64,000 nucleotides of DNA from NCBI RefSeq assembly GCF_001183985.1, contig NZ_LFZW01000001.1, positions 2,429,357-2,493,356 on the forward strand, written 5' to 3'. Below the pieces are notes generated by a model that saw only the letters and a program-made list of their open reading frames with translations, was not told where the DNA came from and did not search any database. The translations under genes were made by a program, and so were the position numbers. Shown here one piece after another: positions 1 through 64,000 of the stretch (the stretch's first letter is position 1; every line of letters starts with the position of its first letter). This stretch comes from Peribacillus loiseleuriae. Its GTDB lineage: Bacteria; Bacillota; Bacilli; Bacillales; DSM-1321.

Positions 1-1
1 T

Positions 2-940
2 CAAACGGCACACGAGGCACTACAGGAATCAATGAAACTTGCACGAATAGGGGAGACATTAGGATATTCACGTTATTGGATTGCTGAACATCATGCATTG
101 CCAGGTCTTGCATGCTCCGCACCCGAGGTGATGTTAGGTTATATTGGAGCAAACACAAAAAATATCCGAATTGGCTCTGGGGCGGTTTTATTGCCATATT
201 ATAAGCCATATAAAGTGGCAGAAACCTATCACTTGTTATCCACTCTATTTCCAAATCGGATTGATGTGGGAATCGGGAGGGCACCGGGTGGTCCTGCTGA
301 AGCATCAAATGCCTTATCAGACAACTATTTGCAAAATGTCTATCAAATGCCTGATTTGGTAAAAGAATTAATTAAATACATAGATAATGAGGAGTCCATA
401 TTACCAGCTTCTCCGTTACCGCAAATTAGTCCTGAACTTTGGATGCTAGGAACGAGTAAAAAAAGTGCAAATTTTGCAGCGGAAAATGGTTTAGCTTATT
501 GTTTCGGACAATTTATGAGTGATGAAAACGGAGAAGAAATCACCCAACAATATCGTCATTCATTTCAACCAAGAAAAAAAGGCCAAAAACCTTACGTCAT
601 TATGGCTTTATCAGTAATTTGCGCAGAAACTACTGAAAAAGCAGAAGAAATTGCCTTAAGTTCGATTATTTGGAAACTGCAAAACGAGAATAGGGAAGAG
701 AACCAAGGTGTTCCTTCTGTCGATGAAGCAAAAGAATTTCAATTAAATTTACGTGATCAAGAGTCAATTGAAAGAATAAAAAAGAAAATGATTATAGGTA
801 ATCCGAATGAGATAAAAAGGAAGCTAATAAAGATTCAATCCCATGTATTAGCAGATGAAATCATGATTGTAACCATCACTTATTCACCAAAGGATAAGCA
901 TCAATCATATCAATTAATCGCAGAACAATGCATCAAATGA
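2..940 (+). CDS. LLM-class flavin-dependent oxidoreductase, 5' end outside window
   Basis: Bacterial luciferase-family (TIM-barrel, FMN-linked) oxidoreductase; substrate unknown. The reading frame is open from base 2, so the gene begins before the window. The preceding codons (TAHEALQES) match the family's N-terminal stretch, and the ATG at 32 is an internal Met. Visible family features are the RYWIAEHH motif, a TxxIRIGSGAVLLPYYKP segment, the LFPNRIDVGIGRAPGG segment and a WMLGTS segment, as in the MsnO8-like subgroup. About 312 codons are present and roughly 15-20 N-terminal residues are missing. A strong inverted repeat follows the stop. The second LLM gene at 27900 belongs to a different subgroup. 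Confidence 0.85.
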   Translation, partial: QTAHEALQESMKLARIGETLGYSRYWIAEHHALPGLACSAPEVMLGYIGANTKNIRIGSGAVLLPYYKPYKVAETYHLLSTLFPNRIDVGIGRAPGGPAEASNALSDNYLQNVYQMPDLVKELIKYIDNEESILPASPLPQISPELWMLGTSKKSANFAAENGLAYCFGQFMSDENGEEITQQYRHSFQPRKKGQKPYVIMALSVICAETTEKAEEIALSSIIWKLQNENREENQGVPSVDEAKEFQLNLRDQESIERIKKKMIIGNPNEIKRKLIKIQSHVLADEIMIVTITYSPKDKHQSYQLIAEQCIK

Positions 941-947
941 AATAGTT

Positions 948-985
948 GGCCAATATAGAAAAGAGGGTGTCCTTTTATATTGGCC
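948..985 (+). terminator. Inverted repeat, probable terminator
   Basis: GGCCAATATA at 948-957 pairs with TATATTGGCC at 976-985, and AAAAG/CTTTT extends the stem. It lies 8 bases after the preceding stop codon. The downstream tract is C-rich and then T-rich, so termination is likely but not textbook. Confidence 0.6.
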
Positions 986-1341
986 CCCCTTTAATCCATG
1001 GTTAACTTCTCAATTCATGATTAATTATCGAATAAATAATTTTCTTAATTGGACTATGACACTTTTAAAAAAAGTGACACCATGCGGGGTTCTCTTTATA
1101 TATTGGCATATCCTCTTCCTTACTAATTTCTATTTTCAGGTAACTTCTGAAAATGCTTAGAATAGATTGATACATTGATTAAGGATCAAATTACCGGAGC
1201 AAAAATTAAAACATAGAGATTTAATTATTACTTATCTTCACTTTATATATTCCAAAACAACCCGTTCGTAAACTTTAGGATTAATTTCCGAACGTTATTT
1301 GATAGAATAAGAGAAAAAGAACCAAAATGAAGGAGATTTAA
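986..1341. other. AT-rich intergenic region with an inverted CGTTCG pair
   Basis: No convincing gene. CGTTCG at 1263-1268 and CGAACG at 1289-1294 form a spaced inverted pair about 50 bp ahead of the recombinase start, and a further CGTTCG lies inside the recombinase codons near 1346. This could be a recombination (res-like) or autoregulatory site. A ribosome site (AGGAG) sits at 1331-1335. Confidence 0.35.
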
Positions 1342-1962
1342 ATGGACGTTCGAAAGTTTGGATACATACGAGTTAGTAGCAAAGATCAACATGAGGGACG
1401 GCAACTTGAGGCTATAAAAGAAAAGGGGATAGGCGAACGAGACATTTTCAAGGACAAACAAAGTGGAAAGGACTTTAATCGAACTCAATATCAGTTGCTT
1501 AAACGAATGTTGAGAAAAAGAGATGTTCCATATATTCATTCCTTGGATCGCTTTGGACGGAACAAAGAAGAGATTTTACAGGAATGGAATGACATCACGA
1601 AGAATATCCAGGCCGATATTGTGGTGGTGGATATTCCTTTGCTTGATACAACTCAATTTAAGGATGGTTTAGGAACCTTCATAGCGGCTCTTGTTATGCA
1701 GATTCTTTCCTGGATGGCACAGGAGGAACGGGAACGTATTAGAAAACGGCAGCGTGAAGGTATTGATGTAGCTTTGCAAAATGGCCTAGCATTTGGTCGG
1801 CCTAAGGTACAGGTTACAGAAGAATTTAAAGAAGTCTATGATCGTTGGAAAGCAGGAGAGATTACTGCTGTTAAAGCTATGGGAGAATTAGATGTTAAAA
1901 AGAAAACTTTTTATAAGCTGGTTAAGGAATATGAAAAAGATTTTAAAAAGGCTACTATATAA
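1342..1962 (+). CDS. Serine recombinase (resolvase/invertase family)
   Basis: Site-specific DNA recombinase of the small serine (resolvase/invertase) family, 206 aa, normal length. The catalytic domain starts with YIRVSS (nucleophile Ser12, Arg10) and carries the conserved SLDRFGRN block (Arg70, Arg73). A long helix ending in ERERIRKRQREGI leads to a C-terminal helix-turn-helix (TAVKAMGELDVKKKTFYKL). The start is set by AGGAG seven bases upstream. It stands alone, with no adjacent transposase or invertible cassette. Plasmid or transposon resolvases and phage invertases share this fold, so the exact role (resolution, inversion or relic) is open. Confidence 0.88.
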   Translation: MDVRKFGYIRVSSKDQHEGRQLEAIKEKGIGERDIFKDKQSGKDFNRTQYQLLKRMLRKRDVPYIHSLDRFGRNKEEILQEWNDITKNIQADIVVVDIPLLDTTQFKDGLGTFIAALVMQILSWMAQEERERIRKRQREGIDVALQNGLAFGRPKVQVTEEFKEVYDRWKAGEITAVKAMGELDVKKKTFYKLVKEYEKDFKKATI

Positions 1963-2121
1963 TAGGAGAAACACGTATTTATCCTCAAAATAAAAACTGC
2001 GGGTGCGAACAAAAGAACCGCAGATGTCGTGTCTATAATCTTAATAATCATGACTCTTTTATCAGATTCTTTACTTATCCGTGTGAATTCATTGACTTTA
2101 GTGTGGTTCTACATGCACTAC
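1963..2121. other. Short intergenic spacer
   Basis: Contains a six-base inverted repeat (CTGCGG 1997-2002 with CCGCAG 2018-2023) without a T-tract. It lies between the recombinase and the convergent metallophosphatase. No gene seen. Confidence 0.4.
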
Positions 2122-3573
2122 TTAAACCACTTGAACGGTACTGTTCAAATCAACTGAAATAACTCCTCGTTTCTCTATAAATTGTTTCAAGGCATCTATG
2201 GCATGACAATTCAAATTTTTTCGATTGGTGCCATATTTTTGAGGCACACCCTGCATCGTGACAAAAGCTGCCAAATACGTGCAGTTGGGGTTAACGAGTT
2301 GGTCATCTATAAAGAGCTGTTGAATACGGGTTCCAGCGGGATTTTCAATTTTGATAAACATCCTTAGTCCTAGACAGCGCTTGACATAACCTCCCATCTG
2401 ATCATAGGGGTTACTGGCAAAAGTTCGTTCTAAATTTTCTTCTAACATCTCGAGTAGCTCTTTGCCGGTTAATTCTACTGTAGAAACGGGTGGATTGGTA
2501 GGAATTATGTTCCACAGGTCATTCATTGTAATTGGTCCGGGAGGAATGGGCGCACCATAACGCCATCCATTAGAGAAAGCTAATTGAGCATTGGAAATCT
2601 CTATAAGTGATTCTAAAAGTAGGTTATCCATCGTCGACTCTAATTGAGCATACCGGTGCAACGCAGTTTTTGTTTCTCCAACTTTGCTTTGAAGCATATC
2701 CTTATGGGGTTCAAGTACATTACTTATAAGGGCTTGCACCTTGGGGTCAGGTTGAATTTCTTCAGAAACCTCGATCAACTTGTGCTGATACTTAAGAATT
2801 TGTCGGTTTTCAATTTCCAAATCCAAGCGCCCGATGAAGGAACCATGGCAGCCGGATTGGATGATGAGGGTGTTGTTTATAAGGACAGGTTTGTTAAGAC
2901 GGTTATGGGTATGTGCGCTCAACAATACATCAATTCCTTTAACTTCAGAGGCAATCTTGACTTCAATAGGGAATCCTAAGTGTGAAAGAACCACTATGAG
3001 ATCGACCTTATCCACACTACGTAACTTGTCAATTTGTGAAGGCAACACCTCATTCCCAAGTGTAAAGTTGATGCCAGTGGAGAAGTGTGGAGGCATTGTC
3101 TTATCTACAATATGACAAGCAATCCCAATCACGCCGATTTTCAAGCCTGCTCTCTCGATTACAGCATGTGTTGGGAAAACGGGTTGTTTGCTACCCTCAT
3201 CGTAACAGTTATTCGCCAACATTGGGTAATCAAGTAATGTTGATAGTTTTTTAAAATGGTTTGGACCATAGGCAAACTCCCAGTGAGCAGTCATACCGTC
3301 GATCCCCATCGTGTTTAAGATAGGGATAAGGGACTCACCCATGGTTGCAATAGCTGGATAAGTTCCGTGAAAAGTGTCACCATTATCTAAGACCAGCACC
3401 CCACCAAGATTCTCTGCCCGAGCTTTATTAAAAATGGAGGCAATTCGGGCATATCCACCGACATTTCTAAAGTGGGCCTCACCTTTACCTTCAAGGAACA
3501 TCTCAGGATGAAGATCCAAGTAAGCGTGAGTATCGTTCATCTGTAAAATGGTCAAATGATTTATTCCACTCAT
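2122..3573 (-). CDS. Metallophosphatase / 5'-nucleotidase family protein, SoxB-like motif
   Basis: Two-domain metallophosphoesterase of the 5'-nucleotidase/UshA superfamily, 483 aa. The N-terminal dinuclear-metal domain shows QMNDTH (Asp14, His16), LDNGDTFHGT and AHTHNR. The C-terminal nucleotidase domain follows from about residue 300. The usual GNHEFD block is replaced by AHWEFAYG, which resembles the GHWE-type block I recall from SoxB thiosulfohydrolases rather than true nucleotidases. There is no signal peptide, so it should be cytoplasmic, unlike most relatives. GGAAGG lies ten bases before the ATG. It is transcribed alone, with no sox genes nearby. Function is inferred from family only. 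Confidence 0.82.
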   Translation of the reverse strand: MSGINHLTILQMNDTHAYLDLHPEMFLEGKGEAHFRNVGGYARIASIFNKARAENLGGVLVLDNGDTFHGTYPAIATMGESLIPILNTMGIDGMTAHWEFAYGPNHFKKLSTLLDYPMLANNCYDEGSKQPVFPTHAVIERAGLKIGVIGIACHIVDKTMPPHFSTGINFTLGNEVLPSQIDKLRSVDKVDLIVVLSHLGFPIEVKIASEVKGIDVLLSAHTHNRLNKPVLINNTLIIQSGCHGSFIGRLDLEIENRQILKYQHKLIEVSEEIQPDPKVQALISNVLEPHKDMLQSKVGETKTALHRYAQLESTMDNLLLESLIEISNAQLAFSNGWRYGAPIPPGPITMNDLWNIIPTNPPVSTVELTGKELLEMLEENLERTFASNPYDQMGGYVKRCLGLRMFIKIENPAGTRIQQLFIDDQLVNPNCTYLAAFVTMQGVPQKYGTNRKNLNCHAIDALKQFIEKRGVISVDLNSTVQVV

Positions 3574-3934
3574 AAATAAATAACCTTCCTTTCATAATTA
3601 ATAAAACGTTTTGGTGTGATCCATCCTCTACAAGACGTCCATTGATTATTATTCCCGTTTAAGACGTATTTATAAGGGAAGTAGGCGTCTATTTACCGCC
3701 TATATCCCAGTGAAAGTTATGACAGGATATCCAGCTAGATTTTGACGCTCGTACTTAATATAAGTAAGTTTACATAATACTCCTTATCAGAATTTACAAA
3801 GAGGGAATCTTAGCAATAATGACAAGAATATAACTACCTATTCTCTAGCTTTGCAAGTGACATACAGAACATACGTTTTATTATTGGTGACACTACTACA
3901 TACTAATTAAGAATAAAGGACGAGGTGTTTGACG
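3574..3934. other. Divergent intergenic region, metallophosphatase / HU
   Basis: About 360 bp carrying the upstream regions of the leftward metallophosphatase and the rightward HU gene. No additional gene. The HU ribosome site is the AGGACGAGG around 3917-3925. Confidence 0.4.
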
Positions 3935-4192
3935 ATGAACAAAACGGATCTAGTGAATATGGTGGCAACACAAGCAGACGCTAAAAAAGCAGTGGATGCA
4001 TGGATTGAAATAATCTCTACTACGCTTGCTAAAGAGGAAAAAATCCAATTAGTTGGATTTGGAACATTTGAAGTGCGCGACCGAGCAGCTCGAACGGGTA
4101 GAAACCCACAAACAGGAGAAGAAATACAAATTGCTGCTTCTAAAGTTCCTGCTTTTAAACCAGGTAAGGAATTAAAAGAAGCTGTTAAATAA
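3935..4192 (+). CDS. HU-family DNA-binding protein, short form
   Basis: Histone-like nucleoid protein, 85 aa. It matches Bacillus HU (HBsu-type), with the MNKTDLVN start, the [24 protein letters not shown] arm and the [17 protein letters not shown] end. The ATG at 3935 is preferred to the TTG at 3929 because of the upstream AGGACGAGG and the family N-terminus. It is about five residues shorter than the usual 90: the turn between helices 1 and 2 (around residues 11-17) is contracted, which may make it an accessory paralogue. A terminator follows, and a broken copy of its 3' half with the same downstream DNA is at 14296. Confidence 0.93.
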
Positions 4193-4213
4193 AAATATAT
4201 TAATCATAGTGTA

Positions 4214-4251
4214 AAAATACTCTGGGGATGAGTTACTCTCCAGAGTATTTT
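4214..4251 (+). terminator. Rho-independent terminator of HU gene
   Basis: AAAATACTCTGG pairs perfectly with CCAGAGTATTTT around a 14-base loop. It is nearly identical to the hairpin at 14498-14535 behind the HU pseudogene. Confidence 0.85.
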
Positions 4252-4288
4252 CTATTTAAATATGTATCCTTTCTTTTTTTTCAATAGA

Positions 4289-4350
4289 TATGAATTTGAA
4301 ATAAAGTTTTATTGTACATAAAAGATTGATTATTTTTAATTTGTTTCCTG
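4289..4350 (+). repeat. Degenerate Tn7-like transposon end (interior to the right)
   Basis: An 18-base terminus-like segment ending AAATAAAG (4289-4306) is followed by a second, weaker repeat (AAAAGATTGATTA). This matches the better-preserved ends at 10046 and 14134, although the leading TGT is altered. It lies immediately behind the HU terminator, and the same arrangement recurs at 14574. Assignment depends on the family pattern; alone it would be weak. Confidence 0.5.
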
Positions 4351-4440
4351 TAGAGATAGATAATCCAATCATGAACTGTATCTTGTGATGAACAGGCAGA
4401 CATGAGGGCTACATATAATGGGTTAACCTTCACCAATTTA

Positions 4441-4472
4441 GGCTGCCCTTTATGAGCAGCCATTTTTATTTT
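4441..4472 (+). terminator. Hairpin terminator
   Basis: GGCTGC / GCAGCC stem followed by a T-rich tract. It is shared, with one change, by the duplicated segment at 14723. Confidence 0.7.
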
Positions 4473-4628
4473 CCTAATGAAGGGGTAGAGTCAGGAAAAT
4501 GCGGATTCACAACGGTAAGCCCATTTTCTTGACGGTATCCTTAAACCATTTCGACATTCGCCCTCTGTATAAAGAGATTCAGGTTCGAGTAAAATAAACC
4601 CAATATGGTCATTAGCAGGAGGGGTAAA

Positions 4629-6242
4629 ATGGATATCGCAAGTCGTTTAATTATCATCACATTTACTTTTGGTGCACTTGCTTTAATCGCACTTGTCATT
4701 TTTCTAATCTATTTATTAATGTTTGACCGAAATCAGAAGCATCACGCCATACTAAGGAATTACCCAGTACTAGGCAGGGTGCGCTATTTTTCAGAAAAAA
4801 TCGGTCCAGAATTGCGGCAATATTTTTTTAACGGTGATAATGAAGGGAAGCCATTTTCAAGGGATGACTACGAACATATCGTAAAAAGCGCAAAGTATAT
4901 GCGAGATGTAGTTGCGTTTGGTTCAAAACGTGATTTTGATGAAGAAGGCCTTTTTGTTCGGAATGATATGTTCCCAAAATTAGCCGAAGAAGAAAAATTC
5001 GATAGAGAAACAAAGGTGATAACCAAAAGATGTATCTTATTGAAGGATCCGCTTTTTTCGCAGCGAGAGGAAAAATGGGAGGATGAGGAATCGTCTGCTT
5101 ACTTATTGCATGACCATGATGCCGTGGTCATTGGCCCAAATACAAAGCATCCATTTAGATTAAAAGGTTTGATTGGGATGTCGGCGATGAGCTATGGTTC
5201 ATTAGGATATAATGCCATAACAGCTTTATCAGAAGGATTAGCGTTAGCGAAAGGTACGTGGATGAATACTGGGGAAGGTGGGCTATCTTCCTATCATTTA
5301 AAAGGTAGCGTCGATATCATTATGCAGATTGGCCCGGCCATGTTCGGAGTTCGTGATAAATTTGGAGAAATGGATTGGGACGAGTTAAAGCTGAAAAGTG
5401 AAATTCCTCAAGTAAAAGCATTTGAGATTAAGCTCGCTCAAGGTGCCAAAACCCGCGGGGGACATATTGATGCGGAAAAAGTTACTCCGGAAATTGCCGA
5501 AATTCGCAAAGTGGAACCATTCAAATCGATTGATAGTCCCAATCGTTTTCATCAGTTCAGTGATGTACCGACGATGTGTGAATTCATTGAAAGAATCCGT
5601 AACCATACAGGTAAACCTGTTGGAATGAAGATGGTTGTCGGTGGTAATGATAGCGTCGAAGAACTAGCCAAATATATGAAGGAGACAGGCAAAGGGCCGG
5701 ACTTTATCACCGTAGATGGCGGGGAAGGCGGTACAGGAGCTTCCTATCAAGAATTGATTGATAGTGTCGGATTGCCGATTAAATCAGCTCTACCAATTGT
5801 TGTCTCGACCCTTCAAAAATATGGGGTGCGCGACCGGGTTAAAATTATCGCTTCAGGTAAGCTTTTCAGTCCTGACCGGATTGCGATTGCTTTGGCGATG
5901 GGAGCCGATCTCGTCAATATTGCGCGTGGATTCATGATTACCATAGGATGTATCCAAACATTGAAATGTCAATCCAATGCCTGTCCAGTTGGGGTAGCGA
6001 CAACTGACCCAGAATTGCAAAAGGCTCTCGTAATTGACGAAAAGAAATACCGCGTCGTCAATTTTCTCGTGACACTTCGAAAAGGACTATTTCGAATTTC
6101 AGCAGCAGCAGGTTTGGATTCACCCGTTCATTTTCAACCGAAGCATATTAGTTATAAAGATAGCAAAGGAGTCGTGACATCACTGGAAAACATCCTTCAT
6201 GAAATCCGGCAGCAAATAGGTGTAAATGAACCTGGAAAGTAG
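4629..6242 (+). CDS. Membrane-anchored FMN-binding glutamate synthase family protein
   Basis: 537 aa, like the B. subtilis YerD type: an N-terminal membrane helix (about residues 8-30, ending LMFDRNQK) followed by the FMN and iron-sulfur domain of the glutamate synthase large subunit (alpha/beta barrel). Visible motifs are GLIGMSAMSYGSLG, GEGGLSSYH, DGGEGGTGAS and the 3Fe-4S cysteines C441, C447 and C452 (GCIQTLKCQSNACPVG). There is no amidotransferase domain, so it cannot use glutamine as classical GltB does. The electron donor and substrate are unknown. Start at ATG 4629, seven bases after GCAGGAGG; an upstream in-frame ATG at 4605 lacks a ribosome site. It sits alone between a transposon end and a dead IS. 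Confidence 0.88.
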   Translation: MDIASRLIIITFTFGALALIALVIFLIYLLMFDRNQKHHAILRNYPVLGRVRYFSEKIGPELRQYFFNGDNEGKPFSRDDYEHIVKSAKYMRDVVAFGSKRDFDEEGLFVRNDMFPKLAEEEKFDRETKVITKRCILLKDPLFSQREEKWEDEESSAYLLHDHDAVVIGPNTKHPFRLKGLIGMSAMSYGSLGYNAITALSEGLALAKGTWMNTGEGGLSSYHLKGSVDIIMQIGPAMFGVRDKFGEMDWDELKLKSEIPQVKAFEIKLAQGAKTRGGHIDAEKVTPEIAEIRKVEPFKSIDSPNRFHQFSDVPTMCEFIERIRNHTGKPVGMKMVVGGNDSVEELAKYMKETGKGPDFITVDGGEGGTGASYQELIDSVGLPIKSALPIVVSTLQKYGVRDRVKIIASGKLFSPDRIAIALAMGADLVNIARGFMITIGCIQTLKCQSNACPVGVATTDPELQKALVIDEKKYRVVNFLVTLRKGLFRISAAAGLDSPVHFQPKHISYKDSKGVVTSLENILHEIRQQIGVNEPGK

Positions 6243-6398
6243 AAGTTCCTTATTAACAGAATGATTCACAAACAGTAAATAGTGAAATTGAATCATAATT
6301 TTTTTGCGCTAGAGAAAACTAAACAAGCAAGAATAGAAAGGAGAGAATGAGTATGAGTATGAGTCATGGTAAAAAAATCTCGTTGATGACGTTTTTTC

Positions 6399-7227
6399 AT
6401 GGACCTCTCGCTTTCTGAAGAATTACAGCTATTTTCACAAGAATTACAGCGCTTTCTATCTCCAATCGTTCTACAAAAAATCGCTAAACAGGTTGGTTTT
6501 GTGCAGCGATCTAGTAGGTATCAAGCAGATGAACTCATCGCCCTTTGCATTTGGCTCAACCAAGAAGTCGCCAGTACATCTCTTACGCAACTATATACAT
6601 TCAACTTGATATGCTGGCAGCTGGTGAAACTTTAGAAATTCCTGAAGCCTATATTGGACAAAAACAAAAGCTTCTAACACGTGTGATTATCCATCGTTTA
6701 ACAGACGATCAAACGCAAACACGTCTCAACAATCAAGCTAGAAGAAAGGCATTGTCATGAAGGACAAAAGTAAGCAATTAATGGGGATTAACGTATACAT
6801 AACGAACACACCACCAAAAGAAGTGTCAACGGATTACATGTACGCTCTGTATTCCTTACGCTGGCAGATTGAAATTTTATTTAAAACGTGGTCCTTTTTT
6901 GAAATTAACGAGTGTAAGAACATCAAGAAAGAACGCTTAGAGTGCCATTTATGGCAACTGATTGGCATTCTACTTTGTTCCTCCACCATGTTTCACATGC
7001 GACAACTCCTACTAGAAAAGAAGAAGTAAGAACTGAGTGAATTTAAGGCGATTTATATGATTAAGGACTACTTTCTGTTACTATTTAAGGCCATGTCTAG
7101 TGGCTCACATGAACTTATCATGATTCTTCATCGTCTCTATCAATGTCTCTATCAATTGCTTAAGAAAAATGGACGTAAATGTCATCGGTATAAGAAGACC
7201 GTCTTTGATATTCTAGGGGTTGTGTAA
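6399..7227 (+). pseudogene. IS231-like (IS4 family) transposase, decayed
   Basis: Three overlapping frames together give an IS4/IS231-type transposase. The N-terminal part is at 6399-about 6600 (DLSLSEELQLFSQEL start), a middle scrap runs to about 6755, and the C-terminal block at 6757-7029 contains the signature YSLRWQIEILFKTW (Y-x2-R-x3-E). An in-frame stop at 7027 precedes the family C-terminus ([13 protein letters not shown] to ILGVV), which ends at 7227. Total length is about 830 bases against roughly 1.4 kb for the intact gene, so much of the catalytic core is deleted. Terminal inverted repeats are not evident. Confidence 0.85.
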
Positions 7228-7652
7228 GAAACGACAGTAAAGCATAGACAAGCTGTCTAGTAAAAAAATCGGATTTTAATAGACTTCTTTAACATGCCTA
7301 CTTTTCCATCACTTGCTCGTTTTGAAGCAAGAATTATTTCGTATCTAGTCATTTACATCCTTAACTTGATGGGCATGCGACTGTACTCGCATAAGGAAAA
7401 TGGAAATTTTAGAGAAAGATATTGACATCCTATTAGCTGGTTTAATACAACAAGAACAAATAAGAAAAGTCGATTCCTAACATACAGGAATTCGACTTTT
7501 TTGTTGTAATTCGCTTATCATGCAAAATTCACGAAAGGTTGGCTATCGGGACAAGTTCGCTGAAGAATTATTTTTCTAAATACGTCCATACTACACAAAG
7601 TAATATAAGGGAACTACAATCTTTGATGTCGCTGTAAAAAGGAGGCATGTTG
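7228..7652. other. Remnant DNA downstream of dead IS, with terminator
   Basis: No intact gene. Short coding-like scraps around 7280-7450 are not recognisable. A strong hairpin at 7465-7502 (AAAAGTCGATTCCT with AGGAATTCGACTTTT, one bulge, then T) is a terminator. The ribosome site of the next gene (AAAAGGAGG) is at 7637-7645. Confidence 0.5.
7465..7502 (+). terminator. Rho-independent terminator
   Basis: Thirteen-pair stem with one bulged T, a short loop and a six-T tail. Confidence 0.8.
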
Positions 7653-8495
7653 ATGAAGAAAATAATGCTACTTACCTTACTGTTACTCGTGGCATTAAAC
7701 TTTATTTCGATATTTGTTCACGCTAACGAGGGCCAGAAAAAAGACCTAATGAAAATTGTTAAGAGGTTTATGCCATCGAATTCGTCACTTATAAGTCCCG
7801 AAAAACCTTTCCCCACACAGCCAATTCAACTCTATGACTTTAACCACGATGGACAGAAAGAAATAATTTTTACTTTTGAAATTAAAGCAAAAGAACAACC
7901 TTTCCCTTCCCAGTTTGGGGTAATAGTACTAAAAAAGGATAATACTGATTGGCGAAAAGTTTGGGAAACAAAAATACAAGGAGTAGATTTGGATTTTTCG
8001 GGTTTAGCAGATATTACTGGTGATGGTATAAAAGAATATTTATTCGGTGTTACAATTGGTGCAGCAATAGGAAGCGAACTTGAAGTTTTCCAATGGGGTG
8101 ATAACTCATTCAAAAAGATTGCTGATGTTCCTTATCATAAAATTGACTTTGTGAATGGAAATCAAAAAGTGGGTATAGCAGTTTGGCAAATGTATATTGG
8201 TGATAGTTATTTAGTGGATGTACTAAAATGGAATGGTAAAAAGTTGGTTTATGATGAAGAATTATATTCCAAATACTATCCGATAATCGAAAAATTTTAT
8301 AACGATAAAATTTCAGAAATGGATGCCTGGTTTTATTGGTATTGCCTTGCAGATGCCCAAATTAAAGCAAAAAAATTTGAAGAAGCTTCTAAATCTATTC
8401 AAAAGGGGATTTCGTTAGCTAAAAAATCATCAATGCAAGAAGTAGTCCAAGACTTTAATGATTTAACTGAAAGGCTAGAGAACAAGAGAAAATAA
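7653..8495 (+). CDS. Secreted protein with FG-GAP-type calcium-like loops and C-terminal helical repeat
   Basis: 280 aa with a clear signal peptide (MKKIMLLTLLLLVAL...FVHA, cleavage near residue 24). Two D-x-[N/T]-x-D-G motifs (DFNHDGQKE and DITGDGIKEY) are typical of FG-GAP/VCBS beta-propeller repeats that bind Ca2+. The C-terminus (from about residue 225) is alpha-helical and resembles a TPR hairpin (ADAQIKAKKFEEASKSIQKGI). The ATG at 7653 is chosen because AAAAGGAGG is eight bases upstream; the ATG at 7647 is too close. Likely extracellular or cell-wall associated. No specific function is recognised. Confidence 0.75.
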   Translation: MKKIMLLTLLLLVALNFISIFVHANEGQKKDLMKIVKRFMPSNSSLISPEKPFPTQPIQLYDFNHDGQKEIIFTFEIKAKEQPFPSQFGVIVLKKDNTDWRKVWETKIQGVDLDFSGLADITGDGIKEYLFGVTIGAAIGSELEVFQWGDNSFKKIADVPYHKIDFVNGNQKVGIAVWQMYIGDSYLVDVLKWNGKKLVYDEELYSKYYPIIEKFYNDKISEMDAWFYWYCLADAQIKAKKFEEASKSIQKGISLAKKSSMQEVVQDFNDLTERLENKRK

Positions 8496-8503
8496 ACGAA
8501 AGC

Positions 8504-8692
8504 TTATTCCACTAAAGGGAGCTAATGTGGAAGAGCATAGGTAAAAAATGATCAAACCTTTTTATAAAACCAAAAAAATCTGCTAAAAAAGAATTCATTT
8601 TAATCAATCTTTTTTCAAAAGGGATTCTCTTAATTTATCATAAAATATGGGTTTGCGAGGTATTGTTAATCAAACTTTATTCCAAAGCTACA
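8504..8692 (-). repeat. Tn7-like transposon end, spaced-site type (interior to the left)
   Basis: On the minus strand this reads TGTAGCTTTGGAATAAAG (8692-8675) followed by TTTGATTAA, with further copies of the AAA-GWTTGAT repeat at about 70 and 140 bases inward. The layout of three widely spaced repeats behind a TGT...AATAAAG terminus is that of a Tn7 left end. About 170 bases are clearly homologous to 49081-49274, and part is shared with 63029-63175. Confidence 0.72.
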
Positions 8693-8694
8693 AT

Positions 8695-8760
8695 TGTGGC
8701 TTTGAAATAAAGTAGCACCGTTTATAAAAAAGATGAACCGGAATTTCCTATCTCTATAAA
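8695..8760 (+). repeat. Tn7-like end, degenerate, facing right and abutting the previous end
   Basis: TGTGGCTTTGAAATAAAG at 8695-8712 is an 18-base terminus of the same family. It begins only two bases after the opposite terminus at 8692. Internal repeats are poor (AAAAAGATGAACC). Two ends therefore lie almost back to back, forming a large imperfect palindrome centred near 8693. Confidence 0.6.
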
Positions 8761-8911
8761 GAAGGGATTTCGGTTTTTCTTGTGGATTAAAAACCTGCTA
8801 AGTGATAATAAAGTTATTCCATTAAAGGGCCAGATTGTTGAAGAATTAATTGTGACAATCACATATTTTGAAAATGATTCTTCAATTAAATGGGTAGATT
8901 AGTGCAATAAA

Positions 8912-9290
8912 CTAAAGCATTTCTATTACAAAGGTTCGAAATAACTCTGCTGATGGTAATAAAGTATTCTGATTTAACCAGGCGAGTCCTATTTCACGGT
9001 GACAATATGGTTTGGAAATTGAAATTTGTTTAATTTTTTCCGAGCTGATTCCATGAAATGCTGGAATAATAGTAACTCCAAGCCCGGATGAAACAAGACC
9101 AGCCAAGGTGGAAACGTCTTCTCCTTCAAATTTTATTACTGGCGTAAATCCTGCCTCTTCACAAAAGTTGTTAATTATTTCCCTTATCCCTAATCCTTCC
9201 TTAAAGCCAATAAAAGTGTCATCGGATAGCTCATTAAGAGCTATTGAAGACCTTGATGCGAACCGGTGATTGACAGGTACATATATTATT
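8912..9290 (-). pseudogene. LysR-family regulator, C-terminal fragment
   Basis: The minus strand encodes the second half of a LysR effector-binding domain: VPVNHRFASR, then IALNELSDDTFIGF, then AGLVSSGLGVTIIP, ending in FVIEML. The DNA-binding N-terminal half is missing, and a stop lies just upstream of residue VPV. It faces away from the MFS fragment that follows, so the pair looks like a divergent regulator/transporter locus that lost the middle of both genes. Confidence 0.75.
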
Positions 9291-9315
9291 TAATTATATT
9301 GGCTTTCCATTATCG

Positions 9316-9786
9316 AAATCACCCTTTCATTTAAGTCAAACAGTGATTGGCTTTTAATTTATTTTTCAATTGGCTGGATCATGGAGTTCGTATCTTTTCG
9401 GAAGGCTTTCAGAAAGGCATTCACGTTCTCGTTTGATGTATTGGGCTATTATTATGGCTCTGATTGGTTCGATGATGACATTATCAAGCAATATCTTTAT
9501 TCTCATTATAGGACTAATTCTGTTTGCATCTGGATTCCTTGCGGGTCATAGTATAGCAAGTGGCTGGATAGGGGTAATTTCCCATCCTCGTTCAAAAGCA
9601 TACGCTTCATCTTTATACCTATTATTCTATTACACTGGCTCCAGTCTACTCGGTTGGTCTGGCGGGGTATTTTTGAGCCATTCTGGATGGAGTGGAGTTA
9701 TTTTTATGATTTGCGGACTATTAATCGTCACTGGCCTATTTGTAATTGTAATAAGCCGATCACTTCGTTCGTTTATTACAGAGTGA
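9316..9786 (+). pseudogene. MFS transporter, C-terminal fragment
   Basis: C-terminal membrane segments of an AraJ/YnfM-like drug-efflux MFS protein. The family sequence FHLSQTVIGF is interrupted by a TAA at 9355 and then continues as FIFQLAGSWSSYLFGRLSERHSR and further transmembrane helices to SLRSFITE. The N-terminal half is absent. Its probable regulator (LysR fragment) is adjacent and divergent. Confidence 0.75.
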
Positions 9787-10045
9787 AAACTCAATATAAT
9801 CATAGTAAATCAGTTAAACACATATTCTATTGGTATAAGCTTTAGAAACTTCGTTTATTGGCTTTAGGAGACGCACATGTTAACTTGAGAAGCAAAGATT
9901 TAATTAATTTTATATTTCTATACTTCAACAATCGGGTGCGATTGTGAAATAAAGGAAGCCCAATTTCTCGTTTATAATACTGAGAAATTGGGCTTTTAAC
10001 ATTGTGATAACCTAACGTTGTAAATCCGCTTTTATCTATATTTAG
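9787..10045. other. Intergenic, with terminator
   Basis: No gene. AAGCCCAATTTCTC (9956-9969) pairs with GAGAAATTGGGCTT (9982-9995), followed by TT: a good terminator for the MFS remnant. A weak copy of the scattered GGGCGC-type repeat (TCGGGTGCGATTGTGAA) lies near 9932-9948. Confidence 0.5.
9956..9997 (+). terminator. Rho-independent terminator
   Basis: Fourteen perfect pairs with a 12-base loop. Confidence 0.75.
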
Positions 10046-10119
10046 TGTAGCTTTGAAATAAAGTTTGATAATTTATAAAAAAGTCTGATCAAAATCCTGT
10101 ACACTAGTACAGGATTTTT
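10046..10119 (+). repeat. Tn7-like transposon end, dense-site type (interior to the right), with hairpin
   Basis: Perfect terminus TGTAGCTTTGAAATAAAG (10046-10063), then TTTGATAATTTAT and a second repeat AAAAAAGTCTGATC. Directly inside is a hairpin, AAAATCCTGTAC / GTACAGGATTTTT (10091-10119), that can act as a terminator. The same order (end repeats, then an ATCCTG hairpin) occurs at 14134-14247. It faces the fosB gene. Confidence 0.72.
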
Positions 10120-10214
10120 CTATTCGTATTGTACTAGCGAAGCTGTTTACTTCAATAATACCTACTTCCTTTGTATGATGGGAATATTAAGAAGTCCAAA
10201 TTTTAGGTGGTATA

Positions 10215-10637
10215 GTGTCTGTAAAAGGTTTAAATCATTTTTTATTTTCAGTGTCTGACTTAGAGAATTCTATTAAGTTTTATCAAAATGTATTTGATGT
10301 AAAATTGTTAGTTAAGGGTAGAAGCACTGCCTATTTTGATTTAAACGGTATATGGCTCGCTCTTAATGAAGAAAAAGATATTCCTCGTAATGAAATAAGT
10401 CAATCATACACACATGCAGCTTTTTCAATAGAAGAAGCAGAATTTGATAGGATGTACGAGAAGCTAAAGGAATTAGATGTATGCATCTTATCAGGTCGCT
10501 CTAGAGACGAAAGAGATAAAAAATCTATTTACTTTATTGATCCAGATGGTCATAAGTTTGAATTTCATACGGGAACCTTACAAGAAAGACTGAATTATTA
10601 TAAACAGGAAAAAACGCATATGAAGTTTTACGATTAA
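10215..10637 (+). CDS. fosB: FosB metallothiol transferase (fosfomycin resistance)
   Basis: 140-aa VOC-superfamily enzyme that adds bacillithiol (or cysteine) to the epoxide of fosfomycin in a divalent-metal-dependent reaction in the cytoplasm. Sequence and length match Bacillus FosB throughout ([57 protein letters not shown]). The three metal ligands fall at His8, His67 and Glu116, one more than in standard FosB numbering. The start is GTG at 10215 with a TTAGGTGG site four bases upstream. It sits just inside a Tn7-like end and 311 bp before the P450 gene, so it may be transposon cargo. Confidence 0.93.
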
Positions 10638-10948
10638 AAATTGTCCAAGTAACGAGTGCCTGAATTGAACAACACTTGGTTATCATTTGGATATTTATGT
10701 TAAAATTATTAGGAGTTGTGAAAGGATGTAGGTGTAAATGAAAAAAATATAAGTTTAACTTTTCTTTTGTTTTTGTAATCACTACGCCCCCTTATCTAAT
10801 AAAAAAAAGCCAATACTTCCTTAGCGTATGAAAAATCGGATTTTTTTATATGGATTGTTTATCACATCAGATTAAAGAAGAGCATACAAGTTTTGGAAAA
10901 AGGGCATGATGCTAATTAACCAGCCTATTATGAGAGGATGCTTTTATA
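10638..10948. other. Intergenic fosB-P450 region
   Basis: About 310 bp with no gene. There is a weak AAAAATCGGATTTTTTT-type hairpin near 10828-10847. The P450 ribosome site GAGAGGATG is at 10932-10940. No Bm3R1-type repressor gene precedes the P450, unlike the P450 BM3 locus. Confidence 0.4.
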
Positions 10949-13900
10949 ATGAAAGAAACAAACCAGATTCCTCAACCGAAAACCTTTGGTCCGCTCGGGA
11001 ACCTGCCGTTAATTGATAAGGATAAACCGACTTTATCACTCATCAAACTAGCAGAAGAGCATGGACCTATCTTTCGATTAGCTACTCCGTCAGGTACGTC
11101 TGTGGTGGTTTCTGGACATGAACTTGTAGCAGAAGTTTGCGATGAGTCCCGCTTCGATAAAAGTATAGAAGGAGCCTTGGTAAAAGTCCGTCCTTTTGCG
11201 GGAGACGGCTTATTTACAAGCTGGACGCATGAACCTAACTGGAGAAAAGCTCATCATATTCTTATGCCTACATTTAGCCAGCGGGCAATGAAGGATTACC
11301 ATGCCATGATGGTCGATATTGCCGTCCAGCTTGTTCAAAAATGGACACGACTCAACCCGAATGAAACGATTGATGTGCCAGAAGATATGACCCGCCTGAC
11401 GCTGGACACAATTGGCTTATGCGGCTTTAACTACCGCTTTAATAGCTACTATAGAGAAACGCCGCATCCTTTCATTACCAGTATGGTGCGTGCCCTTGAT
11501 GAAGCGATGCATCAAATGCAACGTCTGGACTTGCAGGACAAGTTCATGATTAGAACAAAACGACAGTTCCAGCATGATATTCATAGGATGTTTACGTTAG
11601 TGGATAACATTATTGCAGAGCGCAAGGCTAGTGGAAATCAAGAAGAAAATGATTTGCTTTCCCGTATGTTAAATGTGAAGGATCCAGAAACAGGAGAAAA
11701 GCTGGATGATGAAAATATTCGTTTCCAAATCATCACGTTCCTAATAGCTGGACATGAAACAACAAGTGGATTGTTGTCGTTTGCAATATACTTTTTATTA
11801 AAAAATCCTGATAAGTTGAAAAAAGCATATGAAGAAGTAGATCGAGTGTTGACTGGTTCAACACCAACGTACAAACAAGTTCTGGAACTGAAGTATATTC
11901 GAATGATCTTGAATGAATCGCTGCGTTTATGGCCGACAGCACCTTCCTTCAACCTTTATGCGAAGGAAGATACAGTGATTGGCGGCAAGTATCTAATTAA
12001 GAAAGAACAGGAAAGGGTGACTGTGCTGATTCCACAGCTCCATCGGGATAAAGAGGTATGGGGTGACAACGCGGAAGAATTTGAGCCTGAACGCTTCGAG
12101 GATCCAGGTAAAGTTCCTCATCATGCGTATAAGCCATTTGGAAACGGCCAGCGGGCTTGTATTGGCATGCAGTTTGCCCTTCATGAAGCTACTCTCGTGC
12201 TGGGTATGATGCTTCAGCATTTTGAATTCATTGATCATAAAAATTACGAGCTGGACATTAAACAAAGCTTAACCTTGAAGCCGGGCGATTTTACAATACG
12301 AGTTCAACCACGCCGTCAAGCAGATTTCCAGCCGTCTGTCCTTGTGACAGAAGAAGAGAAAGCTGACCAAAAGAAGGAGGAAGGACAGGAAGTTCAAAAC
12401 ACCTCCATTACCGGCCTTAATGATCGGCCATTACTGGTTTTGTATGGATCGGACACAGGAACAGCTGAAGGGGTGGCACGAGAACTGGCTGACACGGCAG
12501 CTCTGCATGGTGTTCGAACAGAAGTAGCGGCCCTTAATGAACGGATCAGGGCTTTGCCAAAAGAAGGAGCCGTCTTAATCGTCACATCTTCCTATAATGG
12601 AAAGCCGCCAAGCAATGCTGTCCAGTTTGTACAGTGGCTGGAAGAGGTTGAATCAGGAGAGCTTTCTGGCGTTCAATATGCGGTCTTTGGCTGTGGAGAC
12701 CACAACTGGGCTAGCACGTATCAGAATGTTCCAAGATTTATTGATGAACAGCTTGCCCAAAAAGGAGCCGTTCGTTTCTCTGCCCGTGGAGAAGGAGATG
12801 TAAGTGGAGACTTTGAAGATCTGCTGGATCAGTGGAAACAAAACATGTGGTCAGACGCTATCGAAGCCTTTGGTCTCAAACTGAATGAAAATATGGAGAA
12901 GGAACAGAGCACACTGAGTCTTCAGTTTGTGAAAGGAATTGGTGGATCTCCTCTTGCTCGTTCTTACGAAGCGGTTTACGCAACTGTGGCGGCAAATCAG
13001 GAATTGCAGGCAGCAGGAAGCGGCCGAAGCACCCGCCATATTGAGGTAACCTTGTCGGAAGGCGTAACCTATCAGGAAGGAGACCATCTTGGCGTACTGC
13101 CTGCGAACAGTCGGGACAACGTCAACCGTATTCTCCAAAGATATGGTTTAAACGGAAATGACCAAGTGATGCTTACGGCAAGCGGACGCAGTGCAGCCCA
13201 TCTACCTTTGGATCGGCCAGTGAGCCTGCATGACTTACTCACCTATAGTGTAGAAGTACAGGATGCGGCCTCAAGAGCACAAATAAGGGAGCTTGCCGCG
13301 TTTACGGTCTGCCCGCCGCATAAGCGGGAACTGGAAGCTTTACTCGCAGAAGGAGTCTATCAGGAGCAGGTATTACGCAAACGCGTTTCTATGCTGGATT
13401 TCCTGGAAAAGTATGAAGCATGTGAAATAACTTTTGAGCGGTTTTTAGAGCTTTTGCGTCCATTGAAACCGCGCTATTATTCCATTTCAAGTTCCCCTCA
13501 GATCAATCCAGAACGAGCAAGTATTACGGTGGGAGTAGTCCAAGGGCCGGCCTGGAGCGGCAAGGGTGAATACCGCGGAGTAGCGTCTAATTACTTGGCG
13601 AACCGCCAGCCGGGAGAGGATATCATGATGTTCATACGCACACCAGAATCCCGCTTCCAGCTGCCAGAAGATCCTGAAACACCGATCATTATGGTAGGTC
13701 CTGGTACTGGAGTAGCTCCTTTCCGTGGGTTCCTCCAGGCTCGTGCAACCATGAAGCAGGAAGGGAAATCACTGGGTGAAGCTCACCTTTATTTTGGATG
13801 CCGGAATGAAGAGGACTTTATTTACCGAGAAGGATTAGAGCAATATGAAAAGAATGGTGTTATGACTATTCATACTGCCTTTTCTCGCAAAGAAGGAGTT

Positions 13901-14149
13901 CCGAAGACGTACGTACAGCATATAATGGCACAGGATGGGGAAGTGTTAATTCGTATCCTTGATCAGGGAGGTCGGCTTTATATCTGCGGAGATGGAAGCA
14001 AAATGGCCCCGGATGTAGAGAGTACATTGAAAAATGCCTATCAGTCAGTCCATGGAGCAGAAGAGCAGGAAGCAGCCCAGTGGTTAGATAAGCTTCAGGA
14101 AGATGGACTTTACGCTAAAGATGTCTGGGCAGGTGTAGATTTAAAATAA
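10949..14149 (+). CDS. Self-sufficient cytochrome P450 / NADPH-P450 reductase fusion (CYP102A)
   Basis: 1066-aa CYP102A enzyme of the P450 BM3 type: NADPH- and O2-dependent subterminal hydroxylation of fatty acids, soluble. The heme domain (about 1-460) has the I-helix AGHETT (267-272), ESLRLWP and the heme loop [10 protein letters not shown] with Cys404. The FMN domain (about 480-640; [27 protein letters not shown]) follows, then the FAD/NADPH domain ([29 protein letters not shown]). It is closely collinear with P450 BM3 and ends at the same YAKDVWAG, but four extra codons (VDLK) and the stop come from the adjoining transposon end. The gene is visibly GC-richer than its flanks. The usual adjacent regulator is missing. 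Confidence 0.97.
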
Positions 14150-14247
14150 AGTTTGATAATGTATAATAAAATCTGATCGTTTATAATAAAGATTGATAAT
14201 TATTCATATACTTTGATAAAAAATCCTGTTAATTCGGGATTTTTTTC
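14134..14247 (+). repeat. Tn7-like transposon end, four dense sites (interior to the right)
   Basis: Terminus TGTAGATTTAAAATAAAG (14134-14151) overlaps the last codons of the P450 gene. It is followed by repeats at about 21-base spacing: AATAAAGTTTGATAATG, AATAAAATCTGATCG, AATAAAGATTGATAAT and a weaker ACTTTGATAA. Closely packed repeats are the pattern of a Tn7 right end. An AAATCC/GGATTT hairpin with a T tail (about 14217-14247) closes the unit, as at 10046. Confidence 0.75.
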
Positions 14248-14295
14248 TTTAACTAAAGCAGTAGGTTAAACAAACTCATTTCATATTTTCAGGAC

Positions 14296-14484
14296 ATGCA
14301 CTTTAAATTGGATAATAAAGAAGAGAAAATACAATTGGTTGGATTTGGTACGTTTGAAGTGCGCGATCGAGCAGCTCGAACGGGTAGAAACCCACAAACA
14401 GGAGAAGAAATACAAATTGAAGCCTCCAAAGTTCCTGCTTTTAAACCAGGTAAGGAATTAAAAGAAGCTGTTAACCAGCAATAG
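14296..14484 (+). pseudogene. HU gene fragment (duplicate of 3935-4192)
   Basis: Encodes only the C-terminal two thirds of [31 protein letters not shown] to [10 protein letters not shown]. The N-terminal helices are missing; the ATG at 14296 begins a non-HU leader (MHFKLDN) without a ribosome site. The coding part and about 270 bases downstream (terminator, degenerate transposon end, second hairpin) are homologous to the intact HU locus, showing segmental duplication followed by divergence. Confidence 0.85.
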
Positions 14485-14497
14485 TTATGATAGTGTA

Positions 14498-14535
14498 AAA
14501 ATACTCTGGGGATGAGTTACTCTCCAGAGTATTTT
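14498..14535 (+). terminator. Duplicate HU terminator
   Basis: Same AAAATACTCTGG / CCAGAGTATTTT stem as at 4214. Confidence 0.8.
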
Positions 14536-14573
14536 CTATTTAAATATGCATCCTTTCTATTTTTTTCAATAGA

Positions 14574-14640
14574 TATGAATTTGAAAAAAAGCTTGATTGT
14601 TTATAAAGGGTTGATTATTTGTAGTTTGTTTCCTGCAGGG
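14574..14640 (+). repeat. Degenerate Tn7-like end (duplicate of 4289)
   Basis: TATGAATTTGAAAAAAAG (14574-14591), then CTTGATTGTTTATAAAGGGTTGATTA. It is the diverged partner of the end-like sequence behind the intact HU gene. Confidence 0.45.
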
Positions 14641-14722
14641 ATAGATAATTCAATCATGAACTGTCTCGTGAGATGAACGGGCAGGCATGAGGGCATATAA
14701 TGGGTTACCCTTCATCAATAAT

Positions 14723-14750
14723 GGCTGCCCTTTATGAGTAGCCATTTTTA
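14723..14750 (+). terminator. Hairpin terminator (duplicate of 4441)
   Basis: GGCTGC / GTAGCC stem with a T-rich tail. The second half carries one change that makes a G-T pair. Confidence 0.55.
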
Positions 14751-14809
14751 TTTACCTACTAAATGATTGGGGTGAAAATGCTGTTCGAATGCTAATTTTT
14801 TAGTTTTGT

Positions 14810-15000
14810 TTATAATGATGTACTAAGCAATTTACAACTAAACAAAAACAGAAAGAAATGGTCATCGACCTTAGAAAACAGTGTCAAAATAACCGAAGAG
14901 TTGGAATAGTTGGAACGCCGTATGCGATGAAAATAGCACGTACGGTGTGAACAGGGAGCGATAACTTCAAACCCTTACATATCTGTATGAACAACGGAGG
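14810..15000 (+). ncRNA. Group II intron 3' fragment (domains V-VI)
   Basis: A 34-nt domain V is readable at 14915-14948: ACGCCGTA pairs with TACGGTGT around the conserved TGCGATGAAA-type internal loop. A domain VI-like stem (AGGG...CCCTT with an unpaired A region) follows. The upstream intron body and reverse transcriptase are absent, so this is a dead 3' end. A second copy lies at 60840-61065, and the two share sequence for about 100 bases upstream of domain V. Confidence 0.65.
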
Positions 15001-15115
15001 TTATGGTGAGTTTTTTATATAGGAATCTGAATGGTTTGCAGATGTTATTTTGAATGTAGTTTTAATCTAAGGGGAAAATACCTACAATACTTACATCCAA
15101 AGGTGGCGTAAAATC

Positions 15116-15250
15116 GTGAAAAAGTTAGTCATACTTGTCCTGCTGTTTGCTGGACGATTTCCCCCGATACAATTAGCAAAAGCAAATATTCAACCAAAAT
15201 TAAAACAGAGGACGTTTTATTTAAAGAAAGTGATGGATGTGGAGAAGTAA
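15116..15250 (+). CDS. Small possible secreted peptide, probably a frameshifted remnant
   Basis: 44 codons from GTG 15116 with AAGGTGG 10 bases upstream. The N-terminus (VKKLVILVLLFAG) looks like a signal peptide. After about codon 24 another frame reads more protein-like (FKESDGCGEVIIDKVVRW), suggesting a frameshift in a small exported protein. Function unknown; it could be debris. Confidence 0.3.
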   Translation: MKKLVILVLLFAGRFPPIQLAKANIQPKLKQRTFYLKKVMDVEK

Positions 15251-15387
15251 TCATCGATAAGGTTGTTAGGTGGATAAACACAACCTCCTCGTTTTTCATT
15301 TTCAATATCGAGACTAAGGGACGATTATTTGGTACTAATACATATCACTACCATGCCTGTTCCGCTTAGATAAATTAATTGTTTATC

Positions 15388-15408
15388 ATTTCATATTCAG
15401 TTCATAAA
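15388..15408 (+). promoter_or_regulatory. Direct-repeat response-regulator site (copy 1)
   Basis: ATTTCATATTCAGTTCATAAA carries two TTCATA half-sites 11 bases apart, the spacing of OmpR-family regulators. It is identical over 21 bases to the element at 18643. Both lie upstream of ABC-exporter loci that bracket the two-component genes at 16450-18191. Confidence 0.55.
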
Positions 15409-15504
15409 GAAATGATAAAGTAACTATTGTTAGATTGCTTAGAACGCTGTTAGGGAAAATGTAGGGAGGAACATGATCAATGAAAAAAGCGATAAACTAA
15501 AGCA

Positions 15505-16385
15505 TTGACTACAATTTGTTTAGCTAATAAAAAAACGGAACCAGCTAAGCTAGTGTTAATCATTGCACTTTGTATGAGTCTGGTGATAACTGGAGCAGGG
15601 TTTATCAATCCATTATTCATAACAAAGCGGAGGTTTTTTCCTTATAGTTACATAATTATTATGTTAGTGATCGCTTTTATCGCATAAGTAATAGCTAGTG
15701 AACCTTCTATTGATTTGTTAAACCGGGTTGCATTTGTTTTCTATAAAATTATTATTTCAATGACTTAATTAACGATATTCTTTATGAAATTGAAAAAATA
15801 GGAGAGGCGGAACGAATTAGTACCGTGCTTGAGATCGAAGAAGATGTATGTATCGGTAAAAATTTGGAGTCTGTAACGGAACATATTCATGTACGTCTCG
15901 TAGACTTTTCATATAAAGGAACCGATTTATCTGACATTGATTTTACCATTGAATCAGGTAAAATAACAACTATTGTTGGACTGAGGTGGCGGTGAGAAGA
16001 CAACCACATTTTCACTCTTAGAACGGTACTATCAACCTACAAAAGGAGGTATTACACTTGGAAATACACCTATTAATACGTTTTCCTTACATTCTTGGAG
16101 GGTTCATATTGGAACGTCGATCAGGAAAGTGCTCTCATATTTGGAACGATAAGAGATAAAATTTGTTATGAGATTGCAACGAAAGTTGAAGATACAGAGC
16201 TTGAGAGAGTCGTAAAAACCGCGTAAGCTGATCAATTTAATTATGAGCTTCCAAATATGTTTGATACGGAAGAAGGAGAACGGGGAATCAAGCTTTTCGG
16301 TGGCCAGCGACAACGAATTGTCGTCACTAGAACATTATTACGTTATCTCCCAATTTTAATGCTTGATTATGCCAATTGCATGAGA
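15505..16385 (+). pseudogene. ABC exporter (BmrA/LmrA type), broken
   Basis: The first transmembrane segment (KKTEPAKLVLIIALCMSLVITGAGF) is followed by loss of most of the membrane domain, then ATPase pieces in shifting frames: a VRLVDFSYKG start, a disrupted Walker A (TIVG...[17 protein letters not shown]), a Q-loop region, an in-frame stop near 16224, and a signature-like [14 protein letters not shown] with LMLDYA in place of a full Walker B. At least three frame changes are needed. It is a decayed multidrug half-transporter just upstream of a two-component system that may once have controlled it. Confidence 0.8.
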
Positions 16386-16449
16386 TGTATAGAGAGTTTG
16401 CACAACAACTATTACGTATTCAAGAGAATGAGTGAAAGGATTTGTTGTC

Positions 16450-17124
16450 ATGACAAAACTATTAGTTGTGGACGATGATGAACATATTAGAGAGTTAGTA
16501 AAAGTATTTTTACAAAATGAGGGTTTAGACATACTTGAGGCGGTGGATGGAGTTGATGCACTGTCTAAGCTGGGGTCTGAAAAAATTGATATGGTGATTA
16601 TGGATATTATGATGCCGAACATGGATGGATGGGAGTTATGCCAAGAAGTACGAAAGTTTTACAATGATTTGCCGATTCTGATGCTGACTGCAAAAGGGGA
16701 AACTGCTCAAAAGGTAAAGGGATTTAATCTAGGTACAGATGATTATCTTGTAAAACCTTTTGAACCAGCCGAATTAATCGTACGAGTTAAATCTATTCTA
16801 AAGCGGTACCGTATTTCCTTGTCTAAAACAGTGGAAGTAGGTAACGTCTTGATGAACCGCAACACGTACGAGCTCGTGTATAAGGGAGAGAGTATTACGC
16901 TACGATTGAAGGAATTTGATTTATTATTTACATTAGCGAGTTATCCTGGGAAAACATTCTCACGTGAGCAATTAATCGAAGAAATTTGGGGATTTGATTA
17001 TGAAGGGGATGAGCGTACTGTAGATGTTCATATTAAAAGACTTCGTGAACGATTTCCGGAAGAAAAAAGTGCGTTTACAATACGCACTATTCGAGGACTT
17101 GGTTACCGATTGGAGCTTGGGTAA
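16450..17124 (+). CDS. OmpR-family response regulator
   Basis: 224 aa. The receiver domain has Asp8-Asp10, phospho-acceptor Asp52 (VIMDIMMP), Thr80 and Lys102 (LVKPFEP). The C-terminal winged helix (about 125-224) ends [11 protein letters not shown]. The ATG at 16450 has GAAAGGA nine bases upstream; the GTG at 16432 is less likely. The stop overlaps the kinase start (TAATG), so the two are translationally coupled. Likely targets are the identical TTCATA direct repeats at 15388 and 18643. Confidence 0.95.
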
Positions 17125-18191
17125 TGAAGAAATGGAAGTACACCAAAAAAATTATAGCCGTACTTACGCTTTTCTTTTTAGTCAACACACTTTTTGCTTT
17201 TCTTTCATTTCACATAACCTCTTTTCTTTACGATTGGATAGGTAAGCATCCCAAAGGTTTTTGGCAACAACTTAATACTGTTTTATGTGTATTTTTTCTC
17301 TTTGGATGTACAGCCGTTGTGACTTTTATAATAGGATCAAAAAGACAGCGGTACTATTGGGATACGATTGTAGATGCTTTACGACAAATTGCAAAAGGTG
17401 ATTTTAACGTAAAGTTAGACGTTAAAGCAAATGGAGAAGATCAATTTGGAAAGCTGATTAGTGGGATAAACGATATGGCGATTGAATTAGGTGAAATGGA
17501 GAAAATGCGTCAAGAGTTTATTTCCAATGTTTCTCATGAAATTCAATCTCCGCTAACATCCATTAACGGATTTGCCAAAGCTTTGAAAAATATGAACTTG
17601 ACGGATGAAAAACGATTTCGTTATTTAACGATCATTGAGATGGAGAGCAATCGATTATCAAAGATCAGTGATAATTTACTGAAGCTAACATCATTAGAGT
17701 CACAGCATCACCCATTTGAACCGAAGCAGTATCGGCTAGATAAGCAATTACGTAGCGTTGTCTTAGCTTGTGAACCAAGCTGGTTAAGTAAAAATATTGA
17801 AATGGACATTCAATTGGAAAATGTTACATTAGTTGCTGATGAAGATTTGATGAATCAGGTATGGATGAACCTACTTAGTAACAGTATTAAGTTTACGCCG
17901 AATGGAGGAACGATTCGTATTCATATAACCAAACAAAAGGATACCGTGACTACTTCCATTACTGATACTGGAATTGGGATGTCAGAGGAGGATCAAAAGC
18001 ATATTTTTGAACGTTTCTTTAAAGCTGATCTATCGAGAACAGTATCGAATGGTGGAAGCGGCTTAGGGCTTTCAATTGTGAAAAAAATCGTAGATATACA
18101 TCATGGCACCATCTCTGTCCAAAGTAAGCTTGGTAAAGAAACAGTATTTCTTACAACGATGCCTTTAGAGCAAACCGAAAAATCACAATAA
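17124..18191 (+). CDS. Membrane sensor histidine kinase
   Basis: 355 aa. Two transmembrane helices (about 8-36 and 50-71) enclose a very short outside loop, then HAMP (about 72-125), HisKA with His138 (SNVSHEIQSPLTS) and an HATPase_c domain (NQVWMNLLSNSIKF, DTGIGMSEED, GGSGLGLSIV). The tiny external loop suggests intramembrane or transporter-coupled sensing, as for kinases paired with drug exporters. It overlaps the response regulator by one base. The ligand is unknown. Confidence 0.94.
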   Translation: MKKWKYTKKIIAVLTLFFLVNTLFAFLSFHITSFLYDWIGKHPKGFWQQLNTVLCVFFLFGCTAVVTFIIGSKRQRYYWDTIVDALRQIAKGDFNVKLDVKANGEDQFGKLISGINDMAIELGEMEKMRQEFISNVSHEIQSPLTSINGFAKALKNMNLTDEKRFRYLTIIEMESNRLSKISDNLLKLTSLESQHHPFEPKQYRLDKQLRSVVLACEPSWLSKNIEMDIQLENVTLVADEDLMNQVWMNLLSNSIKFTPNGGTIRIHITKQKDTVTTSITDTGIGMSEEDQKHIFERFFKADLSRTVSNGGSGLGLSIVKKIVDIHHGTISVQSKLGKETVFLTTMPLEQTEKSQ

Positions 18192-18642
18192 AACGCGAGC
18201 TTAACACACTGATCACAAGAAGATATCCTTATAAGGTCATGTGCTCCGAAATATTCAGTAAATGTACTATGAGAAAAGAGGAGTCGTTGACTATATCAAG
18301 CTTTGTTTGGTTGATTCCCTTTTGTGTTTATATCTCCCTGATGGAATTGTCTACATTGCACCGTGTATAAGAGATAAATAAACTTATTTTGTATTTTTTA
18401 GCAATACTGATTTAGATGGAGACGGGACTACTTCACTATTTGTGAATCATCCTCTTTTTGTCCATTTAATTGTCTTTTGATAATGGATTTCACAATGGCA
18501 TGATCATCGGCAAGGCATTTATTGAAGGATTAAAAGTTGTAGAAAATCTTATTTAATAAAATGAATATTCACACATTCACTTTCGTTTGATAGACTTCTA
18601 GCTTTCAAATGAGCGTATACTTTCAAATACAACAATCCTCAT
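18192..18642. other. Intergenic, no intact gene
   Basis: Short coding-like scraps (for example an NTDLDGDGTTSLFVNH reading near 18405-18450) but no recognisable gene. It sits between the kinase and the regulatory repeat ahead of the drrAB-like genes. Confidence 0.4.
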
Positions 18643-18676
18643 ATTTCATATTCAGTTCATAAATGTGGTTTATGAT
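18643..18676 (+). promoter_or_regulatory. Direct-repeat response-regulator site (copy 2) with -10 element
   Basis: Same 21 bases as 15388-15408, followed by a TATGAT -10-like hexamer near 18671. No good -35 is present, which fits an activator-dependent promoter for the downstream ABC exporter. Confidence 0.5.
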
Positions 18677-18834
18677 ACCTAGATGAACAGTTGTATAGAA
18701 ATATGCAGTCAAACGTCTTGGGGTGAGAAGGAGTACTTGAAAAATCAGCCTTAAGAAGGAAGGAATACCCCGACGTGAGTACAATCTTAAAATAATAATA
18801 CAAATTATGGTAATAGGGAAAGGGAGGAATAAAA

Positions 18835-19866
18835 ATGAGTAATGTAAACAGAAGGGAAGCAAATCCAAACAATGGTGATTGGGCCGTTGAAGCGCGTGGA
18901 CTCGTTAAAACTTTTGGCGATAATCGTGCGGTTGACGGTGTAAATCTGAACGTGCGTGCCGGCACGATCTACGGCGTTCTTGGTCCGAATGGGGCAGGCA
19001 AAACTACCACGATCAGAATGCTGGCGACCTTACTACGACCGGACGCAGGTTCGGCGCGCATTTTCGGACACGATGTGGTGAAGGAGTCGCAGATCGTACG
19101 TCAATTGATTGGGGTGACTGGTCAGTATGCCTCTGTCGATGAGTCACTCAGCGCTACCGAGAATCTGGTCATCTTCTCTCGATTGCTAGGGTTGGGGCGT
19201 GCAGAGGCACGGCGTAAGGCAGCGGATTTGTTGGAGGAATTTAGTTTAACGGAAGCCGCGAAGCGTCCATTGAAAAATTTCTCCGGCGGTATGCGTCGCC
19301 GGTTGGATCTGGCAGCAAGTCTCATTGCACAGCCACCGCTGATCTTCTTGGATGAACCGACGACCGGGCTAGATCCGCGAACACGTAATCAAATGTGGGA
19401 TACGATCCGCCGATTGGTAAAGACGGGCTCAACCGTACTGTTAACAACGCAGTACCTTCAAGAGGCAGATGAATTGGCCGACCGGATCGCGGTTATCGAT
19501 CATGGGCGAGTTGTCGCGGAGGGTACCGTGAATGAACTAAAAGCGTCAGTTGGTACCTCATCATTGCAACTGAGCATCCAAAATCCAATGGACATTCAAG
19601 TCGCCCGTCAGACCGTTGAACAGGTACTCAAGGTCCAGTCAACAGTTTCATCGGAAGTCGGGAAGATTACTGCCCCGATGGCAGATGCCGACCGAGTCAC
19701 TGATCTACTTATCGCCCTCCGCGATGCGGGGATCCAACTGGCCGAGTTGAGTGTACAGAAACCGACTCTAGACGAGGTATTTCTGACCATCACCGGCCAT
19801 GGTGTTAAGGAAGACGCATCTAAGGCATCCGATGAATCCGACAAAGTAAGGGAGGTAATCGTATGA
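18835..19866 (+). CDS. DrrA-type ABC exporter ATPase
   Basis: 343-aa ATP-binding subunit of a daunorubicin-resistance (DrrA) family exporter. It shows Walker A GPNGAGKTTT, Q-loop VTGQYASVDE, signature FSGGMRRRLDLAASL, Walker B LIFLDEPTTGLDPR, and the family C-terminal extension including KPTLDEVFLTITGHG. The ribosome site GGGAGG is at 18821-18826. Base usage is conspicuously GC-rich at third positions compared with the AT-rich neighbours, and the sequence has an actinobacterial style, pointing to transfer. Its stop overlaps the permease ATG (ATGA). Likely drug or lipid efflux, possibly regulated by the upstream two-component pair. Confidence 0.93.
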   Translation: MSNVNRREANPNNGDWAVEARGLVKTFGDNRAVDGVNLNVRAGTIYGVLGPNGAGKTTTIRMLATLLRPDAGSARIFGHDVVKESQIVRQLIGVTGQYASVDESLSATENLVIFSRLLGLGRAEARRKAADLLEEFSLTEAAKRPLKNFSGGMRRRLDLAASLIAQPPLIFLDEPTTGLDPRTRNQMWDTIRRLVKTGSTVLLTTQYLQEADELADRIAVIDHGRVVAEGTVNELKASVGTSSLQLSIQNPMDIQVARQTVEQVLKVQSTVSSEVGKITAPMADADRVTDLLIALRDAGIQLAELSVQKPTLDEVFLTITGHGVKEDASKASDESDKVREVIV

Positions 19867-20678
19867 AAAGTAGTTATATTAAGCATGTTGCTGAGCGTCA
19901 ACTGCGAAACAAAACGAGCTTCAGCCAATCGGTAAGCAATTCGTTAACGATGGCCTATCGAGGCCTGCTGAAGATTAGGCGGACTCCTGAGCAATTGTTC
20001 GACGTCACGCTCCAACCTATCATCTTTACCCTGATGTTTACCTACATTTTTGGCGGGGCCATCTCCGGAAACGTGCAAAACTATTTACCCGTCATCATTC
20101 CTGGTATCCTCGTGCAGACCGTAATCACGACCTCAATCGTCACCGGCGTCCAACTGCGAGAGGATATGGATAAGGGCGTGTTCGACCGATTCAAGTCACT
20201 GCCTATCGCGCGTATTGCTCCGTTGGCGGGGGCCTTGTTGGCAGACACCATCCGGTATACAATTGCGGCTGTGCTTACTTTCACCATGGGATATATCATG
20301 GGCTATCGGCCCGACGGAGGTCTGGGACACGTCGCCATCGCCGCACTTCTTGTAATTGTGTGTTCCTGGGCCATCAGCTGGATCTTTGCCTTCTTCGGTG
20401 TAATTGCACGTACTGCTTCAAGCGTACAGGGGATCTCGATGATTGTACTGTTCCCGCTCACGTTTCTCTCCAATGCTTTTGTGCCGGCCGAGACCTTGCC
20501 CGAATGGCTCCAGTGGTTTGTGAAGATCAACCCGATCTCGCACCTCGTCACTGCCGTCAGAGATCTTACTAACTCTGGCACCGTAGGATGGGACCTCTCC
20601 CTCTCCCTCATTGGAGCTGCTATCATTGTAGCGATTTTTGCACCAATCACGGTGCGTGCATATATGCGTCGGACATAG
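19863..20678 (+). CDS. DrrB-type ABC-2 exporter permease
   Basis: 271 aa with six predicted transmembrane segments and the ABC-2 permease pattern. It begins with an amphipathic N-terminus, then PEQLFDVTLQPIIFTLMFTYIFGGAI, and has the LTFLSNAFVPAETLPEWLQW block before the last helices, as in DrrB. It starts in a four-base overlap with the ATPase stop. It shares the same elevated GC, so the pair moved together. Confidence 0.92.
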   Translation: MKSSYIKHVAERQLRNKTSFSQSVSNSLTMAYRGLLKIRRTPEQLFDVTLQPIIFTLMFTYIFGGAISGNVQNYLPVIIPGILVQTVITTSIVTGVQLREDMDKGVFDRFKSLPIARIAPLAGALLADTIRYTIAAVLTFTMGYIMGYRPDGGLGHVAIAALLVIVCSWAISWIFAFFGVIARTASSVQGISMIVLFPLTFLSNAFVPAETLPEWLQWFVKINPISHLVTAVRDLTNSGTVGWDLSLSLIGAAIIVAIFAPITVRAYMRRT

Positions 20679-20987
20679 ACGAAATGGCGATCTTAATTGT
20701 CAATTATTCAATCTATTTAACTACCGCAGGAAGTTCAATTCTACACAAAACCTTCCTTAAAGATGGATTCATAATAAACTACAGAGGCCGTCCTTACACG
20801 GTTAAAAGAAGAATAGAGCCAAAATAAAAAAGGACCCGGTATTTTTGTAAGCCGTTCTTTTTTGAGGTACCCGCAGGTATAAAAGTAAATATAATAGCAA
20901 GTATAATAACACACCAAAAAGCGGTGGAATTCACATATGAACTGCCCATAAATGTTAGATATCAATCTAACATTTACGGGTTTTTTT
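20679..20987. other. Intergenic downstream of drrB-like gene
   Basis: About 300 bp, no gene. A strong terminator at 20945-20989 precedes the IS3 scrap. Confidence 0.45.
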
Positions 20988-20989
20988 AT
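20945..20989 (+). terminator. Rho-independent terminator
   Basis: CCCATAAATGTTAGAT pairs with ATCTAACATTTACGGG (one A-C mismatch), followed by seven T. Confidence 0.85.
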
Positions 20990-21192
20990 GGCTAATTTTA
21001 CAGCAGAATATAGAATACAAATTGTTTTACGGTATTTAAATAGTAATGTATCTATCCAGGAAATATAGCGACAGGTACAGACAAATAAAAGTATTGTGAA
21101 TGGTTGGATTCAAGGTAGCGAAGCTTTTCTAAAAAACTATACAAGCTATTCAACACAGTTTACAGCGAGAATACTCCGTCTATTTACATAGA
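20988..21192 (+). pseudogene. IS3-family OrfA fragment
   Basis: Reads MANFTAEYRIQIVLRYLNSNVSIQEI, then a TAG, then NKSIVNGWIQGSEAFLKNYT: the helix-turn-helix leader of an IS3-family OrfA, interrupted by a stop and truncated. No OrfB or terminal repeats nearby. Confidence 0.6.
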
Positions 21193-21481
21193 ATAATAAA
21201 GGATGCATCCGAATAATCGGGTGTTTTTTATTAGGCTGAAATATATGAAGATATCGACGAACAAGAGCCAATCCCTTATAGGGGTATTTCTTTACAAACT
21301 GTTTTGTTTTCTAGATACAAAATAACTAAAGATAGCTCATATTATTATCGTTCCACCCATAACTAACACAGGGAAGAACATAGTATTGATGAAATGTTTA
21401 TAAATCCATGTATTATACATAAGACCCATCTCGTTTTTTCTTTAGTATGAATGTTAATGATCATTCCAATCCCTTTTTTAC
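21193..21481. other. Intergenic, no gene seen
   Basis: AT-rich, no supported coding sequence. Confidence 0.4.
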
Positions 21482-21560
21482 TGTACTGCTATTGAATGAA
21501 AATAAAAGTGTTTTATTACAAATAAAGATGTTACATTTATAATAAAGTTGTTTAAAAACG
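21482..21560 (+). repeat. Tn7-like transposon end, dense type, GTTGTTT class (interior to the right)
   Basis: Three repeats at exact 20-base spacing start at 21501, 21521 and 21541 (AATAAAAGTGTTT, AATAAAGATGTTAC, AATAAAGTTGTTTAAAAACG). The segment is clearly homologous to the end at 44803-44880. The outer terminus is uncertain (TGT at 21482 or a degenerate form at 21490). The chemoreceptor gene lies directly inside. Confidence 0.65.
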
Positions 21561-21687
21561 CTAGGCATTTTGTCCTGCTGACTGGAAGATTGCGGAATAA
21601 TTATGGGGGTTATCTCCTGAACAGCGTGAAAATTCATAAAGTTATAAGTTTACTTTTTGGGGGAAACTTAACGAGAAGAGGAAAGAT

Positions 21688-22617
21688 ATGTCGATAACGG
21701 AAGTCAAAAAATTCTCTGTAAGTACACAGGTTTTGGATGAAAGTGCTGTATTAGCAGCAATTGAAAGTTCACTTGCAATGATAGAGTTCGACCCTCAAGG
21801 AAGAGTGCTGTGGGCTAATTATAACTTTGCGAAAACAATAGAATATGACGTTTCTGAGATGCCAAACCTTATACACAAACAATTTTGTACAGATGAATTT
21901 GTTAAAAGTAGAGAATATGAAGCATTTTGGAGAAGTTTACAAAACGGGAAAATCTTTCAAAAAAAAATTCAACGTGTAACGAAATCGGGTCGTCTAATTT
22001 GGCTTGAAGCTACCTATACTCCTGTTTTAGATACTCTTGGAAATGTAGTAGCTATCGTTAAAATAGCAACAGATATTACAAATAGGGAAAACAATACGAT
22101 AGAAGTGGCCTCACAGTTACAGCAAATGTCTACTGAATTACTCAATCGAGCAGAGCAGGGGATATTTAGAAGTGAAGAGATATCCTCTGTGACTCAAAAG
22201 CTTGTGGCTGAATCGAAAGAAAATCTGGGAATTTTAAAATCACTAAAGCAACAAGCAACTTCCATTGAAAACATTACAAAAACGATACGTGACATAGCGG
22301 CACAAACGAATCTATTAGCGCTAAATGCAGCAATTGAGGCCGCACATGCAGGTGAACATGGGAGAAGTTTTAATGTTGTTGCAAGTGAGGTTCGAAAGCT
22401 AGCGAATCGAGTACAGGACTCTATCCAAGAGGTTAAATCTCATATAGAAGGAATTACAGGTGAAATCAAAAAAATAAGTGATGTCACACAGCGATCACAA
22501 TTAGGTATTATGAATAGTCAGGAACTTATTGAAAAGGCTAGGAACGAGTTTAGTGGAATTGGAACTGCAGCACATCAACTAGACTCACAAGCAAGAGTCT
22601 TCAAGGATATGCTATAA
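21688..22617 (+). CDS. Soluble PAS-domain methyl-accepting chemotaxis protein
   Basis: 309 aa, no transmembrane segment. A PAS domain at about 18-130 ([28 protein letters not shown] at its end) precedes a short signalling domain with the conserved chemoreceptor hairpin tip ([41 protein letters not shown], about 200-240). This is a cytoplasmic sensor, probably of redox state or a small ligand, acting on CheA/CheW. GAGGAAAG lies just before the ATG. It is the first gene inside a Tn7-like end and may be cargo. Confidence 0.92.
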
Positions 22618-22653
22618 AAACGGCAGGTTACGTAGGTAATACTGTCGTTTCTT
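22612..22653 (+). terminator. Rho-independent terminator
   Basis: AAACGGCAG pairs with CTGTCGTTT (one G-T pair), followed by a T-rich tract. Confidence 0.7.
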
Positions 22654-22795
22654 TTGTGATAATAGGCTTTTCTAATTCTAATTTTCATAAATATTGAGCA
22701 TACAGCTTCTTCAACCCCTGAAATAGAAAAATTGCATGATAAGCTTTTTATTGACCATTTTTCAATTTATAATAAAAAAAGACAGACAAGAAATA

Positions 22796-22945
22796 GCAAA
22801 GAAATATTACAACCGCCCTGATAAAGAAGATAATATACTTGAAAGGGTAGATATGTAGGTTAATTGGCTTAGAGAACTTGGTTTTAAGTACTCGGATTGT
22901 TATTTTAAGTGGATGGAACTTGCTGTTTTTGGCGGAGTAAAATAA
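22796..22945 (+). pseudogene. Methyltransferase C-terminal fragment
   Basis: Reads YYNRPDKEDNILERVDM, then TAG, then VNWLRELGFKYSDCYFKWMELAVFGGVK: the C-terminal end typical of class I SAM-dependent methyltransferases that finish with an F-W-x-E-L-A-V-F-G-G block. The catalytic N-terminal part is missing and an internal stop is present. Confidence 0.6.
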
Positions 22946-23284
22946 AAAAACTCAAGATTTCTTAATGACCTAGGCTCGGCCGCACAAGCACCCATTAGTT
23001 CATTAAGAAAAGCGAACCTTATTAAAGATTTGCCCCCCTATTTTTTTCGGAATATTAGAAAAAGAGAAAAAATGCAAGGATGGCAACTCAGTTATTTTAC
23101 TAAAGCCATACTAAATGGATAATCTCCAAAAACGATTTAACTATGGCAACTAATTATAAGCATTATATATTTTAGTTAGTCCATATTACTGTGATATTTC
23201 AATCGCATAAACCTAATTTCAAGACCTATTTGACAACTGTTTTTTTGTCTGTTACAATAAACTCCAATAAAAGCATACAAATTC
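22946..23284. other. Intergenic, with one long-arm inverted repeat
   Basis: TTTCTTAATGA (about 22957) and TCATTAAGAAA (about 22999) form an 11-base inverted repeat around about 31 bases. No gene. The ileS promoter region (TTGACA at 23230 with a TACAAT-like -10 near 23253) lies at its end. Confidence 0.4.
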
Positions 23285-23530
23285 GTTGATGAGAAAAAGT
23301 AGCGTGTCGTCTTGATCCACAGAGAGCTGACATTTTGGTGCAAGTCAGTGTTCGAGTGTCACGTGAAAATCCTCTCTGAGAAGTTAGACCGAATCTTTTA
23401 GTAAGTCTGACCGGGCGTCTACCGTTAAAAGGAACACGTATGATTGTACGTTGCTAAGTGCTATTGATCGGATCAATAGAATTAGGGTGGTATCGCGGTT
23501 AACCCCGTCCCTTTATGGGACGGGGTTTTT
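23285..23530 (+). promoter_or_regulatory. T-box riboswitch, isoleucine-specific
   Basis: tRNA-sensing leader of ileS. Stem I is bounded by AGAGAG and CTCTCT, and the specifier codon ATC (Ile) is at 23369-23371. The T-box sequence AGGGTGGTATCGCGG ends near 23498. The competing terminator is CCCCGTCCC / GGGACGGGG with a T tail (23503-23530). Uncharged tRNA-Ile should stabilise the antiterminator and turn on the synthetase. Confidence 0.93.
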
Positions 23531-23565
23531 GTGTGCTTTTTAAAAAATTTATAGGAGCGATATCT

Positions 23566-26500
23566 ATGAACTCTAATGAAAGTAAAGAAACAGTTGTACA
23601 GCGTGAGGAACAAATACGTAATTATTGGTCAAAAGAAAATACTTTTAAACAATCTGTTCATTTAAGAAAAGGTAAGGTACCTTTTGTTTTTTACGAAGGA
23701 CCACCAACGGCAAATGGACTGCCCCATGTAGGTCATGCCTTTGGGCGAACGATTAAAGATGTCGTGGCACGGTACAAAACTATGCAGGGATTTCAAGTGG
23801 AAAGAAAAGCCGGCTGGGATACACATGGTCTTCCGGTCGAGCTAGGTGTTGAAAAACAACTCGGTATTTCCGGAAAACATGAAATTGAACGCTATGGTGT
23901 AGAGTCGTTTATCAATAAATGCAAGGAGAGCGTATTCACCTATGAGAAGAAATGGCGATCATTTACAGAAGAGTTAGGTTATTGGGTTGATATGGATAGT
24001 CCTTATATGACATTAAGCAATGAGTACATTGAAAGTGTCTGGAACATTTTAAGTAAGGTTCATGAGGATCGTCTATTATATAAAGGTCATCGTGTATCTC
24101 CATACTGCCCTAGCTGTCAAACTTCTTTAAGTTCCCATGAGGTAGCACAAGGCTATAAAGATGTAAAAGATTTATCGGCTACTGTAAAATTTAAACGTCT
24201 TGATGTGGAAGAAGAATATTTCTTAGGTTGGACAACGACACCTTGGACATTACCTGCAAACGTTGCACTAGCGATGAACCCCGTATTAACGTATGTGCGT
24301 GTTAAAAAAGGGAATGTGGTTTATATCGTTGCCAAATCATTAGCAGAAAAAGTACTTGGTGAAAATGCAAATGTCTTAAGTGAACATAGTGGCAAAGAAT
24401 TTGAAGGAGTACATTATGCCCCGCCATTTAATTACGTGTCTGTTGAGAACGGACATCATATCGTATTAGCCGATTATGTAACAGAAGTTAGTGGAACAGG
24501 TATTGTTCATATTGCTCCTGCTTATGGTGAAGATGATTATAAAACCGTTAGGCAAAATGGTTTATCCTTTATCAATGTTGTTGATCAACAAGGACGTTAC
24601 ACAACTGACGTTGTAGAGCTTTCAGGAAGATTTGTGAAAGACTGTGATGTTGATATCATTAAAATGCTTTCTGAACAAGACACTCTTTTTCATAAGGAAA
24701 AATACGAGCACAGCTACCCACATTGTTGGAGATGTGACTCTCCTTTACTTTACTACGCAACGGATAGCTGGTTTATCAAGATGTCGTCTTTAAAGGAGAA
24801 CATGCTTGCGAACAACGCAACTGTTGCTTGGTATCCAGAGCATATTAAAGATGGGCGTTTTGGTAACTTCCTTGAAAATCTGGTTGATTGGAATATAAGT
24901 AGAAATCGATACTGGGGAACACCTTTAAATGTTTGGATATGCTCTGATTGTCATCATGAAGAAGCACCTGGCAGTATCGAAGAACTACAAAAATTAGCGA
25001 TAACACCGGTAACAAACGATATCGAGTTGCATAAGCCCTATATTGACCAAGTAAAGTGTACTTGCCCGAAATGTAAAAGTGTCATGCACCGAACGCCTGA
25101 AGTCATTGATGTATGGTTTGATAGTGGCTCGATGCCATTTGCGCAGCATCACTATCCATTTGGAAATAACGAAAAATTCTCATCACAATTCCCTGCTGAT
25201 GTCGTCATCGAAGGAATTGACCAAACGAGAGGATTTTTCTACAGCCTACTCGCTGTTTCCACTCTATTTACAGGTAAAACACCTTATAAAAATGTCTTGT
25301 CACTTGGACACGTACTTGATGAGCATGGTCAGAAAATGTCTAAAAGTAAAGGGAATGCATTAGACCCTCTTGAACTCATAAGCGAATACGGTGCAGATGC
25401 ACTTCGCTGGTCCTTCCTAGTCGATAGTTCACCTTGGAATCCGAAACGCTTTTCAAAAAAGATTGTGCAAGATGCAAAATCAAAACTAATTGACACGCTG
25501 GATAATACGTATAAGTTTTATGCGATGTACTCGAAAATAGATAGCTTTGTGTATGATGGACAGCAAACAGGTAAGAGAACAATCCTAGATGAATGGATAC
25601 TTTCACGCCTGAATAGTACAGTCAGACTGGTTAATGGCTATATGGATCGCTATCAATTTACTCAAGCAACACGCGAAATTGCAGCATTAGTCGATGAATT
25701 GAGCAATTGGTATGTACGGCGATCAAGAAATCGATTTTGGGCTTCTGGACTTTCTGAGGATAAACGAGCAGCTTACTCAACATTATTTGAAACGCTTACG
25801 ACAATCAGTCGCTTATTAGCTCCATTTGTACCCTATATGGCAGAAGATATCCATTTGGAGTTACACAAAGACAGTGTTCATTTACAAGACTATCCAAAAT
25901 CTAACGATTCAATGATCAATTCTGAGTTAGAGACCGATATGCAAACTATCTTGAAAATAGTGGAACTCGGTCGTAGTATTCGTAATGCCAAAAACATGAA
26001 GGTTAAGCAGCCTTTACAGCAAATAATTGTTTGGCGCAGTAACGGAGAACGTTTTTTAAGCGCTTATACAGCAATCATTAAAGACGAACTTAATGTTAAA
26101 GATGTTGTTTATACAGAGGATATATCACAATATGAATCGAATGTTTTTAAATTGAATTTTAAAACAGCAGGTGCTGCATTTGGTAAACTGGTGAACTCGA
26201 TCAAAGAATATGTTGACCACATAACTGATAATGAGAAGAAGGTATTACTAGATCATGGTCAACTACAAATTGAAGTAAAGAATCAAACGGTAATATTAAA
26301 GAAGGAGCATATAAACGTTGAATATATAGTTTCATCTGGTTTTGAAATTGCAGGTGATCAGCAGTTAAGGGTGTTATTAGATATAAAACTCACACCTCAA
26401 CTAGTGGAGGAAGGTCAAGTCAGAGAATTAATTAGAGCAGTACAAGATACACGAAAAAAATTAGATTTGCCTGTCGAGATGTATATAACGATCAAGATCT

Positions 26501-26661
26501 TCGCAACAGAGGATATTAAAGAAAAACTTCAACGTTTTGAGGGACTAATTAAAGAAAACGTACTTGTTCATCACATTAACTTTGGAATACTAAATGATTC
26601 CGAACAGCAGATTGATGTGAAATTTGATGATGATATAGTGAAGGTTTCGTTGGAATATTAG
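23566..26661 (+). CDS. ileS: Isoleucyl-tRNA synthetase, type 2 (mupirocin-tolerant class)
   Basis: 1031 aa; charges tRNA-Ile. HIGH-type signature HVGH at 54-57 (GPPTANGLPHVGHAFGRTIKD), KMSKSKGN from Lys590, WDTHGLPVELGVEK, and the editing domain with GWTTTPWTLPANVALA. It is about 110 residues longer than the usual Bacillus IleRS1 (about 921 aa). Its sequence style is that of eukaryote-like IleRS2, the class that includes mupirocin-resistant enzymes. The ATG at 23566 follows ATAGGAGCG; an upstream in-frame start would lie inside the leader terminator. Controlled by the T-box. It is likely a second ileS beside a housekeeping copy elsewhere. Confidence 0.95.
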   Translation: MNSNESKETVVQREEQIRNYWSKENTFKQSVHLRKGKVPFVFYEGPPTANGLPHVGHAFGRTIKDVVARYKTMQGFQVERKAGWDTHGLPVELGVEKQLGISGKHEIERYGVESFINKCKESVFTYEKKWRSFTEELGYWVDMDSPYMTLSNEYIESVWNILSKVHEDRLLYKGHRVSPYCPSCQTSLSSHEVAQGYKDVKDLSATVKFKRLDVEEEYFLGWTTTPWTLPANVALAMNPVLTYVRVKKGNVVYIVAKSLAEKVLGENANVLSEHSGKEFEGVHYAPPFNYVSVENGHHIVLADYVTEVSGTGIVHIAPAYGEDDYKTVRQNGLSFINVVDQQGRYTTDVVELSGRFVKDCDVDIIKMLSEQDTLFHKEKYEHSYPHCWRCDSPLLYYATDSWFIKMSSLKENMLANNATVAWYPEHIKDGRFGNFLENLVDWNISRNRYWGTPLNVWICSDCHHEEAPGSIEELQKLAITPVTNDIELHKPYIDQVKCTCPKCKSVMHRTPEVIDVWFDSGSMPFAQHHYPFGNNEKFSSQFPADVVIEGIDQTRGFFYSLLAVSTLFTGKTPYKNVLSLGHVLDEHGQKMSKSKGNALDPLELISEYGADALRWSFLVDSSPWNPKRFSKKIVQDAKSKLIDTLDNTYKFYAMYSKIDSFVYDGQQTGKRTILDEWILSRLNSTVRLVNGYMDRYQFTQATREIAALVDELSNWYVRRSRNRFWASGLSEDKRAAYSTLFETLTTISRLLAPFVPYMAEDIHLELHKDSVHLQDYPKSNDSMINSELETDMQTILKIVELGRSIRNAKNMKVKQPLQQIIVWRSNGERFLSAYTAIIKDELNVKDVVYTEDISQYESNVFKLNFKTAGAAFGKLVNSIKEYVDHITDNEKKVLLDHGQLQIEVKNQTVILKKEHINVEYIVSSGFEIAGDQQLRVLLDIKLTPQLVEEGQVRELIRAVQDTRKKLDLPVEMYITIKIFATEDIKEKLQRFEGLIKENVLVHHINFGILNDSEQQIDVKFDDDIVKVSLEY

Positions 26662-26678
26662 TTAATCGAAAAAAAGAT

Positions 26679-26725
26679 GCACTGCAAACAGTTATATTTT
26701 AAAGGCTGTTCGCAGTGCTTTTTTT
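26679..26725 (+). terminator. Terminator of ileS
   Basis: GCACTGC...ACAG pairs with CTGT...GCAGTGC, followed by seven T. Confidence 0.85.
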
Positions 26726-27115
26726 ACCACAATGCCCATATTCAAACAAGGAAAATATCCATGTTTAGAAATATCATTCTTCTTGCACTATCCTGCCCCG
26801 TTAGTTTAAGTACAATCTTTCACAATCTTATTTATATTTTAACATAAATATCCAATTAGAGTGAGACTTATTGTAGGGTAGACGTCATAATACCATTTTT
26901 GGATAAATCAACCTTTACCTTTAACATAGCCTAATAAATATAGAATTACTTGTTGTTCATTGTCAGGCTAAAGGAAGATAATCCGGAGAAGCTTGGTAGG
27001 GCAACAATGTTGTTGTTAAAACTAATTCGTAGTTTAGTGAATACTACTCTGCGCTTCATAGTTTTATTCAAGAATGGGAGATTAAGAGAAAAATTAAAAT
27101 TTTCTAAAATTTTAA
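26726..27115. other. Intergenic, contains a dispersed repeat
   Basis: No gene. 26790-26859 is homologous to 44660-44723 (shared blocks CAATCTTTCACAATC and AACATAAATATCCAAT). Confidence 0.45.
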
Positions 27116-27184
27116 TTGACGTTTAATTTTGAATAATCTATACTTACCTTATCAACCAATCTTGTATGGTACATGGTACATACT
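27116..27184 (+). promoter_or_regulatory. Promoter and probable GntR operator of the catabolic cluster
   Basis: TTGACG (27116-27121), 17 bases, TATACT (27139-27144): a near-consensus sigma-A promoter. Just downstream, TATGGTACATGGTACATAC (about 27165-27183) contains tandem GGTACAT units and suits autoregulation by the GntR protein. Confidence 0.6.
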
Positions 27185-27202
27185 TAAGAGGAGGCGTTTT
27201 TC

Positions 27203-27883
27203 ATCACAGCTATATTGACATTAGGCATTACTGCTCAAGTATCTAACGCAATTCGTGAAGCTATTGTTACTGGTGAATATGAGCCAGGTCAAAAGTTATC
27301 AGAAGCTGTTTTATCAGAGTATTACAAAGTAAGTAGAACGCCTATTAGAGAAGCATTAAAACAATTAGAAAGAGAAGGATTAGTCGAAATTATTCCTCGA
27401 GTAGGAACATGTGTAACAAAACCTACTGAAAAGGAACTAAATGAATTATTTGCTTTAAAAGAAGTTTTGGAAGGGCTTGCAGCGGGTCTGCTAGCGGAAA
27501 AAGGGAGTCCTGAAGAAATTAATAAACTACAAGCAGCAGTTGCTGACATGGAGACGGCTATACAAATTTCAGATAATAAACAGTATGTAGAAGCGAATAG
27601 TATTTTTCATACTATCATTCTAGAAGGAGCCGACAACTCCAAGTTAAGTAATATGCTAAATTTGCTACTCAATCAAATACCTTATAACCGGTATGTTTTT
27701 GTAACGATTGAAGATCCGGTTCGTCTTAAACAATCACTTAAAGAACATCAGTTAATCTTAGCAGCCATTGAAAAAGGTGACCGTGAAGAAGCTGAGAAAT
27801 TCATGCGAGAACATGTTAGAGCAAGTGGAGCTAAGCTTAAAACGGGTATTGCCAAAAAATTAGGGACAAGAAAAATAAATTAA
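27203..27883 (+). CDS. GntR/FadR-family transcriptional regulator
   Basis: About 222-226 aa. N-terminal winged helix (VSNAIREAIVTGEYEPGQKLSE; VSRTPIREALKQLEREGLV) and all-helical FCD ligand domain with conserved acidic and His residues (FHTIIL; KEHQLILAAIEKGDREEA). It heads the catabolic genes and is probably a metabolite-responsive repressor of them. The start is odd. AAGAGGAGG (27186-27194) is ideally spaced for codon 27203, which is ATC, whereas the first standard start, TTG at 27215, is 20 bases away. Either ATC or TTG may be used, or a base change has weakened the start. Confidence 0.88.
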   Translation: MTAILTLGITAQVSNAIREAIVTGEYEPGQKLSEAVLSEYYKVSRTPIREALKQLEREGLVEIIPRVGTCVTKPTEKELNELFALKEVLEGLAAGLLAEKGSPEEINKLQAAVADMETAIQISDNKQYVEANSIFHTIILEGADNSKLSNMLNLLLNQIPYNRYVFVTIEDPVRLKQSLKEHQLILAAIEKGDREEAEKFMREHVRASGAKLKTGIAKKLGTRKIN

Positions 27884-27899
27884 GGGTGGTATGTGTTTT

Positions 27900-29045
27900 A
27901 TGAAATTTGGAATCTTCGCCAACCTGGCTGGACAAGGACGACACGATGAGTATTACAAGGTCCTAGATGAAGCCCGTGAACAAGCTATTTACTGTGATGA
28001 AAATGGGTATGATTCAATTTGGTATACTGAGCACCACTTTGGTCATGAAGGGAATGAATTAATTTCTAACCCGATTTTAATGGGGGCTGATATTGCTGCA
28101 CATACAAAGCGAATCCGGATTGGACAAGCTGCAAATGTTGCAACCTTCTGGCACCCGCTTCGTTTGGCAGAAGATATTGCCATGCTTGACCAATTGAGCA
28201 AGGGCCGTGTAGAAGTTGGTTTAGCTCGAGGATTATACGGAAGAGAAGCGGCCAATCTTAACTCATTGGCTGATCCAAAAAACCAAGAGCAAAACCGGGC
28301 GCTGTTTGAAGAAACGTTAGAGATTTTACAGAAAGCATGGTCGAATCGTTTCTTTTCACATGAAGGCGACATCTATCAATTTCCACCTAAAGGATTGAAG
28401 TGGAGTCATCCAATGAGCCCAGCAACTCCGGATTTTATGGACATGGAAAAAGGTGAAATTAATAAAATCTCGCTTATGCCTAGACCATATCAGGATTCAC
28501 TGCCTTTGTGGCAAGTAATAGATTCACCGCGTTCAATTGAATGGGCGGCAGAAAATAATGTAAAAGGCATGTTTTGGATGCCGACTGTTAAAGAATTGAA
28601 AGGGCGTTTTGAACTATATCGTGAAAGGGCTTCCAAATCTAGAGGCTATGATGTACCACTTGGTCAAGACATCGCTTTGGTACGTGACGTATATGTAGCT
28701 GAAACAATGGAACAGGCTCGTCAAGATGCTGCAGAAGCAGTATTAAACAACTATCGCTGGATTTGTCACTGGAGAGGACTTAGTAATCTCATGGATCCAG
28801 GGGAAAAAGTAAAAGATGGACAAGAGTTGAATTATGATTTCTTGCTTCCAAGGAATTTATTATTTGGTACACCAGACTATGTAGCAGAAAAAATTCAAGA
28901 GTTGAAGGAAGAACTCAATTTAGAAACTTTACTACTTTGGGTGAATCACAATGGTTTACCGCATGAAAAAATGATGAAAAGTTTGAAATTGTTCACTGAA
29001 GAAGTTATGCCAAAATTCACAAAAAATAAAGTGGGGGTCATGTAA
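27900..29045 (+). CDS. LLM-class flavin-dependent monooxygenase
   Basis: 381-aa luciferase-family enzyme. The N-terminus MKFGIFANL is followed by YTEHHFGHEG, TKRIRIGQAANVATFWHPLRLAEDIAMLDQLSKGRVEVGLARG, and a C-terminal LLFGTPDYVAEKIQEL. It is expected to use FMNH2 and O2 on a small substrate, with the flavin reductase at 31983 supplying FMNH2. The ATG at 27900 is preferred to 27891 because AAGGGTGG lies nine bases upstream. It is the first enzyme of a long co-directional cluster that resembles Rut or pyridine-type ring-opening pathways. The substrate is not known. Confidence 0.9.
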   Translation: MKFGIFANLAGQGRHDEYYKVLDEAREQAIYCDENGYDSIWYTEHHFGHEGNELISNPILMGADIAAHTKRIRIGQAANVATFWHPLRLAEDIAMLDQLSKGRVEVGLARGLYGREAANLNSLADPKNQEQNRALFEETLEILQKAWSNRFFSHEGDIYQFPPKGLKWSHPMSPATPDFMDMEKGEINKISLMPRPYQDSLPLWQVIDSPRSIEWAAENNVKGMFWMPTVKELKGRFELYRERASKSRGYDVPLGQDIALVRDVYVAETMEQARQDAAEAVLNNYRWICHWRGLSNLMDPGEKVKDGQELNYDFLLPRNLLFGTPDYVAEKIQELKEELNLETLLLWVNHNGLPHEKMMKSLKLFTEEVMPKFTKNKVGVM

Positions 29046-29624
29046 ATGTTGGAAATTCGTAAAGTGTATACAGCAGTTGAAGAAACACGTATTGAAGGTG
29101 ATAAGAAAGTAGAAAATCCCATCAAGATGATAACAACGATGGCAGTCATTAAAAATCCTTGGATTGACAGAGGGTATGTTGAAAATTTAAAGCCAGAGAT
29201 TGATGAATATGCACCGCAATTAGGAGAACTTTTAGTTGCTGAGTTATTCAAGCACATTGGTTCACCTGATGATGTAGAAGCGTTTGGTAAGGCAGCAGTT
29301 GTGGGAGTAGATGGGGAAATTGAACATGCTTCAGCATTTATCCATACATTAAAATTTGGGAATAAATTCCGAGACGCTGTGAAAGGAACAAGTATATTAA
29401 GCTTTACGAATAAGCGAGGCGGTGCAGGATCTGCAGTAATGATTCCAATGGTACATAAGACAGATGAGTCTGAACGTTCTCATTTTGTAACATTTGAAGC
29501 AACTATTCCTGATGCACCTCGCGCGGATGAAATTGTTGTCGCAATCGGGATTTCTACAGGAGGACGTCCACACCCTAGAACAGGCAACCGCCATCAAGAC
29601 ATGATTGAAATGGGGCTGGTTTAA
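29046..29624 (+). CDS. AA_synth (DUF1185) family protein
   Basis: 192 aa of the poorly characterised amino-acid-synthesis protein family (PF06684), with the family blocks GQLLVAELFKHIG-like, AFGKAAVVGVDGEIEHASA, GGAGSAVMIPMVHK, DEIVVAIGISTGGRPHPRTGN and GNRHQDM. As I recall, the fold is related to barbiturase/cyanuric acid hydrolase-type enzymes, which would suit hydrolysis of a heterocycle-derived intermediate, but no reaction is established. ATG follows the upstream stop directly, and its own stop overlaps the next start. Confidence 0.85.
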   Translation: MLEIRKVYTAVEETRIEGDKKVENPIKMITTMAVIKNPWIDRGYVENLKPEIDEYAPQLGELLVAELFKHIGSPDDVEAFGKAAVVGVDGEIEHASAFIHTLKFGNKFRDAVKGTSILSFTNKRGGAGSAVMIPMVHKTDESERSHFVTFEATIPDAPRADEIVVAIGISTGGRPHPRTGNRHQDMIEMGLV

Positions 29625-30412
29625 TGCCAATAGCATTACATGAAAAAGATTTGATTCATTATGAAGAAAAGGGAAATGGTGAATCACTCATTCTTATTCA
29701 TGGTGTTGGCCTCGATCATGCTATGTGGGAAAAGCAAGTTGAAGACTTGTCGAAGTATTACCATGTCATCGTATATGACATGGTAGGGCATGGAGGATCT
29801 GAGCATCCTCCAGGACCTTATTCCCTATCGCAGTATGTTGAGCAATTAGCAGCACTAATGAATCACTTACAAGTGAAGAAAAGTCATATTATTGGCTTCT
29901 CGATGGGTGGCATGGTCGCTCAAGCATTTGCCTTGAAATATAAGGAGAAAATGAAAACGCTAACAATAATGAGTTCTGTTGCTAATCGTACGAAAGAACA
30001 GCGAAAAGCCATATTAACAAGAGTTGAAGAAGTGAAGGCACAAGGACCAACTGTCTCAATTGAACCAGCCATTCAACGTTGGTTTAATCATGATTTCTTA
30101 AATACTCAGAACGTAGCAGTGGATAGGATTCGGACAAGGCTCCAAACAAATGAACCTTTGTCATATTTAGCAGCGTATACACTTTTTGCAACTGCTGATG
30201 AAGAGTTGTGGCCGAAGCTTCAGCAAATCGATCTTCCAACTTTAATTATTACAGGTGAAGATGATATTGGATCTAATCCCGAAATGGCAAGACAGATGCA
30301 CGAACAAATTGCCCAGTCAGAAATGGTTATTGTACCGAATATGAAACATATGTTACCGATAGAAGGGGCCAAATTTGTAAATGATACGATTCGATTGTTT
30401 ATTGATAGGTAA
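29624..30412 (+). CDS. Alpha/beta-hydrolase
   Basis: 262-aa alpha/beta-hydrolase of the 3-oxoadipate enol-lactonase/RutD-like group. Oxyanion motif HGVGLDHAMW, nucleophile elbow GFSMGG, an acid in ITGEDDIG and the catalytic His in MKHMLPIE near the C-terminus. Coupled to the upstream gene by a one-base overlap. In the cluster it may hydrolyse an enamine, lactone or amide released after ring opening. Confidence 0.88.
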   Translation: MPIALHEKDLIHYEEKGNGESLILIHGVGLDHAMWEKQVEDLSKYYHVIVYDMVGHGGSEHPPGPYSLSQYVEQLAALMNHLQVKKSHIIGFSMGGMVAQAFALKYKEKMKTLTIMSSVANRTKEQRKAILTRVEEVKAQGPTVSIEPAIQRWFNHDFLNTQNVAVDRIRTRLQTNEPLSYLAAYTLFATADEELWPKLQQIDLPTLIITGEDDIGSNPEMARQMHEQIAQSEMVIVPNMKHMLPIEGAKFVNDTIRLFIDR

Positions 30413-30441
30413 AAGGATTAACGGTATAAGGGGGAGCGAGA

Positions 30442-31926
30442 ATGACAGAGCTAAAGAAATATCAAATGTATATAAATGGTGAATGGGTAGAATCAGCTAG
30501 TGGTGAATATTTCGATAGCTATAACCCTGCAACAGGTGAAGCGTGGTGCCAAGTCGCAAAAGGGAACGCTGAAGATGTTGATCGTGCTGTTCAATCTGCT
30601 CATAATACTTTCTTGCATTCAGGATGGGTGAATATGACATTCACAGAACGAGGACGTCTTGTTAGAAGGCTTGGAGAGCTGATTGCTGAACATGCTGAAG
30701 AGCTGGCGGAAGTTGAAACACTTGATAACGGAAAATTAATTCGTGAAATGCGTGGTCAAGTAAAGTATTTACCTGAATTTTTCTATTACTATGCAGGACT
30801 TGCAGATAAAATTCATGGAAAAACCTTACCAATTGATAAAAATGATATGTTTGCTTTTACATTAAAAGAACCGCTTGGAGTAGTAGCAGCTATTACACCT
30901 TGGAACTCTCCTCTTTATTTAACAACATTGAAATTGGCGCCTGCTCTTATTGCAGGGAATACGATCGTTATTAAACCTTCTGAAATGACCTCGGCATCTC
31001 TTTTAGAATTAGTAAAACTAGTAGAGAAAGCAGGATTTCCACCTGGGGTCGTCAATGTAGTTACGGGCTTTGGAATGCCTGTAGGTGACTCGCTTACCTC
31101 ACATCCACTTGTAAGACGCATTGCCTTTACTGGTGGTTCGGAATCTGCTCGTCATATTGTCAGAAATTCGGCACAAAACTTTGCACAGGTATCACTTGAA
31201 CTCGGGGGGAAATCACCTAATATCGTGTTTGAGGATGCCAACCCTGATAATGCAGCGATGGGAATTATAGCAGGAATCTTTGGTGCTTCAGGACAAAGTT
31301 GTGTTGCTGGTTCTCGTGCATTTTTACATGTAGATATTTACGATAAGGTGATGCAAAAACTCGTTGATCGTGTGTCGCAAATCAAAATTGGTGATCCATT
31401 TCAAAATGAAACAGAAATGGGGCCATTGGCAACGCAAGCACAATTAGAGCGTGTCGAGAAATACGTGGCTATCGGGTTGGGTGAAGGGGGCAAACTTGTT
31501 CATGGTGGAAAAAGGCCTAAACAATTAGAAAAGGGTTGGTACTTTGAACCTACTATCTTCGAACATACTGATAACAAGTCACGTATTACCAAAGAAGAAA
31601 TTTTTGGTCCTGTCTTAAGTGTTATTCCTTTTAAAGACGAAGCTGAGGTTATTCAATTAGCAAATAGTACAGATTACGGATTAGCAGCTGGAATTTGGGT
31701 GAGTGATATTGCAAAAGCCCATCGAGTGGCGAAAGCGATCCGTGCAGGAATCGTGTGGGTGAATACATATCGTAGTATATCACCAATAGCTGCAATTGGC
31801 GGCTCTGGTTTAAGTGGCTATGGCAGAGAAGGTGGATATGAAGCCATTCATGAATATATGCAAGACAAAGTGGTTTGGATCAATACATCCTCTGAACCAA
31901 TTCCTGATCCGTTCATCATGAGGTAA
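30442..31926 (+). CDS. NAD(P)-dependent aldehyde dehydrogenase
   Basis: 494 aa with all ALDH landmarks: TPWNSPLYLT, KPSEMTSAS, FTGGSESA, ELGGKSPNIVFEDA and catalytic Cys287 (ASGQSCVAG), with EEIFGPVLSV near the end. RBS GGGGGAGCG precedes the ATG. It oxidises an aldehyde intermediate of the cluster's pathway; a semialdehyde is plausible. Confidence 0.93.
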   Translation: MTELKKYQMYINGEWVESASGEYFDSYNPATGEAWCQVAKGNAEDVDRAVQSAHNTFLHSGWVNMTFTERGRLVRRLGELIAEHAEELAEVETLDNGKLIREMRGQVKYLPEFFYYYAGLADKIHGKTLPIDKNDMFAFTLKEPLGVVAAITPWNSPLYLTTLKLAPALIAGNTIVIKPSEMTSASLLELVKLVEKAGFPPGVVNVVTGFGMPVGDSLTSHPLVRRIAFTGGSESARHIVRNSAQNFAQVSLELGGKSPNIVFEDANPDNAAMGIIAGIFGASGQSCVAGSRAFLHVDIYDKVMQKLVDRVSQIKIGDPFQNETEMGPLATQAQLERVEKYVAIGLGEGGKLVHGGKRPKQLEKGWYFEPTIFEHTDNKSRITKEEIFGPVLSVIPFKDEAEVIQLANSTDYGLAAGIWVSDIAKAHRVAKAIRAGIVWVNTYRSISPIAAIGGSGLSGYGREGGYEAIHEYMQDKVVWINTSSEPIPDPFIMR

Positions 31927-31982
31927 ACATTAGTAATAAAATAACTGTTTAAGTGGGAGCTATTTTTAGGAGGGAAAACGTA

Positions 31983-32543
31983 ATGAAGTTACTTGGGATC
32001 TCAGGAACAATAACTGGTTCAAAAACAAAAGTTGTAATTGAAAAGGCATTGGAAGAAGTAAAGAAAAATCATCCTGATATCGAAATAGAACTGCTTGAAT
32101 TGAAAAAGTATAATGTTCAATTTTGTGATGGTCGTGATCCGTCCACATATACAGGGGATACCAAAGAAGTAATTGATATCGTAGCATCCGCTGATTTTTA
32201 TATAATTGGAACACCGATATTTCAAGGATCACTCACAGGAGCTCTTAAAAACTTGTTTGATTTAGTACCTCCTTCGATTTTTCGAAATAAAGTGATGGGC
32301 TTTGTTGCTACTGGCGGAACGTACCAACATTATTTAGTGATTGAGAATCAGTTAAAACCAATTGCGGGTTATTTCCGTGCCTTCGTTGCACCAAGTTCTG
32401 TTTATGTACATAATGATCATTTCAGTTCACAAAACGAACTGGTTGATGCAAATGTATTAGAACGAATTTCTTTGCTAAGTGAAGAAATCGTTTTTATGCA
32501 AAAAGCACTAAAAAACACTAGCCACGTGAAGCAATTTATTTGA
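31983..32543 (+). CDS. NADPH-dependent FMN reductase
   Basis: 186-aa flavodoxin-fold reductase of the SsuE/MsuE type (LLGISGTITGSKTK; GTPIFQGSLTGALKNLFDLVPP; FVATGGTYQHYL). It probably supplies FMNH2 to the LLM monooxygenase at 27900, the usual pairing for two-component monooxygenases. The ATG at 31983 follows AGGAGGGAAAACGTA; the ORF extends upstream without a ribosome site. Confidence 0.9.
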   Translation: MKLLGISGTITGSKTKVVIEKALEEVKKNHPDIEIELLELKKYNVQFCDGRDPSTYTGDTKEVIDIVASADFYIIGTPIFQGSLTGALKNLFDLVPPSIFRNKVMGFVATGGTYQHYLVIENQLKPIAGYFRAFVAPSSVYVHNDHFSSQNELVDANVLERISLLSEEIVFMQKALKNTSHVKQFI

Positions 32544-32662
32544 TTGAGCGATCTTTATTTTCTAAATATTATAATAATAACCTTGTTTAGCTCTTAGGGG
32601 TAACAAGTTTTTCCATTGAAAAAATTTCTAAATACAGTGCTAGATAGCAAGGAGTGAATAAA

Positions 32663-32962
32663 TTGCTATTAGATGTAGAAGAGACTATACACTTAACGGA
32701 TTTATCTTTTATTAATGTTTGTAATGAAAACTACGGAGTTAATAGAGGTGTTTTTAATACAATTGATGCTTGGTTTTACAAGCAAGGAATTCGTAACATT
32801 ATAGAAAGACGGAATGGTATATTGTCTTTTCTTGAATTTATTAAGGGGAATTCTAAATTGGAAAATAACCGCTGTAAATTTGGTCAAGGTGGATTAATCA
32901 TAAAATTAGAAGAATATTATTTTCAAAGAATAGAATCGTCGGTTTTTAAAAATTGCCTCTAA
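32663..32962 (+). CDS. Conserved-looking small protein, unknown
   Basis: 99-102 aa. AAGGAG at 32649-32654 is best spaced for TTG 32663; GTG at 32654 overlaps it. Mixed soluble sequence (FNTIDAWFYKQGIRNIIERRNGILSFLEF), no signal peptide or membrane helix. I do not recognise a family. It lies in the catabolic cluster between the flavin reductase and the second aldehyde dehydrogenase. It could be a truncated gene. Confidence 0.5.
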   Translation: MLLDVEETIHLTDLSFINVCNENYGVNRGVFNTIDAWFYKQGIRNIIERRNGILSFLEFIKGNSKLENNRCKFGQGGLIIKLEEYYFQRIESSVFKNCL

Positions 32963-33005
32963 TCTTTAGATGAAAAACATAAAGAGGGAAGGGTGACTAA
33001 AGAAT

Positions 33006-34448
33006 ATGACAATGATAGATAAAGTAACAAAAAAACAATTACTCATTAATGGGGCATGGATCGATGCAAAAGAATATAGTCCACTTTGCTCCCCATATAC
33101 AGGCGAAGTCTTAGCTGAAATCCCAATGGCAACAGAGGAAGAAACCGACCAAGCTATTGATGCGGCGCAAAAAGCTGCGAAAGTAATGGCCAAAATGCCA
33201 GCCCATCAACGTGCAAAAGTGTTGGAAACATTGGCTCAACTTCTTGAAAAACGGAGAGAGGAAGCTGCTCAAATTATATCGATGGAATCAGCCAAGCCTA
33301 TTACCACAGCTAAGGGAGAAGTGGATCGAACAATTGAAACCTACAAGTTTGCGGCTGAAGAAGCCAAACGAATTCATGGCGAAACACTTTCAATGGATGC
33401 GGCACGAGGAGGAGAAAACCGACTTGCCTACACGGTACGTGAACCAATTGGAGTAATAGGAGCAATTACACCTTTTAATTTTCCGATGAACTTGGTTGCT
33501 CACAAAGTAGGTCCAGCCATTGCAGCAGGTAATACAATTGTTCTAAAGCCAGCTAGCCAAACACCGCTATCCTCGTTGTTCATAGCCGAACTATTGCAGG
33601 AAGCAGGATTGCCTAAAGGAGCTTTAAATGTGGTCACGGGTGGAGGTAGAGTGGTAGGTGACAAGTTGGTCACCGATTCTAGAGTGAATATGATTACCTT
33701 TACAGGTAGCCCAGCTGTTGGGATTGGTATCAGCAATAAAGCAGGGTTAAAACGCGTGACATTAGAACTAGGATCCAATGCAGCTGTTATTATTGACAAA
33801 GGAGTAGACATTGATAAGATTATTTCTCGATGTGTAATGGGAGCATTTTCGAACCAGGGACAAGTATGTATCTCATTGCAAAGGATTTATGCTCATGAAG
33901 AGATCTATGATCGTTTTGTTGAAAAATTTATCGAAGCAACGAAACTACTAAAAGTAGGTGATCCACTCAATCCGGAAACGGATGTTTCCGCTTTGATTTC
34001 CCAAAATGATGTTGAAAGAACGCTCAATTGGATTGAGGAGGCAAAACAAGATGGAGCTGCTATTGCAACAGGTGGAATTAGGGAAGGCAATATTCTTCAT
34101 CCGACCGTCATATTAGATGCTGACTCGCACTTAAAAGTGTCATGCCAAGAAGTGTTTGCTCCAATTGTTCTAATTAACAAGATCCAAACGGTGGAAGAAG
34201 CAATTAATTTGGTCAATGACTCTAAATATGGCCTGCAAGCAGGAATTTATACGGACAATGTACATACAGCGCTAGATGCAGCAGAAAATTTACAAGTTGG
34301 TGGAGTGATGATTAACGATATTCCGACATTCCGTGTGGATAATATGCCTTACGGTGGGGTGAAGGAAAGCGGTACAGGCCGTGAAGGATTGAAATATGCA
34401 GTTGAAGACATGACAGAAATGAAGCTGATTGTTTGGAACCGGAATTAA
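33006..34448 (+). CDS. Aldehyde dehydrogenase (succinate-semialdehyde/lactaldehyde-type)
   Basis: 480 aa. Motifs TPFNFPMNLVAHKVGPAIAAGNTIVLKPA, FTGSPAVG, ELGSNAAVII and catalytic Cys288 (NQGQVCISLQR), PYGGVKESGTGREG near the end. The QVCIS context and ELGSNA are features of lactaldehyde/semialdehyde dehydrogenases. It is the second ALDH of the cluster, only distantly similar to the first, so two aldehydes may be processed. Confidence 0.92.
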   Translation: MTMIDKVTKKQLLINGAWIDAKEYSPLCSPYTGEVLAEIPMATEEETDQAIDAAQKAAKVMAKMPAHQRAKVLETLAQLLEKRREEAAQIISMESAKPITTAKGEVDRTIETYKFAAEEAKRIHGETLSMDAARGGENRLAYTVREPIGVIGAITPFNFPMNLVAHKVGPAIAAGNTIVLKPASQTPLSSLFIAELLQEAGLPKGALNVVTGGGRVVGDKLVTDSRVNMITFTGSPAVGIGISNKAGLKRVTLELGSNAAVIIDKGVDIDKIISRCVMGAFSNQGQVCISLQRIYAHEEIYDRFVEKFIEATKLLKVGDPLNPETDVSALISQNDVERTLNWIEEAKQDGAAIATGGIREGNILHPTVILDADSHLKVSCQEVFAPIVLINKIQTVEEAINLVNDSKYGLQAGIYTDNVHTALDAAENLQVGGVMINDIPTFRVDNMPYGGVKESGTGREGLKYAVEDMTEMKLIVWNRN

Positions 34449-34461
34449 GGAGTGAAGAAGT

Positions 34462-34719
34462 ATGCCTTACTATGCAGCGATGTTACACATGGTAGATACA
34501 AAAAAAAATACTGAAGTACGTCCACGCCATATCGAATATTTAGACGAACTTGATAAAAAAGGGAAAATTTTTGCAAGAGGACCATTCTTGGACGATTCAG
34601 GTGGACTTGTAGTGTATATTGCCGATTCGTTTGAAGAAGCTCTATCACTAGCGGAAGATGATCCACATATCGTTGAGGGAGCACGTCGACTTGAGCTTAA
34701 AGAGTGGAAAGTCGTCTGA
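34462..34719 (+). CDS. YciI-like protein
   Basis: 85-aa dimeric alpha-beta barrel protein of the YciI family: the N-terminus (MPYYAAMLHMVD), RPRHIEYLDEL with its conserved His, KIFARGPFLDDSGG and AEDDPHIVEGARRLELKEW. Relatives include dehalogenase or muconolactone-isomerase-like helpers in aromatic catabolism. It follows the ALDH by 13 bases. Confidence 0.88.
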   Translation: MPYYAAMLHMVDTKKNTEVRPRHIEYLDELDKKGKIFARGPFLDDSGGLVVYIADSFEEALSLAEDDPHIVEGARRLELKEWKVV

Positions 34720-35027
34720 AATAATGTTGAAGATAGGATAATGAATGTGTGTATCGTTACAAATTTAGGCTGTTAAGAATGACTGAATGCAAACCAGAGC
34801 GAGTTAACGCTTTTCTGATTGGCCGATTAGGGAGGCGTTAACACTAATTAAAGTTGGGGAATTAAGTTATTTAGTTATTGAGAAGACTGCTTAATTACAG
34901 TAAACCTGTACTTTTGAGCAGAATCAAAATTTAAAATTGGAACATGGTAATGTAATTCTTCATCATTCAAATTAAATTTGGAAATACCATAATTTATAGA
35001 GGAAATGGTATTTAGGAGTGAGTCGTA
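34720..35027. other. Intergenic with inverted GTTAACGC repeat
   Basis: About 300 bp, no gene. GTTAACGC (34803-34810) and GCGTTAAC (34835-34842) form an 8-base inverted repeat that may be an operator or hairpin. The isochorismatase ribosome site AGGAGTGAG lies at 35014-35022. Confidence 0.4.
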
Positions 35028-35699
35028 ATGGATATGAAAAAAACAGCTCTTCTATTGATTGATCTTCAAAAAGAAAGCGGCACATCAGATGTTGTTGGAA
35101 TGAATGATATTGTTAAAAACGCTAAAACTCTTGTGAATATATGCCGCAAGCAAGGGATTCCTATCATTTACACTCGCCATATTAGCAGAGCTGATGCTAT
35201 TGGTCTGGCAAATAAAGAACCTGTGAATGAAAATGGCGAGCCTATCTATTATCATTCTGGCACGGATACGATTGAGATTATCGATGAAATAAAGCCTCAA
35301 GAAAATGATACCATTGTGGACAAATACCGATACAGCGGTTTCTATGAATCAAGCTTAGATTTAATGCTTAAAGGTTTAGATATTAAACACTTAATAATTG
35401 GAGGAGTTCTTACAGATTGTTGTGTATTAGCTACAGTATTAGATGCTTATTATCGTGACTATCAAGTGAATCTTGTTAAGGATATTTGCGGTACGACAAC
35501 GGTAGGAGCCCATATGGCAGCAACATTAATGATGGCCAATTGGGTATATGATCTTAAAGTTTATGATACAAATCAAATAGCAAAGAGGCTGAATGGAGAG
35601 CAGCATCATGTCTGGGAGGCGACAAGTCCAGATCAACTTCAATTTTCACCTGACAATCTGAAAGAAATCTATTCAAAGTTATCATTAGAAAAGCTTTGA
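35028..35699 (+). CDS. Isochorismatase-family cysteine hydrolase
   Basis: 223 aa with the catalytic triad Asp12 (LLLIDLQ), Lys99 (VDKYRYSGF) and Cys132 (GGVLTDCCV). This fold hydrolyses amides such as ureidoacrylate (RutB), maleamate or N-carbamoylsarcosine. In this cluster it is a good candidate for the amide-cleaving step after ring opening. It is separated from the preceding genes by 308 bp and may have its own promoter. Confidence 0.9.
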   Translation: MDMKKTALLLIDLQKESGTSDVVGMNDIVKNAKTLVNICRKQGIPIIYTRHISRADAIGLANKEPVNENGEPIYYHSGTDTIEIIDEIKPQENDTIVDKYRYSGFYESSLDLMLKGLDIKHLIIGGVLTDCCVLATVLDAYYRDYQVNLVKDICGTTTVGAHMAATLMMANWVYDLKVYDTNQIAKRLNGEQHHVWEATSPDQLQFSPDNLKEIYSKLSLEKL

Positions 35700-35804
35700 T
35701 AAATAGCTATTTATCATACTGTGAAATAATGTGGTTTTTAGGTTAATCTAAGGTGAACTTCAATTTGTTGCCCACTCTTTATAGAATGGTTTTTTTAAAA
35801 GAGA

Positions 35805-35819
35805 ATGTAAACGATTACA
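35805..35819 (+). promoter_or_regulatory. CcpA cre site
   Basis: ATGTAAACGATTACA fits the catabolite-responsive element consensus WTGNAARCGNWWWCA perfectly. It ends two bases before the ribosome site of the permease, so CcpA binding would block transcription or initiation when preferred sugars are present. Confidence 0.75.
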
Positions 35820-35833
35820 GACGGAGGGGTTCT

Positions 35834-37228
35834 ATGAAAGTTGAAACTAGAAGTATTGAATACATTCCAGCTAATGAGCGACACGGAAAGGCAAAAGATT
35901 TATTTCCAATATGGTTTGGAGCCAATATGAATATAACTACACTTGTTTCAGGGTCGTTGCCAATTATGTTAGGACTTAATTTGTTCTGGAGTGTAGTTGC
36001 AATCGTTATTGGTTCGCTCATTGGTGCCATTTTTATGGCATCCCATTCTGTACAGGGTCCTAAGCTGGGAATACCACAGATGATTCAAAGTAGAGCTCAG
36101 TTTGGGGTGATCGGCGCAATTATACCTTTGTTCCTTGTCATGTTTATTTATTTAGGTTTTTTCGCCAGTAATACACTGCTTGCAGCACAAACCATAGGTG
36201 ATATACTTCCAATTAGCCAAACTTGGAATATCATCATAATCGGTGCGATTTGTTTTGTAGTTGCACTTTATGGATACGATTTAATTCACAAAGTCCAAAA
36301 ATGGTTTTCTGCTGCATCATTGCTTATTTTTTTGATTATGACCTACATTGTTTTTCAATTGCCAGTACCACAAGAACAATGGTTACCTACTAATATTGAC
36401 GTGTCAGCGTTTTTTCTTGCGGTTAGTATTGCTGTTACTTGGCAGCTATCTTATGCCCCATATGTTGCAGATTACTCACGATATCTTCCAGTAGATACGC
36501 CGCCTAAAAAAACGTTTTGGTACAGTTATTCAGGGACAGTGATTGGAGCTGTCTGGATGATGATATTAGGGGCAGTATTAACCGTAGCGATTCCAAATTT
36601 CATGGATAATACGGGTAGTAATTTAGCGTCGCTATATGGAAGCTTTGCAATCATCATGTATGTTTTGATTGTTTTTGGGCAACTTGCTATTAATGTTTTT
36701 AATCTTTATGGTGCATTTATGTCATCGGTTACGACTATTGAACCGTTTGCTAAATTCAAAGTTACACCAAAAGTTCGGATGGGGTTCTTGCTATGCATTA
36801 CATTCCTTGCAACAATTTTATGTATTATGGGACAAGGAAATTTTCTTGAATTTTTCCTGAATTTTATCTTTTTTATGAGTTATTTTTTGATTCCGTGGAC
36901 TTCAATTAACTTGGTCGATTATTATCTATTGCGCCGAGGCGAATATAATGTTAAAGATATATTTGACCTTAATGGACAGTATGGTAAGGTCAATTGGATT
37001 GCTTCATTTGCATTTGTCGTATCAATCATTGCTGAGATTCCTTTTATTAATGCTTCCTTTTACGTAGGACCAGTGGCAAAAGCACTGAATGGAGCAGACT
37101 TAGCTTGGGCTGCAGGATTATTTTTGCCAGCCATTTTATATTATTTCCCAATGAAACGAAAGATTAGAAACACGATTATTGAATCTGACTTCCATCAGTT
37201 AGATGTTAAAAAGGTAGAAAAATTATAA
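35834..37228 (+). CDS. NCS1-family permease (purine-cytosine/allantoin type)
   Basis: 464 aa with about 12 transmembrane segments. It has the NCS1 N-terminal pattern (IEYIPANERHGKAKDLFPIWFGANMNITTLVSG) and GPKLGIPQMIQSRAQFGVIGA, characteristic of cytosine/hydroxymethylpyrimidine-type permeases. The ATG at 35834 follows CGGAGGGG. It is the likely importer of the nitrogen heterocycle degraded by the upstream enzymes, under carbon control through the cre site. A terminator at 37247 follows. Confidence 0.93.
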   Translation: MKVETRSIEYIPANERHGKAKDLFPIWFGANMNITTLVSGSLPIMLGLNLFWSVVAIVIGSLIGAIFMASHSVQGPKLGIPQMIQSRAQFGVIGAIIPLFLVMFIYLGFFASNTLLAAQTIGDILPISQTWNIIIIGAICFVVALYGYDLIHKVQKWFSAASLLIFLIMTYIVFQLPVPQEQWLPTNIDVSAFFLAVSIAVTWQLSYAPYVADYSRYLPVDTPPKKTFWYSYSGTVIGAVWMMILGAVLTVAIPNFMDNTGSNLASLYGSFAIIMYVLIVFGQLAINVFNLYGAFMSSVTTIEPFAKFKVTPKVRMGFLLCITFLATILCIMGQGNFLEFFLNFIFFMSYFLIPWTSINLVDYYLLRRGEYNVKDIFDLNGQYGKVNWIASFAFVVSIIAEIPFINASFYVGPVAKALNGADLAWAAGLFLPAILYYFPMKRKIRNTIIESDFHQLDVKKVEKL

Positions 37229-37246
37229 TTCCTTTTTACTTAAAGT

Positions 37247-37298
37247 GAAAGGCTGATTTGGCGGCCGTTTTTTTGCAGGTGAGTTAGCCTTTCTTTTT
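37247..37298 (+). terminator. Terminator after NCS1 permease
   Basis: GAAAGGCT and AGCCTTTC arms around a G+C-containing loop, then TTTTT. An inner T-run after GGCGGCCG could also act. Confidence 0.55.
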
Positions 37299-37660
37299 AG
37301 TACGTAACAAAATTCACAATACGTGAATGGTTAAATGAACAACAAATAATCGAAGCAAATCTGTATGATAGCAATCTCCTAAGTGAATCTTTTGATTAAA
37401 TAAGAAGAATATCAGTTCGACGACATGTCCATTTATCAGGATCAGGCTGTTTTGCAGTTGAATGGTTGTCATCTGGATCAAGAATTGGAACAAAGTATTA
37501 CAACGTTAAATGATTTTAAAGAAGCTGATGGTGGATGAATTAGCAAAAAATACTGATTCAAATGATTAGATATAGACTGTTTTACCAAGTAAGGGGCTTT
37601 TTTTTAAACTTCTTCCTTTATCTAATTAAACTTCTGAAAATTCGAATAAAGAGGGAAAAC
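37299..37660. other. Intergenic debris
   Basis: Short coding-like scraps (37410-37560) but no recognisable gene. The AAAGAGGGAAAAC ribosome site of the malic enzyme is at its end. Confidence 0.35.
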
Positions 37661-38862
37661 ATGTCAACTTTACGTGAAGAGTCATTAAATAAGCATAAAG
37701 AAAAGCAAGGAAAGTTAGGCGTACATTCGAAAGTTCAAGTTCAAAACGCGAAGGATCTAAGCCTTGCTTATTCTCCTGGGGTTGCAGAGCATTCATGCAG
37801 ATGAAAGAAAAGCGTATGATTATACGATGAAAGGGAATCTTGTTGCTGTTGTTTTGAATGGTACAGCTGTACTTGGTCTAGGTAATATTGGACCGAAAGC
37901 GGCTATGCCTGTTATGGAGGGGAAAGCATTATTATTCAAAACTTTTGCAGATGTCGATGCATTTCCGATTTGCTTAGATACAACGGATCCAGACAAGATT
38001 GTTGAAGCTGTTAAATTGTTGGAGCCTACTTTTGGAGGAGTAAATTTAGAAGATATTGCTGCCCCTGAATGCTTTGAAATTGAAGAGCGGCTACGAAAGG
38101 TATGTAATTTTCCATGATGATCAGCATGGAACGGCTATTGTAACCACTTCGGGATTACTAAATGCTCTGAAACTAGTTGACAAAAGAATAGAAGAGATTC
38201 GTGTTGTAGTAAACGGTTCCGGTGCTGCTGGGGTGGCAATTGTTAAATTGCTTCTCCGTATGGGCGTAAAAGACGTCATTTTATGTGATACAAAAGGCAT
38301 TATTTATGAAGGTCGCCTAGTTGGAATGAATCCATTTAAGGAGGAAATGGCCGATATCACTAATAAAGAACAAATAGTTGGGACATTGGGAGATGCTCTT
38401 GTGGGAGCAGATGTGTTTGTCGGAGTGTCTGTAGCCGGCGCTGTTACGAAAGACATGGTTCGTTCCATGAATCGTGACCCGATTATTTTTGCTATGGCAA
38501 ATCCAATTCCAGAAATCATGCCAGAAGAGGCGAAGGAAGCAGGAGCACTGGTAATAGGGACAGGTCGTTCAGATTTTCCAAATCAGGTCAATAACGTACT
38601 TGCATTCCCTGGTATTTTTCGAGGGGCTTTGGACGTACGAGCGAAAGAAATAAATGAAGAAATGAAACTGGCAGCTGTTTACGCTATTGCAGAATTAATA
38701 ACTGATGAAGAGCTTTATGCTGATTATATCATTCCAGATCCATTTGACCCTAGAGTAGCTGCTTGTGTAGCAGAAGCTGCAATAGAAACGGGTGTTTCAC
38801 AAAAAAATAGAGATGTAGCAGTAACTAAAAGGCGTCCATTAGCCTTAGCGGAAGAAAAATAA
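37661..38862 (+). pseudogene. NAD(P)-malic enzyme with two small frame-breaking deletions
   Basis: Decarboxylating malate dehydrogenase of the short bacterial type (about 400 aa): [79 protein letters not shown]. The reading frame breaks after SPGVAE near 37790, where the expected PCKE codons have lost about 11 bases. It breaks again after ERLRK near 38100, where about 11 bases of an ETNIP-like segment are gone. Everything else is well preserved, so the loss is recent or a sequencing artefact. Pyruvate formation would fit the end of the catabolic cluster. Confidence 0.88.
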
Positions 38863-39643
38863 ATGATTAATAAACCTAGCAGAAATAAAACTTTAATTAT
38901 TAACCAAATTATATTTCGAAAAGCGTATCTATAGGTTGTTGAGATAATTCTTCTCAACAACTTATTTTTATCAGACAGTAGATTGGATAAAGAGAAGGCG
39001 ATTATGAGACGAAATTATTATGTCATTTTTTATACATGAATAGTCTAAACATTTATGTCAATAATTTGTGGTGCAAGTCTTACTAGTGTATTTAACTGCT
39101 GTTTTCGTAGGGTGTAAATTTTGCTCACTTTCAAAAAAATGAAAATTCAATCAATTCAGAGCTTCATCCCTCATTGATTGTTAGTACAGTTCTAGTGTCG
39201 CTAAATCTTTGAAGGTTCAATAGATCACAGACTAATCTGATTTATATATTTTTCTTCCTTTGACGTTCTTATGGAACGTGTCAAGCATGTTGAATACGAA
39301 AAAGGTATTTTATCAAGTAAGTTTCCTTGAAAGTACCTTTTTCCAATGTTGGTAAATGTGATTACGGTAACTAGAATATAGAGTATTCATTTATTTTTAT
39401 ATTTCTTAACAGTCTAAGTTAATTCTATTGGATAGTATAAATTTTGTTACCATTTTGCTGTTCATTTCATATTACTTTGACACTTTTTTGCATTCAATCA
39501 ACTTATTGAAGCAAACTTTCAACATTTTTTTTCATGACTTCACTTGTAGAATCACAGAATTTCCAAATGCGTTGTGGATTGCTAGAAAAGTAGAGAGCTA
39601 AATGAGAGGTTAAAATCTTAGAGTTAAAAGTGAGGAGAAAATA
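38863..39643. other. 780-bp region without a gene
   Basis: Contains a good terminator for the malic enzyme (38935-38961) and a weaker hairpin at 39301-39342 (AAAGGTA...TACCTTT). No supported coding sequence. The GAGGAGA ribosome site of the next gene lies at 39631-39637. Confidence 0.45.
38935..38970 (+). terminator. Rho-independent terminator
   Basis: GTTGTTGAGA / TCTCAACAAC with a TTATTTTTAT tail. Confidence 0.75.
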
Positions 39644-40459
39644 ATGAACGACTATAGTCCAAAAGAAATTGCAGATATTTCTATACAAAAAGGTCTTGAA
39701 AAGGTAAAACTATCTAATTTATCTCTTGCAGTTTTAGGTTTTTTAGGCGGAGCTTTTATTGCATTCGGATTTCTTGCCTATATTCGAGTAACTGGAACTA
39801 TGCCTCATGAATGGGGAAGTTTAGTCACTTTTCTAGGTGCAGCTGTTTTCCCAGTCGGATTAGTATTGATCTTATTAGGGGGAGGAGAATTGGTTACCGG
39901 AAACATGATGACAGTGAGTATAGCTTACTTTGCAAAAAAAGTTACATTATTTCAGTTAATGCGTAATTGGTTATTAATTGCATTATTTAATCTGTTGGGT
40001 GCATTGTTTGTTGCCTATTTTTTTGGACATTTTATAGGTCTAACAGAGGGAGCCTTTTTAGAAAAGACCGTTTCAACTGCGCAAACGAAAGTGAATGATC
40101 CATTTTGGGTCGCTTTTGTTTCAGGAATAGGGTGTAACTGGCTTGTGGCTATGGCCGTATGGTTATGTTATGGAGCGAAGGATTTCTTTGGTAAAATATT
40201 AGCAATTTGGATTCCAATCATGACTTTTGTATTAATAGGATTTCAACACGTGGTTGCTAACATGTTCATTATCTCAGCTGCTATCTTTTCAGGAAACCTA
40301 TCATGGACTGAACTTTTATTGAATATCATTCCAGTATTTTTAGGAAATGCTATTGGCGGAGCAATCTTTGTAAGTTTCTTATATTTTCTCGTATATAAAA
40401 AAGATGATGTTAAAATGGAAGGGCGTTCTGATGAAGAAAACAGGAGAAAAATTGGGTGA
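39644..40459 (+). CDS. Formate/nitrite transporter (FNT) family channel
   Basis: 271 aa, six transmembrane helices. FNT signatures include GAFIAFGFL, GGGELVTGNMM, and the pore His in GFQHVVANMF with GNAIGGAIFV near the end. It moves formate, nitrite or another small monovalent acid across the membrane. It stands alone between gene-free stretches, with no pyruvate-formate lyase or nitrite reductase nearby, so the substrate is open. Confidence 0.93.
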   Translation: MNDYSPKEIADISIQKGLEKVKLSNLSLAVLGFLGGAFIAFGFLAYIRVTGTMPHEWGSLVTFLGAAVFPVGLVLILLGGGELVTGNMMTVSIAYFAKKVTLFQLMRNWLLIALFNLLGALFVAYFFGHFIGLTEGAFLEKTVSTAQTKVNDPFWVAFVSGIGCNWLVAMAVWLCYGAKDFFGKILAIWIPIMTFVLIGFQHVVANMFIISAAIFSGNLSWTELLLNIIPVFLGNAIGGAIFVSFLYFLVYKKDDVKMEGRSDEENRRKIG

Positions 40460-40746
40460 GTTGTGTAATACACCTTGATAATTAAAAAAAGATTGTTTCA
40501 TTTTTTATATGATTAACATTTATTATAGATTGGACTTAATATACATTTTGAGTCTGTTCGATTTACCCATCCCAAGATTGTTCAATGAAGTTATCTCTAC
40601 CTCTTCCGTTTTGCTTATATGTTGCAGGATAATATGGTTGTTCCTCTAAAGTCATTGTAGCAATTGATTTTGAAAATATTCCATTTTATTCTAGATCAAT
40701 TTTAGATTTTACTGATTTCCTGAGTGATAACAAATAGCTGTTTTAT
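40460..40746. other. Intergenic
   Basis: About 290 bp, no gene recognised. Confidence 0.35.
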
Positions 40747-41056
40747 ATGATCCACCCTCGTATATTAGTAGTAAGAGCTCTTCCCATCCAAACTTTTTTC
40801 AAAGTAACACTTCCGTTAATTAAGCCGGGAATTATTGCGGGAGCGGTAGTTGCGGCGGTCACATCATTCGGGGAAATCTCCATTTACCTTGTTTGTTTCC
40901 TCTCCATCTACTATTACAGTGCCTGTTCGAACATTTGGTTATATTGAACAAACTTTTGATCCGAGCAACAATGCCATATCGGTCATATTTATTTTTGTTT
41001 CGGTTATTGAACTGATCATTATTGAAAAAACGATTGACTTATCAAAAGTTATGTAA
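40747..41056 (+). pseudogene. ABC permease C-terminal fragment (binding-protein-dependent importer)
   Basis: Two frames join to give FFKVTLPLIKPGIIAGAVVAAVTSFGEISI and then TLFVSSPSTITVPVRTFGYIEQTFDPSNNAISVIFI to LSKVM, the EAA-loop and last helices of an iron, spermidine or aminoethylphosphonate-type importer permease. A frameshift lies near 40880. The N-terminal part is missing. Confidence 0.7.
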
Positions 41057-41093
41057 GTACACGACAAAATTCTGTTAAAGGGGGGATATAGAT

Positions 41094-41273
41094 GTGGGCC
41101 AGCACGCCCTTGATGAAAAAATAATCGCATTAAAGGACCAGGTTGTCTATTGGAGAAAAGGTATTACATATCCTCAGCATCTTTCTCGGTCCAAAATTGA
41201 TGAAGATGTAATGCCGATTGAAATGAACATCATGATTCAAGAGATTTTTAAGTTTGTGCGTGTAGACATCTAA
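41094..41273 (+). CDS. Possible small gene or remnant, unknown
   Basis: 59 codons from GTG 41094 behind an AGGGGGGATA ribosome-like site: VGQHALDEKIIALKDQVVYWRKG to FKFVRVDI. It contains one copy of the scattered AAAGGaCCAGGTTGT-type motif. Not recognised; it could be the tail of a gene lost together with the permease upstream. Confidence 0.3.
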   Translation: MGQHALDEKIIALKDQVVYWRKGITYPQHLSRSKIDEDVMPIEMNIMIQEIFKFVRVDI

Positions 41274-41557
41274 TACTTAATACGACACAACGCAAAAGCG
41301 ATGGAACAGATTGGTTTCATCGCTTTTATGATATTTTTTTCTGTATGTTCAGGATTATCTATGTTCAGGTTTCTATTTTTATACAACTCTACTTGTTCTC
41401 TAAAAGTAGTAGGAGGTTTCATTATTAATTTATCTTTTTCAGGATCCAATTTAACATTTCTCCTTGAATAAACAAATGACCCACCTTGGTCCGCATTGTT
41501 AAGAGGAGTGGTGGGTTCTATTACATAAATCATATTTTTCTGATGAATCATTGTCAA
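41270..41557 (-). pseudogene. Abi_2-type abortive-infection protein, N-terminal fragment
   Basis: The minus strand reads KPPTTFREQVELYKNRNLNIDN, the start pattern of Abi_2 (AbiD/AbiF-like) proteins. The following conserved part (leading to NYYRLSAY in relatives) is missing, and the frame runs into a terminator hairpin (41294-41327). The preceding about 50 residues are not recognised. Best read as a phage-defence gene remnant. Confidence 0.45.
41294..41327. terminator. Bidirectional terminator
   Basis: AAAAGCGATG / CATCGCTTTT, ten perfect pairs, T-rich on the plus side and its mirror on the minus side. Confidence 0.7.
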
Positions 41558-42030
41558 GAGAACAATATAAGGGATTATTAGGATCTAGTATGGTTTTCAT
41601 TGTTATAAACTCAACTTTCGCACCTCAATAATCTGGATTAATTTATTGGCGTACCTTTTCGAAGATGGCAGATGCATTCGGTTGGCAATCTGTATTTGGC
41701 GGAATCGCTCTGCTTGGATTAATTACGATGGTAGTTATATTTACTATTATTTCGGGTATAGCTGAGGATAAGCCTGTATCTCTTTTTCAACAGCTGGCTC
41801 AGAATTGTTTGTTTTCGGAATTGTCAGCCTGATAGGTTCAAAGTTTGGTGGCATTAGTCCGGATCGATGGTGTGTGCCTGTTACACTAAATGGTGGTATG
41901 ACGCCATATACTCATGAGTATTTTGTTGTCCCTTGTAACGAATTCTCCGAGTTTTGGTCGACCTTACATTATGGTTGTTCACGGCATGGTCATGTGCGCA
42001 GTAAATTTAGAGAAATATAAAATGGGAACT
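41545..42030 (+). pseudogene. MFS transporter remnant
   Basis: Broken frames give YKGLLGSSMVFIVINSTFAPQ, stop, then FSKMADAFGWQSVFGGIALLGLITMVVIF and SLIGSKFGGISPDRW, matching C-terminal helices of a drug-efflux MFS protein. Several stops and frameshifts. It lies directly upstream of the esterase gene. Confidence 0.6.
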
Positions 42031-42055
42031 AATAAAATTTTAGGAGGAGTTAAAG

Positions 42056-43009
42056 ATGACACAAAATCAAACTAGTAAAGTTGTATTGGAGCCAGCAGCA
42101 CAAAAATTCGTAGAGGACACCGCTAACCCGCCGTATCTGTTTGATCTTGGTCCGGAGAAGGGCAGGGAAGCTGTAGACGAAGTACAGTCCGGAGAGGTTA
42201 ATAAGCTGCCGGTTGAGGTAGAAGAGCTTATTATTGAGGGAGAAACAACTGGACCTGTATCCATTAAAATATTACGTCCTGAAAACGCCCCGGAAAATCT
42301 CCCTGTCATTCTATATACGCATGGTGCAGGCTGGGTTTTTGGAAACGCACACACACATGATCGTTTAGTTCGGGAACTTGCTGTTGGATCACAATCAACG
42401 GTCGTGTTCACTAATTACAGTCTTTCGCCGGAAGCCAAATATCCGATTGCTATAGAAGAGGTCTATACGGCCTTAGAATGGATTGCTAAAGAAGGCGATA
42501 ATCACGGGATGGATTCAAGTAACATTACAGTAGCCGGTGACAGTGTTGGAGGAAATATGTCGGCAGCTATTACGCTAATGACCAAAGAGCGAAAAGGCCC
42601 AGCTATTCGCAAGCAATTACTTTTCTACCCTGTAACGGATGCTTCATTTGATACGGAATCATACAAACAATTTGCAACCGGATATTTCCTGCGTCTGGAT
42701 GGGATGCAGTGGTTCTGGGAACAGTATACTTCCGATCCACAGCAGAGAGCTGAAATCACTGCATCTCCACTACGGGCAACAACGGAACAATTAAAGGGGC
42801 TTCCTGAAGCTTTAGTTATCACGGCAGAAGCCGACGTTTTGCGCGACGAAGGAGAGGCATACGCCAACAAGCTGCGTGAGGCTGGTGTAAAGGTAACTGC
42901 TGTGCGCTTCCAGGGTATCATTCATGACTTTGTAATGCTTAACGAATTCGCAGACACAGAAGCAGCAAAAGGGGCCATGATACTTGCAAACGCATGGCTG
43001 CGTGAATAA
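42056..43009 (+). CDS. Alpha/beta-hydrolase of the hormone-sensitive-lipase family
   Basis: 317-aa esterase/lipase. HSL-type oxyanion motif HGAGW (usual HGGG/HGGGW), nucleophile GDSVGG, an acid near ADVLRDEGEAYANKL and the catalytic His in IHDFVM. Soluble, no signal peptide. GGAGGAG is well placed before the ATG. It follows an MFS remnant. The substrate is unknown; short-chain esters are usual for the family. Confidence 0.92.
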   Translation: MTQNQTSKVVLEPAAQKFVEDTANPPYLFDLGPEKGREAVDEVQSGEVNKLPVEVEELIIEGETTGPVSIKILRPENAPENLPVILYTHGAGWVFGNAHTHDRLVRELAVGSQSTVVFTNYSLSPEAKYPIAIEEVYTALEWIAKEGDNHGMDSSNITVAGDSVGGNMSAAITLMTKERKGPAIRKQLLFYPVTDASFDTESYKQFATGYFLRLDGMQWFWEQYTSDPQQRAEITASPLRATTEQLKGLPEALVITAEADVLRDEGEAYANKLREAGVKVTAVRFQGIIHDFVMLNEFADTEAAKGAMILANAWLRE

Positions 43010-43071
43010 AGGAAACATCCAAAAATCAGGGTGATAAGATTAATTTTTAAAGGACCGAACTTCTTTTGTCA

Positions 43072-43110
43072 TAATCCCCCTTTCGATTTTCTTAATCAAA
43101 AGGGGGATTA
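43072..43110 (+). terminator. Rho-independent terminator of esterase gene
   Basis: Twelve perfect pairs, 63 bp after the stop codon. Confidence 0.75.
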
Positions 43111-43354
43111 TACTTTCAAAAACCTTGAAGGATGGAATGAGGGGCCACACGTGTGGATATTTCCAATTTTTGAAAAAAATTTTTCAGTTCTTTTCATTTA
43201 CGATAAAATGCTGTTTGACTAACCCCTATAATTGCAAAAATCTCCTTTACAGTACAATGGCATGATTCATTCCTGTAGCTTAATAAGCTAGATAAAAAAA
43301 CTCCTCTTATTTTATTTCAAGAAGAGTTTACATAATCACCTTTATAGGTACTGA

Positions 43355-43383
43355 AAAAGGATCTTCGGCTGGAAGATCCTTTT
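43355..43383. terminator. Hairpin terminator between convergent units
   Basis: Near-perfect 12-pair stem with a GGCT-type loop and flanking A/T tracts on both sides, so usable from either strand. It lies at the 3' side of the leftward SRPBCC gene. Confidence 0.65.
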
Positions 43384-43518
43384 AGCTGCTTATTGAATTA
43401 AAGCGCCCGATTGCAGAAGATTAAGATAAATATTTCATTGATTTTTACGCTCCCTTATATAAGTAATTACTCAATGTTCCTATACCTTACTAACGCTGAA
43501 AACAGCGTTACGGTTAAT

Positions 43519-44034
43519 CTACTTCAGCGACTCCACAAGCTCGTTCAAACGGTCCCAAGTTTCGGTGATGCCTTGCAGCATGCCCATATCCATGACGGTC
43601 TTAAGGGCCTCTGCGGACACATATTCAGCACGGTTTATCAGCTTCGTTTTTCCACCTAAATCGATGAATTCCATTGTAATCTCTGTCGACGGCATGGAGT
43701 CATTCAAATTGCCTTCAGCATCTGAAAAGTAATCGGTGTAAACAATCTTCTCCGGCTCGATAATCTCCTTATAAACCCCTTTACCCCAGGATTCCATACC
43801 AAAAAATTGACCTAGGTTCTGATCGACGCACTTCATACAGTAGTGCCGAGCGCCTCCCGGACGGAAATCGACGGTGCAGACCGGAATCTCCCAGCCCTTC
43901 GGCCCCGACCAGCGTTTCAGATGCTCCGGCTCTTTAAACATCTTGAATACGAGATCACGTGGCGCATCGAAAACGCGCTCCAGTACCAGTACCCGATCGT
44001 TCTCTACTCTCGATACCATTGTGTTGTTTGACAT
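43519..44034 (-). CDS. SRPBCC (AHSA1-type) protein
   Basis: 171-aa START/AHSA1-fold protein: RVFDAPRDLVFKMFKEPEHLKRWSGPKGW, the DFRPGGARHYCM strand, and a C-terminal amphipathic helix ending WDRLNELVESLK. These bind small hydrophobic ligands. It is the downstream gene of an ArsR/SRPBCC pair (29-bp gap), a very common two-gene operon, and is GC-richer than its surroundings. Confidence 0.9.
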   Translation of the reverse strand: MSNNTMVSRVENDRVLVLERVFDAPRDLVFKMFKEPEHLKRWSGPKGWEIPVCTVDFRPGGARHYCMKCVDQNLGQFFGMESWGKGVYKEIIEPEKIVYTDYFSDAEGNLNDSMPSTEITMEFIDLGGKTKLINRAEYVSAEALKTVMDMGMLQGITETWDRLNELVESLK

Positions 44035-44063
44035 TGTAATTCCTCCTTGATCATGAAATGATT

Positions 44064-44408
44064 TTATGACTTTTCCTTGTTCTGTAATTCCTTCAAATAA
44101 TCATCCAGATTGTCGAATCTTTCTTGCATCACACTCCGGAAGGACTGTATCCAAGAATCCAGCGCTTGGAAGGGATCGGGCCGGAGCTTGTAGATGCGGC
44201 GGTTAGCTTCGGCCTGCACTTCCACAATCCCGTTGTCGCTAAGCACTTTTAGATGCTTCGAAGTTTGGGGCTGCCTCAATCCCAGCTGGTCGGCGATTTC
44301 CCCCACGGTCAGGGGACCTTCACGCAAGAGTTCGACGATATTCATACGATTTGGTTCAGACAAAGCACTCAGCGTCGTCATGTTCACGTCCGGAATCTTC
44401 CCTGACAT
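44064..44408 (-). CDS. ArsR-family transcriptional repressor
   Basis: 114-aa winged-helix regulator: ALSEPNRMNIVELLREGPLTVGEIADQLGLRQPQTSKHLKVL. There are no metal-binding Cys pairs, so it is probably of the SRPBCC-paired subgroup rather than a metal sensor. Start at 44408 (ATGTCAGG) with GAGGTG upstream. Probably autoregulated through the palindrome at 44460. Confidence 0.92.
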   Translation of the reverse strand: MSGKIPDVNMTTLSALSEPNRMNIVELLREGPLTVGEIADQLGLRQPQTSKHLKVLSDNGIVEVQAEANRRIYKLRPDPFQALDSWIQSFRSVMQERFDNLDDYLKELQNKEKS

Positions 44409-44443
44409 GTTTCTCACCTCAGTATTATCGTCCTGTTGATTTG

Positions 44444-44481
44444 ATTATAACCAATGAGGAATATTCCCGTCAAGGAATATT
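44444..44481 (-). promoter_or_regulatory. ArsR promoter with operator palindrome
   Basis: On the minus strand TTGACG (44473-44468) and TATAAT (44449-44444) are 18 bases apart. AATATTCC (44460-44467) and GGAATATT (44474-44481) form a perfect 8-base inverted repeat straddling the -35 region, ideal for repressor binding. Confidence 0.7.
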
Positions 44482-44659
44482 ATAATTAAAGTGGTATCGG
44501 TTATAGTGCCGAATTCACAGAACCCAATCATTCATAGGTTGAGTGTAGTCGCATGTTCCATTCATATCGTCTCGATTGGCAACTCCACACCTAATCCCCC
44601 TTATTGATTTGTTTTTATTGCTAAATCATATTAATTCTTTACACAAGAGAATGTGGAAT

Positions 44660-44723
44660 ATACCCTGCCATTTAAGTGTAATCTTTCACAATCCTCATGA
44701 TATTTTTAACATAAATATCCAAT
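44660..44723. repeat. Dispersed repeat, copy 2
   Basis: Homologous to 26790-26859, sharing CTGCC, TTTAAGT, AATCTTTCACAATC and TTTTAACATAAATATCCAAT blocks. Non-coding in both places. Confidence 0.55.
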
Positions 44724-44802
44724 ATCATTAAAAACGTTCCTCAACAATCGCTTTAAAAGGGTATCGCCTTGTATTATTAAAGCTAACAGCGGTTTAGCGT
44801 TA

Positions 44803-45706
44803 TGTTTACGAACAATAAAGTTGTTTAATTACAAATAAAATCGTTACATTTACCATTTACAATAAAGATGTTTAAAAACGCAAGTCATGTTAATTCATTA
44901 AAAGTGCCAGTTAATCGAAAAAAAGAAAAAATGGTATAATTTAGAGGGGGATAGGCAGGGAAAGATGAATTAATGGTTTTCCTCGTAGTGACAATCTTTA
45001 GTTTAACAACACTTCCTGCGAAGATTTATAAAAAGGGGAAAATAAAATGAAAAAATCATTATCTATATTATTGATTATGTTGCATTTTGGTGTCTTGATT
45101 GCTTGCACAAAGGAGAATAAAAAATGATGAAGATAAAGAAGAAATAACTCAAGGTATAATAAATGAAAATGAAAACACAAATCAAAAGGTTGTTGATACT
45201 AATGATAAAAACACTCTTCTAGAATTCGAAACAATGGCTTTGCCTACAATCAAAATAATGACTTCTGAAGGTACAAATAATTTTGTGTTTGACCATTCTT
45301 ATGCAGAAGTATGTTGGATGGATTGTGATGAATGGAATACATATAATTACCCAGAAATTCATTCTGGAGATGTTGAAATAGGAGACAAACTTCAAATTGA
45401 TTGGAAAATGATAGAACCATACCCTACTGAAATAAATCTAATACACATTGATAGTGAAACGCATAAAGAAATTACTAAAGAAAAAAAGGATACTAACATT
45501 TCACCATTTACTATTACAATCGATGAAAAGATGATTGAAAATCAGTATGCTTTAGAATTCCTTTGGCAAAACGGTGAAGTAATCGAAGGAAGAAGCATGC
45601 TAGATTTCAAACTTAAGTAGTAATAATAGTGTTTTTTCCTTTTGTTCTAAACGGATGCTTATGTGCAATAACACTTAGAATTAAACAACTTTATTGTCAC
45701 GTTACA
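44803..45706 (+). mobile_element. Mini Tn7-like element carrying one lipoprotein gene
   Basis: The left terminus is TGTTTACGAACAATAAAG (44803-44820). It is followed by repeats starting at 44834 and 44861, the dense-end pattern. The right terminus on the minus strand is TGTAACGTGACAATAAAG (45706-45689), followed by TTGTTTAATT. Both ends share ACAATAAAGTTGTTTAATT exactly. The flanking five bases are CGTTA (44798-44802) and CATTA (45707-45711), a one-mismatch target duplication of Tn7 length. No transposition gene is inside, so it must have been mobilised in trans. Confidence 0.68.
45047..45620 (+). pseudogene. Lipoprotein with frameshift at an A-run
   Basis: Starts MKKSLSILLIMLHFGVLIACTKEN (lipobox LIAC, Cys20) behind AAGGGGAAA. 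It hits a TGA at 45125-45127 because of a six-A run at 45119-45124. With one A fewer the frame continues NDEDKEEITQGII to MLDFKLK (stop 45618-45620), giving about 190 aa of an acidic exported lipoprotein. It could be a true pseudogene, a phase-variable or slippage-expressed gene, or a sequencing error. It is the sole gene of the mini-element and its function is unknown. Confidence 0.65.
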
Positions 45707-45848
45707 CATTAATAATACATAGTGGACTCATGATGTACAGAATGGTTAGACTGTACATTTAAATATCTTTGATTGATCAAAATGATGAGGCATAATTAAC
45801 CTTTTTCTTCATTAAAAGTTTAATTTCCATACAAATAGGAGGGCTTTT

Positions 45849-46322
45849 GTGCTTACTTTTATACATAAGAATTTTACTAAACTATTAGTTATAATTGCTT
45901 CCTTCTCCATTCTTGCTTCTTGCAGCTCATCTCAAGAGTTTAATTATAAGCTACCTGTTGCTACTTATGAAAATCATTATGATTCCAAACATTTTGGAGT
46001 TAGCTTAAACTTTTATGATGAAGAATCTCATAAAAGTATAGAGGAGAAGTACGCAACTATTACGATTCACAACTTTAGCGATTCCACCTTAGATCTACCT
46101 AGAGATTCTGTTATGCCCTTAACAATTCAAGGTACTAATTTTGACAGTCACGGTGAAGCACAGTTAGACATCTTAACAACACTTAAAGATGATAATATTT
46201 CTTCTTTAGTGAAAAAGCTTCGTAAAAAACCAGAAGAATTAACACTTTTACTGGGAACTGATGATAATATTTATGAGAAATTTGAACTGATTCACAGAAA
46301 CCCAACTATACCAAGTCACTAA
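45849..46322 (+). CDS. Small lipoprotein, unknown function
   Basis: 157 aa from GTG 45849, five bases after AGGAGGG. N-terminal hydrophobic segment (FTKLLVIIASFSILASC) with lipobox LASC (Cys25), so it should be a lipid-anchored surface protein. The rest is beta-rich and mixed (FGVSLNFYDEES; YATITIHNFSDSTLDL). No family recognised. Confidence 0.7.
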   Translation: MLTFIHKNFTKLLVIIASFSILASCSSSQEFNYKLPVATYENHYDSKHFGVSLNFYDEESHKSIEEKYATITIHNFSDSTLDLPRDSVMPLTIQGTNFDSHGEAQLDILTTLKDDNISSLVKKLRKKPEELTLLLGTDDNIYEKFELIHRNPTIPSH

Positions 46323-46568
46323 AAACTTATTGCAATAGGTAACTACATATCATCGCTATACTGTGAATCTCCTTATTGTGCTAAAGGGGTGCTTTAGTGA
46401 AAGAAGAATTAATTGATTTTAAGTTTGTGATCATGTTTTAGTTATTCCTTTATAGGGCGCGATTGCAAAAGAAGAGCAGTCGCTTTTCACTAACGAAGCA
46501 GGATTATTCAATAAGTAGTGAAACTTTATAAGATGTGATTTCCTAACAATAAAAATAGGGGGTATGAA
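46323..46568. repeat. Two copies of the scattered TTATTCC...GGGCGC motif
   Basis: 46372-46410 (TTATTGTGCTAAAGGGGTGC) and 46441-46479 (GTTATTCCTTTATAGGGCGC, then GATTGCAAAAGAAGAGCAG) are two degenerate copies of a roughly 35-base repeat found at about seven places in the window. No gene. Confidence 0.45.
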
Positions 46569-46716
46569 ATGAAAGGGTTTTTGAAATTATTTATGGGATT
46601 ATTTTTGGCTTTTACATTAACAGGATGCATAGGGGAAGAATATGATTTTACTCCACCTACTGTTACAATTTCTACTACAATAGACAGTATCAATGAGCAA
46701 TCTTTGTTCAGTCGGT
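46569..46716 (+). pseudogene. Truncated lipoprotein gene
   Basis: MKGFLKLFMGLFLAFTLTGCIGEEYDF (lipobox LTGC) with a good AGGGGGTATGAA upstream. It breaks into transposon sequence after about 49 codons (IDSINEQSLFS). The 3' part was replaced by the TnpB fragment. A second shorter leader of the same style (MKGFIFYLMAFLGV, stop) is at 49011. Confidence 0.65.
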
Positions 46717-47772
46717 CAATTCTTTTCGTTAGAAGAAAAGACAAACAAGACTGGTTTTCGTTACTTTCCCGAAAACAAAGGCATGGAATGGTTAGGGCTG
46801 ATCCTGCCTGTCATGATGAAAGATCGAGATGAATACGCCCATCTTGCGCTTCAAGATAAAATCAAATATTGCCGACTTTTAAAAAAGAAAATTCGTGATA
46901 AAAATCGTTACTTCGTTCAATTGGTACTAGAAGGTTTTCCACCAAAGAAACGCAATCAGAACGATTCCAAAGATGAAAACGCTCGTGTTGGATTAGATAT
47001 TGGCACATCAACAATCGCCATTGCTTCTGAAAATGAAGTGAAGCTACTTGAGCTATCGGAAGGTTTGTCCGTAGACGAACGCAAAAGACGGATCTTACAG
47101 CGTAAATTAGATCGTAGGCGTAGAGCAAATAACCCTAACAAATATAAGGAAGATGGCACAATCAATAAATCAAATCGAGAGAAATGGATTCAAAGTGAAA
47201 ATTACAAGAAAACTCGAAAAGAATTAGCGGAACTGAGCCGAAAGGTAGCGGATAAGAGAAGACTTGCGCACAACATTCTAGCCAACCATATTCTCTCGTT
47301 AGGTTTAGATGTCCGAGTTGAAACCATGAATTTCAAAGGGCTTCAAGGAAAGGCAAAGAAAACAGAGGTTAATGAAAAGACTGGACGATACAAACGAAAA
47401 AAACGTTTTAGAAAGTCAATAGCGAATCGTGCGCCTTCGATGTTTCTTACCATTATCGACAATAAACTTAAATATTTCGGCTTATCCCTAAAGCGAATTG
47501 ACACCGCTAAAGTAAAAGCCAGTCAATTTGAACACTTCACGCAAACGTACGTAAAGAAAAAACTCTCAAAACGTTGGAACCACTTCGAACAAGGGGATAT
47601 TCAACGTGATTTGTATAGTGCCTTCCTAATCATGAATACAAAAGATAATCTACGTGAAATAGATGTTGGACGAGCAAATCAAACGTGGAACAACTTCTTT
47701 GATCAACACGAACAAGAAATGGAACGAATGAAACATTTGAACAAAAAACAATTAAGTAGTATTGGCTTGTAA
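46717..47772 (+). pseudogene. TnpB-family RNA-guided nuclease (IS605/IS1341 type), N-terminus missing
   Basis: About 350 residues of a TnpB-like protein from FFSLEEKTNKTGFRYFPENKGMEW to LNKKQLSSIGL. The RuvC-like catalytic triad is intact: Asp in GLDIGTSTIAIAS, Glu in VETMNFKGLQ, Asp in QRDLYSAF. No CxxC zinc ribbon is visible in the C-terminal part. The N-terminal domain that recognises the guide RNA and target motif is absent, the sequence being joined to a lipoprotein leader, so it is probably inactive. No TnpA transposase is nearby. Confidence 0.72.
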
Positions 47773-47962
47773 AATTTCGATACAAAAGAGTCTTGAATCG
47801 GGCCTACAGGACGCTAATAGCAACACAGGTTGCTTTGTCCATGAAAGTCTAAGGAAAATAGCTTAGTGGCTGATGTTAGCCGAAAACTCGTTTTCGGTCA
47901 TTCAGACGAAGGCTGAATGAAAGTACCTTAGAACCTCGTGACTTTAGTCATGAGAGGTTCAG
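47765..47962 (+). ncRNA. Right end and omega-RNA region of the TnpB element
   Basis: The roughly 200 bases after the tnpB stop contain several short hairpins (for example CGAAAAC...GTTTTCG near 47881-47895) and end in the IS605-type right-end hairpin GAACCTC...GAGAGGTTC (47931-47960). In TnpB systems this segment forms the scaffold of the guide RNA and the bases directly after it are the guide. Here that flank begins near 47961 with AGTGTCATTTAACAATAAG. Confidence 0.55.
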
Positions 47963-48413
47963 TGTCATTTAACAATAAGAAAGTATAAAAGGTCTTCTAT
48001 TGAAAGATCTTTTATTATTGCCTATAAGGTCAATTATCGTGGCTAAATCACAGTCAATGTAAGAAAATATACAAAATCATACGTTCATAAAAAAATCGTA
48101 TCCAATTAACGGGTGTACCCCTTAAATTAGCTTTATGTTAACTAGATTTATATACAGTATGCATAAAACGTTCAGAATATATGTAAAGCGAACTTGATGC
48201 AAAATCCGCTTTACATTATATCCCATTTTGAACATTTGCACTTGATGGGAGAAAGTTAAAATATATCAATAAATTAAGAGAAACGACGAAATCACGAGAA
48301 AAAGATATATAGTGCTCGCTTACATTGTCGTTGTTTTCGTTTTCATCAGCTTTGTAAAAAGGTATCCAATATTAGATAATAAAGACACAACATATTGGAA
48401 GGGGATATCTTAA
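47963..48413. other. Intergenic, no gene seen
   Basis: AT-rich. A small AAGGTCTTC/GAAAGATCTTTT-type hairpin lies near 47990-48013. The GGAAGGGG ribosome-like site of the next ORF is at 48397-48404. Confidence 0.4.
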
Positions 48414-48515
48414 ATGAAAAAAATTATAAAGTTATTAGTTGAAGCAGCAGAATTACACGGAAAAGCTCAACCAGAATACGCTTATTTTATAAAGAATATA
48501 AAAGGACAAAAATAA
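48414..48515 (+). CDS. 33-residue peptide ORF, unknown
   Basis: MKKIIKLLVEAAELHGKAQP... to KNIKGQK. The ATG lies nine bases after a GGAAGGGG ribosome site, and a strong terminator follows the stop by about 50 bases, so it looks like a self-contained transcription unit. Amphipathic N-terminal helix, no Cys, basic C-terminus. It could be a small regulatory, toxic or signalling peptide, or the remains of a longer gene. No family recognised. Confidence 0.4.
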   Translation: MKKIIKLLVEAAELHGKAQPEYAYFIKNIKGQK

Positions 48516-48564
48516 GGATGGGTATAATGAATTTATCTTGTCAATTTAATCAAAGTGATCCAGC

Positions 48565-48605
48565 AACCGATTCTCAAGTATGAAAAGAGAATCGGTTCTT
48601 TTTAT
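48565..48605 (+). terminator. Rho-independent terminator
   Basis: AACCGATTCTC / GAGAATCGGTT, 11 perfect pairs, followed by CTTTTTATTT. Confidence 0.85.
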
Positions 48606-49080
48606 TTCTTTTAAAGGCAACAATTAAGATCAATGAGATTAAATATTGGGTATTATTACCTCATAAAATAATTTTAGTGATTTTAACCCCTTAATATATA
48701 AGGTTTGAACGATATCCCATTAGTCTTTATCAAACCCTATCAACCTTTATAGGCACCATAATACTTCCAGTTAATATGTTTCCATGCTAACCTCTTATAA
48801 TCGTTACTACAATACAAACAAAAATAGGGTTATGTCTACTAGGTTACTAGTTAACATAATTATTATTATGTTAACTATAATTGTATAGAATATTCATTTA
48901 ATACATAGGGATCTTGTTCAATTAACGAAACAATTTAGTTTAGGAATGGTTAAATTAAAATACTTTGGGAAATTTATAAATTTTAATCGACAGTAATAGG
49001 AGACGAAAAATGAAGGGTTTTATATTTTATTTAATGGCATTTTTAGGCGTTTAATAATGTTCATCATAGATAAAGATAAA
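48606..49080. other. Intergenic, no gene seen
   Basis: AT-rich. Only a 14-codon leader-like ORF (ATG 49011) with no continuation. Confidence 0.4.
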
Positions 49081-49274
49081 CGTTATTCCATAAAAGGGCG
49101 CTATTGTGAGAGATCATAGGTAGAAAATGATCAAACTTTTTAGAAAAGCCAAACTTAAATCTGTTAAAAAAGAATCCATTTTGATCAATCTTTTTTTCAA
49201 ATTGGATTTTTTTAATTTATCGTAAAATATGGGTTTTCGAGGTATTTTTAATCAAACTTTATTCCAAAGCTACA
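49081..49274 (-). repeat. Tn7-like transposon end, spaced-site type (interior to the left)
   Basis: Minus-strand terminus TGTAGCTTTGGAATAAAG (49274-49257), then TTTGATTAAAAATACC and further copies (AAAAAGATTGATCAAAA; AAAAAGTTTGATCATT) at about 70 and 135 bases. The best-preserved spaced-type end, homologous over about 170 bases to 8504-8692. It begins with a copy of the TTATTCC...GGGCGC motif. Confidence 0.75.
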
Positions 49275-50260
49275 ACTGAACATTTTCATGCTCGTTATAC
49301 CCAATAGGGATTCATTATATTAGTGTCAAAGTGTATATTAAATGTTTTGATGAATTAAAAGAAAAAGAGAAGGTTGATAATTCACCTCTTTTTCACAGAT
49401 TAGAAAAGCTCAAAGGAATGTGTTTATTATTTTTACAATGAAAGCATAAAGCGTCATTGTCATACTAGGATGAATCTAAGTGAAGGATTGATTGTGCACA
49501 TTTGGACGTTCAGTAGAATCTGTTAGACCATAATTACTCTATACAAGACACATGATAAATAATGAGGGAAATGTTTAGAGAAGTGATGAAAGTAATTAAA
49601 GTTCTTACAAAGGGAAAAAAGCAGATGGAGCGGAACCAACCGTTCTTTTCTTCTTTTCCCATTGATACCTATCGTTTGATTCATTAGATCAACTATATCT
49701 CACATAAGTGACACGATTTCTAAACATTTCATTCCCGTTATAACAAGTCATTTAACCATCACTTCATACCATTTGGCTAATCGTGATATATTAAGCAAAA
49801 ACATAAAGAAATGTTTGCTATCTTCTGAACAAAAAAACCTCATGCCAGCATTGAGAAAGCTTGAATAGGAAAAAGAAAATGAATGGTTCTTTTGTTGTTT
49901 GAATAAAATAATGATTTATTGTTGCGAACCAATAGTGAGGATCAGTTGATAAAAGATCATCTTAAGGATATAATAATCTAAATATTATTTCTATTCTTGA
50001 AACCATAGAAGTTACAGACCATTAAGATTAAGTGAATTTTTCCGATTAGTATAGATAATTCAAGCAAGGTATTATACTTAATTTACTTTGACTGGATAAT
50101 ACCTGAGATAAGAAGTGTAATGAGGTCTGTAAGCCATGTCTGTTCTTGCTCTTTATCACCCTTGGTATTTATATATAGTTGGGGATTCTGTTTTCATTTA
50201 ATGTTTATTGAAAATGTAGTTTCATTCAATGCGATGAAGAAATAGAATTAAACAAATAAA
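49275..50260. other. Nearly 1 kb without a gene
   Basis: No supported coding sequence on either strand between the transposon end and the TPP riboswitch. It probably holds the promoter of the following operon but no clear consensus was pinned down. Confidence 0.45.
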
Positions 50261-50263
50261 TAT

Positions 50264-50397
50264 TACGGGAGTCTGTGGAATCAGGCTGAGAGTATGACTA
50301 ACTGTCGTAGACCGTTTGAACCTGTTGGGTAATGCCAGCGTAGGGATTGTGAATAGGGGACTACTATGCACTTTGCTTATGCAAAGTGCTTTTTTTA
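50264..50397 (+). promoter_or_regulatory. TPP riboswitch with terminator, controlling the LuxE/LuxC-ABC-SDR operon
   Basis: THI-box aptamer at about 50264-50352, with the invariant GGCTGAGA (50284-50291), GAACCTG (50318-50324), GGGTAATGCCAGCG and AGGGA. A terminator GCACTTTGC / GCAAAGTGC plus seven T (50368-50397) lies between aptamer and gene, so high TPP should switch the operon off. This places the downstream genes in thiamine metabolism independently of their homology. Confidence 0.93.
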
Positions 50398-50423
50398 TTT
50401 TCTACGAAAGGAATGATTCTAAG

Positions 50424-51512
50424 ATGAGTAAACAGCAAGAAGTAATCAAAAATATTGTTTGTTTTATGCAAAATGAATTTTCCTCAGACGATGCATTCAA
50501 TGAACATGCCTTACAATTATTTTCTTATCAATACCAGAATAATCTTCCTTATCAAACCTTTTGTTTTCAAAAAAGAAAGACACCAAGAGTTGTTAAGTCG
50601 TGGAGAGATATTCCAGCCGTTCCGATTAATGCTTTTAAAGAGGTAACGTTAAGTTCTACAAAAACGGAAGAAGCAGAAGCAGTCTTCATGACAAGCGGGA
50701 CAACAAAAGGGATAAGAGGCAAGCATTATCACCCTACTTTAGATGTATTTGACCAGTCCATGATTTTCAACTTCAAGAAAAGATTTATGAAGGAAACGGA
50801 AAAAATCCGTATGGGGATTCTCTTTCCAACAGAAATAGAAATGCCTAACTCTTCATTAGCCCACTACTTAGCTCTCGGTTTGCGGGAGTTTGGTACGGAG
50901 GATAGCCACTATCTAATAACTGAAAGCGGCGTTAATATGGGCCGGTTGCTGAAGGAACTTGATCATGCTGAAAAAACAGGGAAGCCTTATGCCCTTTTAG
51001 GTGCCAGTTTTAGTTTTGTACATATGTTTGATGAATTAAAACGAATGGGAAAAACCTTTATTTTACCAAAAGGAAGTAAAATCCTAGATACGGGAGGATA
51101 TAAAAATCAGTCAAAGGAATTGAGCTTGGATGAATTTTATGAATTGCTATCCACCTTTTTAGGTGTAGATCGTTCTGAAGGTATCAATATGTATGGGATG
51201 ACAGAATTAAGCACACAATTTTATGATTATGGGAATCTAAGTGTGCCATCTGTTAAATCAGGGCCGCATTGGATAAGGACTAGAGTGATTAATCCTTTAA
51301 CGGGTGAAGAGGTTCCGAAAGGGGAACGAGGAGTACTCGTCCACTGCGATTTAGCTAATTTTAACTCGGTTACTACAATCTTAACAGAAGACTTAGGGGT
51401 CGAGGTCGATGATGGTTTTCTTTTATTAGGGAGAGTGCAAGGAACAGAGGCGAAGGGCTGTTCATTAGCTGTGGACGAGTTTTTAAAAGCTGCAAAGGGG
51501 GTTTCGAATTGA
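50424..51512 (+). CDS. LuxE-like acyl-protein synthetase / acid-activating enzyme
   Basis: 362 aa, LuxE family (PF04443, related to the ANL adenylating enzymes). ATP-binding loop FMTSGTTKG (Thr90-Thr94), MYGMTELSTQFYDYG as the second adenylate motif, and a C-terminal Cys346 (EAKGCSLAVDEF) positioned like the LuxE acyl-acceptor cysteine. In bioluminescence LuxE activates an acid as acyl-AMP and hands the acyl group to LuxC. The ATG at 50424 follows GAAAGGAATG. It is first in a TPP-controlled operon and its stop overlaps the next start. I infer activation of a carboxylic acid related to thiamine. Confidence 0.88.
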   Translation: MSKQQEVIKNIVCFMQNEFSSDDAFNEHALQLFSYQYQNNLPYQTFCFQKRKTPRVVKSWRDIPAVPINAFKEVTLSSTKTEEAEAVFMTSGTTKGIRGKHYHPTLDVFDQSMIFNFKKRFMKETEKIRMGILFPTEIEMPNSSLAHYLALGLREFGTEDSHYLITESGVNMGRLLKELDHAEKTGKPYALLGASFSFVHMFDELKRMGKTFILPKGSKILDTGGYKNQSKELSLDEFYELLSTFLGVDRSEGINMYGMTELSTQFYDYGNLSVPSVKSGPHWIRTRVINPLTGEEVPKGERGVLVHCDLANFNSVTTILTEDLGVEVDDGFLLLGRVQGTEAKGCSLAVDEFLKAAKGVSN

Positions 51513-52960
51513 GAGAGGTTGCAGGATATATACCAGATATAGGTGAAGAGGATTTTCAAAAGAAAATATTAATTTTTAAGAGAAATGATATAGAAATAGA
51601 AGTAGAAATTCCACTTCTTACGATTGAGCAGATAAACAAGGTGATAGATAAGGTTAAAAAGGCGAATACTGAAATCTTAAAATCTTTTTCCGTTGTTGAG
51701 ATACTAAACATTATAGATAAAGCGATTGATAGATTACTTGATCGTACCACATCATATCGTCAAAAAGCGGAACAGCAGTTGCCGATTATCACAGGATATG
51801 ATGAAGAAGTGATTCGTCTTGGTCTTACCTCCTATTTGAAAAAGTTTCGTAAACATGAACTCCAGCGTTTTGTTCTTGAGGATTTGGGAAATCCCTTACT
51901 ACTTGATGATTTTCAACCTCGAATTAAAGGTGGATTTTCAAAGGCAGTCGGACCTAATCTTATCACCCACATCTGGTCAGGAAATGTCCCAGCTCTTCCT
52001 TTATGGAGCTTTATCTCCGCATTGTTGGCCAAGTCAGGGAACATTGGGAAGGTCTCCAGTGCGGAGCCTTTGTTTGCCGGCTGGTTTGCCCGATTATTAG
52101 TGGAAATTGAACCTAAATTAGCGGATTGTTTTGCTGTTATTTGGTGGAAAGGGGGAGACAAAGAGAGGGAAACCTGCATATTGGAACAAAGTGATGTTGT
52201 AGTAGGTTACGGAAGCAATGGGACGCTAGAGTCCCTTCGAAGTAGAACACCAATTACCTCTCGATTTTTGGCTTATGGGCATAAGATTAGTTTTGGAGTG
52301 ATTTCACATACAAGCCTAGATTCACAGAAATCTTTTGGAACGGTACGTCAAGCAGCACTTGATGTAATCCGTTATGATCAGCAAGGCTGTTATTCTCCCC
52401 ATATTATTTATGTCCAACATGGCGGCAATGTTTCGCCAAGAGAATTTGCAAGATATATGGCGCATGAACTGGATAATTTGGAGAAAAGGTATCCACGCCG
52501 AAGTCTTTCAATGGAAGAGTCTGCTGCCCTAGCATCGTGGCGACAAAAAGAAGAGATGAGTGTATTCTTTGATTCTCAAAAAGAGGTGTTAGGAAATACA
52601 ACACACGATTGGACTGTTGTTTACGAAGAAGAGGATATCAACTTCACTCCAAGTTGTCTAAATCGGGTAATAAAAGTGATTGCTTTTGAAAAAATAGAGG
52701 ACCTAATTCCTACCATTGAGCCTCACCGTGCTTTTCTCCAAACGATTGGTATAGCTGGAAGCCCAAAAGAACTTTTTCATTGGGCAGAGTCATTAGGGAG
52801 AATAGGCGTAACACGTATAACTGCTTTGGGCAGTATGACTTCTCCCGAAGCGGGTTGGCATCATGATGGCCGTTTTAATTTGCTAGACTTGATTAACATG
52901 GTAGATATAGAGTCCTCTGCTGAAGTGTACAGTGAAAAATTTGCCCCTTATGTGGATTAG
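51509..52960 (+). CDS. LuxC-like NADPH-dependent acyl reductase
   Basis: 483 aa, LuxC acyl-CoA reductase family (PF05893), ALDH-like fold. The catalytic Cys294 lies in DQQGCYSPHIIYV. It also shows the family's GPNLITHIWSGNVPALPLWSFI and FLAYGHKISFG. It receives an activated acyl group from the LuxE partner and reduces it to an aldehyde. It starts at TTG 51509, overlapping the luxE-like stop (TTGA), behind AAAGGGGG. No luxAB genes exist here, so light production is excluded. The TPP riboswitch implies a thiamine-related acid. Confidence 0.88.
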   Translation: MREVAGYIPDIGEEDFQKKILIFKRNDIEIEVEIPLLTIEQINKVIDKVKKANTEILKSFSVVEILNIIDKAIDRLLDRTTSYRQKAEQQLPIITGYDEEVIRLGLTSYLKKFRKHELQRFVLEDLGNPLLLDDFQPRIKGGFSKAVGPNLITHIWSGNVPALPLWSFISALLAKSGNIGKVSSAEPLFAGWFARLLVEIEPKLADCFAVIWWKGGDKERETCILEQSDVVVGYGSNGTLESLRSRTPITSRFLAYGHKISFGVISHTSLDSQKSFGTVRQAALDVIRYDQQGCYSPHIIYVQHGGNVSPREFARYMAHELDNLEKRYPRRSLSMEESAALASWRQKEEMSVFFDSQKEVLGNTTHDWTVVYEEEDINFTPSCLNRVIKVIAFEKIEDLIPTIEPHRAFLQTIGIAGSPKELFHWAESLGRIGVTRITALGSMTSPEAGWHHDGRFNLLDLINMVDIESSAEVYSEKFAPYVD

Positions 52961-52971
52961 GAGATAGTGGA

Positions 52972-53718
52972 ATGGTTTTTTTGCTAGTTAATGATGTGAC
53001 ATACAGTTATCAAGGCAAAGGGTCAGTTATCAATCGAGTAAGCTGGGGAATTGAAGAAGGGGAGTTTCATTGTTTACTAGGGAAGAGCGGGTGTGGAAAA
53101 ACGACCTTATTAAAGCTCGCTGCAGGCTTGTTGCAAGTTGATACCGGAAGCATTTTCCTGAATGGGAAGGAAGTTGTTAAGCCATCTCCTGAAGCCGGCT
53201 TTGTCTTTCAATCACCAACCTTATTAGAATGGAAAACTGTAATGGACAACGTTCTGTTGCCTGTTTCCCTTAGACGAAAGGTGACAACAAAGGATCGAGA
53301 GAACGCCATGAAGTTATTGGAGACTGTTGGGTTAGCAGAATATATCCAAAGGTACCCAGCACAATTATCAGGAGGTCAGCAGAGTCGTGTAGCCATTGCA
53401 AGGGCGCTTATTCAACAGCCGTCTATGATGTTCTTGGATGAACCATTTGCAGCCCTAGACGCGATTACAAGAGAAGAATTACAGGACGACCTTTTAAAGA
53501 TATGTAAACAACAAAATACAACAGTTCTTTTTATTACACATGATATCTCGGAAGCTGTCTACCTATCAGACAGGATTGCAGTCATGGATCAAGGTAGCAT
53601 TATCTATCAAACAGCTGTTCAGCTTTCAAAGCCGCGAACAGTGGAAGTGAGGTACAGCCCATATTTTAATGACCTTTGCCTCGATGTACGTCAGGTCATG
53701 GGGGCCGAACGGTCATGA
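52972..53718 (+). CDS. ABC importer ATPase (ThiZ-like)
   Basis: 248 aa, nitrate/sulfonate/thiamine-precursor transporter ATPase family. Walker A GKSGCGKTT, Q-loop VFQSPTLLEW, signature LSGGQQSR, Walker B MMFLDEPFAALD, switch His in FITHDISEAV. It follows the reductase by 11 bases and ends in ATGA overlap with the permease. With the next two genes it forms a ThiXYZ-type importer. Known ThiXYZ takes up formylaminopyrimidine, a thiamine breakdown product. Confidence 0.9.
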   Translation: MVFLLVNDVTYSYQGKGSVINRVSWGIEEGEFHCLLGKSGCGKTTLLKLAAGLLQVDTGSIFLNGKEVVKPSPEAGFVFQSPTLLEWKTVMDNVLLPVSLRRKVTTKDRENAMKLLETVGLAEYIQRYPAQLSGGQQSRVAIARALIQQPSMMFLDEPFAALDAITREELQDDLLKICKQQNTTVLFITHDISEAVYLSDRIAVMDQGSIIYQTAVQLSKPRTVEVRYSPYFNDLCLDVRQVMGAERS

Positions 53719-54470
53719 AACGATTTCCGTTATACTCTGTATTACTTTTTCTTATTTTGTTATTTGTATGGGAAATAAGCGCAAGATCCATGTCAGAACT
53801 TGTACTTCCGGGTCCTTTTGTAATCTTTAGGACTCTTTTAGATGGCATAAAGAGCGGGTACTTCACGCCGCATATTATCCGAACAACATTAGAGGTGATA
53901 CTAGGTCTGTTTTTTGGAGGATTATTCGGGTTTATGACTGGAATTATTATGGGAGAAATAGTTTTTTTACGGAAGCTTCTATTTCCTTATATCATTGCTA
54001 GTCAAGCAGTTCCGAAGCTCGCCCTAGCCCCCCTATTTATACTTTGGTTTGGATTTGGAATGACTTCTAAAGTCGTAATTACGGCACTAATTTGTTTTTT
54101 TCCTTTGTTGGAGAATACCGTTACAGCTATAAAGTATACGGACAAGCAGAAGCAGGAACTTTTTCGAATGCTAGGAGCTTCCCGCTGGAAAATCTTAATA
54201 CAATTAAAGATACCTGCTGGTATGCCAGGGATTATTGCTGGACTGCGCGTAGCAGTTGTCTTGGCAATTGTGGGGGCAGTGATAGGAGAGTTTGTTGGAG
54301 GAAGTGATGGTTTAGGGGCGGTAATTATCGCATCACAGGGAATGATGGATACACCATTAATGTTCGCCACCTTAATTTTGTTAACGGCCATGGGGATGAT
54401 TCTCTATCGGGTTGTCCAACTATTGGAGAAGAAATGGTTAATTCGATTTATGAAGGAGAAGGAAAAATGA
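53715..54470 (+). CDS. ABC importer permease (ThiX-like)
   Basis: 251 aa, about six membrane helices. Binding-protein-dependent permease signature around FRMLGASRWKILIQLKIPAGMPGIIAGLRVAVVLA (EAA loop) and VIGEFVGGSDGLG. The true start is ATG 53715, overlapping the ATPase stop. Its own stop overlaps the next ATG. Confidence 0.9.
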   Translation: MKRFPLYSVLLFLILLFVWEISARSMSELVLPGPFVIFRTLLDGIKSGYFTPHIIRTTLEVILGLFFGGLFGFMTGIIMGEIVFLRKLLFPYIIASQAVPKLALAPLFILWFGFGMTSKVVITALICFFPLLENTVTAIKYTDKQKQELFRMLGASRWKILIQLKIPAGMPGIIAGLRVAVVLAIVGAVIGEFVGGSDGLGAVIIASQGMMDTPLMFATLILLTAMGMILYRVVQLLEKKWLIRFMKEKEK

Positions 54471-55498
54471 AGGCAAAAGTTATATTAGCGGTTTTATTGG
54501 TATTGGTGTTAATGTTTGTAACGGCATGTGGAGCTAAGGAACAGGCAAGTAAGGAATCCGATTCTGCTAAACTGCAACCGATCAGGGTAGCAAATTGGAG
54601 TAAGCCGATTACAGAGCAAACGAATTTATTAGTGGATGAGAAAAAACAGTTTTTCAAAGATAAAGGGTTAGAAGTAACCGTTATTCCCGGAGCTGGTGGC
54701 GGAGATGCAATTAAAAATATTGTTACTGGACAAGCTGACATTGCGTTTACAGATCCCGGCTCCTTATTCTTTGCATTAGACAAAGGAGAAAAATTGAAAG
54801 TGATTTATAATATCTATCCCCAAAATGTATTTAACATTGTATCACGTAAAGACAAAAACCTTATCAAGCCACAGGATCTAAAAGGGAAAACAATTGGCGT
54901 ATATAGTTTAACAAGCGGCACCCGTCAAAATTTATTAGTTCTTCTACATCAAGCTGGTCTTGCTGAAAAAGATGTAAAAATCGTGGAGACAGGTCTGTTG
55001 AATTTTGCTCCTTTGATGCAGGGGCAGGTGGATGCTACAGCTGCAACAGATACAGGGTTAGTCATTGGTAAACAAAAAGGATTAGGTGAAGTAAATGTAA
55101 TACAGGTAAAAGATTATTTGAATGTGCCTAGCGATCTATTTGTTGTCACAGAAAAGGCGTATAAAGAAAAGAAAGAGACTCTGAAAGCCTTTTTAGAAGC
55201 ATACCGGAGTAGCGCACAGTGGATGATCAAAAACCCAGAGGAAGCCGCTTCACTAGCATCAGAATATGCGATTGACGGAAAAGATGAACAACAAAATTTA
55301 AGAATTATTACATTGCGAAATGCTTCGAGTGTTTCTCCTGAAACCGAGAGCAAAGGTTTAGGGGTACTTGATAAATCGGTGTTGCAGAAAGCGGCAAATA
55401 CGTATCAAAAACTAGGACTAATCGATAGCAAAATCGATATGAATGAGGTAGTAAGTGACGATATTCTTCCTAATATAAAAACAGAGGAGAAAAAATGA
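54467..55498 (+). CDS. ABC importer substrate-binding lipoprotein (ThiY-like, NMT1/THI5 domain)
   Basis: 343 aa. Signal peptide with lipobox VTAC (MKAKVILAVLLVLVLMFVTACGAKE), then an NMT1-type periplasmic-binding fold: WSKPITEQTNLLVDEKKQFFKDKGLEVTVIPGAGGGDAIKNIVTGQADIAF. This domain family includes binding proteins for pyrimidine precursors of thiamine. It starts in ATGA overlap with the permease. The ligand is predicted to be the acid (or its amide precursor) processed by the flanking enzymes. Confidence 0.9.
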   Translation: MKAKVILAVLLVLVLMFVTACGAKEQASKESDSAKLQPIRVANWSKPITEQTNLLVDEKKQFFKDKGLEVTVIPGAGGGDAIKNIVTGQADIAFTDPGSLFFALDKGEKLKVIYNIYPQNVFNIVSRKDKNLIKPQDLKGKTIGVYSLTSGTRQNLLVLLHQAGLAEKDVKIVETGLLNFAPLMQGQVDATAATDTGLVIGKQKGLGEVNVIQVKDYLNVPSDLFVVTEKAYKEKKETLKAFLEAYRSSAQWMIKNPEEAASLASEYAIDGKDEQQNLRIITLRNASSVSPETESKGLGVLDKSVLQKAANTYQKLGLIDSKIDMNEVVSDDILPNIKTEEKK

Positions 55499-56259
55499 AA
55501 AAATTTCATGGGAAAGTAATACTTGTGACGGGAGCTAGTCGAGGAATAGGAGCTTGTATTGCTCGTGCATTTGCTAAGGAAGGAGCCTTGGTGATCATTA
55601 ATTACCTGCAAAACCAAGAGGCAGCCAAACAAGTTGCTCTAGAATGTACTAAACTTGGTGGTGAAGGGTGGGCTATACAGGCCGATGTAACTTCTGAATC
55701 GTCAGTCAATCAGATGATAGAAGAAGTATTGGAAGCAGGGAAAATTGATGTTCTCGTGAATAATGCCTTTAAATCTTACATTTTTGATGCCAATCAACGA
55801 AAAATGGCATGGGAGCTAAACTGGGAAGATTATCAGCTGCAAATTGACGGAACCTTGCGTTCGACACATTATATGTGTCAGGCAGTCCTGCCTATTATGA
55901 AAAAACAGAGTTATGGCAGCATCATTAATATGACTAGTAACTTAGTTGAAAGACCGATTGTTCCTTATCATGAATACACTACAGCTAAAACCGCACTTAT
56001 GGGTTATAGCCGTAATCTAGCTGCGGATCTGGGACCTTTTGGTATTAGGGTTAATTGTGTTGCTCCGGGCCTTGTCTATCCGACGGATGCAAGTAAGGGT
56101 ACAAAAGAAGAGTTAAAGGACCTCATCATATCCCAAACCCCTCTCCGTAGAATTGCTACCCCAGAAGATGTAGCAGGGCCCGTATTGTTTCTAGCCTCAG
56201 ATTGGAGTCAGTTTATGACAGGACAAACTTTATTTGTCGATGGTGGGCTTGTCATGTAA
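55495..56259 (+). CDS. Short-chain dehydrogenase/reductase (FabG-like)
   Basis: 254-aa SDR: cofactor motif TGASRGIG (12-19), NNA motif in LVNNAFKS, catalytic Ser (NMTSNLVE), Tyr and Lys in YTTAKTA, and LFVDGGLVM near the end. It starts in ATGA overlap with the binding protein and is the last gene of the operon. A natural role would be reduction of the aldehyde made by the LuxC-like enzyme to an alcohol such as hydroxymethyl-pyrimidine or hydroxyethyl-thiazole (inference). Confidence 0.88.
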   Translation: MKKFHGKVILVTGASRGIGACIARAFAKEGALVIINYLQNQEAAKQVALECTKLGGEGWAIQADVTSESSVNQMIEEVLEAGKIDVLVNNAFKSYIFDANQRKMAWELNWEDYQLQIDGTLRSTHYMCQAVLPIMKKQSYGSIINMTSNLVERPIVPYHEYTTAKTALMGYSRNLAADLGPFGIRVNCVAPGLVYPTDASKGTKEELKDLIISQTPLRRIATPEDVAGPVLFLASDWSQFMTGQTLFVDGGLVM

Positions 56260-56740
56260 TATCGCGACAATCATTACTTAGAAAGTATGTCCTTATAATT
56301 TTTACTAAAGTTTATGACCTTGTAGAAAATAATGTCATTGAAGAAACATCCAATAATCTAATCTAGATACAGAAAGCAAGTTGTTTAGGCAGGTGGAATA
56401 AACAGATATTCCTAGTTGGATTTTAAGGGGGCATAAAATAAGGAATGTTAGAAAAATTCCTTTCCGCACTAATATCTAATAGTCGTAAAGTTTTGGATAC
56501 AATTAAAATCGACAGAAATATCGAAATGTTAAAGAAGTATTCTTGGTGATTAATAGTTATAAGGATGAAGGATATCATAGGTTATTCTTTGTAAATAGAA
56601 AGGTTTAGAAAGCATGTTTCGCGTGAAAAGGATTATTTAAAACTGGATTAAAATAGAATGGAATTCACTTGAAACATTCCAATTAATGTGTTAGATTTAT
56701 AGTTGTAATCTGAATAATCAAATAAATCGAATTATTAAAT
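56260..56740. other. Intergenic between the two TPP-controlled operons
   Basis: About 480 bp, AT-rich, no gene recognised. Confidence 0.45.
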
Positions 56741-56744
56741 TACT

Positions 56745-56910
56745 AGGGGATCCCTTGATAAGGGCTGAGAATAAAGTAGTTACTTTTTAAACCCTCAAAA
56801 CCTGAACAGGTTAGAACCTGCGTAGGAAAGTAGCGAATGTTTGTACTTGTTTGCATGTGAACAAATTTCAAACCAAACCACTTTTCTATTTAGGAGAGTG
56901 TTTTTTTTAT
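56745..56910 (+). promoter_or_regulatory. TPP riboswitch of the tenI-thiOSGF operon
   Basis: Second THI-box: GGGG, GGGCTGAGA (56762-56770), ACCCTC, AACCTGAACAGGTTAG and AACCTGCGTAGGAAAG at about 56814-56830. A hairpin CACTTTTC / GAGAGTG with eight T (about 56880-56910) is a plausible terminator. The tenI start is a further 90 bp downstream. Confidence 0.92.
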
Positions 56911-57000
56911 GGACAAAAAATGCTGAATGGGATTGATACTATATGGTTTTAGAAGAAGGTGTTCTAACGGCTTTTTAATTGGATTTAAGGAGAGATAAAG

Positions 57001-57609
57001 GTGAAGCTAATGGCTGTAACAGATGATATGCAATCAGTTCGTGATCTGGCATCTAAGATCATTGGGATAAAAGATAAGATCGATATTGTCCAAATACGCG
57101 AAAAAACAAAAACAGCTCAAGAAATCATCACCTTGCTCGAGTATATGGAAGAGGGTGGTGTTGAAAAAGATAAAATCATCCTAAATGACCGTTTGGATAT
57201 TGCTTTGTTAATGGGTATCCCCAGTGTTCATTTACCAGAAAAAGGTCTTCCTGTAAAACTGGTTAAACAAAATTTTCCTCATATAAGGGTTGGACGCTCT
57301 GTTCATTCTTATGAGGGAGCAAAGAAAGCGGAAAGAGATGGCGCGGACTATGTTTTATATGGTCATTGTTTTGAGACCAATAGTAAAAAAGGAAAGACTC
57401 CAAATGGCATTCAGCCTATTCTCGAAATGAAAGAGGAGCTAAGGATCCCTGTTTATGCTATTGGTGGTATTACATTGAATAAAATAGATACTTTGCAACA
57501 AGTGAAAGCAGATGGCATAGCGGTGATATCAGGGATTTTTTCCGCAGAAAAACCATTCACTTCAACAAAACAGTATTATGAGGCGATAAATCATGAATCA
57601 AAAATTTGA
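57001..57609 (+). CDS. tenI: Thiazole tautomerase TenI
   Basis: 202-aa TIM-barrel protein of the TenI/ThiE family. It aromatises the ThiG product (thiazole phosphate carboxylate tautomer). ThiE-like landmarks: VQIREKTKT, LNDRLDIALLMGIPSVHLPEKGLP, RVGRSVHS, YVLYGHCFET, VYAIGGIT. Its place as first gene with thiO-thiS-thiG-thiF marks it as TenI rather than thiamine-phosphate synthase. GTG start 57001 with AAGGAGAG upstream. It overlaps thiO by 17 bases. Confidence 0.9.
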   Translation: MKLMAVTDDMQSVRDLASKIIGIKDKIDIVQIREKTKTAQEIITLLEYMEEGGVEKDKIILNDRLDIALLMGIPSVHLPEKGLPVKLVKQNFPHIRVGRSVHSYEGAKKAERDGADYVLYGHCFETNSKKGKTPNGIQPILEMKEELRIPVYAIGGITLNKIDTLQQVKADGIAVISGIFSAEKPFTSTKQYYEAINHESKI

Positions 57610-58711
57610 AGTAGCCATAATTGGCGGCGGAGTAATTGGTTGCTCAATTGCTTATTATTTAGCAAAGGAAAAGATGAATGTGGCATTGTTTGAAGGCAAT
57701 CAAATAGGTTCGAAATCGACAAGTGCCGCAGGTGGTATGCTTGGAGCTCACTCTGAATGTGATGGGGATTTTGAAGTGTTTTTCCCTTTTGCAAGAAGCA
57801 GTCAGTATGCCTATTCCCAACTTAAAGAAGAATTAAATCATTTGAGCGGTTTCGATATAGGGTACAGAAAAGGTGGGATTTTAAAGCTGGCTTACAATGA
57901 ATCTGATAGAAATGGGCTTCGGTCCATCTTATCTCAACCGACTGTAAAATGGCTCGATAAAGAGGCTGTACGGGAGAGGGAACCTGATGTTTCTTCCAAT
58001 CTATTAGGAGCAGCCTACATGAAAGACGATGTCAATGTTATGCCAATCGCTGTTTGTCAGGCATTTGCCAAAAGTGCCCAAATACTTGGGGCTTCTCTGT
58101 TCGAATTTTCCCCTGTACTAGATATTCAAAAGAAAGATAATAGCTTCTTAATTCAAACAGCAACAAGTCATGTTGAAGCTAAGCATGTTGTGGTTGCCAA
58201 TGGGGTTTGGAGTACAACATTTTTTAAACAGCTTGGGTTAGACCATCAATTGACTCCTGTAAAAGGGGAATGTCTATCTGTAATAGATGAAAAAGCGACT
58301 TTAAAACATACAATCTTTCATGATCATTATTATATTGTGCCGAGAAATAACGGAAGGCTTGTGATTGGGGCTACCATGATTGAGAATGACTGGAATGAAA
58401 GAGTTAGTCTCAGTGGGATGGACACTTTAATTGCGAAGGCAAAAACGATGCTTCCGACTGTTGCAGATATGAAATTGGATTCATTTTGGGCTGGATTGCG
58501 TCCGCAAACATTTGATCAAAAACCATTCATCGGGCACCATCCTGAAGAAGAAGGGATTTTATTTGCTACAGGGCATTATCGAAATGGAATCCTACTTGCT
58601 CCTGCAACGGGGCAAATGATTCGTGATTTGATACTTAAAAGACAAATAAAAAACGAATGGGTGGAGGCCTTTAAAATCGACCGCCGCCAGCCATTGCTGT
58701 TAAGGAGGTGA
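57593..58711 (+). CDS. thiO: Glycine oxidase ThiO
   Basis: 372-aa FAD-dependent amino-acid oxidase that makes the dehydroglycine used for the thiazole ring. Dinucleotide fold IIGGGVIGCSIAYYLAKE at the N-terminus, GSKSTSAAGGMLGA, the ANGVWS block, and RLVIGATMIEN with FWAGLRPQTFD and TGHYRNGILLAPATG near the end, as in B. subtilis ThiO. It starts within tenI, so translation is coupled. Confidence 0.94.
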   Translation: MNQKFEVAIIGGGVIGCSIAYYLAKEKMNVALFEGNQIGSKSTSAAGGMLGAHSECDGDFEVFFPFARSSQYAYSQLKEELNHLSGFDIGYRKGGILKLAYNESDRNGLRSILSQPTVKWLDKEAVREREPDVSSNLLGAAYMKDDVNVMPIAVCQAFAKSAQILGASLFEFSPVLDIQKKDNSFLIQTATSHVEAKHVVVANGVWSTTFFKQLGLDHQLTPVKGECLSVIDEKATLKHTIFHDHYYIVPRNNGRLVIGATMIENDWNERVSLSGMDTLIAKAKTMLPTVADMKLDSFWAGLRPQTFDQKPFIGHHPEEEGILFATGHYRNGILLAPATGQMIRDLILKRQIKNEWVEAFKIDRRQPLLLRR

Positions 58712-58715
58712 AAAA

Positions 58716-58919
58716 ATGTCCATCATATTAAATGGAAATAATGTTGACCATCAAGAGGGAGTCAATACGGTTGAACAATTACTTTCCCACTATCATTTAG
58801 AAAACCGTATTGTCGTAGTTGAGGTCAACAAGGAAATTGTCATGAAAGAAAACTATAAAACAATGAGTCTCTCACATGGGGATGTCGTTGAAATTATTCA
58901 TTTTGTAGGAGGAGGATGA
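58716..58919 (+). CDS. thiS: Sulfur-carrier protein ThiS
   Basis: 67-aa ubiquitin-like protein ending in Gly-Gly (HFVGGG), the residue adenylated by ThiF and converted to thiocarboxylate as sulfur donor for ThiG. Internal VEVNKEIVMKENY and DVVEIIHFV are typical. AAGGAGGTG precedes the ATG, and it lies four bases after thiO. Confidence 0.94.
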   Translation: MSIILNGNNVDHQEGVNTVEQLLSHYHLENRIVVVEVNKEIVMKENYKTMSLSHGDVVEIIHFVGGG

Positions 58920-58922
58920 AAC

Positions 58923-59690
58923 ATGTTAAAAATTGCCGATCGCACGTTTCGATCAAGACTTTTGTTAGGAACTGGTAAATATCCATCGTTTGATATTCAA
59001 AAAAAGGCGGTAGAAGTATCGGAAGCAGAAATTTTAACCTTTGCTGTTAGAAGAATGAATATTTTTTCAGAGGAGCAACCCAATTTTCTTGAACAACTAG
59101 ATTTGTCTAAATATACGCTTCTTCCTAATACGGCTGGTGCAAAAACAGCTGAAGAGGCGGTGCGGATTGCGAAACTGGCAAAAGCTTCTGGATTATGTGA
59201 CATGATTAAAGTGGAAATAATTGGAGATGATCGAACACTTTTACCAGATCCTGTTGAAACATTAAAAGCCTCTGAAATGTTATTGGAAAAAGGATTTATT
59301 GTTTTACCTTATACATCCGATGATGTTGTGTTAGCAAGACGTCTTGAAGAACTTGGGGTACACGCTGTTATGCCAGGTGCATCACCGATTGGTTCTGGTA
59401 AGGGAATTATCAATCCACTTAACTTAAAGTTTATTATTGAACAGTCTTCGATTCCGGTGATCATTGATGCGGGTATTGGTTCACCTAAAGATGTAGCATT
59501 TGCGATGGAACTTGGTGCGGACGGAGTGTTACTAAATACAGCTGTTTCAGGTGCGAAAGACCCTGTTAAAATGGCTCAAGCAATGAAGCTGGCAATAGAA
59601 GCAGGGAGATTAGGTTTTGAAGCTGGAAGAATAGAAGAAAAAGAGTATGCGGTAGCGAGCAGTCCAACAACTGGAATGGTGACATCTTGA
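58923..59690 (+). CDS. thiG: Thiazole synthase ThiG
   Basis: 255-aa TIM barrel that joins deoxyxylulose phosphate, dehydroglycine and ThiS thiocarboxylate. The Schiff-base Lys96 is in MIKVEIIGD. Also [32 protein letters not shown] and [31 protein letters not shown]. Its stop overlaps the thiF start (TTGA). Confidence 0.96.
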
Positions 59691-60703
59691 CGAATCGATA
59701 TTCAAGACAGGAATTATTTTTAGGAAGTAAGGCACAAGCCAAAATAAAAGAGGCGAGTGTAATCATCATTGGTGCTGGAGCTCTTGGATCTGCAAGTGCA
59801 GAAATGTTAGCGAGAGCTGGAATCGGGCGTCTAACGATAGTCGATCGAGATTATGTCGATCTAAGCAATTTACAAAGGCAGCAATTATATACGGAAGAAG
59901 ACGTAAGAAACCAATTACCAAAAGCCATTGCTGCCAAAACAAGACTCGAACAAATCAACAGCGAAATTATTATTAATAGTTTCATACAGGATGTTAACGG
60001 GCTGAATATTGAAGAATTGATAGAAGATCATTCAGTGATTGTGGACGCTACTGATAATTTTGAAACTAGTTTAATTGTGAATGATGCAGCTTTGAAACAT
60101 AGAATTCCATTTCTATTTGGAGCATGTGTTGGAAGTTATGGACTTACATATCCGATTATTCCGGGAGAAACACCTTGTTTACACTGTTTATTAAATCATT
60201 TGCCAATGGATGGGATGACATGTGATACTGTTGGCGTGATAAGTCCGATCGTTCAAATTACTGCGGCATTACAAGTTACACAAGTTTTACAGATTCTTTC
60301 AGGAGAAACACTTTTTCCGATGCTTCAATCAATGGATATTTGGAAAAATGAAAAAGCGGAGATCAATGTGACTCAGTTAAAAAATAAACTTTGTCCAACA
60401 TGTGGAGAACATCCATCCTACCCTTTTTTACTGTTTGAAAACCAAATGAAAACAGATGTATTATGTGGAAGAGATGCTGTCCAGCTTCGACCAGGGCTAA
60501 AGCCGAAAACTTATTCCCTCCCTTACTTGTTGGAGAGATTGAAGAATCACGTTACTAATCCTGTATTAAACCGATATTTGCTTTCATGTAAATTTGAGGA
60601 TTATCGAATCGTTTTCTTTGAGGATGGCCGTTCGATTATTCACGGTACGAATGAAGCGAAAAAAGCGCGAGCTGTCTATAAACGATTCATTCAATTTTAT
60701 TAG
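59687..60703 (+). CDS. thiF: ThiS adenylyltransferase ThiF
   Basis: 338-aa E1-like MoeB/ThiF enzyme. It has [29 protein letters not shown] (Arg finger), [15 protein letters not shown], zinc cysteines C-x2-C (CLHC and CPTC) and an active-site Cys region [12 protein letters not shown]. It activates the ThiS C-terminus with ATP. TTG start, coupled to thiG. The last about 80 residues extend beyond MoeB, as in Bacillus ThiF. Confidence 0.93.
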
Positions 60704-61260
60704 GATTTATTATTTGGTTTAACGGTGGACCGCATTGTTATTTTAATTGTTCATTAGTGATCTAAATGAATAATACCAAATTGTACACTAGCTAATACAT
60801 CTAAAAGATATTGAAAAAATTAAAGCTTTACTTAATTCTTTACAACTCGATCATAAACAGAAAGAAAAGGTCAATGAACTTCGAAAATAAAGCAAAAATG
60901 ACCCAATCTGAATTTTGGAACCAATAAATTAGCTTCATTAGATATATAGAATTGAATGAATTGGATTAGTTGGAACGCCGTATGCGATGAAAGTTGCACC
61001 TACGGTGTGAGCGAGGGGAAAAGGGAGCGATAAATTCAAACCCTTACCTATTCGTCATGAATAAGACTTCCAAAAAGGTCTGGATATTTATGTTAATTTT
61101 AGTGTGTGGATTGTAAAGAAATGTAATTACACTATAGTTTAGTTTAAAGAAGATTACAAAATATTTAAAGGATAAACGCATAGAACATCGCTCCGAACGC
61201 GGGATAACCTGTTCAATGAAAGGGTACTATAAAAGAGAACAAGCCTAAGAAATGGATAAG
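60704..61260. ncRNA. Group II intron 3' fragment (second copy) and spacer
   Basis: Domain V is readable at 60975-61008 (ACGCCGTA paired with TACGGTGT, GCGATGAAAG loop). A domain VI-like stem (AGGGAG...CCCTTACC) and a 3' end near CTATTCGTCAT follow. Upstream bases from about 60840 are shared with 14810-14900. No reverse transcriptase. The remainder up to the decarboxylase is gene-free. Confidence 0.6.
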
Positions 61261-61273
61261 GAGTGGGAGGGCG

Positions 61274-62992
61274 ATGGATAACATGATGACTGTGGGCAGC
61301 TCTGGCACGCAAACCGGAACGCCTCAAAAAACGGTTGGCCAGTATTTGTTCGATTGCCTGAAGCTGGAGGGTATTACCGAAATTTTCGGCGTCGCAGGGG
61401 ACTATAATTTTACACTGCTCGATACTTTGAAGCGGTATAACGGCATCCGGTTTATAAGTGGACGGAATGAACTAAACTCGGGTTATGCCGCGGATGGCTA
61501 CGCAAGAATCAAAGGCATTTCCGCTCTTATTACAACCTTCGGAGTCGGGGAGCTCAGCGCCTGCAATGCGATAGCGGGAGCCAACAGCGAGCATGTGCCA
61601 ATAATTCACGTTGTGGGTGCGCCTCCTGATAAGGATCAAAAGGAGCACAAGCTGATGCACCACACCCTAATGGATGGGAATTTTGATGTCTTCCGCAAAG
61701 TGTACGAGCATATTGCGGTTTATACCGCGGTGCTTACGCCGGAAAACGCCAAGATTGAAATTCCGGCTGCGATTCGCATTTCGAAGGAAAAGAAAAAGCC
61801 GGTATACCTGGTTGTTGCCGATGATTTAGTGACCAAGCCGATCACGGCTCGTGAAGAGCCGATGTCGCCGCGTCCAATGTCCAACTTGAAAACCCTTCAG
61901 GCCGCGGCAGATCATGTCCGACAGCTGCTGGAGCGTGCCCACCGGCCAGCCATTTTGGTGGACGTCAAAACGATGCGTTTCGGCCTTCAGACAGCAGTTC
62001 GGCAGCTGGCCGAAGCCATGAACGTGCCTGTTGTGACGATGATGTTCGGGAAGGGAGCATTCGACGAAACCCATCAGAATTATTACGGAATGTATCTAGG
62101 CTCTTTCGGAAGTTCCGAAGTCCAAAGCATGGTAGAAAATGCAGACTGTATCATTGCGGTCGGCATGGTATGGGCGGACACCAACACCGCAAATTTTACC
62201 GCAAAGTTGAACCCACTGGTGACTGTCAATATTCAACCGGATATGGTCAAGGTTGCTGAGGCGGAATATCCGAATGTTCTAGCAGCCGACATGCTGCAAG
62301 CAGTGCAGAAAGTGGGTTACAAGGGCAAAGGGCTGGCGGGAAAATTGTCATTTCCTTACGATCAAGTCACAGCTAGTGCCGACGAACCTCTAATGGCGGC
62401 AGGCTATTATCCCCGTTTTCAGCGCATGCTGAAAGAAAGTGATATTGTGATCGCCGAGACCGGGACGTTCTATAATGGAATCGCGGAGGTGAGACTGCCG
62501 AGCAATGTAACATATATTGGTCAAGGAGGCTGGGGGTCCATTGGTTACGCCACACCATCGGCCTTCGGTGCCAGTATTGCCGCGCCGGAACGTCGGGTGC
62601 TACTGTTTACGGGGGACGGCTCCCTTCAGCTGACAGCCCAAGAAATCAGTTCCATGCTTTATTACGGTTGCAAGCCCATAATCTTTGTCTTGAACAACGA
62701 TGGTTATACGATCGAGAAATATTTGAATGTCAAAACAGAGGATCAAAAGTACAACCAAATCCCTCGATGGTCTTACACCAAGCTGGCCGAAGCCTTTGGT
62801 GGCAAAGCGTTTACCGTTACGGTTCGGACCTATGGAGAGCTTGATCAGGCTATAACCCGAGCTGAAAAGGAATGTGCCGAAAGACTCTGTATCATTGAAA
62901 TGATCGCCGGGAATCCGATGGACGCACCCGAATATATGAGACGGATGCGCAGTTATATGGAGAAGCAGGAGAAGCAGCGTAGCCAGAAATAG
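61274..62992 (+). CDS. TPP-dependent 2-oxoacid decarboxylase (indolepyruvate/pyruvate decarboxylase family)
   Basis: 572 aa, non-oxidative decarboxylation of a 2-oxoacid to an aldehyde. The catalytic Glu66 lies in GRNELNSGYAADGYAR, the substrate-site His pair in LMHHTL, and the TPP/Mg motif in GDGSLQLTAQEISS...NNDGYTIE. It resembles IpdC/PDC-type enzymes (substrates such as indolepyruvate, phenylpyruvate or branched oxoacids). GGAGTGGGAGG lies before the ATG. It is markedly GC-richer than its flanks and sits just inside a Tn7-like end at 63175, suggesting horizontal acquisition. It consumes TPP, made by the neighbouring operon, but is separated from it by an intron scar. Confidence 0.93.
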   Translation: MDNMMTVGSSGTQTGTPQKTVGQYLFDCLKLEGITEIFGVAGDYNFTLLDTLKRYNGIRFISGRNELNSGYAADGYARIKGISALITTFGVGELSACNAIAGANSEHVPIIHVVGAPPDKDQKEHKLMHHTLMDGNFDVFRKVYEHIAVYTAVLTPENAKIEIPAAIRISKEKKKPVYLVVADDLVTKPITAREEPMSPRPMSNLKTLQAAADHVRQLLERAHRPAILVDVKTMRFGLQTAVRQLAEAMNVPVVTMMFGKGAFDETHQNYYGMYLGSFGSSEVQSMVENADCIIAVGMVWADTNTANFTAKLNPLVTVNIQPDMVKVAEAEYPNVLAADMLQAVQKVGYKGKGLAGKLSFPYDQVTASADEPLMAAGYYPRFQRMLKESDIVIAETGTFYNGIAEVRLPSNVTYIGQGGWGSIGYATPSAFGASIAAPERRVLLFTGDGSLQLTAQEISSMLYYGCKPIIFVLNNDGYTIEKYLNVKTEDQKYNQIPRWSYTKLAEAFGGKAFTVTVRTYGELDQAITRAEKECAERLCIIEMIAGNPMDAPEYMRRMRSYMEKQEKQRSQK

Positions 62993-63028
62993 TCCCGAAT
63001 AACAAGAGTGTTCCTGAAAAATGGATTT

Positions 63029-63175
63029 GATGTTCAACAATTGGGCGCGTTTGTTGAACATCATAGGTAGAAAATGATCAAACTTTTATATAAAAATCAA
63101 ACTTAATTCTTCTTAATTACCATAAAAAAACAGGTTTTTAAGGTATTTTTGATCAAACTTTATTTCAAAACAACA
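63029..63175 (-). repeat. Tn7-like transposon end, spaced type (interior to the left), shortened
   Basis: Minus-strand terminus TGTTGTTTTGAAATAAAG (63175-63158), then TTTGATCAAAAATACC and a distal AAAGTTTGATCATTTTCTACC shared with 49081-49274 and 8504-8692. About 45 bases of the middle are deleted relative to those. Its inner boundary is a perfect inverted repeat, GATGTTCAACAA / TTGTTGAACATC (63029-63062), just behind the decarboxylase gene. Confidence 0.7.
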
Positions 63176-63526
63176 ACCTGCCATTTAGTTGAATAAGGAG
63201 GGGGTTAACGTCTTTCGTTTTTATTGTTTATAAATCGTTAATACATCAACGCTTTTGACTTCTGAATAAACCTCTCAACTGCATAATAACAATAAAAAAT
63301 TTTCGTATTTCTTATTTTGTATTGGCGTTTTGTTTTTGGTATTAAGTGGATTCGGATCAAAATCTCCAACAAGTGGTTTGAAAATTTTTTTTAATAGTTT
63401 TCTGTTAATTGAGATTTTATCAATAGTTATTGCGTTGTTTAGAATTTTTAATGATAAGACTAAATAAATATATTAACTCATATTTATTAGAGTTCAACCT
63501 TTTACTTCACTAAAATTATTTAACGA
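63176..63526. other. Possible small membrane-protein remnant in an otherwise gene-free stretch
   Basis: A frame ending at TAA 63465-63467 encodes about 55 residues with two hydrophobic stretches (SYFLFCIGVLFLVLSGFGSK; FLLIEILSIVIALFRIF) but has no standard start codon or ribosome site nearby. It is therefore probably a remnant. Confidence 0.35.
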
Positions 63527-63935
63527 CTAATCAACAAATTCAAGGTTTATATCTCCATTATTCGTGCTGACATCTAAAGTCTTAGCACCCCCACCTTTAT
63601 TTTCTGGGAGATTATTTTTTTCCTTTGGAGGCGTTGCTTGAAATACTAAAGACATCATATGAACCCTTCACGGTTCCAGTAATATCGCCATTTTTTGATT
63701 TTAATTTCAATGTGTCGTCAACCGCAACTTTTGTCACCTCTATATTGCCATTTGAAATGGATGCATCAATGGAACCTTTAATACTCACTTCTGACAAAAT
63801 CATGTCGTCATTTTTGGTTTTCAATTTCAAAATCTTATCAGCCGATACGTTAGTAACTTCAATTTTCCCATCTGAAGTTGCTGCATCGACGGAACCAGTT
63901 ATGTCCACTTTAGAAAAGACAATACTATCTTATGA
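63527..63935 (-). pseudogene. DUF4097-type beta-repeat protein, truncated and frameshifted
   Basis: Minus strand: repeats of the form V-D-I-T-G-S-V-D-A-x-T-S-D-G-K-I-E-V-T (three copies), typical of DUF4097 beta-helix proteins. The frame is lost at a seven-base T-run at 63614-63620 (A-run in the gene); one base fewer restores NNLPENKGGGAKTLDVSTNNGDINLEFVD (stop at 63527). The N-terminal half is absent, being replaced by the rightward gene that begins at 63932. Confidence 0.7.
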
Positions 63936-64000
63936 CTATTAGTCAGGATTTAATTGACCAAGCGAATGAAATTCATAATCGACAAATGATGATTTTACAG
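63932..64000 (+). CDS. Start of an unidentified gene running off the window
   Basis: ATG at 63932 opens 23 codons (MTISQDLIDQANEIHNRQMMIL...) to the window edge without a stop. There is no obvious ribosome site directly upstream. Too short to identify. It interrupts the DUF4097 gene, so it may belong to an inserted element. Confidence 0.4.
   Translation, partial: MTISQDLIDQANEIHNRQMMILQ

Follow-up and report, generated by a model that had tools for sequence, protein, structure and literature searches.

A luxE-luxC operon behind a TPP riboswitch as a candidate route for salvaging the oxidised pyrimidine half of thiamin

Locus, leader and encoded proteins

The window, a stretch of 64,000 nucleotides of the Peribacillus loiseleuriae genome, contains a TPP riboswitch followed by an operon of six genes, and beyond them a second TPP riboswitch and genes of the thiazole branch of thiamin synthesis. 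The features are the following:

50255..50364, + strand, TPP riboswitch aptamer (RF00059, covariance-model match), J4/5-shortened subtype
50368..50399, + strand, intrinsic terminator, GCACTTTGC-TTAT-GCAAAGTGC plus a T-rich tail
50424..51512, + strand, LuxE family (PF04443; Pfam, 90.4 bits), proposed ATP-dependent acid activation / acyl-protein ligase
51509..52960, + strand, LuxC family (PF05893; Pfam, 333.3 bits), proposed acyl-thioester reductase, from acid level to aldehyde
52972..53718, + strand, ABC importer ATPase (Pfam, ABC_tran)
53715..54470, + strand, ABC importer permease (Pfam, BPD_transp_1)
54467..55498, + strand, NMT1/THI5-type binding protein (SBP; PF09084; Pfam, 175.4 bits against a cut-off of 20.5)
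55495..56259, + strand, SDR (Pfam, adh_short_C2), proposed aldehyde-to-alcohol reductase making HMP
56735..56845, + strand, second TPP riboswitch (covariance model), that of the neighbouring thiazole operon
57001..60703, + strand, tenI-thiO-thiS-thiG-thiF, thiazole-branch genes

All six genes that a previous sequence-only reading had placed behind the riboswitch (luxE-luxC-ATPase-permease-SBP-SDR) were confirmed by Pfam. As that reading had also described, every gene start except that of the ATPase overlaps the previous stop: the overlap is of 4 nt at four of the five junctions, and the ATPase gene starts 11 nt past the luxC stop. The start of LuxE was set at the ATG at 50424 and not at the TTG at 50316, because the latter falls inside the riboswitch. 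The SBP begins with a lipobox-like motif, as judged by eye, and carries the conserved segments YPQN, VYS..SGT and ATDTG; in the SDR, residues G13, G17 and G19 as well as S148, Y161 and K165 are present. Five solved relatives of the SBP were matched, including 3IX1, which binds formylaminopyrimidine (FAMP) and aligned at 42.5 bits with differences at the YPQN, SGT and ATDTG segments. The nearest solved structure is 4NMY, a thiamin-bound one.

The aptamer scored 56.1 bits (gathering score 54.3; E 2.6e-8), and RF00059 was the sole covariance model that reached its gathering score in this leader. The earlier description of a full THI-box aptamer with a terminator thus holds for the aptamer family and the terminator, but not for the word full, since the J4/5 loop is two bases short (CCTG-TTGG where CCTG-ATC-TGG is usual). 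According to PMC3764141, bases U59, G60, C77, G78 and A80 of TPP riboswitches are highly conserved around the pyrophosphate. With the numbering transferred by eye, this set is kept in the window leader as CCTG...CCAGCGTAGG and the two bases following G60 are absent. A new ligand for the shortened subtype was considered, and the idea was weakened because the same subtype precedes other thiamin genes, heading thiM-thiD-thiE in four loci (L105-L108), and keeps the bases conserved in the pyrophosphate region. In another locus (L103) it is followed by a transporter-like gene and then by a thiamin pyrophosphokinase-like protein, named by reading only; the larger stretch covering that locus (L111) gave no match to any query protein used. 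The HMP-PP (thiS motif) riboswitch, likewise a thiamin-metabolism riboswitch with a terminator, is a different aptamer according to PMC6478431 and PMC7266159, whereas the window leader reaches the gathering score of RF00059 only.

Terminator search found one site in the leader, at 50368-50389 and followed by T7, where 50 shuffles gave 0.1 on average, and a comparable hairpin lies 3' of the aptamer in 20 aligned Bacillota leaders. From this arrangement, plentiful TPP would favour the terminator and switch the operon off. Pairing of the 3' strand of P4 with the 5' arm of the terminator to form an antiterminator found no support, as at least four pairs were possible in 12 of 21 leaders and in 617 of 1050 shuffled arms (a 22nd leader, L033, was left out for pattern mismatch).

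Conservation of the operon and of its catalytic residues

The check proposed with the sequence-only reading, whether luxE-luxC order is conserved under TPP control elsewhere, was run and did not refute it. Among 80 related loci of Bacillota and beta-proteobacteria, 66 keep the six genes in the order of the window; the other 14 comprise 11 that are partial because the locus is cut and three without an ATPase match. A TPP riboswitch lies upstream in 24 of the 25 Bacillota loci, the 25th being degenerate, and in 54 of the 55 beta-proteobacterial ones, the 55th being cut. Altogether, TPP aptamers head three operon architectures, and the operon is sometimes plasmid-borne. The ThiXYZ-like importer described earlier is present in the window, but it is not a fixed part of the operon: in Niallia and lactobacilli it is replaced by a permease of the NCS2 (nucleobase) family (L116, assigned by Pfam and NCBIfam; L117, L118, L122 and the decayed L123, by similarity), and the three Pantoea operons examined hold the enzyme core with no importer gene. 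The conserved core is therefore luxE-luxC-SDR. Thiamin genes accompany it in many loci. Directly 5' of luxE stands thiD in 17 beta-proteobacterial loci, one copy of which (L064) was confirmed as an HMP-P kinase; thiM adjoins the operon in eight Bacillota loci (L030, L031, L032, L034, L035, L037, L038 and L045), with a match of 40 residues only in L026; and thiW lies inside the operon, after the riboswitch, in seven (L030, L031, L032, L035, L037, L038 and L118). Among the matches listed for the regions that flank these 80 loci, none was to TenA.

The catalytic residues pointed out earlier are all present and conserved in aligned relatives. Allowing gaps in at most one tenth of the rows, S91, G92 and T93 of the LuxE SGTT loop (S91-G92-T93-T94) and its Cys346 are invariant across 81 aligned rows, and Cys294 of LuxC across 76; the set of plasmid and NCS2-type operons likewise keeps the nucleotide loop and acyl cysteines, in 10 of 10 rows. 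In luciferase operons, LuxC-LuxE converts an acid to the aldehyde through acyl-AMP and an acyl-enzyme. The fatty acid reductase of these operons (7XC6) belongs to the same families and shares the conserved cysteines and SGT, but the proteins of the window score far below the luciferase equivalogs (LuxE, 80.8 bits against the 550 of NF052244; LuxC, 107.9 against the 750 of NF052251), the operon holds no luciferase gene, it stands behind a TPP riboswitch and an SDR follows. No LuxC relative was found in the viral contigs scanned.

To judge by the family names, those LuxE and LuxC enzymes whose function is known use long-chain fatty acids, which weighs against a pyrimidine substrate and would suit a fatty or other thiamin-unrelated acid with only indirect TPP control. 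Those low equivalog scores and the TPP aptamer before nearly every locus of the examined clade speak against an unrelated acid, which we regard as highly improbable.

Thiamin gene content of the carriers and the nature of the acid

The import of an acid and its reduction to aldehyde and then alcohol, as first proposed, fits the conserved core and the catalytic residues and is supported as a candidate pathway, although not proven. That proposal had left three substrates open, namely a pyrimidine carboxylate, a thiazole acetic acid and thiamin acetic acid. The pyrimidine acid is now favoured and the other two are placed lower.

Gene content was studied in 42 isolate genomes carrying the operon, drawn from the 80 loci (19 Bacillota and 23 Burkholderiales), whose absences refer to assemblies of unstated completeness. 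ThiM over the cut-off and TPK were each found in 19/19 Bacillota and 0/23 Burkholderiales carriers, eight of the latter giving ThiM matches of only 20.9-26.5 bits; ThiK over the cut-off was likewise found in 0/23 Burkholderiales. Full-length ThiG is present in 40 of the 42, including all 23 Burkholderiales. Seven carriers (L030, L033, L052, L064, L068, L073 and L076) have ThiG and no detected ThiC, five of them among the 23 Burkholderiales, and four (L030, L052, L064 and L076) gave no TenA-family match either. The reverse case, ThiC without full-length ThiG, was seen once (L031, which has ThiM and thiW in its operon). The genome of the window itself, rated 100% complete, has ThiG and no ThiC match in the whole genome; it also holds tenA (L001) and a separate TPP-preceded NMT1-type SBP gene (L003).

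The pyrimidine half is favoured because the Burkholderiales carriers lack detectable ThiM, TPK and ThiK and because several carriers and the window's own genome have ThiG without ThiC. The NMT1/THI5-type SBP with its 3IX1 relative, the thiD gene 5' of luxE and the exchange of the importer for an NCS2 permease were also counted for this reading. Furthermore, 4-amino-2-methylpyrimidine-5-carboxylate is a recorded thiamin metabolite, going by the title under which PMC7780320 cites Neal and Pearson (1964). Several observations weigh in the other direction. ThiC is still found in 34 of the 42 carriers (8 being without it), and in Ramlibacter, the genus of L064, carriage was not associated with ThiC loss among 59 genomes (ThiC over the cut-off in 6/33 carriers against 7/26 others; Fisher p 0.53, or 0.36 counting a partial match). 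A TenA-family gene, found in the window's own genome and in 25 of the 42 carriers (none matched in the other 17), could be a second pyrimidine route.

The thiM neighbours of several Bacillota loci are also explicable by a thiazole acid, 4-methylthiazole-5-acetate, which would be imported and reduced to hydroxyethylthiazole for ThiM. The presence of ThiM in every Bacillota carrier and the thiW genes inside seven operons agree with it; however, no Burkholderiales carrier has ThiM over the cut-off while all have full-length ThiG, thiW would already serve the thiazole half where it is found, and the importer is exchanged for a nucleobase-family permease, so that we consider this salvage unlikely. 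Salvage of the whole vitamin, in which thiamin acetic acid would be imported and reduced to thiamin, could appeal to 4NMY, the closest solved SBP relative, as a thiamin-bound structure. Thiamin acetic acid is also a recorded rat metabolite, going by the title under which PMC7575681 cites Amos and Neal (1970). The Burkholderiales carriers showed neither TPK nor ThiK over the cut-off, so these known kinases would not be available there to activate free thiamin; moreover, thiD beside luxE would have no purpose, and this alternative appears very unlikely.

The genetic logic of the pyrimidine reading would be the same if the acid did not come from thiamin but were a different pyrimidine from the environment, or an acid of internal origin, feeding a ThiC-independent HMP route. 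The three Pantoea operons without an importer gene are as expected for an internal acid, but type A and type B loci both have an importer alongside the core, and the clusters listed and the thi genes sought, in flanks that are partly annotated, showed no further enzyme that was repeatedly found beside the core in the two phyla. We find this origin improbable.

Candidate route and its significance

We propose, with a probability of about 0.6, that this operon is TPP-repressed and salvages the oxidised pyrimidine half of thiamin, probably 4-amino-2-methylpyrimidine-5-carboxylate, and reduces it to HMP. The SBP, permease and ATPase would import the heteroaromatic carboxylate, most probably this one. 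LuxE would spend ATP to form the acyl-AMP and load the acyl group on Cys346, from which LuxC would receive it on Cys294 and reduce it to 4-amino-5-formyl-2-methylpyrimidine. The SDR would convert this aldehyde into HMP, and ThiD would then make HMP-PP for joining with thiazole phosphate.

Two known salvage systems are close to such a route. The ThiXYZ/ThiY-TenA pathway salvages FAMP, TenA releasing HMP from the amino compound. It likewise combines an NMT1-type ABC importer and a TPP riboswitch, and delivers the pyrimidine half as HMP to ThiD; nevertheless, it uses TenA and carries tenA with the importer, whereas the operon of the window would reduce an acid through LuxE, LuxC and SDR, with no tenA among the flank matches listed and 17 of 42 carriers without a TenA-family match. 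ThiW-ThiM salvages hydroxyethylthiazole. It is also a TPP-controlled precursor salvage, and thiW sometimes lies inside the luxE-luxC operon, but it serves the other thiamin half, involves no reduction, and its ThiM was not found over the cut-off in Burkholderiales carriers. We found no description of a recycling route that reduces an oxidised half of vitamin B1 in this way, and we know of no other vitamin salvage with LuxE/LuxC-type reduction chemistry.

In a broader sense, for which we see roughly an even chance, the fatty-acid-reductase chemistry of luciferase systems would have been adopted for a small heteroaromatic acid. Bacteria as distantly related as Bacillota and alpha-, beta- and gamma-proteobacteria would thereby recover excreted oxidised B1 pyrimidine by means of a mobile, sometimes plasmid-borne luxE-luxC-SDR cassette with an exchangeable importer, which may be the main or only HMP source where ThiC is absent. 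If true, this would add a vitamin B1 recycling route and explain the HMP supply of bacteria that lack ThiC while their thiazole branch is intact. A function would also be assigned to a clade of LuxE and LuxC proteins whose current annotations are long-chain fatty acid--CoA ligase or acyl-CoA synthetase, and acyl-CoA reductase. The proposal further predicts that the thiamin-derived pyrimidine carboxylate would be exchanged as a nutrient in soil, in the rhizosphere and in fermented food.

Architecture and conservation of the operon

The sequence-only reading had described a TPP riboswitch with a terminator, followed by six genes joining LuxE/LuxC-type acid reduction, an ABC importer and an SDR. 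This description proved accurate, as the TPP aptamer, a terminator-like hairpin and the six named genes were borne out. The elements identified with Rfam were:

50255-50364, + strand: TPP aptamer heading the operon
56735-56845: second TPP aptamer

Pfam assigned the six genes to LuxE, LuxC, ABC ATPase, permease, NMT1 binding protein and SDR. The reported overlaps were also found, being of 4 nt at every junction except luxC-ATPase, where there is an 11-nt gap. Between the aptamer and luxE lies a nine-pair terminator-like hairpin followed by T7, a kind of site occurring on average 0.1 times in 50 shuffles. Elsewhere in the window, group II intron domains (RF00029) were matched at 14913-14988 and 60973-61058. 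By eye, a 359-aa ORF resembling a transposon nuclease (46693-47769; no Pfam match at 1e-8) and a possibly broken malic-enzyme-like sequence in two overlapping frames (37764-38862) were noted. A Pfam-identified PF02133 permease stands next to an ORF that looks isochorismatase-like by eye (35753-37228); the Rfam search of the window gave no TPP site near this permease.

A pattern-based scan for LuxE in 84,980 species genomes gave 87 loci, the best 80 of which were used. By contig titles, these belong to Bacillota (25) and beta-proteobacteria (55), the latter being Burkholderiales wherever family or genus is given (L063 and L093 are titled beta-proteobacteria only). The search for luxE-luxC downstream of TPP riboswitches in other genomes, proposed with the original reading, did not refute it: all six genes stand in the window order in 66 of these best 80 of 87 loci, with TPP sites upstream nearly throughout. 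Another 11 of the 80 stop early at a contig end, and an ATPase match is absent from the operon in three (Alcaligenaceae MAGs L071, L075 and L086). The LuxC match is split into two pieces in L085, and about 1.1 kb separates the SBP and SDR genes in two Hylemonella MAGs (L088, L089). Among relatives of the window species the distribution is patchy, LuxE with at least 70% identity being present in 6 of 101 genomes, its own included.

A regex detected upstream TPP sites in 23 of the 25 Bacillota loci. L020 was added by the covariance model, which gave only a degenerate 26-bit match in L024. With the same model, 54 of the 55 beta-proteobacterial loci had a site, two of them clipped by the contig end (L040, L088), and the contig of the sole exception, L074, starts within the upstream thiD. 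Distant LuxE paralogues (L014-L016, 23-26% identity) had no TPP site within 1.5 kb upstream, a contrast that is a weak control because L012 and L013 were likewise blank over this distance and have TPP sites in wider stretches.

The window aptamer has a short J4/5, two bases fewer than the ordinary form. This short J4/5 (ACCTGTTGG) occurs in 18 of the 25 Bacillota loci; the ordinary one (ACCTGATCTGG) is found in the six with thiW (L030, L031, L032, L035, L037, L038), and that of L024 is degenerate. Beta-proteobacterial aptamers have a J4/5 of ordinary length. A strict short-form pattern identified eight sites in 7 of 398 phylum genomes, preceding luxE (three), thiM-thiD (four) and a gene that looks like a transporter on reading (one). 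Since the highly conserved bases around the pyrophosphate listed in PMC3764141 are kept, TPP is probably still the ligand of the short form.

Enzymes, operon types and plasmids

No variation was observed at LuxE S91-G92-T93 and C346 (81 aligned rows), at LuxC C294 (76 rows) or at SDR Y161/K165 and G13/G17/G19 (69 rows); at SDR position 148, 57 rows have S and 12 have T. The known chemistry of the LuxE and LuxC families converts an acid to an aldehyde through acyl-AMP and acyl-enzyme steps. Both window proteins align to luciferase reductase 7XC6, although the operon's proteins fall far under the luciferase equivalog cut-offs. The SBP matches 4NMY, 3QSL and 3IX1, which binds formylaminopyrimidine; a short SGT-bearing stretch matches 8U79 and 1US4, and we infer a candidate anion site at this SGT.

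LuxE homologues were found in 27 of 72,556 plasmid records, and three architectures were distinguished. Type A, the six-gene form, occurs in Bacillota, beta-proteobacteria, Azospirillum plasmids (both of the two examined out of nine) and one Priestia plasmid. Type C, luxE-luxC-SDR with no importer gene within the operon, is carried by all three Pantoea plasmids examined out of thirteen (L114, L115, L119), which have a peptide-type ABC gene set upstream of the riboswitch. Type B consists of an NCS2-family permease gene followed by luxE-luxC-SDR:

L116 and L117: lactobacillus plasmids
L118: Niallia taxi megaplasmid, thiW in front
L122: relative genome G040
L123: genome G038, decayed to the permease and a short luxE piece

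The L116 permease matches PF00860 (242.9 bits) and exceeds the cut-off of NF037981, purine/pyrimidine permease (83.3 vs 40), but falls under those for xanthine permease (325.1 vs 414.15) and NCS2 TIGR00801 (231.6 vs 291.8). The covariance model found a TPP aptamer in all ten plasmid loci examined, and Rfam agreed for the six submitted, as well as for L122 and L123. Tandem TPP aptamers precede the NCS2-type operon in L118 (6703-6999) and L123 (4818-5215). Broken or decayed copies that keep TPP aptamers were seen in L120 (Pseudomonas silvicola plasmid, 7001-10282) and L123.

In a midpoint-rooted LuxE+LuxC+SDR tree of the 78 rows having all three, the three type B rows form a separate clade. The 24 type A rows from Bacillota group in a single clade (support 1.0) that lies within the proteobacterial copies. 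This placement suggests transfer of the operon between phyla, the root being uncertain.

Among the open-literature matches listed, there was no description of a TPP riboswitch with LuxE/LuxC, an acyl-protein synthetase or thiamin-acid salvage, which does not prove that such an operon is missing from print overall. In PMC3219970, the one listed paper where luxC, luxE, thiamin and riboswitch appear together, the lux genes are a reporter. Main-text passages of the TPP regulon survey PMC3766115 contain neither "lux" nor "aldehyde", and passages of PMC2211319 contain nothing on such genes.

The half of thiamin concerned

Thiamin gene content was compared in the genomes, of unstated completeness, of 42 isolate loci from the 80 (19 Bacillota, 23 Burkholderiales). 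ThiM above cut-off and thiamin pyrophosphokinase (TPK) were each present in 19/19 Bacillota and 0/23 Burkholderiales, and ThiK exceeded its cut-off in none of the 23 Burkholderiales (weak matches of 20-36 bits in ten). Therefore, hydroxyethylthiazole and thiamin could not be phosphorylated by these known enzymes in the Burkholderiales carriers, unlike HMP, which ThiD is able to use.

ThiC was found in 34 of the 42 genomes and the TenA family (PF03070) in 25. All 42 exceed Pfam's low cut-off for ThiG and 40 have a full-length match, those of L026 and L031 being short (about 30 bits). Seven genomes have ThiG and lack ThiC, four of them (L030, L052, L064, L076) also lacking a TenA-family match; in the reverse case, a single genome lacks only full-length ThiG, and L026 lacks both. 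In the window species' own genome, rated 100% complete, no ThiC match was found; the thiazole branch is intact, tenI-thiO-thiS-thiG-thiF adjoins the operon, and tenA, thiW-thiD and another NMT1-type SBP gene stand behind other TPP sites. In addition, thiD is the gene immediately before luxE in 17 beta-proteobacterial loci among the 80, and also precedes it in L045, there with the riboswitch between them; thiO, thiG or thiE lies downstream in several loci.

Against HMP as the product, most carriers keep ThiC and thiM adjoins the operon in several Bacillota. A correlation of operon carriage with ThiC loss was not upheld in 59 Ramlibacter genomes: ThiC was above cut-off in 6/33 carriers vs 7/26 non-carriers (Fisher p 0.53, or 0.36 including a partial match in G539).

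A candidate substrate, 4-amino-2-methylpyrimidine-5-carboxylate, is recorded as a thiamin metabolite by Neal and Pearson (1964), according to the title cited in PMC7780320. The kinase absences, the ThiC-less carriers of ThiG, the content of the window species' own genome and the thiD, thiO, thiG and thiE neighbours point to HMP as the product of the operon, which would import an oxidised thiamin pyrimidine and reduce it through LuxE, LuxC and the SDR for use by ThiD.
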